DNA of 64,000 bases, taken from positions 1-64,000 of the IMG/VR virus record IMGVR_UViG_3300032285_001888. One strand, given 5' to 3'. Under the pieces are notes generated by a model. The model was given only the letters and a program-made list of their open reading frames with translations. It was not told the origin of the DNA and searched no databases. This document shows positions 1 to 64,000 of this stretch, piece by piece. Position numbers and translations under genes: made by a program. Within the stretch, counting starts at the first letter, position 1. Every line of letters begins with the position of its first letter. The stretch is from a virus.

Positions 1-1
1 A

Positions 2-176
2 GTAGATAGAGATTTAGAACCGCAAGTTAAAGATTTCCTAACAAGCCACACAAATAAACAAATTGGCGATACTGTATTTTTAGGGTTTGGTAGTGAACAC
101 AGCATCTTCTCTAGGTAATGCGGCTGACTATCTAGGTCTAGTTGCTATCACTTCAGCTAACGTTAAGTTCAGTTAA
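2..176 (+). CDS. 3' end of an upstream gene, apparently frameshifted
   Basis: Frame 2 is open from the window edge to a TAA at 116-118 and gives about 38 residues ending in GFGSEHSIFSR. The +1 frame becomes open just after a TAG at 81-83 and runs to TAA at 174-176, ending in NTASSLGNAADYLGL and ITSANVKFS, which reads like the end of the neighbouring structural proteins. A one-base shift near 86-95 would join the two into one natural C-terminus. This is either a sequencing or assembly indel or a real frameshift. The product is not recognised; the position suggests another virion structural protein. Confidence 0.4.
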
Positions 177-204
177 TTTGATAACCAAGAGGTTTGTTAT
201 ATAG

Positions 205-229
205 AAAAGGCTACTTCGGTAGCCTTTTT
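205..229 (+). terminator. Rho-independent terminator with TTCG loop
   Basis: The stem GGCTAC / GTAGCC closes on a TTCG tetraloop, is extended by an AAAA/TTTT pairing and is followed by a T-run. It sits between the truncated first gene and the next gene. Confidence 0.85.
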
Positions 230-236
230 CTTTGGG

Positions 237-243
237 TAAATAC
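237..243 (+). promoter_or_regulatory. Possible late-promoter motif (GTAAATAC)
   Basis: TAAATAC lies only 3 nt before the ATG at 247, the same arrangement as at 60542-60548. If it works as a T4 late -10 element, transcription would start at or near the start codon. The close spacing makes it less certain than the other copies. Confidence 0.35.
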
Positions 244-246
244 GAT

Positions 247-1107
247 ATGACCACTACCACAGCTTTTTTAAATCCAACAATTTTAACTAATGTTAATATT
301 CCTAATACAGTTACAGGAATCGCCAGTATAGATTGGAATTTTAATCCCAGAGCTCTAGTACCGGGGGTGTATGCATCAAGTGAAAAACCCTTGTATACTA
401 TTAGTGGATTATGGATGGAAAAGTTTCTAAGCAATACTAGCGAATTATATTGTACCGGTTATGCTGATTATTCTCAACTGTTACGCAATATTAGAGATCA
501 AGTTCTGCAAATATCTCTTGGCGATACTAACGGATCTTTATATAGTTTTTTAACAACTATAGATCCCGTAAGCGGTTATGCTTATGGTAATATTAATAAA
601 TCTCCTTCAATGAATAGTAGGTTAGGAATGACTGCTGCCGATGCTAGAGAATGGCTTTTACTTTCGAATGGTGATGTAACTGATACTTTTAGTTTTAATT
701 GGTGGACTAATACTGTTTACCCAGCATATAGAGCATTAAATCCATTAACTAGGAAAGTTACAAGTTTGGATTTAGCTATTGATATACAACGTGCCGGTAG
801 AATACAAGATTTAAAAATTAAATTAGTTTTAAATGGATCAGAAATTCTTGACGGCAATAATCTTGCCAGTACTATAAATCCTGTGCAAAGTGATATGTAT
901 ACTGGAGCTTTGCTAGAGCCATTACATCCAGTTGAAAATTATAATATATACGGTGGTGATTCAACTGTATGGGGAGTACAACTAACTGAAGAATTGGTAT
1001 CAAATCCTACATTTGGTGTTGTGGTCAGTTTTCAAAGCAATGCGATATATCCGCATAGAGATACAGTTTATCTAGACCAAGCGAGCTTAAGAATCACATA
1101 CGCATAA
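247..1107 (+). CDS. Virion structural protein, unknown (286 aa)
   Basis: I do not recognise a named family. ATG 247 is preferred over the in-frame TTG at 232 because the TTG overlaps the terminator/promoter region. The N-terminus begins MTTTTAFLNP. The C-terminal part (WGVQLTEELVSNPTFGVVV, then YPHRDTVYLDQ) looks like a beta-sandwich (jelly-roll) ending typical of phage fibre or baseplate components. Its place at the head of a run of adhesin-like genes supports a virion role. The stop codon TAA is also the first three bases of the late-promoter motif of the next gene. Confidence 0.6.
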   Translation: MTTTTAFLNPTILTNVNIPNTVTGIASIDWNFNPRALVPGVYASSEKPLYTISGLWMEKFLSNTSELYCTGYADYSQLLRNIRDQVLQISLGDTNGSLYSFLTTIDPVSGYAYGNINKSPSMNSRLGMTAADAREWLLLSNGDVTDTFSFNWWTNTVYPAYRALNPLTRKVTSLDLAIDIQRAGRIQDLKIKLVLNGSEILDGNNLASTINPVQSDMYTGALLEPLHPVENYNIYGGDSTVWGVQLTEELVSNPTFGVVVSFQSNAIYPHRDTVYLDQASLRITYA

Positions 1108-1111
1108 ATAC
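1105..1111 (+). promoter_or_regulatory. T4-like late promoter (CATAAATAC)
   Basis: TAAATAC matches the T4 late -10 consensus TATAAATA in 7 of 8 positions when the preceding CA is included. It overlaps the stop codon of the upstream gene and precedes an 87-nt leader with a strong Shine-Dalgarno sequence. Confidence 0.65.
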
Positions 1112-1119
1112 AATGTATG

Positions 1120-1180
1120 ACTCACATGGGGTGAGTTTTATGCGGAAATCCAACCGCGTACGGCCTAGAACGCCGTTTTT
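1120..1180 (+). promoter_or_regulatory. Leader with two terminator-like hairpins
   Basis: Within the leader of the next gene, ACTCAC (1120-1125) pairs with GTGAGT (1131-1136) and is followed by TTTT. CGGC (1161-1164) pairs with GCCG (1172-1175) and is followed by a T-run. Both lie downstream of the putative late promoter and upstream of the AAGGAG site at 1185-1190. They could be an upstream terminator plus an mRNA-stabilising or attenuating element. Confidence 0.45.
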
Positions 1181-1198
1181 CACTAAGGAGAAAACAAA

Positions 1199-2941
1199 AT
1201 GGGACGTCCTTTAAATAAAAAATATTTTGGTAAGAGAAATACTGGTGCCACAGGAGCATACGGTAATACAAGTTTATTGCCAACAGACTATGACCTAGGT
1301 GGTTTAAAAGCTCTTAACGCTAGCGTCGGTACAGCTGGTTCATATACACAATCACAAGCAGCCGCACTAACAACAACATTTCCAAAACCAGCATTAAGCA
1401 CAGAAGGTGGTGTAACAGCAGTTGGTACTCCAACTTTTAACATTTTAACAGCCACAGTTGGTGGTACACAGACTCAAGCATACTTGGGTGGTGCAGGTAA
1501 CCCGATCAGCGTAGTATACGGTGGTGTAACAAGTACATTTACACCGACACTAACATCAAGCACAACTGGTATTACAGTTACTAGTATTTCAACAGCAGGT
1601 GTTACAGTAGTTGCAAGTGGTACATACGTAAAAGGTCAAGACTTTGTGGTAACTGGTGGTACAGCCGCTGGAACATACTATGTTCAAGTTGGTGGTTCAA
1701 GTGTAACAAGTATCACAATCAACAGTTCATATGCTGCCGCAATAGCTGGAACAACTCCAGTACTAACTGGCGGTACTGGCGGTACAGCAGTATTAGGTGC
1801 CACATACAATACAGTAGCTTCAGTTGGTGCCGCAACTAGCGGTACATATCAACAAGCTGGCGTTACATCTGGTTTAGCATCTGCACAAGCTACAACACAA
1901 GCAACAAGTTCAGGCGCTGGATTAACATTAGCTCCAGCATCTTTTGCAGTTAACGGTGTTTCATATTCTAACGCTGGTAACGGTTACATCAACACAGTTC
2001 CAGTAACTCCTGGTATTAGTGCTACAACAGTAACAACTATTGCTAGTGGTGCTTATGGTACAATCACAGTGGGTGCAGTAACTAACACAATCACATTGGG
2101 TACAGCACAAGCCGCTGGTACATTCTATATTGGCCAAGTAGTTACATTTACTGGTACAGCAAGTACAAACTTTATTGATAGCTCATACTCAACTGGTAAC
2201 AGCTATTTGGTAACAGCCACTAACGGTACAAGCACATTGACATTGGTAACTATTGCAGGTACTGCTCCAACAGGCGGAGCCGCAGGTGCAGTGACTGGGT
2301 TGTCAATTGTTCTTTACAAAGAAACTGTAAGTTCAACAGACCAATTGGTTCCAGGATTGAAAGTGGTTACAACTGGTTCAGGTGGTAGCTTGTCAGCTGG
2401 TACTTATTACATTATTGCAGTCAACGGAGCAACTGAAATTGTTCTAAGTAGCTCAGTAGGCGGCAATGCCGCAGTGGTAACTTCAGCAACAAGTTTGACA
2501 ATTACTACAGTAGTAAGTGGTAACACAGCAATTACATTTGGTTCAGGATCAGCTGCCGCTACTATGACATTCCAAGCACAGGTAACAACTGGTTATACTG
2601 GTAACTATGCCGCAATGCAAGCAGTGGCACTGGCTACAACCGGTGGTGTTGCTCGTCAAGACACTGACATTATCAAACAAGAAAACACACAACGTTTCCG
2701 TGTTGAAAATGCTGATGGTGTATTCTACGCTAAATTAGTTAACACATTCCCAACAGTTGGTGGAACAATGGCTATTAACGCTGTTGACTCTGCTGGCGGA
2801 CAGTACTGGGTAACTAAGATTACTAATCGTCGTTGCCGTGTAACACGTAATGGTGGTACACAGTTTACAGACGGATCAACAGTCAACTGGACATTTGGTT
2901 CACCAGTAGCTAGCGTATCAGTTAAGATCGATAACGTTTAA
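1199..2941 (+). CDS. Gly/Thr-rich virion protein, MGRPLNKKYFG family (580 aa)
   Basis: The N-terminus MGRPLNKKYFGKRN resembles a conserved start I associate with cyanophage virion proteins; the exact role in the particle is not known to me. Residues about 35-480 are an extremely Gly/Thr/Ser/Ala-rich beta-repeat region with many GGT and TSxG turns and few charged residues. The last 90 residues are a more ordinary charged domain (QENTQRFRVEN, VTKITNRRCRVTRNGG). The gene has its own late promoter, structured leader, strong RBS (AAGGAG 9 nt before ATG) and a following hairpin, and its codons are strikingly uniform (ACA, GGT, GCA). This suggests a highly expressed, separately regulated virion component, perhaps a capsid or tail decoration protein. 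That role is inference. Confidence 0.7.
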   Translation: MGRPLNKKYFGKRNTGATGAYGNTSLLPTDYDLGGLKALNASVGTAGSYTQSQAAALTTTFPKPALSTEGGVTAVGTPTFNILTATVGGTQTQAYLGGAGNPISVVYGGVTSTFTPTLTSSTTGITVTSISTAGVTVVASGTYVKGQDFVVTGGTAAGTYYVQVGGSSVTSITINSSYAAAIAGTTPVLTGGTGGTAVLGATYNTVASVGAATSGTYQQAGVTSGLASAQATTQATSSGAGLTLAPASFAVNGVSYSNAGNGYINTVPVTPGISATTVTTIASGAYGTITVGAVTNTITLGTAQAAGTFYIGQVVTFTGTASTNFIDSSYSTGNSYLVTATNGTSTLTLVTIAGTAPTGGAAGAVTGLSIVLYKETVSSTDQLVPGLKVVTTGSGGSLSAGTYYIIAVNGATEIVLSSSVGGNAAVVTSATSLTITTVVSGNTAITFGSGSAAATMTFQAQVTTGYTGNYAAMQAVALATTGGVARQDTDIIKQENTQRFRVENADGVFYAKLVNTFPTVGGTMAINAVDSAGGQYWVTKITNRRCRVTRNGGTQFTDGSTVNWTFGSPVASVSVKIDNV

Positions 2942-2950
2942 TAAACTAAT

Positions 2951-2969
2951 AGGGCCCTTCGGGGCCCTT
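2951..2969 (+). terminator. Strong GC hairpin, probable terminator
   Basis: AGGGCCC (2951-2957), loop TTCG, GGGCCCT (2962-2968). The U-tract is short (TTA), so termination may be partial. It separates the abundant-looking 580-aa protein gene from the next gene. Confidence 0.65.
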
Positions 2970-2982
2970 ACAGGATTCTAGA

Positions 2983-4386
2983 ATGTCAAAAATAGTCAAA
3001 GTAGCTAGTGGTGATTACAGTTTACAAGTGCAAGCTGGTGGAAACATCATCTTTGATACTACAGGAACAGCCATTGGTCGATATACTAGCGGTACTTATG
3101 GTAAGGTAACTATCTGGGGTAACCTAGATGTTAAAGGTACTTCAACGGCTATTGAAACAACGACCAGCGTACTCAATGACAATATACTTGAAATAAACTC
3201 AGGTGGGTCTGGAGCAGTTATTGCCGGTTCTGGAACAGCAGGACTACAGATTGATCGAGGTGATACCTCAGCAGGTCAATTCCTCTTTAATGAAAATGTC
3301 AGTCACTATGACGCAGTATTAAACACAGAAGTTACAGGTACATTTTTACTAGACACAGTAACAGTTAATCCTAGCACTAGAGCAACAACTGGGGCAGTAT
3401 TAAATGGACTACAACTAAGAACACTAGTAGCAGACTCAGCTGGAGATTTAGTGTTTGACCTTCAGGGTGGTGCTAAAGCATTATCTATAGTTAACTCTGG
3501 TGCAACGTACAACGGAACATCAAACACTCTACTGAGCAGTGCAAATAATTATGCTAACCTAGGTCTAAGCGCATGGCATATACCTAACGTTCAATATTTA
3601 AATAATTACGTAGCTAGTAGTTTTAGCGGTTCGGGAGCCGGACAAGCACTAGTAAGCACAATACAATATCCTAGTACACCTACTATCAGTGGTGTAATAA
3701 TTGCAGGAACAGGTGGACAATTTACCTGTAACACTTCTACATTGTTTATAGGAATGCAGGTTACAATCAGCGGAACGCTCAGCGGTACAGGGATTGGAGG
3801 CATTACAGGCTACAGTAATCCAACGGTATATCAAATTTCAGCTACTAATACCTACAATACTTTTACACTAAGAACTTATCCAGGTAATGCGGCTATAGTT
3901 ACAACTGCTGGTGCAACTACCGGACTTACATTTAGCAATTATACCTATGCACAGATAGTAGCTACAGGTACTAGCCAAGCTACCGGATCATTGCAATTTT
4001 TTACAACACCTAACACTAATCCCAATCCTATGGGATATTTTGCCACAGTAACAGGTGTAACTGCTAGCGGAATAACAACTAGCACTAATGGAAGTTTAAC
4101 AGTTGGCAGTGTTCGTATCTACGGTGATACTATTAATGATATTAGCAGTAACAATCTAACACTGACAGCTAACAGTGGTACCGTTGAAGTTAATGCCTAT
4201 ACAAGATTTGATAATCAAACAGCATTAACATACAGCTCGGGCACTATGAATACCAGCACTGCAATGTATTCAAGTAGCACAGTTGGTCCAGGGCGTACAG
4301 GGTTATATATTGTAAACAGTACACAACAAACACCAGATGAATTAATTAGTAGAAAGCGAGCAGTACTGCTAAGTATTTTACTATAA
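2983..4386 (+). CDS. Tail fibre/adhesin-like virion protein (467 aa)
   Basis: Residues about 40-120 contain the pattern TIWGNLDVKGT, then LNDNILEINSGG and GLQIDRGD, a conserved head domain in T4-like cyanophage fibre proteins (recognised from memory). Residues about 233-320 carry a module with GITGYSNPTVYQI and a Tyr-Pro-Gly turn that is also found in the proteins starting at 4722 and 18654. The C-terminus (DNQTALTYSSGT, SRKRAVLLSILL) is unusually basic and hydrophobic. Its place at the start of a fibre gene series supports a particle-surface role. Receptor specificity is unknown. Confidence 0.7.
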   Translation: MSKIVKVASGDYSLQVQAGGNIIFDTTGTAIGRYTSGTYGKVTIWGNLDVKGTSTAIETTTSVLNDNILEINSGGSGAVIAGSGTAGLQIDRGDTSAGQFLFNENVSHYDAVLNTEVTGTFLLDTVTVNPSTRATTGAVLNGLQLRTLVADSAGDLVFDLQGGAKALSIVNSGATYNGTSNTLLSSANNYANLGLSAWHIPNVQYLNNYVASSFSGSGAGQALVSTIQYPSTPTISGVIIAGTGGQFTCNTSTLFIGMQVTISGTLSGTGIGGITGYSNPTVYQISATNTYNTFTLRTYPGNAAIVTTAGATTGLTFSNYTYAQIVATGTSQATGSLQFFTTPNTNPNPMGYFATVTGVTASGITTSTNGSLTVGSVRIYGDTINDISSNNLTLTANSGTVEVNAYTRFDNQTALTYSSGTMNTSTAMYSSSTVGPGRTGLYIVNSTQQTPDELISRKRAVLLSILL

Positions 4387-4395
4387 GGATAGAAC

Positions 4396-4722
4396 ATGGC
4401 ACTTAATGCACAACAAATAACAGCTTCACAAGTAGTGGTAACATTACCGTCAGTAGTATCACCTAGTATTGGTAATGCTATTACTTCAATTATAATTTGC
4501 AACTCTAGTGCTAGCGTATCAGATACAGTAACAGTATGGGCTGTTCCTAGTGGTGGATCACCTTCTAGTTCTAACATGATTATTAATGCATTACCAGTTC
4601 CTGCAACAGAAACTGTAAGTTTAGATCAAGAAAAACTAGTGCTTGGCACAGGTGATGCTATCTGGGTTCAAGCAGGAGCAACAACAAACTTGTCAATAGT
4701 CGTAAGTACAATACCAGTATAA
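4396..4722 (+). CDS. Small beta-sandwich virion protein (108 aa)
   Basis: This short protein has the pattern [17 protein letters not shown], then AVPSGG, then [19 protein letters not shown], ending in a Val/Ile strand. The same fold pattern (SLxLxxxEKLVLxxGxxI) recurs at the C-terminus of the 9118-9669 product, so the two are paralogues. It overlaps the next start by 1 nt (TAATG), implying translational coupling. It is probably a small fibre-associated or decoration protein; no enzymatic motif is seen. Confidence 0.65.
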
Positions 4723-6497
4723 TGAGATATCTAAAACGTCAAAATATTAATCGTAGAGTTGCTAACGATACAACTTTATATTCAGATGTTAGTAATACTA
4801 ACGTCTTTGTAAGCCCTGTTAATTCAGGTAGCCTAGTATTGCCCAACGGCACTACAGGTCAACGAAACGGTACAAATTTAGGTTCTATGCGTTACAATAC
4901 TTCAACTAATCAAGTCGAAGTGTATCAAGGGTCAGTAGGCAATAGTACTGCCAACTGGAGAGCATTGAGTTTTAAAGAAAGCAATATTATTATCCAGCAA
5001 AATTTAGGAGCAGGTGACGGCCTAAATACATTGTTTGGCCCATTAAACAGTGCCTACAACACAAATAAGTTATACTATTCTAGCGATATTCCTTCAGGTG
5101 GCGGTGCTGCCGCAGGTCAATTTGTGGGACAGAATGCACTAGTAGTTGTAGAAAATGTACTACAACTATCAGGAACAAACTACACTGTAGTCGCAAGCCC
5201 ATCAGTTGGTGGAGAAACGTATAACCCTACAGTTAGCCAAGCGGCCACAACTGGTGCAACTACACTATATTTTAGCACTAGCCTAATTGGCACTGGCACA
5301 AGTAGCAGTGGCACTATTTCGTTTACAGGATTTATTTCAAACGGTTCCGCACCATCGGGCACTGCTGGAACTACTCTAACAGTAACAGCTGGTACAGCTC
5401 CAACTACTGGCCAAACACTAAGCAACAACGGCGTAACTGCCGGAACTACTATTGTTGCCGCAAACTCATCAGCGTTCACTGGCTACACTAGTGGTACAAC
5501 ACTAACAGTAACTTCTATCACATCTAGTATTATTACCTTAGGCATGGTCATTACTGGTAGCAATATGACCGCAGGTACTTATATTAGTGCATTAGGCACA
5601 GGTGTTGGCGGCGCAGGCAATTACACACTAAGCACAAGTCAATCGGTAGCAAGTGGATCAAGTGGTAGCCCGGTAAACTTAACAGGTACTAGCTATACAG
5701 TTAGTACAAGCCAGTCTACAGCTAGCGGAAGTATAACAGGTGCAGGCGTAACAGCTACTATAAATTTTGCCACGCAGACAGGAGCACCATTTGCTATCGG
5801 AGATACTATTATAGTATCAGGATTTACACCCATAGCATATAATGGTAAATTTTCAGTTACAGCTAGTTCAACAAGTAGTGTAAGTTATTCTAGTCCAGCA
5901 ACAGGATCAATGATCACTGCTGGAACCGTTGCTAGCAATACAGCAGTATATCCAGCAGTTAATATTCTTGGAGCGGTAGTTAGTGGATCTGCTAGCATAC
6001 CTTCAGCTACAACATTAAGTGGTGTACAGATAGTGGGAACAGCAGGACAATTTCAATGCAATAGTACTACACTAGCTGTTAATCAAGCAATTACAATCAG
6101 CGGAACAGCTGGCCAAACGTATCCAACAGCAGGCAGTATTAGCGGTTACTCAAATCCTACTACTTATTATATTATTGTTACTAATGGAACCACAACATTC
6201 ACTTTAGCCCCATACCCTGGAGCTCCGCTATCTGCAGCCATAACAACAGCAGTTGGAACGCCTACAGGATTAACCTACACTGTACCAACTTGTGTGTTAA
6301 GTTCAGTAACAGACTCTACTACCGATGCCTTGCTTAGTATTACACTTAGCAAAGCTACTATCACTTCAACTATTGCAGTACTGACAGCACTGACAATTAC
6401 GGAACCTACGACAACCTACGCAGGTAATTATTTACAATTTACTAGCCCAGTTCCTTACGGCAAGGTAGTTACAGCACTACTAGGGTTTGACTCTTAA
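4722..6497 (+). CDS. Modular adhesin-like virion protein (591 aa)
   Basis: The N-terminal part holds [19 protein letters not shown] followed by [16 protein letters not shown], the 'mRY...vEVY.g..W' strand pattern shared with the C-termini of the next two fibre proteins. Residues about 340-405 are a [17 protein letters not shown] module also present in at least four other window proteins. Residues about 430-525 are the [11 protein letters not shown] module shared with the 2983 and 18654 genes. The rest is Thr/Ser/Gly-rich strand repeats. It is a virion surface protein built by module insertion. Confidence 0.7.
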
Positions 6498-6508
6498 GGG
6501 GGATTGAC

Positions 6509-7909
6509 ATGTCAGTCCAACAAGGCAGAATAGGTGGTCCGCTACTAGCAGATAATCTACTGCGTAACGGTGCAAACCTAGCATTTGAAAACAAGGTTCT
6601 ATATCTTGATGTAGTTAACAAACGTATCGGTTTTAATAATGCGGCGCCAGTTAACGATCTTTATGTTCCTACAGCAATCGATTCAGTTAACCTAATAGTT
6701 GACAATACAACTGATATCGGTAATTGGGTAGTCAGTGGTAGCACTATCCAACATGTGCTTGGAAATCCAATAACAATTAGTCCTAGTCAGAATGTTAATC
6801 CTAGTATCAGTACTCCGGGATTAAGTACTGCAAACTTATATCTGTACGGCAATACTTTTAGTAATACCGTTACTAACAATAGTATTAATTTTACACCAAG
6901 CAGTTCGAATGGTCAGGCCTTGACCGCTGTCTCTGTAACCGATGTTACTCCTATAATTGGTCAGACGCTAGCTCTAGTGCAAACTGGAGGTAGTAATGGT
7001 AGTGTTAGATTTTCGTCCGGAGGTTCGGGAGTAACTGGTACAGTAGTAGTTGGAGGTAGCGGATATTCTAACGGAACAGCTTATCTTATAGATGCATCAA
7101 GTAATGTTTATTCGCTAGTTATAACAACTGGATTCGTGATTGGAAATATTAATCTAGCTAACGATAAAGGTAATGTACAAGTTAATGTTAATGCTAGTCT
7201 ACATGCTACGGGAAATATAACATTTGATGGTAACATTACACTTGGAACTAGTACAAGTAATCGTATAACATTTGCCGCAGAAGTAAACAGTAATATTGTT
7301 CCGGTAGGAGTAGTTAATCAATCAGTACAAAATATAATAAGTCAAAACAGTCCTCTGTTTATAGGAATAGATGACGAATCTCTATTGTTCGTTGGAACAT
7401 CATACGAGTATGATCTAGGTAGTAATAGTCTACAATGGAATAATCTTTATTCAACTACGCTAACCGCAGAAAATACCACAGCAGGCCCTATTAGTGCAAC
7501 AACCTCTAAATTTGGAAACATTAACTTTACAGGTAACAATATATCTGACACAGTTAATGACATTAACTTTTCCACCACAGGAACCGGTCAAGTTAAATTT
7601 AATGGCACTAGCTTTTTTAGCACTGCTAATGCTATCACGTTCCCAAGCTCGGTGGTGACCATAAACAGTACCGGTCAAGGTTACTTTAAGTTTGCAGGTA
7701 CAGGCGGACTAGCAATTCCCGTTGGTACTAATCTTAACAGACCAGCTAGTCCAGTAGAAGGTACTGTTAGATACGACACCGCATTAGCCTATGTAGAAGT
7801 TTATAGTGCTAGTCAAGGATGGATCCCAGCCTACGGTCAAAATGCCAATGCTACTGTACAAAACGTAGAAGACTCTGCGACCTTGTATAGCATCGTCTTT
7901 GGCTACTAA
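6509..7909 (+). CDS. Tail fibre-like protein, GPLLxDNLLRNG family (466 aa)
   Basis: The N-terminus (GRIGGPLLADNLLRNGANL, then VLYLDVVNKRIGFN) is shared with the 8050-9114 product. It is likely the attachment or assembly domain of a fibre family that I recognise from T4-like cyanophages. The middle has repeated NITFDGNITLG and ISDTVNDINFSTTG strands typical of phage fibre shafts. The C-terminus (GGLAIPVGT, then EGTVRYDTALAYVEVY, then GWIP) is the shared closing domain. A strong RBS (GGGGGA) lies before the ATG. Confidence 0.75.
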   Translation: MSVQQGRIGGPLLADNLLRNGANLAFENKVLYLDVVNKRIGFNNAAPVNDLYVPTAIDSVNLIVDNTTDIGNWVVSGSTIQHVLGNPITISPSQNVNPSISTPGLSTANLYLYGNTFSNTVTNNSINFTPSSSNGQALTAVSVTDVTPIIGQTLALVQTGGSNGSVRFSSGGSGVTGTVVVGGSGYSNGTAYLIDASSNVYSLVITTGFVIGNINLANDKGNVQVNVNASLHATGNITFDGNITLGTSTSNRITFAAEVNSNIVPVGVVNQSVQNIISQNSPLFIGIDDESLLFVGTSYEYDLGSNSLQWNNLYSTTLTAENTTAGPISATTSKFGNINFTGNNISDTVNDINFSTTGTGQVKFNGTSFFSTANAITFPSSVVTINSTGQGYFKFAGTGGLAIPVGTNLNRPASPVEGTVRYDTALAYVEVYSASQGWIPAYGQNANATVQNVEDSATLYSIVFGY

Positions 7910-7922
7910 AATCCAAATCAGC

Positions 7923-7929
7923 TAAATAC
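7923..7929 (+). promoter_or_regulatory. T4-like late promoter motif (CTAAATAC)
   Basis: TAAATAC in a 140-nt intergenic space, followed by a structured leader and a good RBS. It fits a late promoter for the 8050 gene and those after it. Confidence 0.5.
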
Positions 7930-7936
7930 TAATACT

Positions 7937-8032
7937 GTAGTGCTTGACCAAGCATTACGATATCCGACTGTGGTAAACCCGCAAAGAGCCCTTAAAACAA
8001 GGGATGAAAAGGTGGTTATCCGTGAAACACGG
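7937..8032 (+). promoter_or_regulatory. Structured 5' leader with three stem-loops
   Basis: Stem 1: GTAGTGCTT (7937-7945) pairs with AAGCATTAC (7950-7958), nine pairs with one G-U and loop GACC. Stem 2: CCCTT (7989-7993) pairs with AAGGG (7999-8003). Stem 3: CCGTG (8020-8024) pairs with CACGG (8028-8032) around an AAA loop, just before the AAGGAG site at 8039-8044. I recognise no known riboswitch. It may stabilise the mRNA, regulate translation, or be processed as a small RNA. Confidence 0.45.
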
Positions 8033-8049
8033 GGGTACAAGGAGAGCAC

Positions 8050-9114
8050 ATGGCTGTCGGTCGAATTTCCGGTCCGCTCTTAAAGGATAATTTGCTCCGT
8101 AATGGGCAAAACTTAGCCTTCGAGACGAACCTTCTCTATTTAGATGTTGTTAATAGCCGTGTAGGTATCAACACAGCTACTCCTACGAACGATTTAAGCG
8201 TCAACGGAACTACCCGAACTACAAATTTATACACTAGTGGATCAGCTACACTAGGACTGCTGACCTTTTCAGGCAGCACAATCAGCAGTAATAATTCAAC
8301 AATTACATTTACACCTAGTGGATCAAATGCTACGATCTATCAAGGTACGGCTCTTGTAGGCAATCTAAGCCTAACTGGAAATACTCTAGCATCTACAAAT
8401 ACCAATGGCGCAATCAATATTGTTGCTAACGGTACCGGTGCAATTAATCTAAATTCAAATGTACTAGTAACTGGTAATTTACACGCTACTGGAACAATTA
8501 CTGCCGACGGAAATATCCAGCTTGGAGATTTGCCAACTGATACTATTACATTTGCTGGCGAAGTTAACAGTAATATTTTACCAGCAACGACTAACACATA
8601 TACATTAGGATCTAGTCTTTTACAGTGGAAAAATTTATACACACAAAACGTCACTACAACTAACGTTAACACTACCACTGCTAATGTAACTAGTTTTGCA
8701 ACTACAGGAACTCCTAGTTTAACAATTAGTGGAAATACGGTTAGTGCTAATTCTAGTAATGTAGATATTAATTTCAATACAACAGGTACTAGCGGTGTAG
8801 TACTAGGCAATTTAAAATTTACTTCAAACACCTTAACTAATACTAGCAACAACGCAGTAACGCAGATGGTTAGTACAGGTGGGGGATATTTTCAGTTTGG
8901 CGGAACCTATGGACTAGTAATACCATCGGGTGTTACTGCACAACGCCCTGCATTTATTAATACCACAACAGGTATGATGCGTTTTAGTACAGAAAATCAA
9001 TACGTTGAAGTTTATAACGGCACAGGTTGGACTAGTGTTGCAGGTCTTAGCAGTGGTGTTACAGCTAGCCAAGCTAGCGACATAGCGTTAGGTGTTGTAA
9101 TAAGTTTAGGATAA
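8050..9114 (+). CDS. Tail fibre-like protein, GPLLxDNLLRNG family (354 aa)
   Basis: Shorter paralogue of the 6509-7909 product: same N-terminus (GRISGPLLKDNLLRNGQNL, LYLDVVNSRVGIN), same internal HATGTITADGNIQLG strands, and same closing domain with GLVIPSGVTAQRP, MMRFSTENQYVEVYNGTGW. Both likely form fibre shafts with a common anchor. The AAGGAG site is well spaced before ATG 8050. The gene has its own structured leader, suggesting different dosage from its paralogue. Confidence 0.75.
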   Translation: MAVGRISGPLLKDNLLRNGQNLAFETNLLYLDVVNSRVGINTATPTNDLSVNGTTRTTNLYTSGSATLGLLTFSGSTISSNNSTITFTPSGSNATIYQGTALVGNLSLTGNTLASTNTNGAINIVANGTGAINLNSNVLVTGNLHATGTITADGNIQLGDLPTDTITFAGEVNSNILPATTNTYTLGSSLLQWKNLYTQNVTTTNVNTTTANVTSFATTGTPSLTISGNTVSANSSNVDINFNTTGTSGVVLGNLKFTSNTLTNTSNNAVTQMVSTGGGYFQFGGTYGLVIPSGVTAQRPAFINTTTGMMRFSTENQYVEVYNGTGWTSVAGLSSGVTASQASDIALGVVISLG

Positions 9115-9117
9115 ACA

Positions 9118-9669
9118 ATGACCACAGTATTTAAAAATTCAATTCAAAATAATATAAGTCCCCCACTATCTGTAACCACAGTAACAGCTAGTAGCCCCAG
9201 TGCAAACTATGTTACTTTAGGATTTGCCGCCCAAGCAATTACACCATTTCCAATAGGATCATATATCTATGTTTCCGGTATAAGTGTGTCTGGGTACAAC
9301 GGTTATCAAACCGTAACAGGAGCAACTCTTAGTTCGGTAACTTATGCAAATACGACCACTGGTGCGGCAACAGGTGGTACTATCACTACAGTGTTATGGC
9401 AATCAAATGCCGGTGCTAAAACCACAGTTATCGGGATAAGTCTTACAAATACCACTGCAAATATTATTACAGGGTCAGTTCAACTTCAAGACACAGTGGC
9501 ATCGACTACAGCCTACTATGCAAATAACATAGTTATACCTGGTTATCAAAGTTTAAGACTAGTATCTCAAGGAGAAAAACTTATCCTTGGGCCCAGTACA
9601 AATATGTTGATTACAACAAATACAGCCGGCAGTCTTGATGCTATAGCAAGTTACGTTGAAATTAGTTAA
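9118..9669 (+). CDS. Small virion protein with inserted module (183 aa)
   Basis: The C-terminal ~95 residues (GISLTNTTANIITGSVQLQ, then SLRLVSQGEKLILGPSTNM, then YVEIS) match the 4396-4722 product in pattern. The N-terminal ~85 residues instead carry the PFPIGSYIYVSGISVSGYNGYQTVTGA module that recurs in the large adhesins. The protein therefore looks like the small beta-sandwich protein with one adhesin module spliced in near its N-terminus. It starts 3 nt after the previous stop. Confidence 0.65.
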   Translation: MTTVFKNSIQNNISPPLSVTTVTASSPSANYVTLGFAAQAITPFPIGSYIYVSGISVSGYNGYQTVTGATLSSVTYANTTTGAATGGTITTVLWQSNAGAKTTVIGISLTNTTANIITGSVQLQDTVASTTAYYANNIVIPGYQSLRLVSQGEKLILGPSTNMLITTNTAGSLDAIASYVEIS

Positions 9670-9680
9670 AGGATAAAAGT

Positions 9681-10061
9681 ATGTCATACTATGTTGGTGG
9701 TGATCTAAACTCAAGCGATTTATTAGGCGAAGGCAATCCCAGATATTTCTATGGATTACAACGTCTAGATGACGGTACACTTTATTTTTATAAAGTAGAT
9801 CAAATAACATCTACAGCATCGATCCCGCTTAACGTGCCAGGATCAAGTGCTAACAACTTTGAAAACTTTGAATATGGAGTTGACTATTTTGACGGACGTA
9901 GTGCTACAACGCACACACGACCATATCCAAACTTAATTTTTGATCAGTATCGTTGGGACAGCAAAAACTGTTATTATTACATTGACAGTCAAGGTAACCT
10001 AGTAGTTCGAATAAATCAAACATACACGTATACTCAATTGCAAACAGTGTCGGCAATCTAA
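9681..10061 (+). CDS. Conserved virion protein, DDGTLYFYKVDQ family (126 aa)
   Basis: Contains RYFYGLQRLDDGTLYFYKVDQ-type sequence (about residues 21-41), FENFEYGVDYFDGR (about 60-73) and QYRWDSKNCYYYIDSQGNLVVRIN (from about residue 91, split here into its parts QYRWDSKNCYYY and GNLVVRIN). This is a compact, well conserved small protein that I associate with T4-like cyanophage structural clusters. It lacks the Thr/Gly repeats of its neighbours and is rich in Tyr. Its role is unknown; position suggests an adaptor or fibre component. Confidence 0.65.
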   Translation: MSYYVGGDLNSSDLLGEGNPRYFYGLQRLDDGTLYFYKVDQITSTASIPLNVPGSSANNFENFEYGVDYFDGRSATTHTRPYPNLIFDQYRWDSKNCYYYIDSQGNLVVRINQTYTYTQLQTVSAI

Positions 10062-10076
10062 TAGGAAAAGAATAAC

Positions 10077-13000
10077 ATGGCAGCAGAATTTAAAATTGGC
10101 AGATTACGATTTACATGGCAAGGTCCGTGGACTCCTAATACTACCTATATCAAAGATGCGATAGTAAGCTATCAAGGTAAAACCTATGTTTGTTTAATCG
10201 CTAACACTAGTAACTCAACAAACTTTTATAATGACCTGTACTATGTAACACAGTCTGGTGCAAGTACACCATTGTGGAATTTAATTATAGATGGTAAAAC
10301 ATTTACAGGCCAATGGGTTAGCGGTACAGCCTATGCTCTTGGAAATATTGCAATCTTTGGTGGCCAGATTTATTATGCTAACACAAATCACACTGCTACA
10401 ACCTTTGCTAGCCAAACATCCTATTGGACCTTGTACACTCAGTTTCCTAATTGGCACGTTTCTTGGACTATTAATACAGTTTACGGCATAGGTGATGTAG
10501 TCAAGTATGGCGGCATTGTTTATTCTTGTATTGCCAATCACACCAGCGCCGCAACTACCGCACTAGGATTAGAAGCTGATCAAGCAAGTTGGAAAATATT
10601 TTACAGCGGAGTAGAATATAAAGGTACATGGGCTAGTGGAACAAGATATAAAGTTAACGATCTTGCAAAACTAGGTGCCAACATTTATAAATGTGCAACT
10701 TCTAATGCAGATAATACATTTACATTGGCCAACTGGAGTCTATGGTTGCCTGGTCTAGAGTATGCACCAACTAATCCGTGGAGCAATGGTGCAAACTATC
10801 AAGTAGGTGATGTAGTTGAGTACGGCGGTTACACATATATTGGAAAAACAACTAACAACTCCGGCAATATTCCAAGTACTAGTGGTAGCAATTGGTCTTT
10901 GTTTACTCAAGGATTCTCATTCTCTGGAGAATGGAACAGTAATAGTAGTTACATAGTTGGAACCATAGTTCGCCGTCATGGAAGACTATATTCTGCCAAC
11001 ACAAATAATTCTAATCAAGACCCATCGGCATTTAGTATTGCAACTACCTATGTTGCTGCCGGAAGTTCTGGAACATTGCTAAACGTTGAATCTGGGATTG
11101 GTATCGCTCCGGGTATGTATGTAATAGGCAACGGGTTTACACAAGGACAAACTGTAGTTAGTGTAAGTGTTAACGCAATTACTCTAAGTGCCGGACCAGA
11201 TTCAACAGCTACACTAACTGCTTCTCAGGCATTAAACTTTGTCGGTATCAACTATGCCTACTGGAATTTATTAATTCCAGGTACACAGTGGACTAAGACA
11301 TGGGTACTCAACACTTTCTACACGGTAGGCGATATTGCCGTTTGGCAAAATACAACCTATGTATGTGTTCAAAGCCATACAGCAAGTCTTACTTCGGGAA
11401 TCGGTCAAGCTATCAACAGACCAGACCTTGATACTACAAATGCCTATTGGGTGATTTATGTAACTCATGCTAGAAAAAACGCCATGAACACCCAAGGCGA
11501 TTTAGAATACTATACTAGTGCCTCATCGGGATATACAGCATTACCAATTGGCACAAACTCATATTCGCTAAGAAGCACTAGTTCTACACCAACATGGACA
11601 AATATCAATACTGTAACAAACGTATACTACGTGTGCGCTACTACAGGACAAAATGCCGCAGGCTACGGATCTACATGGGACAAGCCATTTAAGAGCATAG
11701 CCTATGCATGTAATCTAGTAAGTGCAGGAACTCAGTATCCAAACACTGTGGCCTTATTGAATGCTAATAAGTCGTGGATTTTAGCAGAAATGATACAGTG
11801 GGCAAGATATCAAATTGCAAATAACATAAGTCCTTATACCTCAAGTTACGTATTAGATTCAACTAAAGCTTCTAGAGATGCTGGATATATTATAGATGCA
11901 ATAGCATATGACCTAGGGCGTGGCGGTAATAGTCAAACTATCGCGGCAGCATTAAGTTTCTTTGCATTTAACCAAACTAATGTATTTTATAGTAGTGCAG
12001 TCGCTGTGGATGTGCCATATTACATTCCTATGTTGAACTACTTGTCTAGTTTGATTACCTATGCTATAACCCAGCAAGCACCAAGTCCGGTAGCAAGTTA
12101 CCAAATAACTAATAGCATAACTCCGGTTATATATCAAACTACCGGGTTATCCGGAGCAGAACCCTCTGTAACAGCCAATGGATTAGCACCAGCGTTATTA
12201 AACTATATTATTACAGCATTATCAACACAAAGTACTTACGCATTGCCAAGTCCAAATACCGGTATTAGCATTACTATTTTTGTTAAAACTGGAACTTTCA
12301 GCGAACCGTTGCCGATATCGGTACCAGAAAATACAGCTATTGTCGGCGACGAACTCCGAGGTGCTATTGTACAACCAGCTATTAGCATTAAAACAACAGC
12401 TACAGCTAGCAATTCTGTTACCAATACTTTTACAGCAAGTAATATCAGCTTAATGACAGACCAAATGCCGGTGATGTTTGCTAATCCAATAATACAAAAT
12501 GTCATCGGAACGACCTATGCAGGATTCGGCGGGATAACAACCGGTCAAAAATACTATGTAGTAGGTTCAACAGTTAATAGCTCAACTAATCAGTTTGGTA
12601 TAACAGGCACGACAGGAACCTACACTTATGTATCGGCAGCTAACATATCTAGTGCAGGATCTACAGCAACATTTTCAGTTAGCGCACTAAGTACCGGATT
12701 GTATTCTGTGTCAGCGAGTTACGGTGGTACTGGTTATGTATCTGGAGACAGACTTAGAATCGCTGGCGGTATAGTTGGAGCGCCAACATTTGCGGCCACA
12801 GCACTAGTATCCGGACTAACCTACACCATCACGACAGTTGGAACAACTACGTGGACTACTGGCGGCGCAGGCTATAATACCATTGGAACATCATTTGTAT
12901 ATAACGGTGCAACATTAACCGGTACTGGTACAGCAAATTTATCTGTAAATGACGTTAATATTGTAGTTAATACAATATCAGGTGCAGGAACAACTGGGCC

Positions 13001-16000
13001 AATTTTAGCAATTACTCCTTCGGGATCTACAGTGGTACAACTATCAACCTATGTTGGTGGAAACATGACCGTTTATGCCGGAGATAGTTTAAAAGACATG
13101 TTCCGTTTGCGTAATGGAACTGGTCTTCGTAACATGACATTCAACGGACTAGTAGGTACACTAGGACAAATTGACAGTAATCTAATCCAACGTCCTACTG
13201 GAGGAAGCTACGCATGTTTAGATCCAGGTACTGGACCTAACGATACAACAGCTTGGATTTTCCGTCGTAGTCCTTATGTACAAAACGTTACTGCTTTTGG
13301 CGACGGCTGTACCGCTCTTAAGATCGACGGTACCCTACATAACGGTGGAAATAAATCAATAGTATGTAACGATTTTACTCACATTGTCAACGACGGAATT
13401 GGAATATGGTGTACCGGACCAGGAGCGTTAACTGAAGCGGTATCTGTGTTCTCATACTACGGCTATTCAGGTTATATGGCCGAAGCAGGTGGACGTATTC
13501 GTGCTACCAACGGTAACTCATCATACGGAATATATGGTGTTATTGCAACCGGTTATGATATAACAGAAAGTCCTGCTACTGGAATTATATTCAATCAGTC
13601 GTCTCAAATACAAGCTACAGTTCAAAGTTCATACGGCTCGTCTGCACAGTTATTGAGACTAAGCTATGCAAATGCAGGGTCTGCGTATTACATACCAACT
13701 ACAAACTTGTTAAATTACAGCAATAACTTTATTGGAGCAAATTGGACATCAGACGGTAATGTTGTTTTCAGTAAAAATACTACATCACTAACAGGTAATA
13801 CCGAAGCATGGACTTTGCAAGGTCTGACATCGGGTCCTGACGGAAGTTATGTTTATCAAAATATTGCTATTCCTGCTGCCGGTGCAACATACTCGTCTGT
13901 TAGTGCAGTTAACGTAAGCGGTACTGGACTAGGTGCAACATTCAATATTACAGTAACTAGTACAGCCTATATAGTTACTACAAGCAGTCCGGGAAGCGGT
14001 TATGTTTCCGGCAATCAACTTTTTGTTTCCGGCGGCCAACTAGGTGGTGTTAACAGTGTAAACGATTGCGTTATTACAGTATTTTCATTAAGTGGCGGTA
14101 GCGGAATAGGAACAGTGACTGCCACAGGTACTGTACCTGTTAATAGTGCTTTAAATTATACTGTTAGTCTTTATGTTAAACAAGGAACAGCTAGCAGTAT
14201 TGATGTGTACGGACTATTTACTGGAAGTAATTCTTTAACCAGCGGAATTAACTATAATTTTGTAACAGGTGCAGTGACTTCTAAAAATATTCCAGTATCA
14301 GGATCTAGTGCAGGGTTCTTACCAGTGCAGTATGGAGCCATTAATCAAGCTATCGCCAGTACCGGCAATACCGTTGGTTGGTATAGACTATGGATGACGA
14401 TCAATGACACCACTGGTTTAAACTCAAATTTACAATTTAGAATTTACCCAAGGGGTTACTCTGGTACGGCAGGGCAATATACCTATGTATATGGAGCTCA
14501 AGTTGAGCTTTCTACGAGTACATACAAGCCAAATTTCTATCTCGAAGTGGCATCAACTTCAAAATATACAGCGTATGCTAATCTAAACATTACAGGATCG
14601 GGAACTGGAGTAGTTACTATTGCTGACGAAGTAAGAAGTGCTAGCGTATTCCAGACCTATGTAACTACAGATTCAACAGGTATAACAGGTGGTGCTGGCT
14701 ACTTAACAGCTAGTAATAATGCTCAAAGCGGTACCAATCAATACGTACAGTTATCAACATCTGATACAAATACAAATGCAAATTATACTGGAATGCGTGT
14801 GTTTATTAATAGCGGAACTGGTGCTGGACAGTACGGTTATATTAGCTATTTTGATAGTCGTACAACTGGAGGCACTCCAAAATTTGCATGGGTGTTGAAA
14901 GAATCATTTACTAGTCTGCAGATAATCAGTACAAATCAGGGAACTGGTTTGTTTACACTAAATGCAACTTCTAATACTAGCACCCTTTATCTAAATCAGC
15001 CAGTGCAGTTTATCCCAACATACTACACTACTGTGGTAGGATCAACTAATTTATTACAAACTTTTGTAAGATCTGCAAAGGGCGGAACAGACAATTATTT
15101 TACTTGCGACAGTACGTTAGGACTTGCAGGTAATATGGCTGTTACATTCAGTGCCCAAGTAGGACAAGCTATATTCAGTAACGTGGTTGCAGGCTATACT
15201 TATTATGTTGTTCCTGGAACAATTACAAGCACCACATTCCAAATAAGTGCAAACTACGCCGGAACTGTTTATCAGCTAAACAGTGTTAATAGCGGAACAA
15301 TGGTAATGAACTTTACTGCAAATAATAATTACCTACAAGCTAACACACTTAATATGGTTGTAAATTATCCGATTCAATTTACAGGAACAGCATTGGGTGG
15401 AGTTTCTGATAGTGTAGTTTATTATATCAATGAAATTATTGACGCAAATAATTTTACTATTTCAACAACACTAGTAACGGCTACTGCAACTGCAACTACT
15501 GCAGGATCTACTACAGGATTGGCCTATAACTATTGGGGATCAAATCCTCCATTACTAACAGTCAATTCTACAAGTTCTTTAATACCATTGAATCCTATAC
15601 TCTTTACTAACACAGTATTTGATCAAGTAGTAGATAGTCAAAAATACTATATTGCAAGTATACAAGATTCGACACATATTACTATAGCATCATCATTGCT
15701 ATCAGTAAATATGACAGCTACTGCTACAGGTACTAATCTTATTACGGTTGCAAGTACAACAGGATTCCAACAAAATCAGCCTATTGTATTCTATGGAACT
15801 ACGTGGGAAACAAACTTAATTTCAGGAACTATCTACTATATTCTAGCGGTCAACAGCGTAGGAACTAATGGAACATTTACCATAAGTCAAACACCTGGTG
15901 CTGGAGCAATACAGATGAATGGCGGCACCGGACTCATGACTGCAAAAACATGCCCGGCTGCGCTTCAGTTTACCGGTGGTCTAACAGGCACTATGACTGG

Positions 16001-18605
16001 CAGTAGTACTAATACTGTAAAAACCTTGACTCTGAGTAGTTCAGGCGCTATGACTGCTACGTTCTCGACTAGTTTATTTGGAGGATCGAGTGTTACTATT
16101 GGACAGACATATTATGTGCAATCGATTCCTAGTACTACTGGAAGCACTTTTGGTGTTTCACTAGCACAAGGCACAATAAGCGGCACATCAACATCGGCTA
16201 CCCCAATATCATTACAGACTAAAACTGGATCAATGAATGTGGCCGCGGTTGGGTGGGATCATATTAATCCTGGAACGCAGATTGCATCTGTGCTAGATAA
16301 CTCAAGTACGTATTTTATTGAGCCACTCTTAACTTATCTTGCTCCTGCATTCGGCCAAACAACTTATACAAGTGCTGTAGCATTAGGAGCCGCAAGTTGG
16401 ACTTCAATGGCCTACGGATTAAACTACTGGATAGCGATGCCAAGCACGGGGCAGACTGCCGCAGGGTCGAGCGACGGGCAAACATGGACTAGTTTAAGTC
16501 TACCGTCGAGTCAAACATGGACTGGAATAGCATACGGTAACGGTTACTATGTTGCTGTTGCTAGCGGATATGGAAGTGCTATTGTTAGTAAAGGAGCAGG
16601 TCTAGGATGGAGAGTTAACGCACTAACAACTTCAACTACTTGGTCAAATATTGTCTACGGTAATGGCACATTTGTTGCTTTTGCATCTGGAACCAATACA
16701 GGAGCATATAGTACTAACTACGGATCAACATGGACTAGCTGTCAAACATTTTCAAATCTAACAATTACCGGATTCACAGTTAGTGGCGGAACAGCTACAG
16801 CAACGTTTGCTACACAACCTTTTGCTCCATTTACAACTTCCTCGACAATTACAGTATCAGGATTTAGCCCTTTACAAACCACCGGAACAGTTAATAACGT
16901 TAACGGAACATTTACAGTTGCTAGTTGTTCTACAACACAGGTTACATTTGCCTTAACTGGAACATATACATCGAGTATTCTAGGAACAATTAGCGGATTC
17001 CGTACAGGCTTACCTACTAGTAGTACCTGGACCAGCATGGCCTATGGTAACGGATTATTTGTGGCAATTGCTTCTGGTAGTGCTGCCGCGGCCTATAGCA
17101 CAGACGGAAGAACATGGATTGCAAGCACTTTACCTGCTAGTAGCACCTGGACTAGTGTTGCTTACGGTCAACAAACATTTGTTGCAGTTAGTAGCACAAC
17201 TAGAACACCGGCTTATACACAAGATGGAAAAACTTGGTACAGCAGTAATATCGCTATAACAGCTTCTGTAGTTGTGTATGGGCAAGGAGTATGGACTGCA
17301 TTAAACAGCGGAACTACTGTGGCTTATACAACTGAAGATTGTCTACAATGGACCTATCAAGCCGTAGCTTCGCAGTTATATAATACGTGTACAGCATTTG
17401 GAATAACAGCATCAACTTATATGGGTGTTATACCCGGATTATCTGGTCAAAGTGTTGGTAGTATAATTAGTGCAGGCTGTAGAACTAAAGGTAGGGCATC
17501 AGTTACTTCGGGAATCATTACTAGTGTTAGTGAATTTGAGCCAGGCTCGGGATATGTTATGGGAGGAGTAAGTTCAACATTTGCTACTCCAAGTTTAACA
17601 GTTACAGATCCAAACGTGACTACTACGGTTACAACACTTCAACGTGTTAGCAACGGTACACTAAGTAGTCCAAGCTTCTATAACAAAGGCGCAGGATATA
17701 ATAGTAATTCTACAGTAGTACTAGTCACAGGCTCGGGATATGCTGATCAATATCAAATAGGACTAACTGTTATTTTAAATAACCTATCGAGATTGCCTAG
17801 CCCTGGTGATAACTTAACCATAGCAGGCATTAGTCAAATATATAAAGTTACTAGTGCCTATGCAGTATTTGGAACCAGTGCACCTAACTACGAAGCCAAC
17901 GTTGCTGTAAGTCCTGCAATTACAACTGCTAATGCAACTGCAAATGGTACCATAGTGAGCATCCGTACAAAATATAGTCAAGCTCGACTAACAAATCACG
18001 ACTTCTTGTATATCGGATCGGGAGATTTAATTGCATCGCTGTATCCAGCAACCAGTAATGCTCTAGCATTTCCTAATAATCAAACAGTTGAAGCTAACTA
18101 TGGTCGTGTGTTCTACACCAGTACTGACCAAGACGGTAACTTCAAAGTTGGTAGTTTATTTGGAGTACAACAAGCAACAGGTATTGTTACATTGAGTGCA
18201 AGTCAATTTGGACTAACTGGATTGAATAGTTTGAGTCTAGGCGGTATCAGTGTAGGCGGATCAAGCGTGGTTATTCAACAATTCAGTACAGACAGCACGT
18301 TCAGCGCCAACAGTGATGCAGTGGTCCCAACACAAAAAGCTATTAAGACATACTTAACCAGTCGATTGAGCCAAGGTGGCGCAAATACATTTACAGGACA
18401 ACTAACGGCAGGTACCGTTGTAGTCGGAGGTCCTAACTATATTAAATCTACAATTCCAAACGGCGTCACAGGGTCTAATGTAAAAATGGCACAGAAGGTG
18501 TACTTTGGACAAAGCCCAGGTCTCGGAGCAGTTAACGTAGGCGTCGACGGTAATATGGCGGCATTGGACTTTTTTGCTAGAAATGCATTCCGCAGAAACA
18601 GCTAA
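10077..18605 (+). CDS. Giant modular adhesin/tail fibre protein (2842 aa)
   Basis: Domains in order: seven repeats of the form W..nt.Y..GDvv.ygG..Y.c (nt about 10110-11360), resembling chitinase-type carbohydrate-binding modules (CBM5/12); a 'NTQGDLEYY...LPIGT' linker; one RDAGYIIDAIAYDLGRGGN helical module (about 11875); an 'IVGDELRG' stretch; a pectin-lyase-like beta-helix core (about 13080-13560, with LDPGTGPND, GGRIRATNGNSSYG); strand-rich modules of the 'PvqF...YYV' type; a GWDHINPG/YFIEP segment (about 16250); five or six WTsmAYGNGlFVAi...ysTDGrTW repeats resembling BNR/beta-propeller blades (about 16390-17360); and a conserved C-terminus FYTSTDQDGNFKVG...VVPTQKAIKTYL (about 18110-18605). 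It is a paralogue of the 18654 product. Carbohydrate binding is inferred from the repeat pattern only. Confidence 0.8.
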   Translation: MAAEFKIGRLRFTWQGPWTPNTTYIKDAIVSYQGKTYVCLIANTSNSTNFYNDLYYVTQSGASTPLWNLIIDGKTFTGQWVSGTAYALGNIAIFGGQIYYANTNHTATTFASQTSYWTLYTQFPNWHVSWTINTVYGIGDVVKYGGIVYSCIANHTSAATTALGLEADQASWKIFYSGVEYKGTWASGTRYKVNDLAKLGANIYKCATSNADNTFTLANWSLWLPGLEYAPTNPWSNGANYQVGDVVEYGGYTYIGKTTNNSGNIPSTSGSNWSLFTQGFSFSGEWNSNSSYIVGTIVRRHGRLYSANTNNSNQDPSAFSIATTYVAAGSSGTLLNVESGIGIAPGMYVIGNGFTQGQTVVSVSVNAITLSAGPDSTATLTASQALNFVGINYAYWNLLIPGTQWTKTWVLNTFYTVGDIAVWQNTTYVCVQSHTASLTSGIGQAINRPDLDTTNAYWVIYVTHARKNAMNTQGDLEYYTSASSGYTALPIGTNSYSLRSTSSTPTWTNINTVTNVYYVCATTGQNAAGYGSTWDKPFKSIAYACNLVSAGTQYPNTVALLNANKSWILAEMIQWARYQIANNISPYTSSYVLDSTKASRDAGYIIDAIAYDLGRGGNSQTIAAALSFFAFNQTNVFYSSAVAVDVPYYIPMLNYLSSLITYAITQQAPSPVASYQITNSITPVIYQTTGLSGAEPSVTANGLAPALLNYIITALSTQSTYALPSPNTGISITIFVKTGTFSEPLPISVPENTAIVGDELRGAIVQPAISIKTTATASNSVTNTFTASNISLMTDQMPVMFANPIIQNVIGTTYAGFGGITTGQKYYVVGSTVNSSTNQFGITGTTGTYTYVSAANISSAGSTATFSVSALSTGLYSVSASYGGTGYVSGDRLRIAGGIVGAPTFAATALVSGLTYTITTVGTTTWTTGGAGYNTIGTSFVYNGATLTGTGTANLSVNDVNIVVNTISGAGTTGPILAITPSGSTVVQLSTYVGGNMTVYAGDSLKDMFRLRNGTGLRNMTFNGLVGTLGQIDSNLIQRPTGGSYACLDPGTGPNDTTAWIFRRSPYVQNVTAFGDGCTALKIDGTLHNGGNKSIVCNDFTHIVNDGIGIWCTGPGALTEAVSVFSYYGYSGYMAEAGGRIRATNGNSSYGIYGVIATGYDITESPATGIIFNQSSQIQATVQSSYGSSAQLLRLSYANAGSAYYIPTTNLLNYSNNFIGANWTSDGNVVFSKNTTSLTGNTEAWTLQGLTSGPDGSYVYQNIAIPAAGATYSSVSAVNVSGTGLGATFNITVTSTAYIVTTSSPGSGYVSGNQLFVSGGQLGGVNSVNDCVITVFSLSGGSGIGTVTATGTVPVNSALNYTVSLYVKQGTASSIDVYGLFTGSNSLTSGINYNFVTGAVTSKNIPVSGSSAGFLPVQYGAINQAIASTGNTVGWYRLWMTINDTTGLNSNLQFRIYPRGYSGTAGQYTYVYGAQVELSTSTYKPNFYLEVASTSKYTAYANLNITGSGTGVVTIADEVRSASVFQTYVTTDSTGITGGAGYLTASNNAQSGTNQYVQLSTSDTNTNANYTGMRVFINSGTGAGQYGYISYFDSRTTGGTPKFAWVLKESFTSLQIISTNQGTGLFTLNATSNTSTLYLNQPVQFIPTYYTTVVGSTNLLQTFVRSAKGGTDNYFTCDSTLGLAGNMAVTFSAQVGQAIFSNVVAGYTYYVVPGTITSTTFQISANYAGTVYQLNSVNSGTMVMNFTANNNYLQANTLNMVVNYPIQFTGTALGGVSDSVVYYINEIIDANNFTISTTLVTATATATTAGSTTGLAYNYWGSNPPLLTVNSTSSLIPLNPILFTNTVFDQVVDSQKYYIASIQDSTHITIASSLLSVNMTATATGTNLITVASTTGFQQNQPIVFYGTTWETNLISGTIYYILAVNSVGTNGTFTISQTPGAGAIQMNGGTGLMTAKTCPAALQFTGGLTGTMTGSSTNTVKTLTLSSSGAMTATFSTSLFGGSSVTIGQTYYVQSIPSTTGSTFGVSLAQGTISGTSTSATPISLQTKTGSMNVAAVGWDHINPGTQIASVLDNSSTYFIEPLLTYLAPAFGQTTYTSAVALGAASWTSMAYGLNYWIAMPSTGQTAAGSSDGQTWTSLSLPSSQTWTGIAYGNGYYVAVASGYGSAIVSKGAGLGWRVNALTTSTTWSNIVYGNGTFVAFASGTNTGAYSTNYGSTWTSCQTFSNLTITGFTVSGGTATATFATQPFAPFTTSSTITVSGFSPLQTTGTVNNVNGTFTVASCSTTQVTFALTGTYTSSILGTISGFRTGLPTSSTWTSMAYGNGLFVAIASGSAAAAYSTDGRTWIASTLPASSTWTSVAYGQQTFVAVSSTTRTPAYTQDGKTWYSSNIAITASVVVYGQGVWTALNSGTTVAYTTEDCLQWTYQAVASQLYNTCTAFGITASTYMGVIPGLSGQSVGSIISAGCRTKGRASVTSGIITSVSEFEPGSGYVMGGVSSTFATPSLTVTDPNVTTTVTTLQRVSNGTLSSPSFYNKGAGYNSNSTVVLVTGSGYADQYQIGLTVILNNLSRLPSPGDNLTIAGISQIYKVTSAYAVFGTSAPNYEANVAVSPAITTANATANGTIVSIRTKYSQARLTNHDFLYIGSGDLIASLYPATSNALAFPNNQTVEANYGRVFYTSTDQDGNFKVGSLFGVQQATGIVTLSASQFGLTGLNSLSLGGISVGGSSVVIQQFSTDSTFSANSDAVVPTQKAIKTYLTSRLSQGGANTFTGQLTAGTVVVGGPNYIKSTIPNGVTGSNVKMAQKVYFGQSPGLGAVNVGVDGNMAALDFFARNAFRRNS

Positions 18606-18625
18606 AAACTATAAAAAGCAAATCA

Positions 18626-18634
18626 TATAAATAC
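18626..18634 (+). promoter_or_regulatory. T4 late promoter, full consensus TATAAATA
   Basis: TATAAATAC lies 20 nt before ATG 18654, with AGAGGA as RBS in between. This is the best late-promoter match in the window and gives the largest gene its own promoter. Confidence 0.75.
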
Positions 18635-18653
18635 TATCAGAGGATGATAAAAA

Positions 18654-21600
18654 ATGGCAGAATATAAACTAGGTAGAATTAAACCTGTATATCAAGGATC
18701 ATGGACCGCAGGCGGATCATATGTAGTTGACGATATTGTTACAGTAGGTGGAAAAACCTATATTTGTGTAATATCTAACACAGCGTCTGGCTCTTTCAAT
18801 ACAGATTTAACTGCAAATCCGTCACTATGGAACATAATTGCAGACGGAAGTACTTGGCGCGGAACATGGCAAAATGCTACTACTTATAATATAGGTGACT
18901 TAGCATTGTATGGCGGAGTGCTTTATCAAGCTACAACAGCACACTCTAGTACTAGTGCTACTGCTACAATAACCGCTGCCACAGCTAGTGCTAACGGTAG
19001 CACAGCAACAATTGGTTTTGCTCAACAAGTAGTACAACCATACCTAGTTGGAGCAACTATCACAGTTGCCGGATTCTCATCACAAACAGCATTTAATGGA
19101 TCATTTACTGTAACAGCATGTACAACGACTACAGTAAGTTATACTCTAGCACAGACATTAACTGGTACAACAATGGGTACTGTAACTGGCCCAAGTCAAT
19201 TAGGGTTAGAAAATAGTCAGTATAATGCTATCAGCGGAGTATCAATTGGTGCTAACGGAACATTTGCAGGCTCAGCAACATTAAACGTAGGTATGGCAGT
19301 TGTTGTTAGTGGAACTAGCAGTAACGGAAGCATTACAGGTTATACTAATCCTACAACATATTATATCATTGCAACTAATGGTGTTAACACAGGATTTACT
19401 CTAAGTGCTACTCAGGGCGGAGCTCCGGTTGGAACTGTTGCAGGCACCGGTGCTGGACTAACATTCAACATAGCATATTGGGTTCCATATTCAAGCAATA
19501 TCAATTGGATTGGTGCTTGGACAACTAATACACGCTATAAATTAAACGACTTAGTTAGCTACGGTGGTTACACTTATGTTTGTAATCTAGCACACGTATC
19601 AGCTAATACAGCAACCTTAGGACTAGAACAAGACCAAAGTAAGTGGTCAACATTTAATGCTGGAATATTTTATCAAGGAAGTTGGAGTTCATCAAGTGTT
19701 CGCTATCGTGTAAACGACGTAGTAACCTATGGTGCAGATCTTTGGATTTGTACAACTGCTCATACATCTAGCACATCATTCGCATCTGCTAACTTTAGTT
19801 TGTTTGTTGCAGGTTTTGAATATTTAAACTCATGGAGCGCAAGCACTACTTACGTTCAAGGTGACGTAGTTAGTTATGGTGGTAATACATATATTGCCCT
19901 ACAAAATCATTCAGGTCAAACTCCAAGTACTGCACTCACATACTGGCAACCATTTACAACCGGTTTAACATTTGCCGGTGCATGGACAACAACTCCAACT
20001 GGGATACAAACAGGACAAACTGGTTATAGAATCGGAGATGTTGTAACTGTTGACGGTTATACATATCTAGCAGTTGCTGATAACGCTGTACAAACTGTAA
20101 CAGCAACAGCAGTAACTAATCCAACAGCTACAATGCCTTCGACTACTATAAGTACTCTTGGTGCGTTAAACATCGGCGGAACTGTAACAGGTACTGTTGC
20201 TATTGGCATGTATCTAAGTGGCGGTGGGCTAACAACTAACACATATTACATCACAGGCGGAAGCGGAACAAGTTGGACAACTAACTATACCGGTACAGCT
20301 ATTGCTAGTACTACTATCACAGGTACACATAATTTAGTTAGTTTACCAAGTATTATAATAACAGCCGCGAGCGCATCAGGCGGAACTGCTACATTAACCT
20401 ATGCTACACAATCAGCTGTACCGTTTGTTGCAGGACAATACATCACTGTTGCAGGTGTTACACCAGCAGGATTTAACGGAACGTATGTTGTTACAGGTTC
20501 ACCTACCACAACACAAGTAACTTATGCACTAACTGGTACACTTACTGGATCAGCATTTGGTACAGTTGCTGGAACTACAACTAACTTGGTAACAGGATTA
20601 CCAATTACTTTTGGATCAGCACTAGGCGGATTATTAACAACTCAACAATACTATGTAAGAGATATCCCAACAGGCGGCACAACATTTAGTGTCAGCACAA
20701 CATCGGGCGGAGTTCCTGTACTATTAACAGCATCTTCAGCAAATACAACACTGGGTACAACAAATCCAAAACCACCATTTGCAACCTATTGGGGACAACT
20801 AAACTCTGGTATTAAGTGGAATCCTAGTTACAATACATATACCGGTCTTAGTGCTACAAACGTAACAGGTACAGGTGTAGGCGCACAATTTACAGTGCTA
20901 GCTAGAAATACAACATATACTGTCACAGTAACTAACGGCGGATCTGGATATTCGCAGACTGCAGGCTCTAACACAATTAAGATCCTAGGTACAAGCCTAG
21001 GCGGTGTGAGCCCAGCCAACGATCTAACCATGACTATCTCATCAGTTGCTAGCGGTGTAATTCAAACTGGCGGAGTGACTGTAGTTGGTATCAGTGTAAC
21101 ATGGGCGAGCTCAACAACTTATGTTGCAGGCGACACAGTACTATGGGGAGTTAGTACATATATTTGTATACTAGCACACGTAGGCGCTACAGGAAATCGT
21201 CCTGATAATGACACAACAGGTACATATTGGAACTTGATGGCATCCGGTACAGAACAAGCTGTTCTTACCACACAAGGTGACATGTTCTATTATGGATCTA
21301 CTGGTCCGACACGACTACCGATTGGTACAGACGGTCAAATTCTCCGTGTTAACAATAATATTCCAGCATGGCAATATTATGGTCAAATTAATAATTTAGT
21401 TTATGTTTCACCTGCCGGCTCAGACGTTACTACTGCTGGACAAGGTACAACTATTGATAAGCCTTGGCAAAGTGTTCGTTATGCTTGCCAACAAGTAGAA
21501 GATGGTTACTTAAATCCTAATACTAAATTCTTAATGACTGCTAATAAACAGTTTATGATGAAAGAAGTTAATAACTATATCTATTATCAATATAGTGTTA

Positions 21601-24600
21601 ACGTAACAGGAACTTCAAGCAATACTATAACCGTTGGTGGTTCAAGCACAGTAGCACAGACAACTACAGCTAACCTATATATCGGCATGCCAATTGTATT
21701 CACTACAAGTTCTGGTAGTATTGTTGCCGGTACAACATATTATGTTGCCCAAGTGTTAACAGGAACAACGTTTACTATTGCAACAAGCTATGCAAATGCA
21801 CTTGTACCAACCTTATTTGCAGTAGGCACAGGTAGTGCCAACGTTGGAACATACAGTTATAGTCAAAGTAAAACTGAGCGTGATGCCGGTTTAGTTATCC
21901 AAGGTTTAATTTTTGATATTACACACAATGGTACATACCAAACAACTACTAACGTTCAAGCATATTTCACATCAACCGGTGCAACATTTACATCTGGAGT
22001 TAGCGCATACGATGTAATTCCTTTTAACTTGAGTTTGAACTATCTTGCAAATACTCTAATTCCAAACGTACTAGCTAATACTACACCAAGTACTAACTAT
22101 CAGTTAATATTAAATCCAAGTATCGCAACAACAGGTGCAAGTGGTACTAGTACAGTTGCTACAATTACATATACTGGTTCAGCATTTGCTGTAGGTAGCT
22201 ATATAACAGTAGCTGGAGTTACACCACTAGGATATAACGGTACATGGCAAGTGACCGCAAGTAGTTCAGGAAGTGTAAGCTTCTTGAGTTCAACTACTGG
22301 TAGTCAGACAGTTGCTGGTACGGTACAAACAGCCAAGGCTATTCAACAGATTAATTCAAGTTATACTGTTGAAAGCGGAACACAGACAAAAGCACAAACA
22401 TTAATAGGCTATTTGACCAGCTGTTTATCAGCAGGTACAACTAACAATGTATTGCCTGCTGTTATTAATCCAGCTACTACTATCAGTATTAAAACTGGTA
22501 CTTACAATGAAATTCTTCCAATAAACGTGCCAGCTTATACTGCACTAGTTGGTGATGAATTACGTTCAACAGTTGTGCAACCGTTTGCGGCTGATCCAGT
22601 ATTGGCTACAGTTGTACCTAAGGCAGTAGTTGCTCTGAATAGAATTAAAGCATTGATTCCAAACTTGATGAGTAATACAACAATTACTCCAACTACTGGA
22701 AACACCGCAACACAAGTTACAAGCCTACCAGCGGCAAGCACAGGTAGTACCCTTGCTATTACTAATTTGCAAACAAGTTTTAATATTGTATTGCAACTAG
22801 TGTCTAACGGTCTAGGCGGCGAACCTGTTATTGTAATGCCACAGCCAACAGGTTATAGTGGCGGATCAATAACTAACACAGCGTATGCTACTACTTCGGG
22901 TAGCAACCCAACTGGTACTACAACTGGTTATGCAACTGCATTTACACAGATTCGTCAGAACTATAATTTCTTAATTACAGAAACACTTGTATACCTAATT
23001 GCTAATCCAGGAACCTCTGGTTTTACAGGACAAGCTGGTCAATATAATTTAGGTGTTAGAGATATTACCTATATACTAGACAGTCTATTATATGACTTAA
23101 CTTATGGCGGAAATACACAAAGTTTAATTGCAGGTGCGGCATATTATTCACTAAACATTTTACAAATTACCAGTGCGCAATCGGCGGCTTATCAAGCGGC
23201 ATTGACTCGTTTAAGAGCGGCCATTGTTACAGTTGCACGAGGAACAGCTTTTAGTGCAACATCGGGTAATAACGTTGTACAAGTCACAGTAGGTGGTGAT
23301 GGTGGCGTAGCAGCCGCTAACTTTGCAGGCGATCGTGTACAAAACGTTATAAACTGGATTGCAAACGGCACTGCTGATGCTACAGTTGCTCCTTATATCG
23401 GAGCACAAAGCATTGCACTACAAACTGCCTACAACGCAGTATCAGCTTTAAACAGCAACATTGCTAGCGATGCACAGTATTGGGTTTATAAGTATTATCA
23501 AGGTGTAACTTATAGTAATCCAACATTAATCAATCGTGATGCCGGCCTAATTGCGACTTATACTGCATATGACATGGTGTTTGGTAGTAACTTTAATGCT
23601 ATTCAAATTGGTCGTGCATTTAATCGTGCTAATACAAGTGCTACAAACTTACGAAGTGCAACTAGCGGACAACTAGCACCTACGCTCGGTGCAATCAACT
23701 TCATGTACTACAAGATGAAACAGATTGCAGCCAGTGGAGCAGTAGCACAGATTCAAACTACTATTGATGATATTACAGCCTATATGCAAGGCGGCCCAGC
23801 GGCTCCTGCACAAATTATATGGCCACAGCCTGCACTAGCAACAATAGCTACTAGTACTGGAGCATCCGGCGGCGCAACATACACTAGCGTATCTGGAACT
23901 ACATTATCCGGCGGCGGATCAAGTGCTGTGTTTACTATTGTACGAGCATACAACGGTAATGGATATTATAATTATACCATCACTCCAACTACCCCTGGAT
24001 CAAGTTATACAGTTGGTAGTTTAATTAAAATTCTTGGAACAAGTATCGGCGGCTACACTCCAGTTAATGATATTATTATCAGAGTAACACAGGTAAACTC
24101 TGGTGCTATCCAATATGCTACATATTCTGACACATCATCTGCGGCCGGAATGTTAGAAGCTAACCGCGCATTCTTAATTGCTGAAGCAGTTGCATATTTT
24201 ACCACCAACTACAGTTCATTAGTATCTAATCCTAACTACAGTCTTGCTAAAACACAGCGCGATATGGGTTACATCTTAGATGGTATACACTATGATTTAG
24301 TCTACGGCGGAAACTGGGCAAGTTCTAATGCTGGTATGGCTTATTATTCAGCACTGTATGGCACACAAATATCAGCAGGATTTGGAGCGGCATTTGCGGC
24401 AACTATCAACTGGGTAAGCACACTAGCTCAGCAAGTAGTAGTCAATACCACTGTAGGAAGCCCTGTCCAAGCAACAGTAACTCAAACACTACAAGTAGGT
24501 GCCGGCTTAATTGGTGCTAGCACTCATGCGGCCACATTAGCTCAGTTGTTTGTAACCGTAACTGCTATTGTAACTAACGGATTAACAACTGGTGTTCCAA

Positions 24601-27600
24601 CAGCAACGATCGTAACTATTAGCGGTACTAATACATTCACTACTGGCACAACTGCAAATACAATTACTAATACTAACGGTACAGCAGTAACAATAACAGC
24701 GGCAAGTTATATCCAAGGTACTCCAATCGCAACTGGTGCCTCTGTAACAACAACTAGCGGATTAGCAATTAATACAACTTATTATGTTGCGGCTACAATT
24801 ACTAACTCTACAACAGTTACACTAGCAACTACACTAGCTAACGCCTTGGCTGGAACAGCAATTACGTTCACTGGTGGATCAACAGCAATCAGCAACGGTG
24901 CAGTAACAGTTGGGTCAGCTAATCACGGACTAAGTGCTGGCGATATGATTATCCCGCAGTCAACTAGTAACGGATTGACTTCGACTATTATCGGTAGCAC
25001 AGTTACTCCTTATTATGTCATCAGCACAGGTTTAACAACTACACAGTTCCAATTGTCAAATAGTTATAACGGTACAGCGATCAGTACATTTACTAACGGT
25101 ACAGGTTTATCTCTAGCTATTCAGACTATTAACATGCCGCAGTTGAATACTGCAAATGCAACTACATTATCTGCATGGACTGCGGTAAGTGCGAGTGTAC
25201 CAACATACCAGTCTGGTTCAACAGCATCATTTACTGCTACAATTAACGGTACAACCACACTAAACGTTACCGCAGTAGCATCTGGTACTATTGCTTTAGG
25301 TATGAGTATAACTGGAACAGGCTTAGGTGGTGGAGCAACTATTACAGCATTTGGCACAGGCCTAGGCGGAACCGGCACATATATTATGAGTGTTGCGGCA
25401 ACTAGCGGTACTGTTGCTATTCCAGTAACTGGAGTAACCGTGGCTGCGGTTAGCCAAGCTAGTGTTGTTGGTTACATTAATACCAACTATACTGCATTCC
25501 AATATCTATCAGCTTACACACAACGTGATGTATTCAACGTTACACTAGCTATGTTCTTAGACACACTACTAGGTAGCAACTTTGCTACAGTCCAAGCTGG
25601 CCGAGCCTACAATAGAACGCAAGACTATAAAGTACAAGGATATGAATTAACTGTAACAGTGGCGGCCTTAAACTACTTACAGACACTAGTAGCAACTACC
25701 CTATCAAGTTCGACATATACTTCACAACTAACTACAGCTACTAACAATATTAATACAATTATTAGTTACGTTGGCTCAAGTCAATATGTTCAACCACAGG
25801 TGAATGGAACTGTAACCTACAATAATAGTGCAGATATTATCAAAGGTGCTGAAATATTACGTGCTAATATTCCATTCTTGCAAGCTGAAGTATCAGCTTA
25901 CTATACTTCTCTGTACTCTTATGCTATAACTTCGACAACAACTAGTACGAACGTAATTACAACAGGTTCAGCACATAGTTTTGTTGTTAATGATCCTATA
26001 CAATTTACACCAACTACTGCATCAACAACTGCTACAGCATCTAATGCAAACAGTGAAATTACTCTTAATAGCCTAACAGGAATTATTGTTGGAGGAAGTG
26101 TAGCATTTAGTACTAGCTTTGGTAATGTTATCGCAGGTACTACGTACTATGTGTTAACAGCTACCGGCGGCAAAATAACAGTTTCGTCAGCAAGTCCAGG
26201 CGGAGCATTATTTGTAACTGGTGTTGTAGCTAGCACTTCTAGCGCAGTAACATATACTGGTTTTGTATCTGGTAATCTAAGTGCTAATACAGTGTACTAT
26301 ATTGCAAGTGTACCGAGTACAACTACATTTACTGTAACCACTATTGAAGGATTCACCAACGTTAATACAGGTACTACAGGAACAGTAGTTAGTTTGCAGA
26401 CAGTATCAACTCCAGCATTTAACGTAGTTTACTATGCTCCAACTGTACTAACACAAACTGATATTAACTACTATCTAAACGGTATTGTCTATGACCTACA
26501 ATATACAGGTAACTACAGAAGTTTACGTTATGCACAGGTACTGTTAAATTCCGTTAACGGTTCTGCTCAAAGCAATTTCTTCTTAGTAAGAAATGCTAGT
26601 GGTATTCGTAATATGACCATGACAGGTCTAACAGGATATTTAAGCACTGCTAGCGTGGCATTTGGAACAAAACGTCCAACAGCTGGCGCCTACTCAAGTT
26701 TAGATCCAGGATTTGGACCAAACGACAGCAATGCTTGGATTTATTCACGTAGTTGCTATGTACAAAACTGTACAATGTTTGGATATGCAGTATATGGTGC
26801 TAAAGTTGATGGTGCATTGCACTCTGGCGGTTACCATTCTATGGTTGCTAACGATTATACTTGTATTATTGGTGATGGTATTGGTTGGATGACAACTGGT
26901 GCAGGTTCGTTATCAGAACTTGTTTCGGTGTTCAACTACTATAGCTATGCAGGTTATATGGCAGAGTTAGGCGGACGTATCCGTGCTACTAACGGTAACT
27001 CATCATACGGTGTATACGGAGTAGTTGCTGAAGGAGTTGACACTACAGAAGTTCCATTGTATGCAACTTTAAATAATCGTGCAAACCCAGCAACAATTAC
27101 CAACGTTGTAACTGATGCTCAAGCACAGGTATATAGATTTGAATACGGAAATGCCGGTACGAACTACACAAGTAGTGTGCCAAGCATCAGCGGTTCTGGT
27201 TATAACTCGGCAGTATTCCAAGACGAATTTAGAAATGCGTCTATGTTTGAAACACGCCTAATTGACAAAGCTGACGGTAATGGTACTGGCGGCAGCAGTT
27301 ATGTGACAGCTACTAACGTATCACAAGGTGGTACTACCGGTTTAATTACCATCGCGGCAACTGACACTGCATTAACTAATGCCTACAACGGTGATCGCAT
27401 CCAGCTCACAGCAGGTACAGGTGTTGGACAATATGCTAACATCTTAACTTATACTAACAGCAGTAAAGTTGCACAGATCATCAAAGACTCATTTACACCA
27501 ATTAGTGTAACAGCGTCAACCGCTACTACAGGTGTTAACACAACATCTGGTGTAATTACCACCAACTCATATTGGGGTACAGTATTGGCACCATGCGGCA

Positions 27601-30600
27601 CGGTAACGGGTACTTTTGCTCCAGGTATGGTATTAACCAGTGCTGGTACAATCACAGCCGGTACTTATATTACTAGTGCGGCAAACTCGGCAACATTAAC
27701 TACAACAAGTATTACAAGCTCGGGCGGAAGTTTAGCAGGTACAGTTAGCCTAATCAGTGGTGCAGGCACAGCAGTAGCACCATGGGCCGCAACAATTACA
27801 TTGAGCTCAGGAACAACTGCCGCACTAGTTGTTGGCGCTCAATTTGTTGCAACAGCAGGCGGTGGTACAATATATGGCGGATCACCAACTAGCGTAACAG
27901 TCACAGCTATTACTAGTTCAACCGTGTTTACCTATGCAGTAGTCGGCGGCACAACACCGACAGCAGGTACAGTAACCGCAATTACTCAAGCAGTATTAGC
28001 CGCAAGTGCCGCAAGCAACTTGTTACCAGGCATGGCATTAGCCACAGTTTCTACCCCAGCTTATGTTGCAGGACAAATTTCAGCAACTGGTACAATCGTT
28101 GCAACTGCTACATTTACTGGTACAAGCGGTACAAATACAATTACCCTAAGTACATTTACTGTTGGTAGCATTGCAACAGTTCTAGTAGGACAATTTATTG
28201 GCCCAATTAGTGGTATTCCAGCTAACACCTTTGTTACAGCAGTTAATCCTGTTACTAACATAATAACTATTAGTACTACATTATACGGCGCAGTTAGCGG
28301 TTCGGCAAGTACCTACACAGCAGGTGGTGCAGGAACATACGCACTAACTGCCGCAAGTTTTGCTACTATTACCGGTACTCCAACAACAGCTACTAGCTGG
28401 CCATTAAGTACAAGTCAAAGTCAGTATTCAGCTACTGTTACAGGTACACTGTATTCATTGACTGTGGCAAGCACAGCTAATATCTACAACGGTATGCCAA
28501 TATACCTTGGAACGGCAGTTGCAACATTAAGTGCAACAACATTGTACTATGCACAAGCTGTGACCAGTACTGGTTTCAGTGTTACAACTAATGCAGGTTA
28601 TCCTGGTGCAGGTACTATTGCTACAGTTACAACAACTACTACAGCAACCGTAACAGTAACAGCTACAAGCATTGTTAATAACTTAATCACAGCCGCAAAT
28701 ACTCTAACTGCTGGACAGACATTGACATTTGGTACAGCGTTTACTGGAGTTGATACAGGAACTACATACTGGGTTAATGCAACTAACTTAACAACTAGTT
28801 CGTTCGCCATAAGTACAAGCCCTTTCAGTGGTACGACTGTAACTATTACCAGTACTAATCCTTCGGTTAGTTCGACTGGTACTATCGGTACAGCAGTATA
28901 TGCCGCAGGTTGGGATCATGTGTTGCCTGGATTTGTAAGTGCAACATTTGGAACACCTTCAACAACTATATCATATACAAATGCACTAGATTTAACCAGT
29001 GCATATATCATTGAACCACGTGTTAGTTACAGTGCTCCGGCTTATCTTCCAACGGCCAGAACAATTACCAGCGGTAGTTATTCAAGTCTAACCTACGGCG
29101 CAGGCTACTTTGTTGCATTAAACACTAGTGGAACAGCAGTACAATATTCAACTAATGGAACAACTTGGAGTGCAGGCGGAGCATTACCAACAAGCACTAC
29201 TTGGAGTAACGTAGTATACGGTGGTGGCCAAGGTGCTAGAGCAACAGCAGTTGTTGGCGGATTTGGCGGAGCAGGCGCCGTACTAACAGCAGTTATAGGT
29301 ACAGGAACAACTGCTACACAAATTGTTAGCGTTACAATCGTTAACGGTGGATATAATTATACAACACCACCAAACATTGTGTTCGTAAGTAGTAACGGCC
29401 CTGGTACTGGTGCAACTGCAACATGTACTGTGTTAAACGGTGCAATTACATCAGTCACAATGACCATTAACGGATCAGGATATACTGCGGCTCCTATAGT
29501 TACAGCCAATACCGGTATAGTTAGTAGTATAACTATGAACACATGGGGTAAAAACTATTATAGTACTCCAACGGTTACTGTTGCACAGCCACAGGGATTA
29601 ACACCAACAGTGTATCCTGTTAGTTCATCGGTAACACAAAATACCTACTACCAAACAACTGCTGGTAGAATTTATCAGTGCGTAACTGCTGGTACAACTA
29701 GCAGTACTACACCGACATTTGACTATACAACAGCTACAGGCTACACTAACATTCAAAACGGTACTGCATATTTTACCTATATTGCAACTCAGGCAAGCGG
29801 AACAGCCGCTTATAGCAATGGTTCGATAACATCTATAGCACTAACCAATGCAGGTTATGGATACAATGCAGTTCCAGCAGTGACGATTGTAGACGGATCG
29901 GCAGCGTTTGTAGCTATTAGTTATTCAACTACTAGCCAAACTTATATTGCTACAAGTACTGCGGCAGGTATTCCAGCAACTGGTTGGAGCGCAATTGGTA
30001 CAGGATCTAATGCTTACATAGCGATATCAAATATCTACGGTATAACCTATGGTAATAATATCTATGTAGCAGTTGGCGGAGCTAACGGGACAGCAACAGC
30101 ATTGTCTACAAGTTCTCCACAATCTTATACTAACTGGGTTACAAGAACATTAACTGCTATTAGTGCAGGTTACTATTCGTCTGTAGCATTTGGTGCAGGC
30201 GGTAATAGTTCAGGTACATTTATTGCTATCAACTATGGTGGTAATATAACCAGTATTTCTAACAACGGTTCAACATGGACTGCTGGCGGAACATTACCAA
30301 GCACACAACCTTGGACCAGCATTGCCTACGGTAACAACAGATTTGTTGCTCTAGCAAAAACTGGAGCAGTGGCCTACACAGTTAACTACGGTACTAACTG
30401 GTATGCAAGTCCAGTGTCTAATGGTTCTTTCCCTAGCACGTTAAGTCCAAGCTATGTATGGACACAGATAAGTTATGCAGAAGGTGTGTTTGTCGCTATC
30501 AGCCAGACTAACGTAAGTGCTACAAGCCCAGACGGTATTACTTGGACCTTACGTACAATGCCAAGCTCAACGAACTGGAGTGCAATAGCATTTGGTAATC

Positions 30601-31988
30601 CAAATAATATTTCAAGCACAGTAATAGGAAGCCAGCCAATATGGGCGGCCGTGAGTAGTACAACAGGCACTGCGGCAGCAAGTATACGTACTGGAGCAAC
30701 TCCACTAGGACGTATGAAGGTAGCTAGCGGTGCTATTACAGAGATACGACTAATCGAACCAGGCGGCGGCTTTGCCAAAGGTAACGTTTCAGCTACGACT
30801 GTAAGTACTAACTTGATCACTGTAGATGACACTACTGGATTGAGCACAAGTATCGCTAATAATCAACCGATTGAATTTAGTGTTGCTAGTGGCGGCCTAA
30901 CAACTAATACAACATACTATGTAATTGGATCGACTGTTACCAGTACTCAGTTTAGCGTAACTGCAACTGCTGGTAGCACAACAGCAGTAACACTTACAAC
31001 GACTGCTCCGACTGGTATGATTTATACTGCCGGTCCTATAGTAACACAATTTGATCCTAACAAGGTTAACACAGCAGGCACTCGTGTGCGTATGAGCGAC
31101 GGAGTATTGGCTAATCCAAGTTTCACTAATCGAGGATTAAACAACGCTACCGCTACAGCAGTAACAGCAGGCGATGGATATGCTGATCTATATCAGAATT
31201 CAAGTTACATAAACGTAAGTGGAGTCTACTCAATCCCAACTGCAGGTGCTAACGTACAGTTTGCCGCAATCACTGGCACTAGCCAATGGTATAAGCTGGT
31301 AACAGTTTCGAACATATTAGGTATTGCTGGTAATTATTCAGCAACGTTCCAGATTAATCCAGCATTAAGTACACTACTAGCACCAGCTAACGGTAACTTA
31401 ATCACTACTCGACTAAAATACAGTCAAGTTCGACTAACTGGACATGACTTCTTGTACATCGGTACTGGTAATCAAACACAAACAAACTACCCTAATGTGA
31501 TTCCTGGTAATGCTATACAGGCTAATCAGAGCTATGCTACAGGCGGCGGACGTGTGTTCTTTACAAGTACTGACCAAGACGGTAACTTTAACGTTGGTAA
31601 CTTGTTCGGAGTTCAACAGTCAACTGGTACTGCTACATTGAACGCTAGTGCGTTTGCCCTAAGCGGATTGCAGAGTTTGACATTAGGTAACTTGTCAGTT
31701 GGTGTTGGATCAGCGACTATTACTAGTTTCTCAACAGATCCCTACTTTACAGCTAATAGTGATAGTGTTGTACCAACACAGAAAGCTATTAAATCTTACA
31801 TTACAGCCCAAATTGGTGGCGGATCAAGCTCGTTGAACGTAAATACTATCACATCAGGACAGATTTACATCGCCGGCAATACGATAAGTAATACAACAGG
31901 TAATCAAATCTTGGTAACAAGTAAGATGACATTTACCGGCGGAATTGACGGGGCACCAGTTGCTCTTGTGTTCTTCGGTCAGAGATAA
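18654..31988 (+). CDS. Giant modular adhesin/tail fibre protein (4444 aa)
   Basis: An expanded paralogue of the 10077 product with the same domain order: seven W..Y..gDvV.ygG..Y CBM-like repeats (about 18680-21170), GDMFYYGSTG/LPIGTDGQ linker (about 21280), VGDELRSTVVQP (about 22550), beta-helix core with GGRIRATNGNSSYG (about 26575-27060), GWDHVLPG/YIIEPRVSY (about 28910-29030), BNR-like WSNVVYG/FVAL blades (about 29080-30600), and C-terminal FFTSTDQDGNFNVG...VVPTQKAIKSYI (about 31550-31820). It differs by many insertions: three NG-type modules (about 18961, 20350, 22125), one NPTTYYI module (about 19222), and six copies of an RD..yil..lyDl.yGgN helical module (about 21876, 23052, 23530, 24255, 25522, 26457). 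At 13.3 kb it is among the largest phage genes. It lacks any obvious enzyme motif. Confidence 0.8.
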   Translation: MAEYKLGRIKPVYQGSWTAGGSYVVDDIVTVGGKTYICVISNTASGSFNTDLTANPSLWNIIADGSTWRGTWQNATTYNIGDLALYGGVLYQATTAHSSTSATATITAATASANGSTATIGFAQQVVQPYLVGATITVAGFSSQTAFNGSFTVTACTTTTVSYTLAQTLTGTTMGTVTGPSQLGLENSQYNAISGVSIGANGTFAGSATLNVGMAVVVSGTSSNGSITGYTNPTTYYIIATNGVNTGFTLSATQGGAPVGTVAGTGAGLTFNIAYWVPYSSNINWIGAWTTNTRYKLNDLVSYGGYTYVCNLAHVSANTATLGLEQDQSKWSTFNAGIFYQGSWSSSSVRYRVNDVVTYGADLWICTTAHTSSTSFASANFSLFVAGFEYLNSWSASTTYVQGDVVSYGGNTYIALQNHSGQTPSTALTYWQPFTTGLTFAGAWTTTPTGIQTGQTGYRIGDVVTVDGYTYLAVADNAVQTVTATAVTNPTATMPSTTISTLGALNIGGTVTGTVAIGMYLSGGGLTTNTYYITGGSGTSWTTNYTGTAIASTTITGTHNLVSLPSIIITAASASGGTATLTYATQSAVPFVAGQYITVAGVTPAGFNGTYVVTGSPTTTQVTYALTGTLTGSAFGTVAGTTTNLVTGLPITFGSALGGLLTTQQYYVRDIPTGGTTFSVSTTSGGVPVLLTASSANTTLGTTNPKPPFATYWGQLNSGIKWNPSYNTYTGLSATNVTGTGVGAQFTVLARNTTYTVTVTNGGSGYSQTAGSNTIKILGTSLGGVSPANDLTMTISSVASGVIQTGGVTVVGISVTWASSTTYVAGDTVLWGVSTYICILAHVGATGNRPDNDTTGTYWNLMASGTEQAVLTTQGDMFYYGSTGPTRLPIGTDGQILRVNNNIPAWQYYGQINNLVYVSPAGSDVTTAGQGTTIDKPWQSVRYACQQVEDGYLNPNTKFLMTANKQFMMKEVNNYIYYQYSVNVTGTSSNTITVGGSSTVAQTTTANLYIGMPIVFTTSSGSIVAGTTYYVAQVLTGTTFTIATSYANALVPTLFAVGTGSANVGTYSYSQSKTERDAGLVIQGLIFDITHNGTYQTTTNVQAYFTSTGATFTSGVSAYDVIPFNLSLNYLANTLIPNVLANTTPSTNYQLILNPSIATTGASGTSTVATITYTGSAFAVGSYITVAGVTPLGYNGTWQVTASSSGSVSFLSSTTGSQTVAGTVQTAKAIQQINSSYTVESGTQTKAQTLIGYLTSCLSAGTTNNVLPAVINPATTISIKTGTYNEILPINVPAYTALVGDELRSTVVQPFAADPVLATVVPKAVVALNRIKALIPNLMSNTTITPTTGNTATQVTSLPAASTGSTLAITNLQTSFNIVLQLVSNGLGGEPVIVMPQPTGYSGGSITNTAYATTSGSNPTGTTTGYATAFTQIRQNYNFLITETLVYLIANPGTSGFTGQAGQYNLGVRDITYILDSLLYDLTYGGNTQSLIAGAAYYSLNILQITSAQSAAYQAALTRLRAAIVTVARGTAFSATSGNNVVQVTVGGDGGVAAANFAGDRVQNVINWIANGTADATVAPYIGAQSIALQTAYNAVSALNSNIASDAQYWVYKYYQGVTYSNPTLINRDAGLIATYTAYDMVFGSNFNAIQIGRAFNRANTSATNLRSATSGQLAPTLGAINFMYYKMKQIAASGAVAQIQTTIDDITAYMQGGPAAPAQIIWPQPALATIATSTGASGGATYTSVSGTTLSGGGSSAVFTIVRAYNGNGYYNYTITPTTPGSSYTVGSLIKILGTSIGGYTPVNDIIIRVTQVNSGAIQYATYSDTSSAAGMLEANRAFLIAEAVAYFTTNYSSLVSNPNYSLAKTQRDMGYILDGIHYDLVYGGNWASSNAGMAYYSALYGTQISAGFGAAFAATINWVSTLAQQVVVNTTVGSPVQATVTQTLQVGAGLIGASTHAATLAQLFVTVTAIVTNGLTTGVPTATIVTISGTNTFTTGTTANTITNTNGTAVTITAASYIQGTPIATGASVTTTSGLAINTTYYVAATITNSTTVTLATTLANALAGTAITFTGGSTAISNGAVTVGSANHGLSAGDMIIPQSTSNGLTSTIIGSTVTPYYVISTGLTTTQFQLSNSYNGTAISTFTNGTGLSLAIQTINMPQLNTANATTLSAWTAVSASVPTYQSGSTASFTATINGTTTLNVTAVASGTIALGMSITGTGLGGGATITAFGTGLGGTGTYIMSVAATSGTVAIPVTGVTVAAVSQASVVGYINTNYTAFQYLSAYTQRDVFNVTLAMFLDTLLGSNFATVQAGRAYNRTQDYKVQGYELTVTVAALNYLQTLVATTLSSSTYTSQLTTATNNINTIISYVGSSQYVQPQVNGTVTYNNSADIIKGAEILRANIPFLQAEVSAYYTSLYSYAITSTTTSTNVITTGSAHSFVVNDPIQFTPTTASTTATASNANSEITLNSLTGIIVGGSVAFSTSFGNVIAGTTYYVLTATGGKITVSSASPGGALFVTGVVASTSSAVTYTGFVSGNLSANTVYYIASVPSTTTFTVTTIEGFTNVNTGTTGTVVSLQTVSTPAFNVVYYAPTVLTQTDINYYLNGIVYDLQYTGNYRSLRYAQVLLNSVNGSAQSNFFLVRNASGIRNMTMTGLTGYLSTASVAFGTKRPTAGAYSSLDPGFGPNDSNAWIYSRSCYVQNCTMFGYAVYGAKVDGALHSGGYHSMVANDYTCIIGDGIGWMTTGAGSLSELVSVFNYYSYAGYMAELGGRIRATNGNSSYGVYGVVAEGVDTTEVPLYATLNNRANPATITNVVTDAQAQVYRFEYGNAGTNYTSSVPSISGSGYNSAVFQDEFRNASMFETRLIDKADGNGTGGSSYVTATNVSQGGTTGLITIAATDTALTNAYNGDRIQLTAGTGVGQYANILTYTNSSKVAQIIKDSFTPISVTASTATTGVNTTSGVITTNSYWGTVLAPCGTVTGTFAPGMVLTSAGTITAGTYITSAANSATLTTTSITSSGGSLAGTVSLISGAGTAVAPWAATITLSSGTTAALVVGAQFVATAGGGTIYGGSPTSVTVTAITSSTVFTYAVVGGTTPTAGTVTAITQAVLAASAASNLLPGMALATVSTPAYVAGQISATGTIVATATFTGTSGTNTITLSTFTVGSIATVLVGQFIGPISGIPANTFVTAVNPVTNIITISTTLYGAVSGSASTYTAGGAGTYALTAASFATITGTPTTATSWPLSTSQSQYSATVTGTLYSLTVASTANIYNGMPIYLGTAVATLSATTLYYAQAVTSTGFSVTTNAGYPGAGTIATVTTTTTATVTVTATSIVNNLITAANTLTAGQTLTFGTAFTGVDTGTTYWVNATNLTTSSFAISTSPFSGTTVTITSTNPSVSSTGTIGTAVYAAGWDHVLPGFVSATFGTPSTTISYTNALDLTSAYIIEPRVSYSAPAYLPTARTITSGSYSSLTYGAGYFVALNTSGTAVQYSTNGTTWSAGGALPTSTTWSNVVYGGGQGARATAVVGGFGGAGAVLTAVIGTGTTATQIVSVTIVNGGYNYTTPPNIVFVSSNGPGTGATATCTVLNGAITSVTMTINGSGYTAAPIVTANTGIVSSITMNTWGKNYYSTPTVTVAQPQGLTPTVYPVSSSVTQNTYYQTTAGRIYQCVTAGTTSSTTPTFDYTTATGYTNIQNGTAYFTYIATQASGTAAYSNGSITSIALTNAGYGYNAVPAVTIVDGSAAFVAISYSTTSQTYIATSTAAGIPATGWSAIGTGSNAYIAISNIYGITYGNNIYVAVGGANGTATALSTSSPQSYTNWVTRTLTAISAGYYSSVAFGAGGNSSGTFIAINYGGNITSISNNGSTWTAGGTLPSTQPWTSIAYGNNRFVALAKTGAVAYTVNYGTNWYASPVSNGSFPSTLSPSYVWTQISYAEGVFVAISQTNVSATSPDGITWTLRTMPSSTNWSAIAFGNPNNISSTVIGSQPIWAAVSSTTGTAAASIRTGATPLGRMKVASGAITEIRLIEPGGGFAKGNVSATTVSTNLITVDDTTGLSTSIANNQPIEFSVASGGLTTNTTYYVIGSTVTSTQFSVTATAGSTTAVTLTTTAPTGMIYTAGPIVTQFDPNKVNTAGTRVRMSDGVLANPSFTNRGLNNATATAVTAGDGYADLYQNSSYINVSGVYSIPTAGANVQFAAITGTSQWYKLVTVSNILGIAGNYSATFQINPALSTLLAPANGNLITTRLKYSQVRLTGHDFLYIGTGNQTQTNYPNVIPGNAIQANQSYATGGGRVFFTSTDQDGNFNVGNLFGVQQSTGTATLNASAFALSGLQSLTLGNLSVGVGSATITSFSTDPYFTANSDSVVPTQKAIKSYITAQIGGGSSSLNVNTITSGQIYIAGNTISNTTGNQILVTSKMTFTGGIDGAPVALVFFGQR

Positions 31989-32009
31989 CATAAATTTTGG
32001 AGAAATAAT

Positions 32010-32381
32010 ATGGCAGCAGGATCAGGTATAAAATTTACACAAGCCTTAACAGCAGGTAATATTGCAACGCTTAACCCAGTTTACTACACAGTACCAACTG
32101 GCTATTATGGTGTATACAATATTTCTTTTACTAACACATCGTCAGCCGCTCAGACAATTAGATTGTATATTGGTGCAAGTACAAGTGGTAGTCCGGTCGC
32201 TAGCGAAATATTTGAATATCAAACTACTATCGTTGCTAACGGTGTATTTGAGCGTACAGGTATTGTAGCGGCAGCTGGATCAAACTTTATTGTAGGTAGT
32301 TCAGGCGGTTCAGGCGGTGCTGGTACATCAACTGGCGCAGTAAACTTAAACATCTACGGTATTGAAACTTCAACATCATAA
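32010..32381 (+). CDS. Small beta-sandwich virion protein (123 aa)
   Basis: Pattern FTNTSSAAQTIRLYIG, then an aromatic/Ile strand and FIVGSSGGSGGAG, ending VNLNIYGIE. This resembles the small beta-sandwich proteins at 4396 and 9118 but is more distant. A good RBS (TTTTGGAG) precedes it. It probably accompanies the giant fibre just upstream. Function is not assigned beyond a likely virion component. Confidence 0.6.
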   Translation: MAAGSGIKFTQALTAGNIATLNPVYYTVPTGYYGVYNISFTNTSSAAQTIRLYIGASTSGSPVASEIFEYQTTIVANGVFERTGIVAAAGSNFIVGSSGGSGGAGTSTGAVNLNIYGIETSTS

Positions 32382-32393
32382 TAAGAGATTAAC

Positions 32394-32999
32394 ATGGCAA
32401 GATATAATACAGTTATAGCAACTAGTTCGACGGCCACTGGGGTTGCAACTACTCCTCAGAACGGTCAATTTACAACAATTACAGGATCAGCAGGCACTGT
32501 TACACTAGCCGCTCCTAGTACATGTACAGGACAAACACAAGGTTTTTGGAATACTACCGGCGGAGCCGCAGTACTATCAACACCTAGTGGCGCAATTAAC
32601 TTCCTTACAAATACTGGTAGTGCTAACTATACAATGGCCAATAATAGTGTAATATTTTTAACTAGCGATGGAACTAATTATGTTGTAACTGGTACAGTTG
32701 GTGCGCAGATGGTTAACGTAAACGTAAGTGGTACATATACTGCTTCCGCTCAACAGTTTTTATGGGTTAACACATCGAGTGCGGCCTTTACAATAACACT
32801 GCCGGCGGCACCGAGTCAAGGTGATACTATCCGTATAGTAGATATTACAAACACATTTAACACTAACAACTTGACCATTGCCCCAAACAGTCTTCCTATC
32901 ATGGGAAGTGTGGCCAATATGACAGTAGCAACCCAAGGTGCGGCATTTGATATGATTTATTATGATGCAACACGCGGTTGGAGACTATTTACAATTTAA
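32394..32999 (+). CDS. Fibre-associated virion protein (201 aa)
   Basis: The C-terminal half (FTITLPAAPSQGDTIRIVD, then NNLTIAPNSLPIMG, then FDMIYYDATRGWRLFTI) is a domain I recognise as common at the C-terminus of T4-like cyanophage fibre and adhesin proteins. The N-terminal half is a Thr-rich strand region (GQFTTITGSAGTVTLAAPS). It lies between the giant adhesin and the three C1q-like fibre genes and is likely part of the same surface structure. Confidence 0.65.
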   Translation: MARYNTVIATSSTATGVATTPQNGQFTTITGSAGTVTLAAPSTCTGQTQGFWNTTGGAAVLSTPSGAINFLTNTGSANYTMANNSVIFLTSDGTNYVVTGTVGAQMVNVNVSGTYTASAQQFLWVNTSSAAFTITLPAAPSQGDTIRIVDITNTFNTNNLTIAPNSLPIMGSVANMTVATQGAAFDMIYYDATRGWRLFTI

Positions 33000-33008
33000 G
33001 GTTAAACG

Positions 33009-33953
33009 ATGGCAACATATTCTAGTTTTAAACAGATACCTGCAGACGGCCTTGTTGCTAATACTATTGTAACCGGTAACATAGCGGCCAATACAGTTAC
33101 TGCCGCTAACATTGCCACTAATGCTGTTCCGGCTAGTGCAATTAGCGGTACTGCTACAAGTGCTACTCTAGCTACTACTATTAATTTAAGTGGTAAAACT
33201 GTTACTTACAGAGCAATTACCGGTTCAGATTTTTCCGGCAGTGCGGCAATTGCCGGTGCAACACTAGCTTCGGGAGCCGCTACAAGTAATATCGGATTTA
33301 CTCCGATCAATCAAAGCGGTGACACATTATCAGGCGTACTAACAGTACCATCGGGATCAGCAAGTAGTCCGAGTATACAATATTCGGGAAGCTCTAATAC
33401 TGGTATCAATATCACTACTAATAACGTAGCCATTGTAGCTGGTGGTTCAACAGCAGTTAACTTTGACTCTAACGGATACATTACTAGACCAAATCATCCA
33501 ATATTTGCCGCTGTTGGCACAGCTGGATGGCTGTATGCTCCTAGCTATGGCGGTACTGGAGAATACGAATCTGGATCAATCGAAGGTTGGAGCACTAGCC
33601 ATCAATATGGTGGCTCAAACTTTAGTGGAGCACCGGGTCGATTTACAGCACCGGTATCCGGATACTATATGTTTCATACATGGTGGTATATTTTAAATGA
33701 CGCCAATACTCCGCCAAACTATGTACACTGGTTTGTACGTAGAAATAATAGTCGTAGCTGGACTGCAGGTGGTCGAAGCCCGTATATCATGAGTATGCAT
33801 CAAAATCAACATAGCTATGATGATGGCTATCCACACTCGTCACTAATAGATATGAGTGCTGGAGATTTTGTTAGTCTAGGAATGGTGTGGCACGGTAACA
33901 GTAGTAGACAACACTCTAGTCATCATCTATTCAGTGGATATTTAATAGGATAA
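33009..33953 (+). CDS. C1q-like tail fibre protein, copy 1 (314 aa)
   Basis: N-terminal domain MATYSSFKQIPADGLVANT followed by 'NIAANTVTAANIATNAV' repeats that look like a trimeric fibre shaft, then a linker (GFTPINQSGDTLSG, GSSNTGINI). The C-terminal ~130 residues follow the C1q/TNF-like pattern: APGRFTAPVSGYYMFHTWW, Y-V-H-W-F-V-R-R-N, DMSAGDFVSLGM, and the closing FSGYLIG. It is rich in His, Trp and Tyr, as expected for a receptor-binding tip. Two further copies follow within 4-5 nt of each other. Confidence 0.75.
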   Translation: MATYSSFKQIPADGLVANTIVTGNIAANTVTAANIATNAVPASAISGTATSATLATTINLSGKTVTYRAITGSDFSGSAAIAGATLASGAATSNIGFTPINQSGDTLSGVLTVPSGSASSPSIQYSGSSNTGINITTNNVAIVAGGSTAVNFDSNGYITRPNHPIFAAVGTAGWLYAPSYGGTGEYESGSIEGWSTSHQYGGSNFSGAPGRFTAPVSGYYMFHTWWYILNDANTPPNYVHWFVRRNNSRSWTAGGRSPYIMSMHQNQHSYDDGYPHSSLIDMSAGDFVSLGMVWHGNSSRQHSSHHLFSGYLIG

Positions 33954-33956
33954 CAC

Positions 33957-34928
33957 ATGGCAACGTATTCAAGCTTCAAAAAAATAGACACTCAAGGGAT
34001 AATTTCCGCAAACGTTACTAAGGACGATATAGCTCCGGGCGGAATTCCTAGCTCAGCTTTTTCTAGCAATAGTGTTAGAACATCGGACATTGCGGCAGCA
34101 AGTATCGGTACAAATCAACTTGCAAACACTCTAGACTTTAGTGGCAAGACTATGACTTATCGTCCGTTTGTTAATGCGGATTTTGCCGCTGGATCTATTA
34201 GCGGAACACAACTTGCTAGCGGTGCTATCACTACTAACATTGGATATACTACTTTAAATAAAGCAGGCGACTCAACTACTGGGCCATTGATACTACCTGC
34301 AGGATCAGTTGGGGCACCGTCAATTGCCGCCAGTAACAATACTAATACAGGAATTTATTTTCCAGCGTCGAGTCAGATCAATATCGCAACTGCTGGAAGT
34401 CTAGCTAGTAACTTTGTAAACAACGGAAGTAGCACCATTAGCCAGGTTCAACCTAGTATTCCAGCGTTTCATGCAACTGGCAACGGTGGTTGGTTTTATG
34501 GCAACTCATTTGGCGGATGCAGTCGCTGGGGAGAATTGATCAACGGATTTCCTGGAGGTTGGCAAGTTGGCGCACAAAAAGGCGGAAGCAATATAGGAAC
34601 TCCTGGAAGATTTACGGCGCCAGTCGCCGGATGGTATAATTTTTATGCCCAAGAGTATATGTATAGCGACACTAATAATAGTAACAGCTATATCCACTGG
34701 AACATCGGGTACAATGGTAGCCCGTCAACTGATAGAAATACTGGTCGTACACCGCATACAATTTATGGACATGGAAATAGTGGAAACTACGTTCCGGGCA
34801 TTGTAACAACTTTAGAAATTTATCTAAATGCTACCGATTATACGATCCCCCAACCATACTGGGGCGGTGGCTGTACTGGGCGTATACACGGTGACCATGC
34901 ACTATGGTGTGGATACTTAATAGGATAA
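33957..34928 (+). CDS. C1q-like tail fibre protein, copy 2 (323 aa)
   Basis: Paralogue of its two neighbours: MATYSSFKKIDTQGIISAN start, TLDFSGKTMTYRPFVNADF, GYTTLNKAGDSTTGPL linker, and a C1q-like tip with TPGRFTAPVAGWYNFYAQE, YIHWNIGYNG, and a terminal WCGYLIG. The tip diverges more than the shaft at exposed loops, for example a WGGGCTGRIHGDHALW stretch containing two Cys residues not seen in copy 1. This points to a different ligand. Separated by 3 nt from copy 1. Confidence 0.75.
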   Translation: MATYSSFKKIDTQGIISANVTKDDIAPGGIPSSAFSSNSVRTSDIAAASIGTNQLANTLDFSGKTMTYRPFVNADFAAGSISGTQLASGAITTNIGYTTLNKAGDSTTGPLILPAGSVGAPSIAASNNTNTGIYFPASSQINIATAGSLASNFVNNGSSTISQVQPSIPAFHATGNGGWFYGNSFGGCSRWGELINGFPGGWQVGAQKGGSNIGTPGRFTAPVAGWYNFYAQEYMYSDTNNSNSYIHWNIGYNGSPSTDRNTGRTPHTIYGHGNSGNYVPGIVTTLEIYLNATDYTIPQPYWGGGCTGRIHGDHALWCGYLIG

Positions 34929-34933
34929 TCTAA

Positions 34934-35911
34934 ATGGCAGCTTACTCAAGTTTTAAAAGAATTGCAACCGACTCGTTTGTTGCTAATACATTAAATAGTA
35001 CAGACTTTGCCGCAGGCGCAATAACGCTTGGTAACCTTGCTCCCGGCGCTGTTAATGCAACGACACTGGCTACAAATGCTATCGGAACAGCACAGCTAGC
35101 AAGCACTCTTGATCTCAGCAACGGCGGTGCAAACACTGTAACTTATCGTACAGTTGCTAATTCTGATATTAGTTCAAGTGCTAATATTCCAGCAGGCGCA
35201 CTAGCTAGTGGTGCCGCAACAACAAACTTAGGTTTCACTCCATTAAATAAATCCGGTAGCAGTATGACTGGCGCACTGCAAATTACGCAAGGTAGTGCCG
35301 GTGCACCTCCAGTTGCACTAACAGGTAATACGAATACCGGTATATTTTTTGCTAACGATAACACTGTACGTATTACCACTGCTGGCACAGAACGTGCAAG
35401 GTTTGATCCAAGCGGTAGATTTCTAAGAGGAACTAGTCAAACGGCTGGAACTCCTATGTTCCAGGGACACGGCACGGGTGGTTGGTTATATAACAATAAT
35501 ATTGGATCAGGTACTAGCTGGCAGGAAATAAACTCAAACTTTGGCTGGACTGGTTACCAGCGTAATGGCAGTGGATTTAGCTACAATAACGGGCGTTATA
35601 CAGCACCTGTGGCTGGACACTACCATTTCCAATGGCTAACTTATGCCCATAATGACAACAGCTGGAATAATACTAACGGCTACATTCATATGGCTCTTGG
35701 GAAAAACGGCAACGTTAGTCCGTGGAGTGGTCGTTGTCCGCACGGCATTTGGATGCACGGTAACGGTAGTCCGCATCCTAGCGGAATCAGTTGGAGGGTG
35801 GATCTATATCTAAGTGCCGGTGATTACGCTAGTGTGTTCCCGAACTGGACCAATAATAACAGTAGATTCCATGCAAGTCATTCATTCTTTAATGGGTATT
35901 TGATCGGATAA
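34934..35911 (+). CDS. C1q-like tail fibre protein, copy 3 (325 aa)
   Basis: Third tandem copy: MAAYSSFKRIATDSFVANT start, TLDLSNGGANTVTYRTVAN, GFTPLNKSGSSMTGAL linker, then NGRYTAPVAGHYHFQWLTY, YIHMALGKNG, DLYLSAGDYASVF and the closing FFNGYLIG. The stop TAA (35909-35911) is embedded in the late-promoter motif of the next gene. It is likely a fibre tip; which of the three copies is assembled, and where, cannot be told from sequence. Confidence 0.75.
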   Translation: MAAYSSFKRIATDSFVANTLNSTDFAAGAITLGNLAPGAVNATTLATNAIGTAQLASTLDLSNGGANTVTYRTVANSDISSSANIPAGALASGAATTNLGFTPLNKSGSSMTGALQITQGSAGAPPVALTGNTNTGIFFANDNTVRITTAGTERARFDPSGRFLRGTSQTAGTPMFQGHGTGGWLYNNNIGSGTSWQEINSNFGWTGYQRNGSGFSYNNGRYTAPVAGHYHFQWLTYAHNDNSWNNTNGYIHMALGKNGNVSPWSGRCPHGIWMHGNGSPHPSGISWRVDLYLSAGDYASVFPNWTNNNSRFHASHSFFNGYLIG

Positions 35912-35915
35912 ATAT
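35908..35915 (+). promoter_or_regulatory. T4-like late promoter (ATAAATAT)
   Basis: The motif overlaps the stop codon of the third C1q-like gene and lies 18 nt before ATG 35934, with CGGGAG as RBS. Confidence 0.55.
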
Positions 35916-35933
35916 ACGGGAGACATATTAAAC

Positions 35934-36629
35934 ATGACACAGAAATTTTCAATACACCTTTCTATAGCAGAAAGCAGAATGTTACATCACCTTACTAAAG
36001 ATCCCGACGACTGGATTAGAAATCTTATAGAGTGGAGAGTTAGAATAGTTGAAGATAGTTTATATCCACAAATAAAGCAACAGCTAATAGACGCAGGCGC
36101 AACATCTATTCCCGCTACTAGAGAAGGAATGATTGCGGCTGGCAATCTACAGCCAAAAGATCCAAACTGGACTCCAGTGCAACGCGAGCATATAACTAAT
36201 GACAACTGTGATATTCATACTATTGAATTAGCCGATGACGAAATTACAGTATTAGAATGGATGTATGAAAATCCTCACGAACACATACACGACTGGATTG
36301 TTGAAAGATGCCAGATTGGTATTAAAGAAAAAGCCGAGTTTGTTACCAAAGAATTACTAGCTGATCCTAGATGGACTGACCCTATTCCATTAGATCCAGA
36401 AGAAGTTCTTGATTTAATAGAGATGAGAACCGTGCATGATCATATGGAGCTTACAGGCGCGGCAACACGCGATCTAGTCGAAAATTCAGCCAACTCTGAT
36501 CACGTGCCCTTAACTGTGCCATTTCATCGATACCTACATCATGATGATGTACCAGCATTTCCTACACCGTCTAGAGGACCAGACTCGGAAGCAGGGCCAA
36601 ATACTACTCCGCATCCGGAAGCTAGATAA
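35934..36629 (+). CDS. Unknown protein with internal duplication (231 aa)
   Basis: Two related helical halves are visible: residues about 9-60 (AESRMLHHLTKDPDDWIRNLI, written here in parts: AESRMLHHLT, DPDDWIRNLIEWR) and about 103-155 (DDEITVLEWMYENPHEHIHD, WIVERCQIGIKEKAEFVTKE). Each has the pattern 'D/E..vL..l..dp.dWi...ie.r..i'. The last 60 residues are acidic/His/Pro-rich and probably disordered. Proteins of this type follow fibre genes in other T4-like marine phages as I recall, so a fibre assembly or chaperone role is possible but unproven. It ends just before a bidirectional terminator. Confidence 0.6.
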   Translation: MTQKFSIHLSIAESRMLHHLTKDPDDWIRNLIEWRVRIVEDSLYPQIKQQLIDAGATSIPATREGMIAAGNLQPKDPNWTPVQREHITNDNCDIHTIELADDEITVLEWMYENPHEHIHDWIVERCQIGIKEKAEFVTKELLADPRWTDPIPLDPEEVLDLIEMRTVHDHMELTGAATRDLVENSANSDHVPLTVPFHRYLHHDDVPAFPTPSRGPDSEAGPNTTPHPEAR

Positions 36630-36633
36630 AATT

Positions 36634-36658
36634 AAAAAGCACCCTAGGGTGCTTTTTT
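36634..36658. terminator. Bidirectional terminator between convergent operons
   Basis: A near-perfect palindrome, AAAAAGCACCC / GGGTGCTTTTTT with a two-base centre TA, gives a stem and T-run on both strands. It closes the plus-strand fibre block and the minus-strand halogenase operon. The minus-strand stop codon lies in its tail. Confidence 0.9.
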
Positions 36659-38276
36659 AATCTTCATTATTAAAGTGTGTTTGTTTAAGATACTGGTAAT
36701 GACTAGGACATTTAGCCGCCGTAAGTTCATTTTGAACTTTTTTACGATTCCAATAATTTAATGTATTCTGCGTTAAATAACCAGTCTTGAGATGGGACGG
36801 AGTGATATATAAATCATCGTATAGATCTTTTTCCATGGAATATCTGTTAAGTGGAATTGTATGATTACCTACGAAAATATCAGGAATACCACCAGTATGA
36901 AATCCTAGCTCATGTTTTTGTAACATCGAACCTGCTAGCTCCGAAGACATTGTATGCAATTCTGCTAGTTGCTTATCAACCAATCTGTGTTCAACTTCTA
37001 CTTGTTCAGTAACATGTTTCCAGTAGGGAGTATCACGTCTTGAAGACATTGAGTAGTGGAGCGTAACAAAAACTTTAAAAGTTTTCATAGTCACATTGGC
37101 CATATAATTAAACCAATCTACGTGTATTTTATTAACTTGCTCATGCTCTAAAGTTTGATATAATAAAATCAACATTTCTTGCACACTATATAGGCCTGTG
37201 CTTTCTAACGGTTCGATAAATGCATAACTTAACCCAACTCCTACTACATTTTTTTCCCAACATTTATCGTGACATCCATTTTTAATTTTAACTAGTCTAA
37301 ATTCTAAGTTATCGGCACGATTAGGATCTAGATATGTCATCTTGTCGCTGTTAAGATATGCTTTATATTCTGCTAATGCATCTTCTTCACTAATAAATTT
37401 AGTGCTAAAAACATATCCGCTACCTATACGATGATATAACGGAATGTTCCATACCCAACCGTTGTTATAGGCTGTGCAATTGGTAACATTTTCCATCTCT
37501 AGTTCTTTATCATGATACGGCACATGACAAGTCCACGCACGATCATTTGGCAACCACTTGTTAAAACTTTCAAAAGGAACACCCATCGTCTGCTCTAGTA
37601 GCAATGATCTAAATCCAGAACAGTCGACAAATAAGTCTCCTTTGACGTGTTCACCGTTCTGTAGTACTAGATAGTCAATGTAACCGTCATCTTCTTTAAC
37701 AATATCAGTAATATGTTGTTTTATGTAGGTAACACCGTTAGGTATAGCAAATTTATCTTTTAGAAATATTCCAAATTTTGCCGCATCCATATGATATGCT
37801 ACATCATTCTTAAAACTATAATTTTCTAGTTTATGTTTTTTATTATCGCATATTTTATTATTGTAAATTAGTGGCATGCAACTATACATACACTCGTAGA
37901 AATCATTCCAGGGAGTTTCGGGATGTTTTAATTTTTTGTAGTACCAGTCATGTATTCCGTTGGTTGTATTCTTAATATCCTTAATGCCAAACGGATAATA
38001 AAATGCTTCGCCTTTTTTATAAAAATCTGTAAATTTAATGCTTAATTTATGAGTAGCATTACAGTGAGGCATCCAATCTTCATCCTCTAAATCTAGTAAA
38101 TGCAGAAATAAGTTCAATGTGCCCAGAGTCGATTCACCAACTCCTACTGTAGGGATATCAGGACTTTCTACTAGGGTGATTTCTTTAGAAGGAAATTTCT
38201 TAGAAAGCAAGGCCGCTGTCATCCATCCCGCACTTCCACCACCTACAATGACGATTTTTTCTATGGGTTTTTTCAT
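36657..38276 (-). CDS. Flavin-dependent (tryptophan) halogenase A (539 aa)
   Basis: Family members use FADH2, O2 and chloride or bromide to make hypohalous acid, which a Lys delivers to an aromatic substrate. Seen here: the FAD-binding GGGSAGW (residues 12-18), GVGEST (about 45-50) where PrnA has GVGEAT, the candidate catalytic Lys77 in NATHKLSIKF (aligned with PrnA Lys79), GWVWNIP (the WxWxIP halogenase motif), and FIEPLESTG with the Glu equivalent to PrnA Glu346. Length matches PrnA (~538 aa). The protein is a full-length paralogue of the 40048 product. Predicted active; the substrate could be free Trp, another indole/phenol, or a protein side chain. It is the last gene of the minus-strand operon and ends in a terminator. 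Confidence 0.9.
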   Translation of the reverse strand: MKKPIEKIVIVGGGSAGWMTAALLSKKFPSKEITLVESPDIPTVGVGESTLGTLNLFLHLLDLEDEDWMPHCNATHKLSIKFTDFYKKGEAFYYPFGIKDIKNTTNGIHDWYYKKLKHPETPWNDFYECMYSCMPLIYNNKICDNKKHKLENYSFKNDVAYHMDAAKFGIFLKDKFAIPNGVTYIKQHITDIVKEDDGYIDYLVLQNGEHVKGDLFVDCSGFRSLLLEQTMGVPFESFNKWLPNDRAWTCHVPYHDKELEMENVTNCTAYNNGWVWNIPLYHRIGSGYVFSTKFISEEDALAEYKAYLNSDKMTYLDPNRADNLEFRLVKIKNGCHDKCWEKNVVGVGLSYAFIEPLESTGLYSVQEMLILLYQTLEHEQVNKIHVDWFNYMANVTMKTFKVFVTLHYSMSSRRDTPYWKHVTEQVEVEHRLVDKQLAELHTMSSELAGSMLQKHELGFHTGGIPDIFVGNHTIPLNRYSMEKDLYDDLYITPSHLKTGYLTQNTLNYWNRKKVQNELTAAKCPSHYQYLKQTHFNNED

Positions 38277-38280
38277 TTTT

Positions 38281-39492
38281 TTATTCTTTAAAATAGTTAT
38301 AATTCAGTTTTTTATCAATAATCCTAAGATTAGTAGGACTAAAAAACCATGGTGTTCCCACTAACGGAGTTCCTTGCGCATCGTTTTTTTTGTATTCAGC
38401 TACTGTATCTGCAAACATTTTACTCTTATTTAATCTAGTGATAGCCTTATGCCTGGCAAAATTCCAAAACTTACTATCAAACATCGAGCCGCCGTGATAT
38501 AGATAAGATAACATATCTTCCAAGGATTTTGCCATTCCATCAAAATTAGTATTCATAAAGAATGAATCATATTTTTTTGTGTTTGATAAATGCTGGGCAA
38601 ACATATCAGCAATAGCTACGTAGCAAAATATAGAACTTGCACTTAAAGGTTCAAAAAATAAAGCTCTATTACCGTTAAGCAGTATCCGGCCATCCATTAT
38701 TTTTTTAGAGTAATAGGATTTAAACTTATATTCTATAACATCTTCTTTTTCAATTTTTTTAGAAAACATAGTTGACATTTCTGTCAACGCACTAGCATCA
38801 TCGGTTAGATCACTATTAAACAAATATCCATAAGTATGTCTAGTAGTCAATGGAATTCCAAATGTCCAACCATGCTCGGTTGCGATGTGTTCTGTATATA
38901 GTTCTAGTTCCGCTAGGTGTGGTGGAACACTATAGACAAAACATGTATTAACCGGAGAGCAATCGCTGATATGATAGTTTGTATAATCTGTTGGGAATCC
39001 TCTACAATCAATTACATAATCAAATTTTTCAATATTATCGTTTATTTTTATGTTAGCACAATTAAACCCATTTTCTATACTTTCAACTTTACCTTCTAAA
39101 ACTTTAAATTTTTTAGGCCATAAATCTTTAAATCTTTTAAATGCAAAATCTTTCAATTTAAAATTATTAAAATGTGCGGCAACACCGGCACCGAACAACG
39201 GATTAACCCAATCATGTTCTCGCCAGTTTATATATTTTGTTCCAAATTTAAAAGTGCCATCTAATTCTTTTAGATCTTCAACATGACTAAATTGCATTCC
39301 GGTTTGTAAGGCGGCTATAAAATTAGGATTAGTACTTTCACCTATACCTAAGATAGGTGTTTCCGGATCATACACAGACACAACGTCCCATTTGTTAGAT
39401 AACCAAGGCAACAGTACTGATAATGTAACGATTCCGGCGGATCCTACTCCAACAACTGCTAGTCGAAATTGTTTATTTGAACTCGGGACCAT
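38281..39492 (-). CDS. Compact halogenase-like flavoprotein B (403 aa)
   Basis: The N-terminus has the dinucleotide-binding pattern GVGSAG (residues 15-20) and GIGEST. GTFKFGTKYINW holds Lys82 at the position of the PrnA catalytic Lys. HGWTFGIP replaces the usual WxWxIP, with Phe in place of the second Trp. FFEPLSASS keeps the Glu of the EPLE(S/A)(T/S) motif. It is about 130 residues shorter than halogenases A and C, missing much of the substrate-side region between the Lys and the central domain. It may be an active halogenase with a small or open pocket, or another flavin monooxygenase of the same fold. It overlaps the oxygenase gene upstream by 20 nt. Confidence 0.75.
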   Translation of the reverse strand: MVPSSNKQFRLAVVGVGSAGIVTLSVLLPWLSNKWDVVSVYDPETPILGIGESTNPNFIAALQTGMQFSHVEDLKELDGTFKFGTKYINWREHDWVNPLFGAGVAAHFNNFKLKDFAFKRFKDLWPKKFKVLEGKVESIENGFNCANIKINDNIEKFDYVIDCRGFPTDYTNYHISDCSPVNTCFVYSVPPHLAELELYTEHIATEHGWTFGIPLTTRHTYGYLFNSDLTDDASALTEMSTMFSKKIEKEDVIEYKFKSYYSKKIMDGRILLNGNRALFFEPLSASSIFCYVAIADMFAQHLSNTKKYDSFFMNTNFDGMAKSLEDMLSYLYHGGSMFDSKFWNFARHKAITRLNKSKMFADTVAEYKKNDAQGTPLVGTPWFFSPTNLRIIDKKLNYNYFKE

Positions 39493-40048
39493 ATATCCAA
39501 CCTACAATAACATGCCTAGTTCCTTTAGTTACTGGAGTTACGCGATGTGTACAAAACGAAGGAAATATTGTAATGTATCCTTGCTTCCTTACCGTCGGAT
39601 CATTATGTGCCGGCATAAATTCTAAATCTCCGCCCTCGTACTCCGCTGGATCAGTTAACTGAATACTAAAGGATAATTTTCTGATATGAGTATCTTGTAT
39701 TAAATCAGTATGCCATATATAATGATCACCCCTATCTGCTGTATATTTAAAAACAAGAATAGGATCTTTTGAAAATAGACCGTCTAGGTGATATCTAAAT
39801 GTTTCAGAATTTGTTCTAAAAATAGACCTAAAGATATTATCCTCTAATTCTGTAGTTATTCCTGACCTAGAAAGAAGAACACTTCTGTGTTGTTTAGCAG
39901 TAATAAATTGACCAAACTTAAAAACCGTGCCCTCAATCCACCCAGATGATGATGCAATAATTTCATTACATTTTTCAACTGATAAAAATGGATATGTGAT
40001 AGCTCGAGGTAAAGGTTTCCTTGTAGCTAAGGGCTTGTCTACTATCAT
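39473..40048 (-). CDS. 2OG-Fe(II) oxygenase, PKHD/prolyl-hydroxylase type (191 aa)
   Basis: Non-haem iron enzymes of this type couple 2-oxoglutarate decarboxylation to hydroxylation. The metal triad is visible as His113-x-Asp115 (WHTDL) and His168 (FCTHRV), with Arg178 placed to bind 2-oxoglutarate. The segment QLTDPAEYEGGDLEF is typical of PKHD-type hydroxylases. Its start overlaps the stop of halogenase C by one base (TAATG) and its 3' end overlaps gene B, so it is translationally tied to both. Confidence 0.85.
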   Translation of the reverse strand: MIVDKPLATRKPLPRAITYPFLSVEKCNEIIASSSGWIEGTVFKFGQFITAKQHRSVLLSRSGITTELEDNIFRSIFRTNSETFRYHLDGLFSKDPILVFKYTADRGDHYIWHTDLIQDTHIRKLSFSIQLTDPAEYEGGDLEFMPAHNDPTVRKQGYITIFPSFCTHRVTPVTKGTRHVIVGWIYGPEFK

Positions 40049-41667
40049 TATTCTTTACCGGCGTATATATTATCTCGAAGATATTCATAATGTGACGGTG
40101 CTGTTTCTATTAGTGAATTAATATATTCTTTCTTTTGATCCCAATAATCTTGTGTTTGAGATGTAAAGAACTCAGGAGCCTGCCCATGACGTGCTTCAAT
40201 TAACTGTTTAACTATTGATAGTTGTGTTTTGCTTACAGGCAGAACATCCATGCCTACTAAAATATCAGGCATTCCACCCATACTTGCATCTCCTGGTAAA
40301 TGATGCATCTGAAGTAGTTTGACAGCAAGGTCACTACCGGCGGTAGGTATCTGATTAAAACTACGATCAAGCATTAGTGAATCCATCTCAATCTCTTCAG
40401 TTACATGTTGCCAGTAAGGAGTATCACGTCTTGACGAAAATACATAATGGTATGCTACAAAATTTCTAAAGCCATCCATAGTTAGATTACAAATATAGTT
40501 AAAGTGATCAACATGGATCTTATTAACTTGCTTGTTGCGCAGTGTTTCGCATAGTTTTAATAACATTTCTTGCACACTTAGCAAGCCTGTACTTTCTAAT
40601 GGTTCTACAAATGCATAACTTAGTCCAATTCCTACACAGTTTTTATGCCAAGCACGTTCATGTACTCCGTTTTTTATCTCAATGAGCCTGAATTCTAAGA
40701 ATTCAGACCTTATAGGATTAGGCAATCGCATTTTATCACTATTTAAATATGTCTTGTACTCTTCTAATGCCTGCTCTTTACTGATAAATTTATCACAGAA
40801 TACATAACCACTTCCTATTCTGTTGTACAGCGGGATATTCCACACCCAACCGTTATTAATAGCTGTACAGTTGGTAACATTTTCCATTTCTCTATTCTTA
40901 TCTGCATAGGGAATATGAGTCACCCATGCATGATTGTTAGGCAAGTGACTTGAATATGAATAGAACGGTACTCCCATTGTTTGTTCTAGTAGTAAAGATT
41001 TAAATCCTGTGCAGTCTATATACAGGTCGGCCTCCACTATATCCCCATTATCTAATTTTAATCCATTAATATAGCCGTCTTCTTCTAATAGTACACCTTC
41101 AATATTTGCACTAATATGGACTACTCCGTTAGGAATACACACTTTTTCTTTTAGAAATTCACCAAACAAGGTAGCATCCATATGATATGCACTATCGTTT
41201 TTCCAGCTGAAACCTGGAAGCTGTCCCTCTTTATTATCAAATATTTTACTTTGATAAATCATAGGCATTGAACTGTAAACACTTTCATAAAAATCATTTT
41301 TATCTAGATCTGGATTTAAGATCTTTTTAACATACCAGTCAGTTGCACCTTGCTGTGTATTTTGCAGATCTTTAACTCCAAACGGGTAATAAAAGGATTC
41401 GCCTTTTTCGTAAAAATCTGTAAATTTAATAGCTAATTTATAAGTGGCATTGCAGTAGGACATCCAATCTTCGTCTTTGAGTCCTAAAAGTCCAAGATAT
41501 TGATTGATTGTGCCTAGTGTTGACTCTCCTACTCCGATGATTGGAATATCGGGACTTTCGATAAGTGCCACTTCCATGTCCGGAAATTGAGTTGACAGCA
41601 TAGCCGCCGACATCCAGCCAGAACTTCCGCCACCGGCAATAATAATTCGTTTAATTGGTTTTTTCAT
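40048..41667 (-). CDS. Flavin-dependent (tryptophan) halogenase C (539 aa)
   Basis: Same length as halogenase A and alignable along its whole length without large gaps: GGGSSGW (12-18), GVGEST, Lys77 in NATYKLAIKF, GWVWNIPLYNRIGSGYVF, and FVEPLESTG. All motifs needed for chemistry are present. Divergence from A is concentrated in the C-terminal ~100 residues and in the 85-150 region, which may alter substrate choice. A late promoter and AAAGGA RBS precede it, giving this gene and the three downstream ones an independent start of transcription. Confidence 0.9.
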   Translation of the reverse strand: MKKPIKRIIIAGGGSSGWMSAAMLSTQFPDMEVALIESPDIPIIGVGESTLGTINQYLGLLGLKDEDWMSYCNATYKLAIKFTDFYEKGESFYYPFGVKDLQNTQQGATDWYVKKILNPDLDKNDFYESVYSSMPMIYQSKIFDNKEGQLPGFSWKNDSAYHMDATLFGEFLKEKVCIPNGVVHISANIEGVLLEEDGYINGLKLDNGDIVEADLYIDCTGFKSLLLEQTMGVPFYSYSSHLPNNHAWVTHIPYADKNREMENVTNCTAINNGWVWNIPLYNRIGSGYVFCDKFISKEQALEEYKTYLNSDKMRLPNPIRSEFLEFRLIEIKNGVHERAWHKNCVGIGLSYAFVEPLESTGLLSVQEMLLKLCETLRNKQVNKIHVDHFNYICNLTMDGFRNFVAYHYVFSSRRDTPYWQHVTEEIEMDSLMLDRSFNQIPTAGSDLAVKLLQMHHLPGDASMGGMPDILVGMDVLPVSKTQLSIVKQLIEARHGQAPEFFTSQTQDYWDQKKEYINSLIETAPSHYEYLRDNIYAGKE

Positions 41668-41690
41668 AGTTAGTCCTTTTAACCCTTTGG

Positions 41691-41698
41691 GTATTTAT
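41691..41698 (-). promoter_or_regulatory. Late promoter inside the halogenase operon (ATAAATAC)
   Basis: The plus strand reads GTATTTAT, i.e. ATAAATAC on the minus strand, in the only sizeable gap (40 nt) of the cluster. A small ACCC/GGGT hairpin and the RBS of halogenase C follow. Confidence 0.6.
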
Positions 41699-41707
41699 TG
41701 ATGTATT

Positions 41708-42343
41708 TTAAACGTAGACAACATTCTGGTTATCTCTAGAATCTCTAAAGTAGTCTCTATGAAAATTCCAAGATATTGAAATACGAGTACTGTCTGTCTT
41801 ATTTTCATTTACACAATGTTGCAACCATCCGGGGAATAAAACAATTTTACCTACTGCTGGTTTTACTTCTGCATATTTTTCTACCATATTTCCAAACGGA
41901 AATACTTCTTGTTGCAGCCACGGAACTGGATTCATTATACCAAAATCACCATCTTTTCCGGTAGTCTGAAAGTAGTAAGAACCGGATATAAGCGCATCTT
42001 GATGTTGATGCCAGTCTTGTTTTTCTCCCTTTGATGTTTTATTAATCCAGCTATGCCTTAGAGATACAGGAACAGGATGCCATGCCTGTGTCTTATCAAT
42101 GTATATCTTAAGATGTTTTTCAATATATGCCCTTAAATGCACTAGTTCAAAATCTTGTATTGTATTATGACGTGCTTTAATGTTAGTTTGAACACCATCA
42201 TTCCATCCTGGCGGATTTGAAAACGAATCAGTAGCCTCAATAAGTGGTAATTTCTTTTTAATCTCGTCTTGAATAAGGAAAATTTCTTGAGAAGTTCCTT
42301 GATGTTCATAGATTACGGTTGGGAACAGAGGTCTTATCGGCAT
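41708..42343 (-). CDS. 2OG-Fe(II) oxygenase, putative (211 aa)
   Basis: Starts MPIRPLFPTVIYEH, typical of the phage-associated 2OG oxygenase family often annotated TIGR02466. Metal ligands are His114-x-Asp116 in WHQHQD and His176 (WLQHCV), and Arg187 is in STRISISWNF. The segment VGKIVLFPGWLQH is the usual 'fPs.l.H' strand. The gene abuts the next upstream gene with no spacing. It is expected to be a soluble hydroxylase of unknown substrate. Confidence 0.85.
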   Translation of the reverse strand: MPIRPLFPTVIYEHQGTSQEIFLIQDEIKKKLPLIEATDSFSNPPGWNDGVQTNIKARHNTIQDFELVHLRAYIEKHLKIYIDKTQAWHPVPVSLRHSWINKTSKGEKQDWHQHQDALISGSYYFQTTGKDGDFGIMNPVPWLQQEVFPFGNMVEKYAEVKPAVGKIVLFPGWLQHCVNENKTDSTRISISWNFHRDYFRDSRDNQNVVYV

Positions 42344-43042
42344 TTATAGTCCCTTATCTTTTAAAAGTTTTTTGCGTTTAAAATACTGTCCGTTAAGGGT
42401 AAATGCTACCTGCCCTACTTGTTTGATATATTCATCCATAGAAACTGTGTGCATTTTAATATCGATATCAGATTCCGATAATGGTATTATGTGAGCTAGT
42501 TCTTTATTCAGCGGAATAGTTAGTTCCTTAGGATACATCACTTTTGGTATTAGTAAATTTACACTTGTAGTATGTTGATATTTGTAATCAACTACTCCGT
42601 TTACAACAAACGGTTTAAACTGATCGTCGTGCCAAAAACAATTAGTGTATAAAAAATTGACTCCAGTTTTTTCTTTAATTCTCCACGGGCTTACTAACTT
42701 TGCATGGAAATGATTTTTAAGAAAATCTTCGCCCCATTGTTTGGAATTATGCGCTTCGATAGAATCTTCTGGGAACCATTTTAATAATCCGCCTTCGGTT
42801 CCTAGCCAAATCTCTTCCCAGCTTTGTAAAATAAATCCAGTCCTGTATAAGGTCCCGACACCTGGGCATGTCTTCATAGTGCCGCGCATAGGTCCGTTAT
42901 GCTTTACTGTAGGTGGCAAGTTTTTCCAGAAGGGGGGTAATCTTTCTTCAGCATGCAATATAGGAAATAACTTTTCCACGTCTGGAACATGTGTAAAACA
43001 ATCTAACACTATCTTGGGTTTTTTAAGAAAAAATGAAAACAT
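42344..43042 (-). CDS. Unknown protein, paralogous family member 1 (232 aa)
   Basis: First and most divergent of three adjacent paralogues. Shared pattern: 'fPil.aeerlPpfWk' near residue 30, 'KTCPGVGTLYRTGFIL' near 60, 'SPWRI' near 118, an aromatic-rich block FLYTNCFW, then NGVVDY. No catalytic motif that I know is visible. A relation to the DUF6065 family is possible from the general pattern but not verified. Location between oxygenases suggests a role in the same pathway, e.g. substrate binding. Confidence 0.55.
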   Translation of the reverse strand: MFSFFLKKPKIVLDCFTHVPDVEKLFPILHAEERLPPFWKNLPPTVKHNGPMRGTMKTCPGVGTLYRTGFILQSWEEIWLGTEGGLLKWFPEDSIEAHNSKQWGEDFLKNHFHAKLVSPWRIKEKTGVNFLYTNCFWHDDQFKPFVVNGVVDYKYQHTTSVNLLIPKVMYPKELTIPLNKELAHIIPLSESDIDIKMHTVSMDEYIKQVGQVAFTLNGQYFKRKKLLKDKGL

Positions 43043-43046
43043 CGAA

Positions 43047-43748
43047 TTACCTATAAGTTTTTTTTGTATGCATCAGCTGTGCGTATAGACCAGACCAATA
43101 AGTACCGAGTCTATATTTAAAACTAGATTTGTTTATTTCATCGCTCCTGAACCCAGACGACATTTGCCAGTCTTCTCTTTTAAAAGGAAAAACAACCATC
43201 AAGGGGTCCCCCGGACTTATCATAAATTCTTCTTGTTTAACAAGACCAACAAATCCAATCGGTTCGTCATGTTTATCAGTATCAACCACTCCTGGGAATA
43301 GCGAATATTCTTTTCGCATATGATAAAATGGGTCGAATAACATACAACTGTAGCCAGGCGGAGTCTTAATATACCAGGGATTATTTAATTTTAGATAATG
43401 ATTCTTATACCCAGCATATTCAAATTGAGCTTGCCACCAGGGATGCTTGCTAATAACATCATTTGTATCTCTAGATCTAGTATCAAAGTCCTTGATAAAC
43501 CTAGGATCTATTTTTTGTTTTATTTGAACTTCATAAGATGCACGTATAATATAGCCGGTGGTCATGTAGTCTAATACAGGAACACATCTTTTAATGGTCG
43601 GAGTATGCGGTTTAGTATAGGGAGAAATCTCCGGAATCTCAATAGGAGTATCTTTGTACCATTCGGGTATCATTTTACCTGCCGGAAGAACCGGAAACAT
43701 TTCTAATGCTTCAACATCGGATGTAGTAAATTCTATTATATTAGTCAT
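43047..43748 (-). CDS. Unknown protein, paralogous family member 2 (233 aa)
   Basis: Close relative of the 43745 product. Shared signatures in order: FPVLPAGKMIPEWYKD, IKRCVPVLDYMTTGYIIRA, NPWYIKTPPGYSCMLFDPFY, PGVVDTDKHDEPIGFVG, SPGDPLMVVFPFKREDW. The conserved 'TPPGYSC' and 'PFKRxxW' motifs with invariant Asp-Thr-Asp suggest a ligand-binding or enzymatic pocket, but I cannot name a function. Its start overlaps the upstream gene's stop by 4 nt. Confidence 0.6.
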   Translation of the reverse strand: MTNIIEFTTSDVEALEMFPVLPAGKMIPEWYKDTPIEIPEISPYTKPHTPTIKRCVPVLDYMTTGYIIRASYEVQIKQKIDPRFIKDFDTRSRDTNDVISKHPWWQAQFEYAGYKNHYLKLNNPWYIKTPPGYSCMLFDPFYHMRKEYSLFPGVVDTDKHDEPIGFVGLVKQEEFMISPGDPLMVVFPFKREDWQMSSGFRSDEINKSSFKYRLGTYWSGLYAQLMHTKKTYR

Positions 43749-44500
43749 TTGAATTCTTTAGGAGTATGAAACATACGTTGATAAATGTTATACAAGTAAA
43801 ATTTTGATCGTTTTAAGATATCGCCAGATACAATTTCTGATTCCCATGTATCACGTTTAAATGGAATAATCTGTAATACTGGATCTCCTGCCACAAATCT
43901 TACCTCAGTGTCAGTGCCAGACATAAATCCCACCACAGGAATTTTTTCATTAAATTTGTCAGTATCAATTATTGCAGGCATTATATTAACATCTGTTCGG
44001 AAAAAATAATAAGGTTGCATGATTAGACAACTATATCCCGGCGGCGTTATTATAGACCAATCTAGTGTAAACTTAAAATAGTTTGCCGGACTTTTTTTAT
44101 CCTGCATCTTTGCCGGACACTCGGGATTAAAATATACATTAACCGGGTTACTTGAATGCAATCCCATTTCCTGTTCAGTTTTTACAAAACCTGTACCGGG
44201 TTCTCTTTGTTTATACTTTTCTTCAGTAGCACCAGCTTTAACTATAGTCATTTGCGGAACAAAATTAACAAGTTTTTCTTGTATTCGATTCTCATATCCA
44301 GCACGAAGGATGTATCCTGAATTTAATAAATCATCAACTGGCACACATGCACGTATGTTTCTGACAGCATTTTCATCAAACTTGTAAGATTGTCTCGGAC
44401 CTTGCAACCCAGTATACCATGAAGGTAGCATATCTTTAGCAGGAACAGGTGGCCAATGTTGTTTTAAAAGTTCATCGTCTGTTTTAAATTTAATTTTCAT
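43745..44500 (-). CDS. Unknown protein, paralogous family member 3 (251 aa)
   Basis: Same family as the two genes downstream: WPPVPAKDMLPSWY, IRACVPVDDLLNSGYILRA, DWSIITPPGYSCLIMQPYY, PAIIDTDKFNEKIPVVGF, AGDPVLQIIPFKRDTW. It has an extra ~20-residue Lys/Glu-rich insert near residues 90-130. Overlaps the upstream oxygenase gene by 4 nt. Three tandem copies held within an oxidative tailoring cluster point to a shared pathway role; function unknown. Confidence 0.6.
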   Translation of the reverse strand: MKIKFKTDDELLKQHWPPVPAKDMLPSWYTGLQGPRQSYKFDENAVRNIRACVPVDDLLNSGYILRAGYENRIQEKLVNFVPQMTIVKAGATEEKYKQREPGTGFVKTEQEMGLHSSNPVNVYFNPECPAKMQDKKSPANYFKFTLDWSIITPPGYSCLIMQPYYFFRTDVNIMPAIIDTDKFNEKIPVVGFMSGTDTEVRFVAGDPVLQIIPFKRDTWESEIVSGDILKRSKFYLYNIYQRMFHTPKEFK

Positions 44501-45093
44501 TCGGGCATCTCGTCAGCTTCTAACAACCAAGTTGTTAATATATATTTGTCTGTACTACCAATGGGGGGATTTCCTCTATGTGTGTGAGTCCAATCGGCCG
44601 GCCAAATTAATAATTTATTTTTTTTAGGTTTAATTCTAATATTTTGATATAAAAATTCAGTTTCGCCAGCATCGTCTATGTCGTTCATGTATAATTGTAC
44701 AACTAATCTACGCTTGGAGTCATCCTTTAAGGCTTCATAATGCCATTGATGAAACCCACCACCGGGTACAATTTTTTTCATTTTGATTTGCTCTGCTTTA
44801 AATGATAACTCTTGTAAAATACTAAATTTATCAGCGTATATAGGAATTATTTGCTTCCACAATACATCTAAGAAGTGGTTTATGTATTCGGGATGCAAGG
44901 TGTTAATTACCTTTGGATCTAAAAAATACAGTTGCTCATCGTCTTTCCAATGCTTTGGAATTTTATCTTGTTGATGTAGTTTTAAAGATGATATTTTATC
45001 ATAGTAGGCAATAACTTCGTTGAAGTATGTATTCTTAAAATAGTTTTCAAAAATACCGATAAAGCCAACGAATTCGTATTTTTCAAAATTCAT
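44497..45093 (-). CDS. 2OG-Fe(II) oxygenase, prolyl-hydroxylase-like (198 aa)
   Basis: The metal motif appears as His118-x-Glu120 (WHYE, an HxE variant of HxD) with a distal His at 170 or 172 (DWTHTHRG). A basic residue for 2-oxoglutarate may be Lys183. GETEFLYQNIRIKPKKNKLL and WPADWTH follow the pattern of prolyl 4-hydroxylase-like proteins ('ggeT.F......v.P..G.lv.fP..w.H'). The HxE substitution may still bind Fe(II) as a carboxylate ligand. Confidence 0.75.
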   Translation of the reverse strand: MNFEKYEFVGFIGIFENYFKNTYFNEVIAYYDKISSLKLHQQDKIPKHWKDDEQLYFLDPKVINTLHPEYINHFLDVLWKQIIPIYADKFSILQELSFKAEQIKMKKIVPGGGFHQWHYEALKDDSKRRLVVQLYMNDIDDAGETEFLYQNIRIKPKKNKLLIWPADWTHTHRGNPPIGSTDKYILTTWLLEADEMPE

Positions 45094-45788
45094 TTGACTA
45101 TCTCTGCTAATTTGACTCGGTAATTACCTGCAATCGATATTCTAACATCGTCAGAAGTATAAAACGGATGAACTTGATGATGCAGATCTGCAGGAAATAT
45201 ACAGATGCGACCTTCCCAAGACTTGTCTACGGGTAACGAAAAAATAGATTGCTTACCTAGAACATCTGGATAAATGAATTCAAATTGTGCAGATCTGTTT
45301 TTTATTAAATCAGGATTGGCTAAATTCTCTTGTTCGTCTTTGATATTATAGGGAACGTATGCCCAAATTACAAAACTATAAATTCCAGTATGGTTATGCA
45401 GGGGCATAAATTCTCCCGCACGTTGAAAATTTAGCCACATTCTTTCTAAGTCTAAGTTTATATCACTATTAGTTACATCCGTGGTGAAATTAAACATTTT
45501 ATTGAAGTAGTTATATTTAGATTCGTAAAAACTTACCAACTTTAATACTTCTTTATTCATGTCACTATATAAGTCTGGAGAAAAATAGTAATCGTCAGAA
45601 TATCCTGCTTTTTTCTTATGGAAGAATCTTAGCATGTCTTTAGCTTCTGCTGGGTCTTTTCCTTTATCGAGGAAATCCTGCCGCATTACTTCAACTTCTT
45701 TTTTGATCCGTTGGAACAAGAAGGGGTTTAGTTGGTCGACTAGAACTCCAACGTTTGGTAAATCTTGCATCATTGCTGTGGCACTCAT
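45090..45788 (-). CDS. 2OG-Fe(II) oxygenase-like protein (232 aa)
   Basis: FMPLHNHTGIYSFVIWAYVP (residues about 127-146) is a motif I recall from T4-like cyanophage oxygenase-like proteins. Here the usual HxD is HNH (His131-x-His133). FPADLHHQVHPF supplies the distal His (203 or 204) and DDVRISIAGNYR the Arg. With no clear carboxylate the metal site may resemble that of 2OG halogenases/variants or be altered; activity is less certain. It overlaps the next gene by 4 nt and is separated from halogenase D by 17 nt. Confidence 0.65.
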   Translation of the reverse strand: MSATAMMQDLPNVGVLVDQLNPFLFQRIKKEVEVMRQDFLDKGKDPAEAKDMLRFFHKKKAGYSDDYYFSPDLYSDMNKEVLKLVSFYESKYNYFNKMFNFTTDVTNSDINLDLERMWLNFQRAGEFMPLHNHTGIYSFVIWAYVPYNIKDEQENLANPDLIKNRSAQFEFIYPDVLGKQSIFSLPVDKSWEGRICIFPADLHHQVHPFYTSDDVRISIAGNYRVKLAEIVK

Positions 45789-45805
45789 AGCAATAATTAT
45801 CTAAT

Positions 45806-47338
45806 TTACAGTGGGCGTTTGGTAGTCTTGGCAGAATACTTTATAAAGTTGATGAAATCGGAGTACTTCATCTTATCTTTAACAGTTTGAGCTATCATTT
45901 CTTCATAGTCATATATAGACCTAGCTTGTGATACAGGCTTCAAATCATCTAGTAGATTTTTTGATATTGAGGGATGTAGTTTTCCTATACCCGAAAGGAC
46001 ATAGCTATACAACCCCCAGTCTGCATTGCCAAACATGATGTCAAAGTCTCTGTTAGTAGGAGTTCGAACTTTGCAACTTTCTAGTAGTTCTTTAACAAAA
46101 TCTGTAGCAGTTTCTCCACTAGTAATATATTTCCAGAATTCGCTATCAGTCCTCCCACCCATGTAATGTATAACTAGGAAGTCTTTTAGAGAATCATATA
46201 ATTTAGCTGTGCGTCGGTTATACAGGTTAATATTTCCATCGTTTACAGTGGCTTCTAATGTAGGTTTTAAAAATTCAACTGTAAAGTTTAGCAGTTGCAC
46301 TATAGTAGTATGTATACTAGTTGCTTCTAATGGTTCAGCAAACGCAGAAGCTAGCCCTATAGCTAGACAATTCTTTTCCCATGCCTTTTCTAATCTGCCA
46401 GTATCAAATTTTAAAGTTCTAATAGGAGTTATTTTTCTTCCTAATATTGTTTCTATCTCTGCATGTGCTTGATCCGGAGTTATAAAGTTATCGTCAAATA
46501 CATAACCGCATCCCTTACGATCCTGCACAGGAATTTGCCACATCCATCCTGCTCGTTGAGCCCATGCTGTAGTCCATAGTTCAGGCGTTTCTGTTTCTGT
46601 TTCATAGTCTAGTAAAAAAGGTATTGCAGAATTTACTGGCAAATTTTTCTGATAGCTAACCCATTTTACTTCTAGTTTTTTCATAAGAACTTGTTTAAAA
46701 CCGCTAGCATCTATAAAAAAGCCGCCATCTACTAGCTTTCCAGATTTTAACAATAACGAGGCAATACTACCTTGTTCGTTTAGATTAACATCTATAATTT
46801 CATCGTCAATATGGTTAACTGTATCCTTACGAAGTGTAATTTTTTTAAAATAAGCACCAACCTTGTGCGCATCAAAATGCAATGCACTATCTAAATTTCT
46901 ATCAAAAGTAAAATTACTTTTACTAAATGGTGATATTCCAAGATCTACCGCCTGACCATGTAATGAGCTTAGATGATTTTTGTTTTTATCTAACACGTGA
47001 TAATGAGCAAAAATCCCATCCATTATAATATTTGTACTAGAAGTTCCTACAATAGGACCAAAATATTGTTGATTTAAATCAGGCGTCCAAGCCCGATGCA
47101 TTATTCCATATTTTAATGTTGCGCCTGTTTCTCTTAGGAATTCTAATATGTCACAGCCGCTGTCGAAAATATCGTTTTTAATTATCGATGTTAATAATCC
47201 TGTTGATCCCTCGCCTGCACCAATAATACCAATTTGGGAAGATTCTATTACAGTCACCGAATGCATAGGGCGCATCTTGCTAATCATCAAGGCAGCTATC
47301 CACCCTGCTGTACCTCCACCTACAATAACTATTTTCAT
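45806..47338 (-). CDS. Flavin-dependent halogenase D, divergent (510 aa)
   Basis: FAD motif GGGTAGW (residues 7-13) and GAGEGSTG at the second flavin loop. Lys76 in GATLKYGIMHRAW matches the catalytic Lys position. GWMWQIPVQDRKGCGYVF keeps WxWxIP. AFAEPLEATSIHT keeps the Glu. This protein is clearly more distant from A and C than they are from each other and probably came from a separate lineage. DSEFWKYI near residue 415 matches the family's usual '(D/S)xPFW' region. Predicted active with a different substrate. Its start overlaps the upstream oxygenase gene by 4 nt. Confidence 0.85.
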   Translation of the reverse strand: MKIVIVGGGTAGWIAALMISKMRPMHSVTVIESSQIGIIGAGEGSTGLLTSIIKNDIFDSGCDILEFLRETGATLKYGIMHRAWTPDLNQQYFGPIVGTSSTNIIMDGIFAHYHVLDKNKNHLSSLHGQAVDLGISPFSKSNFTFDRNLDSALHFDAHKVGAYFKKITLRKDTVNHIDDEIIDVNLNEQGSIASLLLKSGKLVDGGFFIDASGFKQVLMKKLEVKWVSYQKNLPVNSAIPFLLDYETETETPELWTTAWAQRAGWMWQIPVQDRKGCGYVFDDNFITPDQAHAEIETILGRKITPIRTLKFDTGRLEKAWEKNCLAIGLASAFAEPLEATSIHTTIVQLLNFTVEFLKPTLEATVNDGNINLYNRRTAKLYDSLKDFLVIHYMGGRTDSEFWKYITSGETATDFVKELLESCKVRTPTNRDFDIMFGNADWGLYSYVLSGIGKLHPSISKNLLDDLKPVSQARSIYDYEEMIAQTVKDKMKYSDFINFIKYSAKTTKRPL

Positions 47339-47934
47339 TTTGGTATATCCTTGTCTAGAGCAAATATAACATTTATAACAAACCTGTCGTTACTTATGAT
47401 AGGATTACTACCTGCATGAAATAAATTGCTAGGGAAAACCACTATCCTTCCCTGTTTTGGCACAACTGCTTCCTTGATCGTTAATGAAGTAATACTACTA
47501 TCCTCACTATAGATTTCGTTAAAAATATATGTAGGACCATCACTGTTGTTAATATAATACACTGCGGTAGTCCACGCAACATTTCCGTCATCAGTGTGTG
47601 CTAAATTATAGCTAAGTTCTTTCCTATTATTAATGATGCTAGTATGATTAATCTTAATACGTTGCAACATTCCTATAGCGCCAAATTCTTTTTCTATAGC
47701 ATCCATTAAAGGTTTAAGAAAAATAAAAAACATTGACTTGTGTCTAGATAGATGGTCAAATGCAATATGATAAAATTGACTACTATCTTGTGTGTTAGCA
47801 TCTTCTAAGACGTTTTGTCCTTGTATTCCCAAGGCTGTTTTATCTTTAAATTTCCATGTTAGTTTACTATCCATGGCATCTACCAATGCTTGCTGAAAGT
47901 CAAGAGAGACAAATTCATCTATAACTGTAATCAT
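47335..47934 (-). CDS. 2OG-Fe(II) oxygenase (199 aa)
   Basis: Clear facial triad: His113-x-Asp115 in LAHTDDGN, His173 in NLFHAGSNP, with Arg184 in NDRFVINVIFAL. GRIVVFPSNLFHAG is the canonical C-terminal strand. Between the two halves, WTTAVYYINNSDG is a standard double-stranded beta-helix stretch. Predicted soluble hydroxylase, cotranscribed with halogenase D just downstream. Confidence 0.85.
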   Translation of the reverse strand: MITVIDEFVSLDFQQALVDAMDSKLTWKFKDKTALGIQGQNVLEDANTQDSSQFYHIAFDHLSRHKSMFFIFLKPLMDAIEKEFGAIGMLQRIKINHTSIINNRKELSYNLAHTDDGNVAWTTAVYYINNSDGPTYIFNEIYSEDSSITSLTIKEAVVPKQGRIVVFPSNLFHAGSNPIISNDRFVINVIFALDKDIPK

Positions 47935-48567
47935 TTATAACCCTTCGGTATCACTTATGCGGCGTAGCATAATATTCATAGCAACAACAACTCTCAATGT
48001 TCCGGTTTCGTGCCGGGGAGTATGATGTTCAACCCATGACGGAAATACTATCACATCACTTTCTTCTACTGTTGGCATTTGTTTATTAGGATAGTAAATT
48101 GACGGTACATAGTTTTTATTTTTAGTTGGAATAACAGATTTCTTTTGTCGAGCGCACGGGTCGCAAAAAATAGTTCCGTATGCATCATCTAGCACAACAT
48201 AGTGTACCGCAGACCATTGAATAGTTTTAGGTCCACCGGTGTGATCGTGAACAAATTCAGAAGTAGTGTTAGTAGTAAATCCGTACCAACAAGTAAATTT
48301 AAAAGTCCATCCGTTATTAAAATCAACTCCGGTGCTTTCTAAGAATTTCTTAACGTCATCTTCGTAGAATTTTGATAACATAGCCCATGGTACTTTTACA
48401 GCGCCGGGGCAGTAATCAGTATAGATGTTAGCAAGTACATCGTTAGCAGGCTCATTTAAAAAATTCTGATACACATTATCCATCAGATATTTTTTGATTT
48501 TATCATGATTAGATGCTTTAAATTTAAAAACGTTTGTTGTAAAAATTGGAATACTATCTATATCCAT
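47935..48567 (-). CDS. 2OG-Fe(II) oxygenase-like protein (210 aa)
   Basis: FVHDHTGGPKTIQW (His107-x-His109) replaces HxD with HxH; distal His is 181 or 182 in WVEHHTPRH, and Arg192 is in TLRVVVAMNI. SDVIVFPSWVEHHTP is the usual closing strand. Between them are two Cys and a basic insert (FCDPCARQKKS). Fold assignment is fairly safe; whether it is a standard oxygenase is less so because the metal-binding Asp is not obvious. It directly abuts the next gene. Confidence 0.7.
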   Translation of the reverse strand: MDIDSIPIFTTNVFKFKASNHDKIKKYLMDNVYQNFLNEPANDVLANIYTDYCPGAVKVPWAMLSKFYEDDVKKFLESTGVDFNNGWTFKFTCWYGFTTNTTSEFVHDHTGGPKTIQWSAVHYVVLDDAYGTIFCDPCARQKKSVIPTKNKNYVPSIYYPNKQMPTVEESDVIVFPSWVEHHTPRHETGTLRVVVAMNIMLRRISDTEGL

Positions 48568-48569
48568 AT

Positions 48570-49250
48570 CTACACCTCAGGCCTATCATACTTGTATTGG
48601 TCTATAAAGAACAAAAGAGTTGTTCGCGTCTCTCCCGAAGCGGTTCTGAAATTATTAGGTCTATGCCACGATTTAGCATCATAGGCTAGTATTCTATTAA
48701 AAATATTACCTATTCTAATAGTCTCTTCAAAATTTTCATGATTAGCGTTAAGATCTTTTTTGTATGCTTCGGTAGCTACTCCGGAAGTATTAAATTCTTT
48801 TCTAGATGGGAAATCAACCTTTTCAAAATCTTGCGATCCTTTTTTAAGGAATATAGAAGTACCGCTATTAAAGTTTTTCTCAAATTGATTAAGATATACT
48901 AGCCCTGCTAGATTGACGTCATCACTGTGTATCCATCCTTCATTGGCATCAACATCATCATACACATCGTTTTTATGAAAACTTACATGAATTACAAATC
49001 TGCTAATACCTGGAAATATTTCTCTTGCTATTTTTTTTGCAAAAAAGACTCCAAACTCTTTAGTAGCAGGGTCTATAGACTCTAGTAAGTTTATAGTACG
49101 CTTACCAGGCCATCTAGTGTCACCTGTATATTCTTGTTTATTTGCTAGATCTAGTATTGTTTGTGTATCTTCAAAGAAGTTATCTTTACAAACTAATGTA
49201 CCTGCCAAGGGGTGAAAGGTTTTATCCATGTTAAATAATGTGGGATTCAT
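48570..49250 (-). CDS. 2OG-Fe(II) oxygenase-like protein (226 aa)
   Basis: GWIHSDDVNLAGLVYLNQ gives His108-x-Asp110, RILAYDAKSWHRPNNF gives His196, and ETRTTLLFFI gives Arg209. The segment after the HxD (SGTSIFLKKG) and the 'wHr.n' motif recall the DUF6445-type oxygenase group; that subfamily placement is tentative. It is the largest oxygenase of the upstream half of the cluster. Overlaps the next upstream gene by 4 nt. Confidence 0.75.
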   Translation of the reverse strand: MNPTLFNMDKTFHPLAGTLVCKDNFFEDTQTILDLANKQEYTGDTRWPGKRTINLLESIDPATKEFGVFFAKKIAREIFPGISRFVIHVSFHKNDVYDDVDANEGWIHSDDVNLAGLVYLNQFEKNFNSGTSIFLKKGSQDFEKVDFPSRKEFNTSGVATEAYKKDLNANHENFEETIRIGNIFNRILAYDAKSWHRPNNFRTASGETRTTLLFFIDQYKYDRPEV

Positions 49251-49837
49251 GCTAGTTTCCTGGCAATATTAAAAACCATTGTAATACGACCTTCGTCTGT
49301 ATTTCTAGATTTTGGAACTAGATGCGGCAACCATGACTCCCACATTACAAGTAATCCTGCTTTGGGGGTTATTGTAATTTCATTTATATTAGTTTGTGTA
49401 TCTTCTAGTTTTGGTAAAGATACAAATTGTCTAAACGGTCGAGGATCAGTTATTATTAGCGGCGCTGAATCTTCAGGAACCTGAAGATATAGTAGACCGG
49501 ATAATATCGATCCCGGATGCGTATGCTCATCATGAGACGCACCGTCAAACATTTCGCTTACGAATATAAACGTATCAAATGTAAGTTCCTTATCATTGTA
49601 TCCAATATCTTTTAGATACTTTCTACCTATTTTTTCTATAGCATCTTTAAATGGTTTAACATCTGTCCTGTCTGCTATCCCACCTGGATTCCTATATCCA
49701 TAGGAAGTTGTATACCCCCATTTGGTTTTAGAAATACTAGTATCTTCTAAATATTTTTTTGCTACTGGCAACATTGAATTAGCTAAAATTAATTGCATTT
49801 CTGATAGAATTGCCGTAGGAAAAATATACTGTATCAC
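49247..49837 (-). CDS. 2OG-Fe(II) oxygenase-like protein (196 aa)
   Basis: N-terminus IQYIFPTAIL as in the TIGR02466-type phage oxygenases. DEHTHPGSILSGLLYLQVP (His105-x-His107 with the family's H.H.gs..sgv.Yl pattern), distal His172 (WLPHLVP) and Arg184 (GRITMVFNI). TPKAGLLVMWESWLPH is the closing strand. Good fold match; the metal motif is the HxH variant seen in this subfamily. Overlaps both neighbours by 4 nt. Confidence 0.75.
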   Translation of the reverse strand: MIQYIFPTAILSEMQLILANSMLPVAKKYLEDTSISKTKWGYTTSYGYRNPGGIADRTDVKPFKDAIEKIGRKYLKDIGYNDKELTFDTFIFVSEMFDGASHDEHTHPGSILSGLLYLQVPEDSAPLIITDPRPFRQFVSLPKLEDTQTNINEITITPKAGLLVMWESWLPHLVPKSRNTDEGRITMVFNIARKLA

Positions 49838-50436
49838 AGCGAAGGGCCCTTAGGATTACGTATTAAATCAAAGGCATGAAAATAATTTGGACCTAATGCT
49901 TTTACATAATGTAAAAAAATCTGAATGCATTCTACTCCTGTAAATTTTTCTCTCCAATGGTCAGCTGTCATACCTTTATAAATCATTGCCTCACCGGGCC
50001 GTAGTGTGATACTAGCAGATGAGCCATCGGGTTTTTTAATGAAAATAGGCCAAGCATCTCCACTAATATTAAGAGTAACACTTATTTCACATGCTTCGGC
50101 ATCTATATGGGGTTTTAATTCTGCCCCCATTTTATACCATCTTGCGTATGCGTATGTAGGATAAAGTCGCTCCCCTACTAGATCATTCATAAGAAAGATT
50201 TTTGAACGCAATAAGTGTTCGGCAACACTCCATCCGTACGATGCTGGAGAACCGGGAACTTGAGGATCCGGCTTCTTAAATTTTTCTATACAGTGTTTTT
50301 TAAAAGATTTTGCAATCTCCTCCAACGAGCCAGGATGCAGAAAATTTTCTACTACAAAATAGTTGTTTTCTTCTAATTCATCTCTTAAGTTTTTTTGAAG
50401 AAAGCTATCCTGATAGACGGTGTGTGTTCTTCTCAT
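49834..50436 (-). CDS. 2OG-Fe(II) oxygenase-like protein (200 aa)
   Basis: ELKPHIDAEACEISVTLNIS gives His110-x-Asp112, GMTADHWREKF gives His160 after the 'RPGEAMIYKG' turn, and the final strand IQIFLHYV follows. A carboxylate-rich N-terminal helix region precedes. The arrangement matches phage and bacterial 2OG oxygenases whose substrate is unknown. It is the first tailoring gene after the GroES homologue, 2 nt downstream of it. Confidence 0.75.
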   Translation of the reverse strand: MRRTHTVYQDSFLQKNLRDELEENNYFVVENFLHPGSLEEIAKSFKKHCIEKFKKPDPQVPGSPASYGWSVAEHLLRSKIFLMNDLVGERLYPTYAYARWYKMGAELKPHIDAEACEISVTLNISGDAWPIFIKKPDGSSASITLRPGEAMIYKGMTADHWREKFTGVECIQIFLHYVKALGPNYFHAFDLIRNPKGPSL

Positions 50437-50438
50437 AA

Positions 50439-50774
50439 TTAATCAAATTTAAATTCGACAGGGCCAACAGGCTCGTCCGGATCAATCACACACCATGCAT
50501 CGCTTTCTGGCATGCACCAAAACGTTTCTCCACCGATGAGTATTTTTGATCCAGCAGCCGGATGGAACATTATTTCGTCGCCTACCTTAACACTCATTGG
50601 AATAAGTATTGCAGTTTTTTCAGAGATCTTTCCGGGACCTGCCGCCACTACTACACCTTTTGATGTTTTTTCATCTTGCGATGCGATCGGTATGTAAATA
50701 CCACCCGCTGAAGCCTTTTCAGCTTCTACTCTTTTGACTAATAGTCTATCATGGACTGGTCTTAAAACTGGCAT
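50439..50774 (-). CDS. groES: GroES-like co-chaperonin (111 aa)
   Basis: LRPVHDRLLVKRVEAEKASAGG is the conserved GroES N-terminus (RP.hDRv.Vkr.e...ksaGGI) including the mobile loop that docks GroEL, here ASAGGIYIP. VGDEIMFHPAAGSKILIGG and the closing SDAWCVID complete the fold. T4 itself uses the unrelated-looking gp31 for folding its capsid protein, so this phage carries a true Cpn10 homologue. Position beside late structural genes suggests use in virion protein folding or in folding the many oxidative enzymes encoded downstream. Confidence 0.9.
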   Translation of the reverse strand: MPVLRPVHDRLLVKRVEAEKASAGGIYIPIASQDEKTSKGVVVAAGPGKISEKTAILIPMSVKVGDEIMFHPAAGSKILIGGETFWCMPESDAWCVIDPDEPVGPVEFKFD

Positions 50775-50784
50775 TTTCTCTCCT

Positions 50785-51234
50785 TTAAATTAAATCTACT
50801 AAATCAAATACTGTTTGCAATTTAGTACGAATAGTTTTTGAACTAAAACTATTCCTTAGTCCCTGATGTAACGGTTTAGGAGTACGATCCATCGTAGCCC
50901 ACGCCCACCCCTGGTGTTCATCGCTTAGTACAGGAACGAATTCTGTGTCGATCACACACAAGTAGGTATGAAAGTTGAACACACGATCGTTGCTCACAAA
51001 GGTTTCTAAAGGAATAGTTTTGATTATTTTGGGATGACTACTGATTTCTTCAGTAATTTCACGCTGTAGTCCCTGCCAAGGCGTTTCGCCTGTGACATTA
51101 GTACCGCCTACTAGTCCCCAGGTGCCCTCATGTTTACCTGTGGCCTTTTGTAGCAGTAGAAAACGTCTTGTAGATTTGGCATAAAATAATGCTCCGCTAC
51201 AGACTATTTGTTCTTTTACAGTATGATTTTCCAT
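50785..51234 (-). CDS. NUDIX hydrolase (149 aa)
   Basis: The Nudix box Gx5Ex7REUxEExxU is present as GTNVTGETPWQGLQREITEE (about residues 43-62), holding the Mg-binding Glu residues. Upstream strands FLLLQKATGKHEGTWGLVGG are typical. Family members cleave nucleoside diphosphates linked to another group; the specific substrate is unknown (mutagenic nucleotides, NAD-related or capped RNA are possibilities). It overlaps the end of gp15 by 19 nt and lies 10 nt before the GroES gene. Confidence 0.85.
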   Translation of the reverse strand: MENHTVKEQIVCSGALFYAKSTRRFLLLQKATGKHEGTWGLVGGTNVTGETPWQGLQREITEEISSHPKIIKTIPLETFVSNDRVFNFHTYLCVIDTEFVPVLSDEHQGWAWATMDRTPKPLHQGLRNSFSSKTIRTKLQTVFDLVDLI

Positions 51235-52685
51235 TGTGCGGCAGTATATTCACCCTCGAAGCTCTTGACCCATGAAACACCGTTCCATAGGTATTGAACT
51301 CCTGTGTATATATTCGTCTGCCATATCATAGTGTCGTGTTCTTGGTTACTGTTAAAAATAACTTGCCAAGCTGTTCCGGTATATTCTATGATGTCATTTG
51401 CATAAGCTACTAGTGGCCCCCACACTGTTGACGGGCTATCATTTATGCTACTGCCGATATCTTCTATGATAAGATAACGCTTGCCCGCAGTCATACCTGT
51501 AGGAATATAAGTTTGCGGATTAATAATAGCATCAAATGTTCCTGGGCTGTTTGGCCTACGACTAGCCGCGGCATTATAGTGTGTAATATCTGTGCTAAGA
51601 TATCCTTTACTATCAATACCGGTATTGCTAGGATACGTGTCCGGATTGTAATTAATCTGTAACAATTTCGTATCTAGACTATTAACTGCTATGGTGCCTA
51701 TAACAAAATTGCCACTGGGCTGTTGTAGATAAATCTGACTAGATCCCGCAGTATATTGCCCGGGATATCGTTGGAATAATTCGCTCCAATCAACCGCAGT
51801 TCCGGTACTTACAGGGATATCTAGTGTAGGTTCCATAGGAACATATCCGTCCGTACCATCATATAATCTGGCCTGTCCGTTATAGACCTGTATGGTATAT
51901 CCGGTGATAGTAGTAGTTTCTGTAGCTAGTAATTGTCCGAGACTAGGAGTAGTACCGTCTGTTTGAAGTGTAGGATCTATGCCAAGTCCTTCTATATATC
52001 CTGCAGGATACGCTGTTGATCCTTGATGTATATTGCTGATAATTTTTGTAATAACACCAAGATGTTTGACCTTAACTGGGGGACTAATCCAAATAGGTGA
52101 TTCTAAAGTTAAACTAGCAACATCTATAGCCGTGTCTGTTCCTTGTGGTACTTGTCGACTTGACCAAGTAGTATCGGTTAGATTTAGTACACTGATACTG
52201 GTCCAGTCGATATAGTTGTCTGTAGTTTGTATTTCAAGACTGGGATTAAACAAGACTAAAATCTGCTCCATGATCTGTAGTTTCTGATCAGTGCTTGATG
52301 CCCAGATATCACATTTCATTTTTAAATTAAATGGTGTAGGCATTAAACGTTCTACAGTATAGTTACGTCCTTGTGCCGAAGTATACTTACCTGTGGTGTT
52401 GTTTACATCACGCTCGCGGAAGTGTAGTTTGCCCACATAAGTTTGATCAGCTAGTCTATTACGATCTAGTTCTAAACCTGTTATATAAACTGATATGCGA
52501 GGTATGTTACTGATAGTGTTTTCTGAATTTTGATTTAGAATACTAGCAACTTGTCGATCTGCATCACCGTATGTTACAGGTACCTGATGTAGAGTACCGT
52601 CACCGTACTTGACTACAAAGTTACTGAATACACGAATCGTCTGTGTAAGATATCGTCTTATTTGCCCGTCGTAGAAAAACTGCAT
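51216..52685 (-). CDS. gp15: Tail completion / sheath stabiliser, T4 gp15 homologue (489 aa)
   Basis: The N-terminal ~240 residues (FYDGQIRRYLTQTIRVFSNF, VKYGDGTLHQVPVTYGD, NIPRISVYITGLELDR, RLMPTPFNLKMKCDIWASS) are the conserved gp15 domain that caps the tail and meets the head. The second half is an extension not found in T4 gp15 (272 aa), with YLWNGVSWVKSF and AGKRYLIIEDIG modules resembling those of the sheath and fibre proteins here. Cotranscribed with gp14 (stop and start share one base). Confidence 0.85.
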   Translation of the reverse strand: MQFFYDGQIRRYLTQTIRVFSNFVVKYGDGTLHQVPVTYGDADRQVASILNQNSENTISNIPRISVYITGLELDRNRLADQTYVGKLHFRERDVNNTTGKYTSAQGRNYTVERLMPTPFNLKMKCDIWASSTDQKLQIMEQILVLFNPSLEIQTTDNYIDWTSISVLNLTDTTWSSRQVPQGTDTAIDVASLTLESPIWISPPVKVKHLGVITKIISNIHQGSTAYPAGYIEGLGIDPTLQTDGTTPSLGQLLATETTTITGYTIQVYNGQARLYDGTDGYVPMEPTLDIPVSTGTAVDWSELFQRYPGQYTAGSSQIYLQQPSGNFVIGTIAVNSLDTKLLQINYNPDTYPSNTGIDSKGYLSTDITHYNAAASRRPNSPGTFDAIINPQTYIPTGMTAGKRYLIIEDIGSSINDSPSTVWGPLVAYANDIIEYTGTAWQVIFNSNQEHDTMIWQTNIYTGVQYLWNGVSWVKSFEGEYTAAQWKIIL

Positions 52686-54145
52686 TAGAAGTCCGCCTTA
52701 GGTCTGAGTGCAGTGGATAGACTTGATCTTTCTGCTTCTCTTGTGTTATATAGTGTTACACTCCACTGTCCTGTAGTAGGTATGACTTGCTGTACGCCAT
52801 TGATCGTGGGTAAATTAATTCGCAAGCAAGCACTTACTGTGCCAACTGGGCTAGTATAATTATAAGAAGTGTATAAGGTTGTTGGATAATCGCTTAGTGC
52901 AAATCCTAGTGTAGTAGTACCACCTATCTTGACCACAGCATACTTGGCCACACTACCGGTAGCAAATAATATTCGTGTATTGATTACTGTGGCATTGATG
53001 GTTAGATTAACAACATCAGTAGCTACTTCACTGTTATAGGTGTAATTATTGTTATTGATGAAACTAGTCTTGAGTGTACTACGAGCATCAGTTTGTGTCA
53101 TATCCATGCGTACAGCATCCTCTACTTTGATCCAACTATTACCTTCGAATCTAAATAGTCTGTTAGGTAAAAAATCTGTTCGCAGATAAAAATCATTCTC
53201 TCCAGGATTATCCGGAAACTGTACACCAAACCCAAATGCATATCCGTTATCTGGATAACCATCACCTATTAAGTATCCAGTGTAACCAGTTCGAACAGGA
53301 ACGCCGGCATTTTCGTTAGCGAGATAATTTATCTGACTAGCATCTAATGATGATTCATCTGCTGTCTGCACTACAGGTTTGCCGGTAGCAGGATCTACTG
53401 CCAGTGTATAAAATTGACGAGTTTCGTATCCGCTCTTAGGCGCATCTGCTTGACCTTGTGCCACTACTTGATTACCCACATTCAACACAGTGTTATAATT
53501 ACTGAGTAACTCAGCTAGGGTGCTATTAGCACCGACAATAGGATCACCGTTGCTATCTGCTAATGGTGCATTGAATATAGATGTAAACTGTTGTTGATTT
53601 GCTACCTTCTTAAGTTTTAGTCTGTAGAGATGAGGCATCCAGGTTGCTGAAAATCCTTCGCTTGCACGGCCCACGTCAGTAACTTGATAGTATCTAGGCA
53701 AGCTGACATTATAATTATTCAGGGCAAAGTCATCACGCAAGTGTGGTAGTTCTAGTACATCGCCAGTAATAGGTTTACGCCCTAGTATTTTTTGTATGTC
53801 GTTAATATGTACAGTCATGTAGACTGTGTCGTTTTCAATAAAGAGTCCAAATTGACTTACGTTAAAATCAATATTTTGTACATTGTAAAGTCCACGGATT
53901 CTATAGATCTCTTTATCGTAAGTACGATCGCGATTTTCTAAAAACAATAAATCTTGAATATTTGTTACGCTAGTATTAGCATAGTTAGGTGTAGCCGCAG
54001 TGGCATTATCAGCAGTGGTATTAGCACCTAGGTATTTGTGCCAATAAACGTCGGTTCCGCCCACAGTAAACATCTCTGAGGCCTGTCGGTCAATGAACTT
54101 GTAGTCCTTGCCTTTTTCTGGTTTGTATAGGGATAAGCGTGGCAT
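52685..54145 (-). CDS. gp14: Neck protein, T4 gp14 homologue (486 aa)
   Basis: Conserved gp14 signatures: PEKGKDYKFIDRQASEMF, GGTDVYWHKYLG, TNIQDLLFLENRDRTYD, NVSQFGLFIENDTVY, ILGRKPITGDVLELPHLRDD, SLPRYYQVTDVGRASEGFS. A second region with NDFYLRTDFLPNRLFRFEGN and SWIKVEDAVRMD is the cyanophage-type extension (T4 gp14 is 256 aa). It forms the head-tail connector together with gp13. It is the first gene of the minus-strand operon and diverges from gp13. Confidence 0.88.
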   Translation of the reverse strand: MPRLSLYKPEKGKDYKFIDRQASEMFTVGGTDVYWHKYLGANTTADNATAATPNYANTSVTNIQDLLFLENRDRTYDKEIYRIRGLYNVQNIDFNVSQFGLFIENDTVYMTVHINDIQKILGRKPITGDVLELPHLRDDFALNNYNVSLPRYYQVTDVGRASEGFSATWMPHLYRLKLKKVANQQQFTSIFNAPLADSNGDPIVGANSTLAELLSNYNTVLNVGNQVVAQGQADAPKSGYETRQFYTLAVDPATGKPVVQTADESSLDASQINYLANENAGVPVRTGYTGYLIGDGYPDNGYAFGFGVQFPDNPGENDFYLRTDFLPNRLFRFEGNSWIKVEDAVRMDMTQTDARSTLKTSFINNNNYTYNSEVATDVVNLTINATVINTRILFATGSVAKYAVVKIGGTTTLGFALSDYPTTLYTSYNYTSPVGTVSACLRINLPTINGVQQVIPTTGQWSVTLYNTREAERSSLSTALRPKADF

Positions 54146-54152
54146 AGTAACA

Positions 54153-54159
54153 TATTTAT
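54153..54159 (-). promoter_or_regulatory. Late promoter for the gp14-to-halogenase operon (ATAAATA)
   Basis: The plus strand reads TATTTAT, i.e. ATAAATA on the minus strand, 8 nt upstream of the gp14 ATG. Spacing implies a very short or absent leader. Paired with a plus-strand motif at 54167. Confidence 0.5.
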
Positions 54160-54166
54160 CGATAGC

Positions 54167-54173
54167 TAAATAT
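54167..54173 (+). promoter_or_regulatory. Late promoter motif for gp13 (CTAAATAT)
   Basis: TAAATAT 18 nt before ATG 54191 with AAGAGGA as RBS between. With the minus-strand motif it forms a divergent late promoter pair. Confidence 0.5.
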
Positions 54174-54190
54174 AGTAAGAGGACAAAAAC

Positions 54191-54979
54191 ATGGCAGATT
54201 CACTACCGTCAAGTACCCAAAGTACATCAACTCAAGAACGTAATAAAGTGTTTGATTATGTTAAACTCATGCTGGGCGACGGTATGATAGAAGTAGAGTT
54301 GGATCCAGTACACTACGAAATGGCCTTAGATCGCGCACTAAATCGCATGCGCCAACGTAGCCCTAACGCTGTAGAAGAAAGCTACATGTTCTTAGAACTA
54401 ATACAGGACGAAAATGAATACAGATTACCTGATGAAGTTATTACAGTCCGTCAAGTTTTTCGTAGAGCTATCGGCTCAAGAACTGGTATTGGTGCAGGCG
54501 GTACTTTATTTGAACCGTTTAATTTAGCCTACACAAACACCTACTTGATGTCAGGTAGCATGATGGGCGGGCTAGCAACCTATGATGCCTTTGCTGGCTA
54601 TCAGAAACTAGTTGGACGTATGTTTGGTAGTTATATTGAGTTTCTCTGGAAACCTACTACACACATTTTAAATATTTTACAACGTCCTTTCGCACAAGGT
54701 GAACAGATCCTAGTGCAGACCTATAACTATCGTCCAGATTGGGTGCTTTTACAAGATCCCTATGCTAAACAATGGTTGCGTGATTACACACTAGCAACTG
54801 CTAAAGAAATGCTAGGTGAGGCACGCTCTAAGTTTGGGTCTATATCGGGTCCAAGCAGTCCTGTAACACTTAACGGCACAGCATTGAAAAGCGAAGCTAA
54901 AGAAATGATCGAAAAATTGGACAAGGAATTAGAAATGCTAGTTCCAGGCGGATCGGGCTATTATTTCGTAATAGGTTAA
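54191..54979 (+). CDS. gp13: Neck protein, T4 gp13 homologue (262 aa)
   Basis: MADSLPSSTQSTSTQERNK is followed by the conserved FDYVKLMLGDGMIEVELDP, YEMALDRALNRMRQRSPNA, EYRLPDEVITVRQVFRR blocks and WLRDYTLATAKEMLGEARSK near residue 200, all typical of cyanophage gp13. gp13 joins gp14 on the portal to form the neck. T4 gp13 is 309 aa, so size is normal. Clean late promoter and RBS upstream. Confidence 0.88.
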   Translation: MADSLPSSTQSTSTQERNKVFDYVKLMLGDGMIEVELDPVHYEMALDRALNRMRQRSPNAVEESYMFLELIQDENEYRLPDEVITVRQVFRRAIGSRTGIGAGGTLFEPFNLAYTNTYLMSGSMMGGLATYDAFAGYQKLVGRMFGSYIEFLWKPTTHILNILQRPFAQGEQILVQTYNYRPDWVLLQDPYAKQWLRDYTLATAKEMLGEARSKFGSISGPSSPVTLNGTALKSEAKEMIEKLDKELEMLVPGGSGYYFVIG

Positions 54980-54980
54980 A

Positions 54981-55196
54981 ATGACTAACGAAGAATATCT
55001 AGAAGCTTTAAAAAAATATAATCAATCAAAACAGCCAGTACTCACAGAAGAACAAACTTCAATGAAGTCTCGGATGTCTATTTGTAGGTCTTGCGAGTTT
55101 TTTAACCCTACACTAACTTTATGTAAAAAATGTGGTTGTGTTATGTCAATAAAAACATTCCTACCAAAATCCAAGTGCCCAGTTGGCAAGTGGTAA
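54981..55196 (+). CDS. Small zinc-ribbon protein (71 aa)
   Basis: Six Cys residues: CRSC (35, 38), CKKCGC (48, 51, 53) and a late Cys66, which could bind one zinc. This matches the small DUF6171-like phage proteins as I recall. The Lys-rich N-terminus is helical. It starts one base after the gp13 stop, so it is expressed with it; its function, perhaps nucleic-acid or protein binding, is unknown. Confidence 0.7.
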   Translation: MTNEEYLEALKKYNQSKQPVLTEEQTSMKSRMSICRSCEFFNPTLTLCKKCGCVMSIKTFLPKSKCPVGKW

Positions 55197-55212
55197 TTTG
55201 AACTAAAAATTC

Positions 55213-55242
55213 TTGACCCCTGTAATAAAAGTGTTATATACT
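55213..55242 (+). promoter_or_regulatory. Sigma70-like (early) promoter for dNMP kinase
   Basis: -35 TTGACC (55213-55218) and -10 TATATA (55235-55240, 16-nt spacing) or TATACT (55237-55242, 18-nt spacing). This is the only clear host-type promoter noticed and fits early expression of a nucleotide-metabolism gene. Confidence 0.65.
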
Positions 55243-55259
55243 AGCACTACTTACAGGGG
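55217..55259 (+). repeat. 9-bp inverted repeat spanning the promoter and RBS
   Basis: CCCCTGTAA (55217-55225) and TTACAGGGG (55251-55259) are perfect complements 25 nt apart. The right arm includes the Shine-Dalgarno-like AGGGG of the dNMP kinase gene; the left arm overlaps the -35 element. It may be an operator or an RBS-hiding hairpin in read-through RNA. Confidence 0.6.
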
Positions 55260-55265
55260 ATTCTT

Positions 55266-55961
55266 ATGATCATTGGCGTATGCGGGTTTATTGGTTCTGG
55301 CAAAGATACTATTGCCGATTACTTGACTAACTTTCACGGATTTCGACGAGAATCATTTGCCAACAGTCTCAAGGATGCAGTAAGTCACGTGTTTGGTTGG
55401 GACCGCACAATGCTAGAAGGCCGCACAAAATCAGCTCGTGAATGGCGTGAACAAGTAGATCCATGGTGGGCCGAACGCCTAAACATGCCTAATCTTACTC
55501 CTCGTTGGGTACTGCAATACTGGGGTACAGAAGTATGTCGTCGAGCATTTCATGATGATATCTGGATTGCCGCACTAGAAAACAAACTTCGCAACAGCAA
55601 AGACGACATTGTTATTAGCGACTGCCGTTTCCCTAACGAAATTAAAAGTATTAAGGCCGCCGGTGGCATTGTTATCCGTGTAAAACGAGGTGATGATCCC
55701 GAATGGTACAATGATGCCGCAGACATGAACGCTGGAGATCGTTGTATGAATTGGGCACTAGCTAAAAATCGTATGGAAAAACTAGGAATACATGCTAGCG
55801 AAACTGCCTGGGTTGGAACTAAGTTTGATGCAGTATTAACCAACGATGGCACCATAGACGAGCTGATGACTAAAGTTAAAGATCTGGTACAAGATCACCC
55901 TGCTTCCACTTCACCCCTTCCTTATGTAGAACTCGCTGGCAGTTTGCACACACAGTCTTGA
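55266..55961 (+). CDS. gp1: Deoxynucleoside monophosphate kinase, T4 gp1 homologue (231 aa)
   Basis: MIIGVCGFIGSGKDTIADYL holds the P-loop (GFIGSGKD, residues 7-14). FHGFRRESFANSLKDAVSHV, then WVLQYWGTEVCRRAFHDDIW and VISDCRFPNEI are characteristic of phage dNMP kinases. The enzyme phosphorylates dNMPs for DNA synthesis; T4 gp1 is 241 aa. It has its own sigma70-like promoter within the late structural block. The last 86 nt overlap a convergent HNH-type gene. Confidence 0.9.
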   Translation: MIIGVCGFIGSGKDTIADYLTNFHGFRRESFANSLKDAVSHVFGWDRTMLEGRTKSAREWREQVDPWWAERLNMPNLTPRWVLQYWGTEVCRRAFHDDIWIAALENKLRNSKDDIVISDCRFPNEIKSIKAAGGIVIRVKRGDDPEWYNDAADMNAGDRCMNWALAKNRMEKLGIHASETAWVGTKFDAVLTNDGTIDELMTKVKDLVQDHPASTSPLPYVELAGSLHTQS

Positions 55962-56202
55962 GATTAATGTGATGGCAGTTGTCTAGATTGCCATCAACAT
56001 GAAACACAGCAAATACTTCATTGTGGGCACTTTTAAACCCACATTTATCACAGCTATTCTTAATTCTATAGCCAGCACGATGCCAACGTGCTACTCCCCT
56101 ACCGCCAAGACATAGTTCGCATTTACGTCTATAGTAAGTGCGTCCGTTCTTGCGATAGTTAACAGCGGCAGGTCTTAGGCCGCATATACATAGTGGTCTC
56201 AT
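55876..56202 (-). CDS. HNH-type zinc-finger protein, likely endonuclease (108 aa)
   Basis: Cys pairs CICG, CELC, CDKCGF and a CANCQR form a zinc-stabilised fold; FAVFHVDGNLDNCHHINLKT provides the HNH-like His/Asn cluster (HVDGN...HHINL). Such small proteins are scattered in T4-like phage genomes and some are free-standing homing endonucleases. Its 3' end runs antisense into the last 86 nt of the dNMP kinase gene. A TTAAATAT motif lies just upstream of the ATG. Catalytic activity is not proven. Confidence 0.7.
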   Translation of the reverse strand: MRPLCICGLRPAAVNYRKNGRTYYRRKCELCLGGRGVARWHRAGYRIKNSCDKCGFKSAHNEVFAVFHVDGNLDNCHHINLKTVCANCQRVLHKEGVKWKQGDLVPDL

Positions 56203-56206
56203 GCAA

Positions 56207-56214
56207 ATATTTAA
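56207..56214 (-). promoter_or_regulatory. Possible late promoter motif for the HNH gene (TTAAATAT)
   Basis: The plus strand reads ATATTTAA 4 nt before the minus-strand ATG at 56202. The spacing is very short, so it may be coincidental in AT-rich sequence. Confidence 0.3.
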
Positions 56215-56269
56215 GCCTTTTTCGCCCCTTTTCTAGACGCTATAACTGCGCCAAAAAGTCCAAATGCCA

Positions 56270-56276
56270 TAAATAC
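56270..56276 (+). promoter_or_regulatory. Late promoter for the tail sheath gene (CATAAATAC)
   Basis: TAAATAC 31 nt before ATG 56308, with TGGAGA as RBS. Same octamer as at 1103-1111. Confidence 0.65.
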
Positions 56277-56307
56277 ATTAACAGTATGTCATCATGGAGA
56301 TAACACA

Positions 56308-59300
56308 ATGGCTCAATTAAGTTCACCAGGAATAAGCGTAACGGTTGTTAACGAATCGTTCTACACACCCGCTGCCCCAGGTACCGTACCCCTAATCGTT
56401 GTTGCTTCGGCAGCAAACAAAATGAATTCAGCTGGAACAGGCATTGCTCCAGGAACACTGACAGCAAACGCTGGTGCAGTATATCTACTAACAAGTCAAG
56501 CAGACCTTGGCGCAACATTTGGTATTCCTTACTTCCAAACTGATGCTAGTGGTAATCCAGTTAATGCAGGCGAAACTAACGAATATGGTCTACAAGCGGC
56601 CTACAGCTTTTTAGGTGTAAGTAATCAAGCATACGTTGTTCGTGCTCCAATCGACCTCGGACAAATAACAGGTTCAACAAGCATACCAACTGGCAGTCCA
56701 ACTGCAGGAACATACTGGTGGAATACTACAGCAACAAACTATGGTGTTTTCCAATGGAATGCTGGCGCCGCTACTACAACAAACGGACAGACATTCCAAG
56801 AACAACAGTCAATTAATAACCTAACAGTTATCACTAACACAGCATATTTGAGCTCGTCAACAGGCTTAGATCTGTTAGACGTATATGATGCTCCTTTAGC
56901 TAGCTATGGTGCTCCAGGTAACTATGCAGTAGTAGCAAACAGTTCAGCTACAAACACAAACATTCTATGGTTCAAGTCTTACACTACAGCCAATGACGGA
57001 ACAGGCGGAACAACTGTTACCGCTAGCAACAGTAGCTGGGTACAAGTTGGTACACCAGCGTGGACAGCAAGTTGGCCAACAGTTACTACTACAGCCGCTA
57101 GCCCAACATTTACTGCTAGCCAGACTATCGTAATTAACACAAATACGATTGTCAATGCCGGTACGACTCTAGCAGGACTAGCCACAGCGATCAACGGTAG
57201 TGCGGCCCTAACCACAGCAGGTATTTCAGCTAGTGTTCAAAACGGTTTCTTAAACATCTATTCAACAGGTGCTCAAGTTACTATCGCGGCTGGTACTATG
57301 TCTCTAACAACATTAGGTATCACAGCTGGTACATATAATCCACCGGTGTTAACTATTGCTCCACACTATCAAGTTCCACAATACGGTAACTATTCATCAG
57401 GAATACTAACTGGTACAACTGGATTCCCAACAGGTAGCTTATGGATTAAAACAACCACAGTTAACCTAGGTGCTAATTTTAATATCGAATACTACAACGG
57501 CACAACTGCTAGCTGGATGCAACAGTCTATTCCACAGATTTATGCTAATAATCAAACAGCAATGGCTTCACTAGATCCACTAGGTGGCGGAGCTAATATT
57601 CCAGTTGGTCAGGTCTACATCAAGTATAATGATACAGAAGAAACTAGAACAATTAACAGTATCACATATCCGTCTTATGCTAACTACAAGGTTTTCTATC
57701 GCACTTCAACTGGCGCTACAACTGTAACGTCAAACATTATTACAGCAAGTACATTTACTAGTGGTTCAAACACAATCGTAGCTGTTTCATCTAGCCAGAT
57801 TGGCAGTGGTACACTAACATCAGCACCACAAGTAAGTGGCGCGGCTGTTACATTTACTGCTTCAGGTAATGCTACAACAGACGCACAGGCATTTGTTACA
57901 GCATTTAACAATGCTACACAAACACTAACTAACGTCGTAGCTAGCATCAATGCAAATAATCAAATCGTGATATCACATACACAAGGTGGTGATATACGCT
58001 TTACTGACGGTACTAATACTCCGATCAGAGCGGCCTTTACTACTAGCGGTACATTAGGTATTAGCAATTTCTTTGCCGCACCTAACTCAACAGGTAGCGA
58101 TGGCAAGTACTTAGTTTCTGCCTGGGCTAACACAACCACAGTTACTGGCAGTACTCCTTGGGTAACAGTAAGTGCAACAGCACCTACAACAACTCCAGCT
58201 AACGGTACACTATGGTATGATACAGTAATTACTGATCTAGATATCATGATCAATGATGGCTCACGTTGGAGAGGTTACTGCTCAACAGCAGGTAAGGTTG
58301 TAGTCAACCAAGGCGTAGGTTATGCAAATTCCGCAACTTCAACCGACATCAATGGTCCTATTATTTCAGCAACACAACCGACTACTAACTCAACAGGTGC
58401 TAGTTTACAGCACGGTGATTTATGGTTAAATTCAAGCAACACAGAAGCTTGGCCAACACTGTACAAGTATAATTCACTAACAAAAGCATGGGTACTAGTT
58501 ACTAACAGCGACCATACAACACAAAACGGAATTGTATTTGCCGATGCACGTTGGTACGATGACAGCACAAACTCAGCTAGCGCAAAATCAGGCGCCGCAA
58601 GTCCACAAACTGTTGCAGGCGCCGCAACTGGCACATTGATCACTAGTGACTTTGTAGACTTTGACGCTCCTAACCCAGCACTATATCCAAAAGGTATGTT
58701 GCTATGGAACCTACGTCGTTCAGGATTCAACGTCAAGAAATATGTAGTTGGTTACGTTAACACAGCCGCACAAAATACAATCGTAAATGGCGCAGGCGTA
58801 GCACCATACATGACTTACTACTATCCAGATCGTTGGGTTACAGCAAGTCCTAATGATTATCTAGGTGTTGGACAGTTTGGACGTAAAGCTCAACGTGCAG
58901 TTGTTGTAGCTTCACTAAACGGATTAATCAACAGCAATCAGAATATACGCAACGAAGACAGTCTTGTATACGACTTGTTATCTTGCCCAGGTTACCTTGA
59001 AACAACAAGTTCATTGGTTAGCCTAAACACAGGACGTGGTGGACTATCATTTATCATAGCAGATGCTCCAGCTCGTTTAACACCGGATGCAACAAGCCTA
59101 AATGCTTGGGGTAGCAATATCAAGAATGCTACAGGTGACGGTGAAGTTGGTTTAATCACAACTAGCGAAAACGTTGGTGTTTATTATCCATGGGCAGAAA
59201 CTACAGACTTATACGGTAATAATATTGCTGTTCCTCCAAGTCACATCATGTTACGTACAATCGCACTAAGTGACAACGTTTCTTATCCATGGTTTGCACC

Positions 59301-59832
59301 AGCTGGTGTACGTCGTGGCGGTGTAACAAATGCTAGTTCAGTAGGTTATGTAGTTGGACAAACAGGTGTATTCCAACCAACATCATTGAATACAGGACAG
59401 CGAAATACACTATCAACAATACAGGTTAATCCGATTACCTACATCGGTGGAACAGGTCTAGTGGTATACGGACAGTACACTCGTTCGTTAGTTGCTAGCG
59501 CAGTAAATCGTATCAACGTTGCACGTCTAGTGATTTATCTACGTTACCAATTGAATGCTATTGCTAAGCCATATGTATTTGAACCAAACGATACAATTAC
59601 ACGTAATTCGATCAAGCAACAAATTGAAAAATTATTGCTTAACCTAACAGGTGAACGTGCTCTATATGACCATCTAGTAGTATGTGATACAACTAACAAC
59701 ACTCCAAGCAGAATAGATGCTAATGAGTTGCATGTTGATATAGCTATTGAGCCGGTTAAGGCCGTGGAGTTTATTTACATTCCATTGCGTTTAGAGAACA
59801 CTGGCGCTATTGCTGGTTTAGGTAGCAAATAA
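56308..59832 (+). CDS. gp18: Tail sheath protein, T4 gp18 homologue, enlarged (1174 aa)
   Basis: N-terminus MAQLSSPGISVTVVNESFY and the C-terminal ~380 residues (QFGRKAQRAVVVASLNGLI, RLTPDATSLNAWGSN, PWFAPAGVRRGG, VNPITYIGGTGLVVYGQYTR, VARLVIYLRYQLNAIAKPYV) are conserved sheath. T4 gp18 is 659 aa; the extra ~500 residues lie in the middle and include four copies of a 'G.LW.n....ny..y.yn....W' module (about nt 56680, 57420, 58195, 58405) separated by strand-rich Thr/Ser/Ala stretches. These should protrude from the sheath surface. The contractile role is certain; the decoration role is inference. Confidence 0.92.
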   Translation: MAQLSSPGISVTVVNESFYTPAAPGTVPLIVVASAANKMNSAGTGIAPGTLTANAGAVYLLTSQADLGATFGIPYFQTDASGNPVNAGETNEYGLQAAYSFLGVSNQAYVVRAPIDLGQITGSTSIPTGSPTAGTYWWNTTATNYGVFQWNAGAATTTNGQTFQEQQSINNLTVITNTAYLSSSTGLDLLDVYDAPLASYGAPGNYAVVANSSATNTNILWFKSYTTANDGTGGTTVTASNSSWVQVGTPAWTASWPTVTTTAASPTFTASQTIVINTNTIVNAGTTLAGLATAINGSAALTTAGISASVQNGFLNIYSTGAQVTIAAGTMSLTTLGITAGTYNPPVLTIAPHYQVPQYGNYSSGILTGTTGFPTGSLWIKTTTVNLGANFNIEYYNGTTASWMQQSIPQIYANNQTAMASLDPLGGGANIPVGQVYIKYNDTEETRTINSITYPSYANYKVFYRTSTGATTVTSNIITASTFTSGSNTIVAVSSSQIGSGTLTSAPQVSGAAVTFTASGNATTDAQAFVTAFNNATQTLTNVVASINANNQIVISHTQGGDIRFTDGTNTPIRAAFTTSGTLGISNFFAAPNSTGSDGKYLVSAWANTTTVTGSTPWVTVSATAPTTTPANGTLWYDTVITDLDIMINDGSRWRGYCSTAGKVVVNQGVGYANSATSTDINGPIISATQPTTNSTGASLQHGDLWLNSSNTEAWPTLYKYNSLTKAWVLVTNSDHTTQNGIVFADARWYDDSTNSASAKSGAASPQTVAGAATGTLITSDFVDFDAPNPALYPKGMLLWNLRRSGFNVKKYVVGYVNTAAQNTIVNGAGVAPYMTYYYPDRWVTASPNDYLGVGQFGRKAQRAVVVASLNGLINSNQNIRNEDSLVYDLLSCPGYLETTSSLVSLNTGRGGLSFIIADAPARLTPDATSLNAWGSNIKNATGDGEVGLITTSENVGVYYPWAETTDLYGNNIAVPPSHIMLRTIALSDNVSYPWFAPAGVRRGGVTNASSVGYVVGQTGVFQPTSLNTGQRNTLSTIQVNPITYIGGTGLVVYGQYTRSLVASAVNRINVARLVIYLRYQLNAIAKPYVFEPNDTITRNSIKQQIEKLLLNLTGERALYDHLVVCDTTNNTPSRIDANELHVDIAIEPVKAVEFIYIPLRLENTGAIAGLGSK

Positions 59833-59844
59833 AGGAGAAATTAA

Positions 59845-60477
59845 ATGGCAATCGCGGCACTATCAAATTTTACAGTACCATTAGCTTCAGATCAAAGCGC
59901 AGGTTCACAAGGCATGCTAATGCCAAAGTTGAAATACAGATTTCGTATTTCATTTGAAAACTTTGGTGTAAGCACTCCTACAACTGAGCTAACAAAACAA
60001 GTTGCGGAAGCATCTCGTCCACAAGTTAAATTTACTGATCAAGTTATTGAAATTTACAACAGCAAGATCCACTATGCAGGCAAACCATCCTGGGAACCAA
60101 TCCCAATCAAACTACGTGACGATGTCACAGGTGCTGTTAGCAAGCTAGTAGGCGAGCAAAATCAGAAACAATTTGACTTTTTTGAACAAAGTTCAGCGGC
60201 TTCAGCAGGTGATTATAAGTTTACCATGCGTATCGAAATCCTTGACGGTGGTAACGGCAATATGGTTCCAAGCGTTCTTGAAACATGGGTATGCTATGGT
60301 TGCTATGTTGAATCAACTAACTGGCAAGATTTAAAATACAGCGAGCAAGGCCCTGCTATGATTGACTTGTCAATACGATTCGATAATGCAGTACAAATTG
60401 CTCCAGTTCCAGCTATCGGTAGCCCAACACCGGTAATGAACAATGCCAAAACTGGTAATAACGTACTAGGCGCATAA
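59845..60477 (+). CDS. gp19: Tail tube protein, T4 gp19 homologue (210 aa)
   Basis: Pattern MPKLKYRFRISFENFG, LTKQVAEASRPQVKFTDQVI, WEPIPIKLRDDVTGAVSKLV, YKFTMRIEILDGGNGNMV, VLETWVCYGCYVESTNWQDL matches gp19 tubes of T4-like phages (T4 gp19 is 163 aa). It polymerises inside the sheath. It starts 12 nt after the sheath stop with AAAGGAG as RBS and is followed by a strong terminator. Confidence 0.9.
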   Translation: MAIAALSNFTVPLASDQSAGSQGMLMPKLKYRFRISFENFGVSTPTTELTKQVAEASRPQVKFTDQVIEIYNSKIHYAGKPSWEPIPIKLRDDVTGAVSKLVGEQNQKQFDFFEQSSAASAGDYKFTMRIEILDGGNGNMVPSVLETWVCYGCYVESTNWQDLKYSEQGPAMIDLSIRFDNAVQIAPVPAIGSPTPVMNNAKTGNNVLGA

Positions 60478-60481
60478 TACT

Positions 60482-60504
60482 AAGCCTGCACTTGCAGGCT
60501 TTTT
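60482..60504 (+). terminator. Rho-independent terminator after gp19
   Basis: AAGCCTGCA and TGCAGGCTT form a long stem with a T-run (TTTTATT). It closes the sheath-tube unit just before the promoter of the next gene. Confidence 0.9.
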
Positions 60505-60541
60505 ATTGACTACCCATTAACTACGCACTTTATACATAGAA

Positions 60542-60548
60542 TAAATAC
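60542..60548 (+). promoter_or_regulatory. Late promoter directly at a start codon (ATAAATAC)
   Basis: TAAATAC lies 3 nt before ATG 60552, after a terminator; no Shine-Dalgarno sequence fits between. If used, the mRNA would be nearly leaderless. Confidence 0.5.
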
Positions 60549-60551
60549 TGT

Positions 60552-61565
60552 ATGGCATTCACATCCAACGATCATTTAAAGTCCGATGCATTTACCTATC
60601 TACGTGACTGGCGACATGCCGCAGACTTGTTTAATGCTGACCAGTTTAGGCTTGCTCCTAAGTTTGGTTTTCAATTCCATGTGGCATTTGGTATCAATAC
60701 AGGTGCATTACAAAATACTGCCCTAGTGCAACGCTACGGTTCTGAAATTAACATGCTGGTTAAAAGTGTAGCATTGCCTAGTTATACAGTTAGTATAGAA
60801 ACACTGAATCAATACAACAGAAAAAAGAATGTTCAGTACTATCACAAGCCCGGTGACATTGATATTAAATTCCACGATGATAACATGGGATTGATCAATC
60901 AACTATGGCAAAATTATTATAGTTACTACTATGCAGATCCAATGTCTGCAAAAGTCTCCGGGGCCTACGCAAGGAACGCTACCCAGAGCAGTAATTATAT
61001 TCCTACTAGTTACGGTCTTGATAATGGAAGTACTGATCCATTTTTTAATTATATAAAAATCTATCAAATGGCTCGTCACGAATATGTAGAGTACATACTA
61101 AGCAATCCTATTATCACCAGCTGGAATCACAATCGACTAGATTATGCCGATACCAAGACACGCGAGTTCGACATGAAGATCATGTACGAAGCTGTTAGCT
61201 ATAACGTTGGTTCTGTAGACCCGGCTATAGATCCATCGGGCGGAGTTGAAGGGTTTGGCGACACACACTATGATCACGGAATGAGCCCCCAACAGGGTAT
61301 CAACCCCGATCCAACAGTAATTAATCCCAGCTTTGTAGAAAGTTTAAATCTAGAAGGCGCTGCCGGCTCTATACTAGCCAGTGTAATAAATCAAATAGCC
61401 AGTGCCCAGAATACTATAGCTCCAATTAATGCTTCAGGTACTGCTGGACTATTGACTCCGCCCGCAGGAACAAACGTTGGTGGACTATCGGGCGTAGCAT
61501 TTCCACAAAGTAGCACTGTAGCTAACACAGGCACAACAGCTTCATCATCAGGGATACAAGCATGA
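60552..61565 (+). CDS. Tail tube-like / baseplate protein (337 aa)
   Basis: Residues about 35-135 follow the tail-tube fold pattern: FGFQFHVAFGINT, VKSVALPSYTVSIETLNQYN, RKKNVQYYHKPGDIDIKFHDD. Two short Tyr/Asn-rich central segments (YYSYYYADPM) and NPIITSWNHNRLDY, TREFDMKIMYEAVSYNVGSV complete the core. The C-terminal ~90 residues are Gly/Ala/Ser-rich and probably disordered. Candidates are a tube-initiator (gp54/gp48-like) or a second tube protein; I cannot choose between them. Confidence 0.6.
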   Translation: MAFTSNDHLKSDAFTYLRDWRHAADLFNADQFRLAPKFGFQFHVAFGINTGALQNTALVQRYGSEINMLVKSVALPSYTVSIETLNQYNRKKNVQYYHKPGDIDIKFHDDNMGLINQLWQNYYSYYYADPMSAKVSGAYARNATQSSNYIPTSYGLDNGSTDPFFNYIKIYQMARHEYVEYILSNPIITSWNHNRLDYADTKTREFDMKIMYEAVSYNVGSVDPAIDPSGGVEGFGDTHYDHGMSPQQGINPDPTVINPSFVESLNLEGAAGSILASVINQIASAQNTIAPINASGTAGLLTPPAGTNVGGLSGVAFPQSSTVANTGTTASSSGIQA

Positions 61566-61930
61566 TAACAGGAAATTTACCAGTCTCTATACATGCAGAT
61601 ACTACTAGTGTAAAAATGTTCTTTGATAATTATTTTGCCACACAGGTAAGTTTTCCTGCGGCAGAAATCGATGCTACAGTAGGATTTTTTGCTAAAAGAG
61701 GTTTTGATTCATCTAGTGCTAACTCGACAGCTATTATCTTACTTAATCAAGCTAGGGTTGAAAATGTATCAGTGTTTAGTTTACTTGACAAATTAAAAGG
61801 ACTAACCGATGTACAGTTAGGTCAAGTTGTTGCTCAAGTTTTAAATGCCTATAGAGAAAAGACCAGTTTGTTAGGTTACAGAACTGCGGTAGTTACTGAC
61901 ACGTTCGAAGCTCGCAACATCTTAATATAA
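61562..61930 (+). CDS. Conserved hypothetical phage protein (122 aa)
   Basis: I recognise no named family. The sequence contains SVKMFFDNYFATQVSFPAAE, VGFFAKRGFDSSSANSTA and LDKLKGLTDVQLGQVVAQVL; it is predicted mixed helix/strand and soluble. It overlaps the previous gene by 4 nt (ATGA) and is one base from the next, so it is coexpressed with a tube-like protein and gp4. A structural or assembly role is likely by position. Confidence 0.55.
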   Translation: MITGNLPVSIHADTTSVKMFFDNYFATQVSFPAAEIDATVGFFAKRGFDSSSANSTAIILLNQARVENVSVFSLLDKLKGLTDVQLGQVVAQVLNAYREKTSLLGYRTAVVTDTFEARNILI

Positions 61931-61931
61931 A

Positions 61932-62360
61932 ATGTCTAAGTTTGCTCGCGGCAAGTTCAGTATGAAACATCCTGAAAAGTATGTGGGCAACAAGATGCCT
62001 ACATACCGTAGTAGTTGGGAATGGAGTTTTATGAACTTTTGTGACAACAATGATAGTGTAGTCAAATGGGCGAGTGAAGCTATACAAATCCCCTACATCG
62101 ATCCCCTAACAGAAAAACATACAGTATATGTACCTGATTTTTTTATACAATATGTAGATAAAAACGGTCGCATGCAACTAGAGCTAATCGAAATAAAACC
62201 TGCTAGTCAAACAGTTTTAGAACGAGTTGGCAAGAGTGTACACAATCAAAGCCAGTTTATTAAGAATCAAGCCAAGTGGGCCGCTGCCGGAAACTGGTGT
62301 AAACAACAGGGCCTAAAATTCCGTATTCTTAATGAAAATGACATATTCAGCCATCGCTAG
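61932..62360 (+). CDS. gp4: Head completion protein, T4 gp4 homologue (142 aa)
   Basis: KFARGKFSMKHPEKYVGNKM, YRSSWEWSFMNFCDNNDSVV, WASEAIQIPYIDPLTEKHTV, YVPDFFIQYVDKNGRMQLEL and IEIKPASQTV make up the conserved gp4 (gp50) family, which has a restriction-nuclease-like PD-(D/E)xK core (E..., PDF, EIK). It completes the filled head before tail joining. T4 gp4 is about 150 aa. Confidence 0.9.
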   Translation: MSKFARGKFSMKHPEKYVGNKMPTYRSSWEWSFMNFCDNNDSVVKWASEAIQIPYIDPLTEKHTVYVPDFFIQYVDKNGRMQLELIEIKPASQTVLERVGKSVHNQSQFIKNQAKWAAAGNWCKQQGLKFRILNENDIFSHR

Positions 62361-62374
62361 GTATAAGTAATAAT

Positions 62375-62854
62375 ATGACTAAGAAACTAGAAGAAGTTCT
62401 AAATCTTCCTGAAAGTAAGAAAATTGTCAAGGAAGAAGAAAAGAAGCAAGTTAAAGCTGATATAGCCCAGCCGTTCCTTCGCGACATTAGCGAGTTTGAT
62501 AAAATTTCAGCCGCACTCCCGCAGGTAAAGGGACTAGGGGATATAGGCGATGCCGAACTAGACGAACTAGCCCAAAAAGCCAAAGATGCCTACGAGGATA
62601 TCATGGACTTAGGTATGAATGTAGAAGCTAGATACAGCGGACGTCTATTTGAAGTAGCCGCTAGCATGCTAGGACATGCTATTACGGCTAAAACTGCTAA
62701 ATTAGACAAGAAATTAAAAATGATTGATCTACAGATTAAGAAGCAAAAAATGGATCAAGATGCTAACAATGATGACAGCGTTACTATACAAGGCGATGGT
62801 GTTATCATCACAGATCGCAATAGTTTGCTCGAGAAATTAAAGAATTTAAAATAA
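62375..62854 (+). CDS. gp16: Small terminase-like protein, T4 gp16 homologue (159 aa)
   Basis: Acidic/Lys-rich N-terminus, then ARYSGRLFEVAASMLGHAIT and AKTAKLDKKLKMIDLQIKKQ, which parallels the T4 gp16 central coiled-coil (FATLMGQ...KLHKDMKDI). The C-terminus SVTIQGDGVIITDRNSLLEK parallels 'mnIQnAtVFmGSptELmdei'. T4 gp16 is 164 aa. gp16 forms rings that load DNA into the motor. The gp17 gene is not in the window. Its stop TAA forms the start of the next late-promoter motif. Confidence 0.7.
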   Translation: MTKKLEEVLNLPESKKIVKEEEKKQVKADIAQPFLRDISEFDKISAALPQVKGLGDIGDAELDELAQKAKDAYEDIMDLGMNVEARYSGRLFEVAASMLGHAITAKTAKLDKKLKMIDLQIKKQKMDQDANNDDSVTIQGDGVIITDRNSLLEKLKNLK

Positions 62855-62858
62855 ATAT
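62851..62858 (+). promoter_or_regulatory. Late promoter motif overlapping a stop codon (ATAAATAT)
   Basis: TAAATAT starts at the TAA stop of the gp16-like gene and precedes ATG 62876 by 17 nt. Confidence 0.5.
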
Positions 62859-62875
62859 ATGACTAGGATCATACT

Positions 62876-63508
62876 ATGAAATCATTCAAACACTACTTAA
62901 CAGAAAGCACTAAGGTCTACGAATTTAAGATCAAAATTGCTGGCCCTCATACTAAAGAAGCAGTTGCACAGATTAAAGCTAGTCTAGCTGAATTCCATTG
63001 CGCTAAAGTTTCTTCTGGTAAAACCACACCTATTAGCGAGCGCCAAGCAGACTTTCCAGAACACAGAAATACAGAAATGACTGTGTATGATATCGAAACT
63101 AATTATCCAGCTACTAGCTTACAAATACGTGATCGTATTGCAGTAGGACTAGGAGTAACACACAATCATGTTAAAGTGCATAGTGTATACGAAGAACTAG
63201 AAAATGAAATTAATCATCAGCATGACGAACTCACGGGTGAAGCATTAGTTGGAAAAGAACAAGATCCAAGTAATAACGGCAGTATGGTCAATGACGAATA
63301 CAAATATAATCTACTAAAAGAATTAGGTAAAACAAAACATCAGGGCACACAGTTTAAAGGATATAATGATCAAATCCTAGCTGACAGTGTTCCCGGCCTT
63401 GCTCCAGAATATCGTAAAGAAAAACAATCTAAGCAAGATGGTAAACACTTGAGTACTATTGGCACAACGCAAAATAAAATGCCTGCTATAGTTAAAGGAG
63501 CAAGATAA
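62876..63508 (+). CDS. Head-internal protein candidate with capsid-targeting-like start (210 aa)
   Basis: The first eleven residues MKSFKHYLTES closely resemble the capsid-targeting sequence of T4 internal proteins (such as MKTYQEFIAEA), with LTE|S fitting the (L/I)xE site of the prohead protease gp21. The rest is a soluble mixed protein (VYEFKIKIAGPHTKEAVAQI, DIETNYPATSLQIRDRIAVG, then a His/Asp/Lys-rich tail). Packaging into the head is an inference from that signal. The last base of its stop is the first base of the next ATG. Confidence 0.65.
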   Translation: MKSFKHYLTESTKVYEFKIKIAGPHTKEAVAQIKASLAEFHCAKVSSGKTTPISERQADFPEHRNTEMTVYDIETNYPATSLQIRDRIAVGLGVTHNHVKVHSVYEELENEINHQHDELTGEALVGKEQDPSNNGSMVNDEYKYNLLKELGKTKHQGTQFKGYNDQILADSVPGLAPEYRKEKQSKQDGKHLSTIGTTQNKMPAIVKGAR

Positions 63509-64000
63509 TGAATTTAAAAGATTTGATCGCAAAAATGGATGCTATTGAAGAAGGCGTCGAAATGAAAGCCACCGAATGTGGCGAAATGCCAATGCCGGGA
63601 GCAGTGATGTCAATCGGCCCACAAGCTCATCAAGGTCAACAAGATAATGTGTCAATGACTATTAATGTCAACGGACAAGGTGAAGGCGGTCTTCGTAGCA
63701 TTATGAATATCCTACGTGATATTGAAGCCGGTGAAGCACCAATGGACGACGAGGAACCTATGATGGGCACGGAAGAAATTCTAAATGTCCAAGGTGACGA
63801 AAGCCCATTGTCTGTATCACCAGATGAAGACATGGAAGAAGTTATCGGAGACGATGAACACAAGTGGGGCAATGCGGCACACGGTGGTCACGGTCATCAT
63901 ACACATGGCATAGAAGCAGTAACATTTAGTGGTGACGATATGAACGGTAAAGGTAAGATTAGCCCTGTATCACGTGCTCCTGGTACTAACTCGTTACGTG
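63508..64000 (+). CDS. Acidic head-associated protein, 5' part (164+ aa)
   Basis: Open from ATG 63508 (TAATG overlap) to the window end with no stop. MNLKDLIAKMDAIEEG may again be a capsid-targeting-like start. The middle is very acidic (MDDEEPMMGTEEIL, PDEDMEEVIGDDE), followed by a His/Gly-rich stretch HGGHGHHTHG. The composition fits a prohead core/scaffold or internal head protein. C-terminus missing. Confidence 0.6.
   Translation, partial: MNLKDLIAKMDAIEEGVEMKATECGEMPMPGAVMSIGPQAHQGQQDNVSMTINVNGQGEGGLRSIMNILRDIEAGEAPMDDEEPMMGTEEILNVQGDESPLSVSPDEDMEEVIGDDEHKWGNAAHGGHGHHTHGIEAVTFSGDDMNGKGKISPVSRAPGTNSLR

Follow-up and report, generated by a model that had tools for sequence, protein, structure and literature searches.

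A contiguous run of 16 minus-strand genes in a T4-like phage (positions 36657-50436) encodes four members of the flavin-dependent halogenase (FDH) family, nine 2OG-Fe(II) oxygenases and three DUF6065-like paralogues (D proteins) and, as read from strand and spacing, forms one operon with the neck genes gp14 and gp15 that is newly described here. The reading we favour, with a probability of roughly 0.45, is that this island serves the late tailoring, by hydroxylation and halogenation, of the phage's own fibre and adhesin proteins. Decoration of the virus's own fibres is suggested because smaller versions of the block adjoin tail-fibre genes in known marine phages, and virion proteins are the more likely substrate. 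The island is new in form, combining four FDHs and three D genes in a neck-gene operon, but of a kind already known. The window, i.e. the whole 64,000-nucleotide stretch analysed, belongs to a 72.9-kb genome fragment (IMG/VR record IMGVR_UViG_3300032285_001888), the genome being incomplete.

Marine phage halogenases and 2OG oxygenases have been listed for about 15 years as separate 'auxiliary metabolic genes', and guesses at their role have ranged from antibiotic making to nitrogen sensing. With one late island beside the fibres the question becomes simple: virions either do or do not contain halogenated and hydroxylated residues.

Gene layout and transcription

All 16 open reading frames lie where the initial annotation had placed them, on the same strand and tightly spaced, with successive intergenic gaps of 4, -20, -1, 40, 0, 4, -4, -4, -4, 17, -4, 0, 2, -4 and -4 nt (Table 1). 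Median dN/dS values of 0.03-0.37 indicate purifying selection in every testable island gene, O5 being left out since its orthologues were too few. The transcription unit exceeds the island, as the same strand also carries gp14, gp15, a Nudix hydrolase gene and cpn10 (50439-54145), spaced by -19 to +10 nt. The name gp14 is taken from the position of the gene beside gp13 and gp15.

Table 1. Features of the island, its operon and the adjoining fibre genes (window coordinates)
Feature	Position	Strand	Basis or remark
Convergent fibre/adhesin array: TFa, TFb, C1q-like paralogues TF1-TF3, U1	32010..36629	+	
Symmetric hairpin terminator, AAAAAGCACCCTAGGGTGCTTTTT	36634..36657	.	between convergent island and fibre operons
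F1, VirX1-like FDH	36657..38276	-	PF04820 E 1.2e-115; catalytic motifs all intact
F2, divergent halogenase homologue, 403 aa	38281..39492	-	PF04820; motif check; dN/dS 0.11
O1, 2OG-Fe(II) oxygenase	39473..40048	-	PF13640; HTD..H..R
F3, FDH, F1 paralogue (58%)	40048..41667	-	PF04820; motifs intact
T4-type late promoter core ATAAATA, 24 nt upstream of F3	41692..41698	-	motif search
O2, 2OG oxygenase	41708..42343	-	PF13759; HQHQD..H..R
D1, DUF6065/phrog_7084 protein	42344..43042	-	dUTPase-type fold assigned by family
D2, DUF6065/phrog_7084 protein	43047..43748	-	AlphaFold2 model pLDDT 92
D3, DUF6065/phrog_7084 protein	43745..44500	-	profile search
O3, 2OG oxygenase	44497..45093	-	PF13640; HYE...H
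O4, 2OG oxygenase fold	45090..45788	-	PF13759; HNHTG..H..R
F4, FDH, separate lineage	45806..47338	-	PF04820; motifs intact
O5, 2OG oxygenase	47335..47934	-	HTD..H..R; profile-profile alignment
O6, 2OG oxygenase	47935..48567	-	PF13759; HDHTG..H..R
O7, DUF6445, 2OG-type	48570..49250	-	HSD..H..R; profile-profile alignment
O8, 2OG oxygenase	49247..49837	-	PF13759; HTHPG..H..R
O9, divergent 2OG oxygenase, phrog_2954	49834..50436	-	HID..H; profile-profile alignment
cpn10 (GroES-like) co-chaperonin	50439..50774	-	PF00166 E 3.5e-24; in island operon
Nudix hydrolase	50785..51234	-	PF00293 E 4e-13; in island operon
gp15-like tail sheath stabiliser	51216..52685	-	phrog_11196, phrog_227; in island operon
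gp14-like neck protein, operon head	52685..54145	-	phrog_11591 'virion structural protein'
T4-type late promoter core ATAAATA, operon head	54153..54159	-	motif search

The T4-type late promoter core ATAAATA occurs eight times in the 64-kb window, compared with 29 occurrences expected, and each of them precedes a gene on its own strand by 4-88 nt, in most cases a virion gene; two of the eight belong to the island operon. Across the clade, 40 of 60 sites fall inside windows that cover 5.5% of positions. The island is thus apparently expressed late, together with neck and tail parts. A scan for sigma-70 promoters gave no more matches than shuffled sequences did. At the operon head just 7 nt separate the promoter core from the start codon listed for gp14, so the true start may lie downstream. 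At the other end, the terminator of the island operon faces the fibre genes and is kept in most of the clade: the corresponding junction carries a perfect hairpin in 10 other clade loci and none in the four in which the genes touch or overlap.

Halogenases and 2OG oxygenases

The four halogenase-like genes of the initial annotation all match the Trp_halogenase profile PF04820 (E 1e-115, 4e-33, 6e-110 and 2e-90). F1, F3 and F4 combine this profile with GxGxxG, the catalytic Lys, WxWxIP and the catalytic Glu. F2 retains the Lys and GxGxxG but carries Ser for the catalytic Glu, as do its three relatives, and Phe for the second Trp of WxWxIP; among 178 FDHs, the Lys is present in 177 and the Glu in 174. 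F2 is thus an FDH homologue of doubtful activity, and its placement in the tree was left unused owing to a very long branch. The closest solved structure to F1 is VirX1, a halogenase of cyanophage Syn10 (PDB 6qgm, E 1e-116), which falls into the same supported tree clade as F1 and F3 and is encoded in a homologous island; in the tree, the distance between its aligned sequence and gp42 of the homologous syn9 island is zero, and F1 shares about 46% identity with the syn9 copy. VirX1 has a large, open active site that accepts bulky aromatic substrates (PMC8407142). In each of the 12 viral contigs that were searched whole, all FDHs detected sit close together in one stretch, and no PF01613 flavin reductase was detected in the 12 records searched.

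Nine 2OG oxygenase-like proteins had been proposed, and all nine can be upheld. Six (O1, O2, O3, O4, O6 and O8) pass the Pfam cut-off for PF13640 or PF13759; O5 falls below it (E 9e-5), O7 is assigned to DUF6445 and O9 has no Pfam match. These three have a conserved HxD...H and are tied to other 2OG families by profile-profile alignment, with best P values of 4e-14, 5e-9 and 3e-5, respectively, against mostly >0.1 and at lowest 0.01 for non-2OG controls. In many phages O9 is the island gene nearest the neck; its family, phrog_2954, is misnamed ferrochelatase.

The HxD/E...H facial triad is found in O1, O3, O5, O7 and O9. The PF13759 members O2, O4, O6 and O8 have an invariant HxH...H...R, in which the residue at the acidic position varies, being D in O2 and G in O4, O6 and O8. 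The glycine was considered as a mark of a SyrB2-type 2OG halogenase, a reading that was dropped because the position varies freely in the family, the HxH is invariant, and AspH is a hydroxylase without an acidic ligand. Human AspH is a 2OG protein hydroxylase whose Fe(II) is bound by two histidines (PMC10947486). It resembles O4, O6 and O8 in having no acidic residue at the usual place of the Fe ligand, but belongs to another family, and the Fe ligands of PF13759, with its invariant HxH, are putative. The double-stranded beta-helix fold is seen in a model of O4 (pLDDT 87), which matches PHD2 and P4H, and is assigned to the other eight by profile only. After one uncharacterised protein, the nearest solved folds to the O4 model are prolyl hydroxylases that act on proteins; the match points only weakly to a protein substrate, because the PDB contains a disproportionate number of PHD2 structures. 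With their FDH and 2OG motifs conserved and dN/dS low, the island enzymes look competent, and a reading as scattered or decaying genes is ruled out on the same grounds, F2 excepted.

A DUF6065 family with a dUTPase-type fold

The remaining three genes had been described as paralogous unknowns. Paralogues they are; unknown they are not, since they belong to the DUF6065/phrog_7084 family, a previously unnamed protein family to which a dUTPase-like fold is now assigned. One family member (in locus L079) scores above the Pfam dUTPase cut-off (PF00692), and the family shares with dUTPase the fold and the motif III/IV region, where the Asp of motif III and the region of motif IV can be made out. However, the motif I Asp, the PRSG of motif II and the C-terminal motif V are missing, which rules out working dUTPases, and the D family has an invariant Cys and Tyr of its own. 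A genome scan with a narrow D alignment recovered few bacterial relatives; those on phage-like contigs lie beside 2OG genes, and the others have no halogenase nearby.

Related islands and their neighbours

The initial annotation held that only single halogenases and 2OG oxygenases were known from such phages, which is incorrect. The cultured kyanoviruses syn9 (gp41-54), S-CREM1 (ORF69-80), S-RIM44, P-TIM40 and P-RSM6 bear the same kind of island, often misannotated, with the same families beside fibre genes: syn9 has two FDHs and about nine recognised 2OG genes, S-CREM1 one FDH and nine 2OG/JmjC genes consecutively, and P-RSM6 two FDHs plus many 2OG genes. Totals of 10 and 24 2OG genes per phage have also been reported (PMC9964418, PMC9602691). 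The window carries FDH, D, O7 and O9 genes in order between fibre and neck genes. This family order is common to the window, syn9 and S-CREM1, and the order FDH, D, O9, gp13 is shared with S-RIM44. The kyanovirus islands differ in having one or two FDHs, at most one D gene and the same direction as the fibre genes, whereas the window has four FDHs and three D genes on the strand opposite the fibres, in an operon with gp14, gp15, Nudix and cpn10.

The clustering exceeds chance: among 115 non-redundant related loci, 27 contain at least 10 such genes in a row and nine at least 16. The loci had been collected through their similarity to island genes, which makes these figures plain counts and not an unbiased sample. 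The cluster is not unique: two or more uncultivated lineages carry islands that match or exceed it in size, and isolates carry smaller ones. The gene families, their density and the proposal of a system dedicated to oxidative tailoring are supported, and synteny shows the island conserved beside gp13-gp15 and fibre genes, neither scattered nor, apart from F2, degenerate.

The fibre genes at the halogenase end are diverse. In clade A this end adjoins C1q-like TF genes; in lineage B (L037/L038) and in L095 the neighbours encode Gly-rich fibre-like proteins, and in L091 proteins with tail-fibre domains. S-SRM01 has a tail fibre and a gp37-38 adhesin tip at this place, and P-RSM6, P-TIM40, S-RIM44 and P-SSM2 have fibre-assembly genes.

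Proposed role and alternatives

In the proposed mechanism, the 2OG enzymes would act during virion assembly and hydroxylate side chains of the distal fibre or adhesin proteins encoded beside the halogenase end, and the intact halogenases F1, F3 and F4 would halogenate side chains of the same proteins, with reduced flavin assumed to be supplied by the host. The D proteins may act without catalysis, as subunits for binding or as scaffolds, and F2 may be a partner that is altered or has lost activity. Such tailoring would probably serve to change how the fibres bind receptors or how stable they are. Late promoter motifs, continuity with gp14/gp15, the terminator and the diverse fibre neighbours are consistent with fibre tailoring, as are the intact enzyme motifs, the open site of VirX1, the O4 fold and the lack of recognised biosynthetic genes in the island. 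Against it, some cyanophage FDHs sit away from fibres, with metabolic or replication genes around them (S-PM2, S-B64, Syn1, S-MbCM6), the fibre-proximal region is a general insertion hot spot, and the need for so many different oxygenases is left unaccounted for. The fuller version, in which the virus both hydroxylates and halogenates its receptor-binding fibres and has reused dUTPase-fold proteins as fibre- or enzyme-binding subunits, is put forward more tentatively. A collagen-like fibre substrate for prolyl hydroxylation was discarded, as the window's fibre proteins have no Gly-X-Y runs, and, within the literature that was searched, no report linking tail fibre hydroxylation to such islands was found. 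If the fuller version holds, phages could vary adhesin chemistry without altering the fibre gene. The island also places VirX1, which has been characterised but has no known natural role, in a genomic context. We know of no earlier case of enzymatic halogenation of a virion protein, and that of fibres, if true, would be the first.

Other targets are conceivable. Steering of metabolism through 2-oxoglutarate consumption (nitrogen status, NtcA), a hypothesis published for cyanophages in 2010 (PMC3037559), is very improbable here: it leaves the halogenases, the dUTPase-fold proteins, the varied yet conserved active sites and the late promoters unexplained, and psbA is absent from all 12 related contigs, so that the hosts may not be cyanobacteria. 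Action on nucleotides or DNA, either making modified bases or cleaning up modified nucleotides, is improbable. The dUTPase-type fold and the adjacent Nudix gene would fit it, and cyanophage 2OG genes were once proposed for DNA repair, a proposal known to us as cited in PMC3037559; however, the D family lacks the dUTPase motifs named above and the island is placed with virion genes. Modification of the host surface or of a host protein, for superinfection exclusion, envelope change or takeover, is unlikely, as the island's tight linkage to neck and fibre genes would not be expected and neither a signal peptide nor an export function was noticed, even though superinfection exclusion is compatible with late expression, 2OG oxygenases are known to modify bacterial proteins, and the island genes are accessory and vary among relatives.

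A small-molecule cluster, making a halogenated amino-acid- or sugar-derived metabolite released during infection, is somewhat less unlikely than these. FDHs classically use small aromatics, as VirX1 does in vitro, and multi-enzyme tailoring clusters are the usual setting for FDH and 2OG enzymes. Moreover, Iyer et al. 2021 (PMC7824862) predicted such a product for a cluster in the jumbo cyanophage S-SSM6a, whose 10 genes include halogenase, 2OG and cupin-like members. That type of cluster also groups a phage halogenase with several 2OG genes, but it includes carbamoyltransferases, a HemK-like methylase and phosphatases, of which the window island has none. Pfam profile searches of the island genes recognised no carbamoyltransferase, amino-acid ligase or other ligase, methylase, carrier protein, NRPS/PKS or transporter; a metabolite pathway could lie elsewhere in the incomplete genome, because the record is a fragment. 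A metabolite also sits poorly with the late operon common to the island and the neck genes. Furthermore, two loci (L158, L163) have D and 2OG sets without an FDH directly upstream of gp13, which suggests a link to the virion that is independent of halogenation.

Gene content of the island

The sixteen nearly gapless minus-strand reading frames of the initial annotation were recovered, and four of their proteins match Pfam Trp_halogenase, in agreement with the four flavin-dependent halogenases (FDHs, F1–F4) proposed. On the oxygenase side, Pfam recognizes seven 2OG-Fe(II) oxygenase (2OG)-type proteins, six of them above the cut-off, and one DUF6445 protein (O7); the last gene (O9) has no Pfam match. 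In profile–profile comparisons, O5, O7 and O9 group with other 2OG families (best P 4e-14, 5e-9 and 3e-5, respectively), against values mostly >0.1 (lowest 0.01) for unrelated control families. As all three also carry conserved HxD...H residues consistent with this assignment, the proposed count of nine 2OG-type proteins (O1–O9), based on Pfam, profile–profile and residue evidence, is correct, with O9 being the most divergent. The usual HxD/E...H motif occurs in five of these oxygenases. In the four PF13759 members HxH...H...R is invariant and the expected-acid position varies (D, G, N, H, S). For O4, the best match of the AlphaFold2 model is an uncharacterised PF13759 protein, followed by the prolyl hydroxylases PHD2 and P4H. 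The G+C content of the island is about 0.34–0.36 versus about 0.39–0.44 in its flanks.

Coordinates of the features discussed
Feature	Position	Strand	Description
Island	36657-50436	minus	16 genes
F1	36657-38276	minus	FDH
F2	38281-39492	minus	FDH homologue
F3	40048-41667	minus	FDH
D2	43047-43748	minus	DUF6065 paralogue
O4	45090-45788	minus	2OG-type
F4	45806-47338	minus	FDH
O5	47335	minus	2OG-type
O7	48570	minus	2OG-type, DUF6445
O9	49834-50436	minus	2OG-type
Fibre array	32010-36629	plus	convergent genes
Giant fibre protein	10077-18605		2842 aa
Giant fibre protein	18654-31988		4444 aa
Tail sheath protein	56308-59832		1174 aa
ATAAATA	1104, 18627, 35908, 41692, 54153, 56269, 60541, 62851		T4-type late promoter core
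S-SRM01 halogenase region	L171:5654-10262		other locus
Phage GroEL	L019:4075-5739		lineage B locus

Halogenases and the D family

Of 178 aligned viral FDHs, 177 retain the catalytic Lys and 174 the catalytic Glu. F1, F3 and F4 contain all FDH motifs; F2 has Ser in place of Glu and Phe in place of the second Trp, and only three relatives of it were found. Its dN/dS of 0.11 indicates purifying selection despite this motif loss; F2 is thus a retained halogenase homologue that may have another role. F1 and F3 are paralogues (58% identity) in the clade containing VirX1, the characterised cyanophage Syn10 halogenase (PDB 6qgm) and closest solved structure to F1, whereas F4 falls into a different supported clade. 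The aligned VirX1 sequence is at zero tree distance from syn9 gp42, and syn9 gp41-54 form an island of the same kind.

The three paralogous unknowns of the initial annotation (D1–D3) are indeed paralogues of a single family, but can now be assigned to phrog_7084/DUF6065. The D2 AlphaFold2 model (pLDDT 92) resembles dUTPases and dCTP deaminases in structure, with a best E of 2e-3 and a probability of 1.00. A 60-member D profile gives weak matches in the PDB, almost exclusively to dUTPases and nearly all at motifs III–IV (best E 0.02), and direct comparison with the dUTPase profile yields P 2e-4, against at least 0.26 for shuffled-column controls. One family member (L079) scores above the Pfam dUTPase cut-off, and the S-CREM1 homologue is annotated as 'triphosphate nucleotidohydrolase'. 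Motifs I, II and V are absent from the family, in which one Cys and one Tyr are invariant. The D proteins have a dUTPase fold and are probably not working dUTPases.

Conservation among relatives

F4 and F3 served as queries for two scans of viral contigs, which returned 123 loci; the comparison covered 115 non-redundant loci, those from additional scans and from isolates included. Loci sharing the window's layout (clade A) show the order gp14, gp15, Nudix, cpn10, O9 to F1 and a convergent fibre array. Another lineage (B) carries up to five FDHs and 13 2OG genes, ending in GroES–GroEL on one side and, where the contig extends far enough, in Gly-rich fibre-like proteins on the other; the phage-encoded GroEL (cpn60) adjoins GroES at this end in L019 and other loci of the lineage. 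In 12 contigs searched whole, halogenases are confined to one stretch per contig, as are most PF13759 and PF13640 genes, and neither psbA nor a flavin reductase was found. Two T4-like phage contigs in MAGs of Flavobacteriaceae and Sphingobacteriales (L158, L163) have D and 2OG genes upstream of gp13 with no FDH close by; their order O5-D1-O2 directly before gp13 represents a minimal island form.

Among isolates, the genes of syn9 and S-CREM1 run fibre, F, D, ..., O7, O9, and those of S-RIM44 run F, D, ..., O9, gp13. Some isolate annotations (L007, L009, L172) misleadingly name 2OG-type genes ferrochelatase, minor coat protein or DNA endonuclease V, the former two matching PHROG labels. Reports that postdate the 2010 tabulation of cyanophage 2OG genes (PMC3037559) count 10 and 24 of them per genome (PMC9964418, PMC9602691). 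The island is real, conserved and functional-looking, and its kind is already known from cultured phages. Within the literature searched, mostly outside subscription journals, the largest forms were not found described as a unit, nor the fibre-FDH-D-2OG-gp13 series as one conserved unit; this is a weak negative.

Expression and possible function

The record is from a T4-like virus, as shown by its sheath, tube, gp13, terminase, SSB, UvsX and UvsY genes, and upstream of the island on the same strand lie gp14, gp15, a Nudix gene and a cpn10 gene. ATAAATA, the core of the T4 late promoter, is strongly under-represented in the window, with 8 copies observed where 29 are expected. Each copy is located 4–88 nt upstream of a same-strand gene; gp14 and F3 are two of these genes. 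Across the clade there are 60 sites, 40 of which fall inside such upstream windows, although these comprise 5.5% of positions. Because of this placement, late expression of the island is a well-supported prediction from motif evidence. A symmetric terminator closes the operon, with a counterpart at the same position in ten other loci.

Late promoter motifs, an operon common with neck genes and a halogenase end repeatedly adjoining unrelated adhesin types lead us to favour tailoring of fibre proteins (probability about 0.45), where we infer the substrate from location. Counter-examples to fibre adjacency are S-PM2, S-B64, Syn1 and S-MbCM6, whose FDHs are not beside fibre genes. A metabolite as the island's product seems rather unlikely, action on a host target is more doubtful still, and nucleic acid chemistry is improbable. 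In earlier papers, secondary metabolite production was predicted for a halogenase/2OG/carbamoyltransferase cluster (PMC7824862), the phage halogenase was interpreted as antibiotic protection (PMC2984593, PMC9964418), and cyanophage 2OG genes, tabulated in 2010, were linked to nitrogen status (PMC3037559).

Other virion genes

In the reservoir cyanophage S-SRM01, a halogenase is flanked by a tail fibre gene and a gp37–gp38 adhesin tip gene. Each of the two giant fibre proteins of the window matches tail-fibre profiles and contains several CBM5/12 carbohydrate-binding modules. The tail sheath protein, at 1174 aa, exceeds its matching 915-position profile in length.
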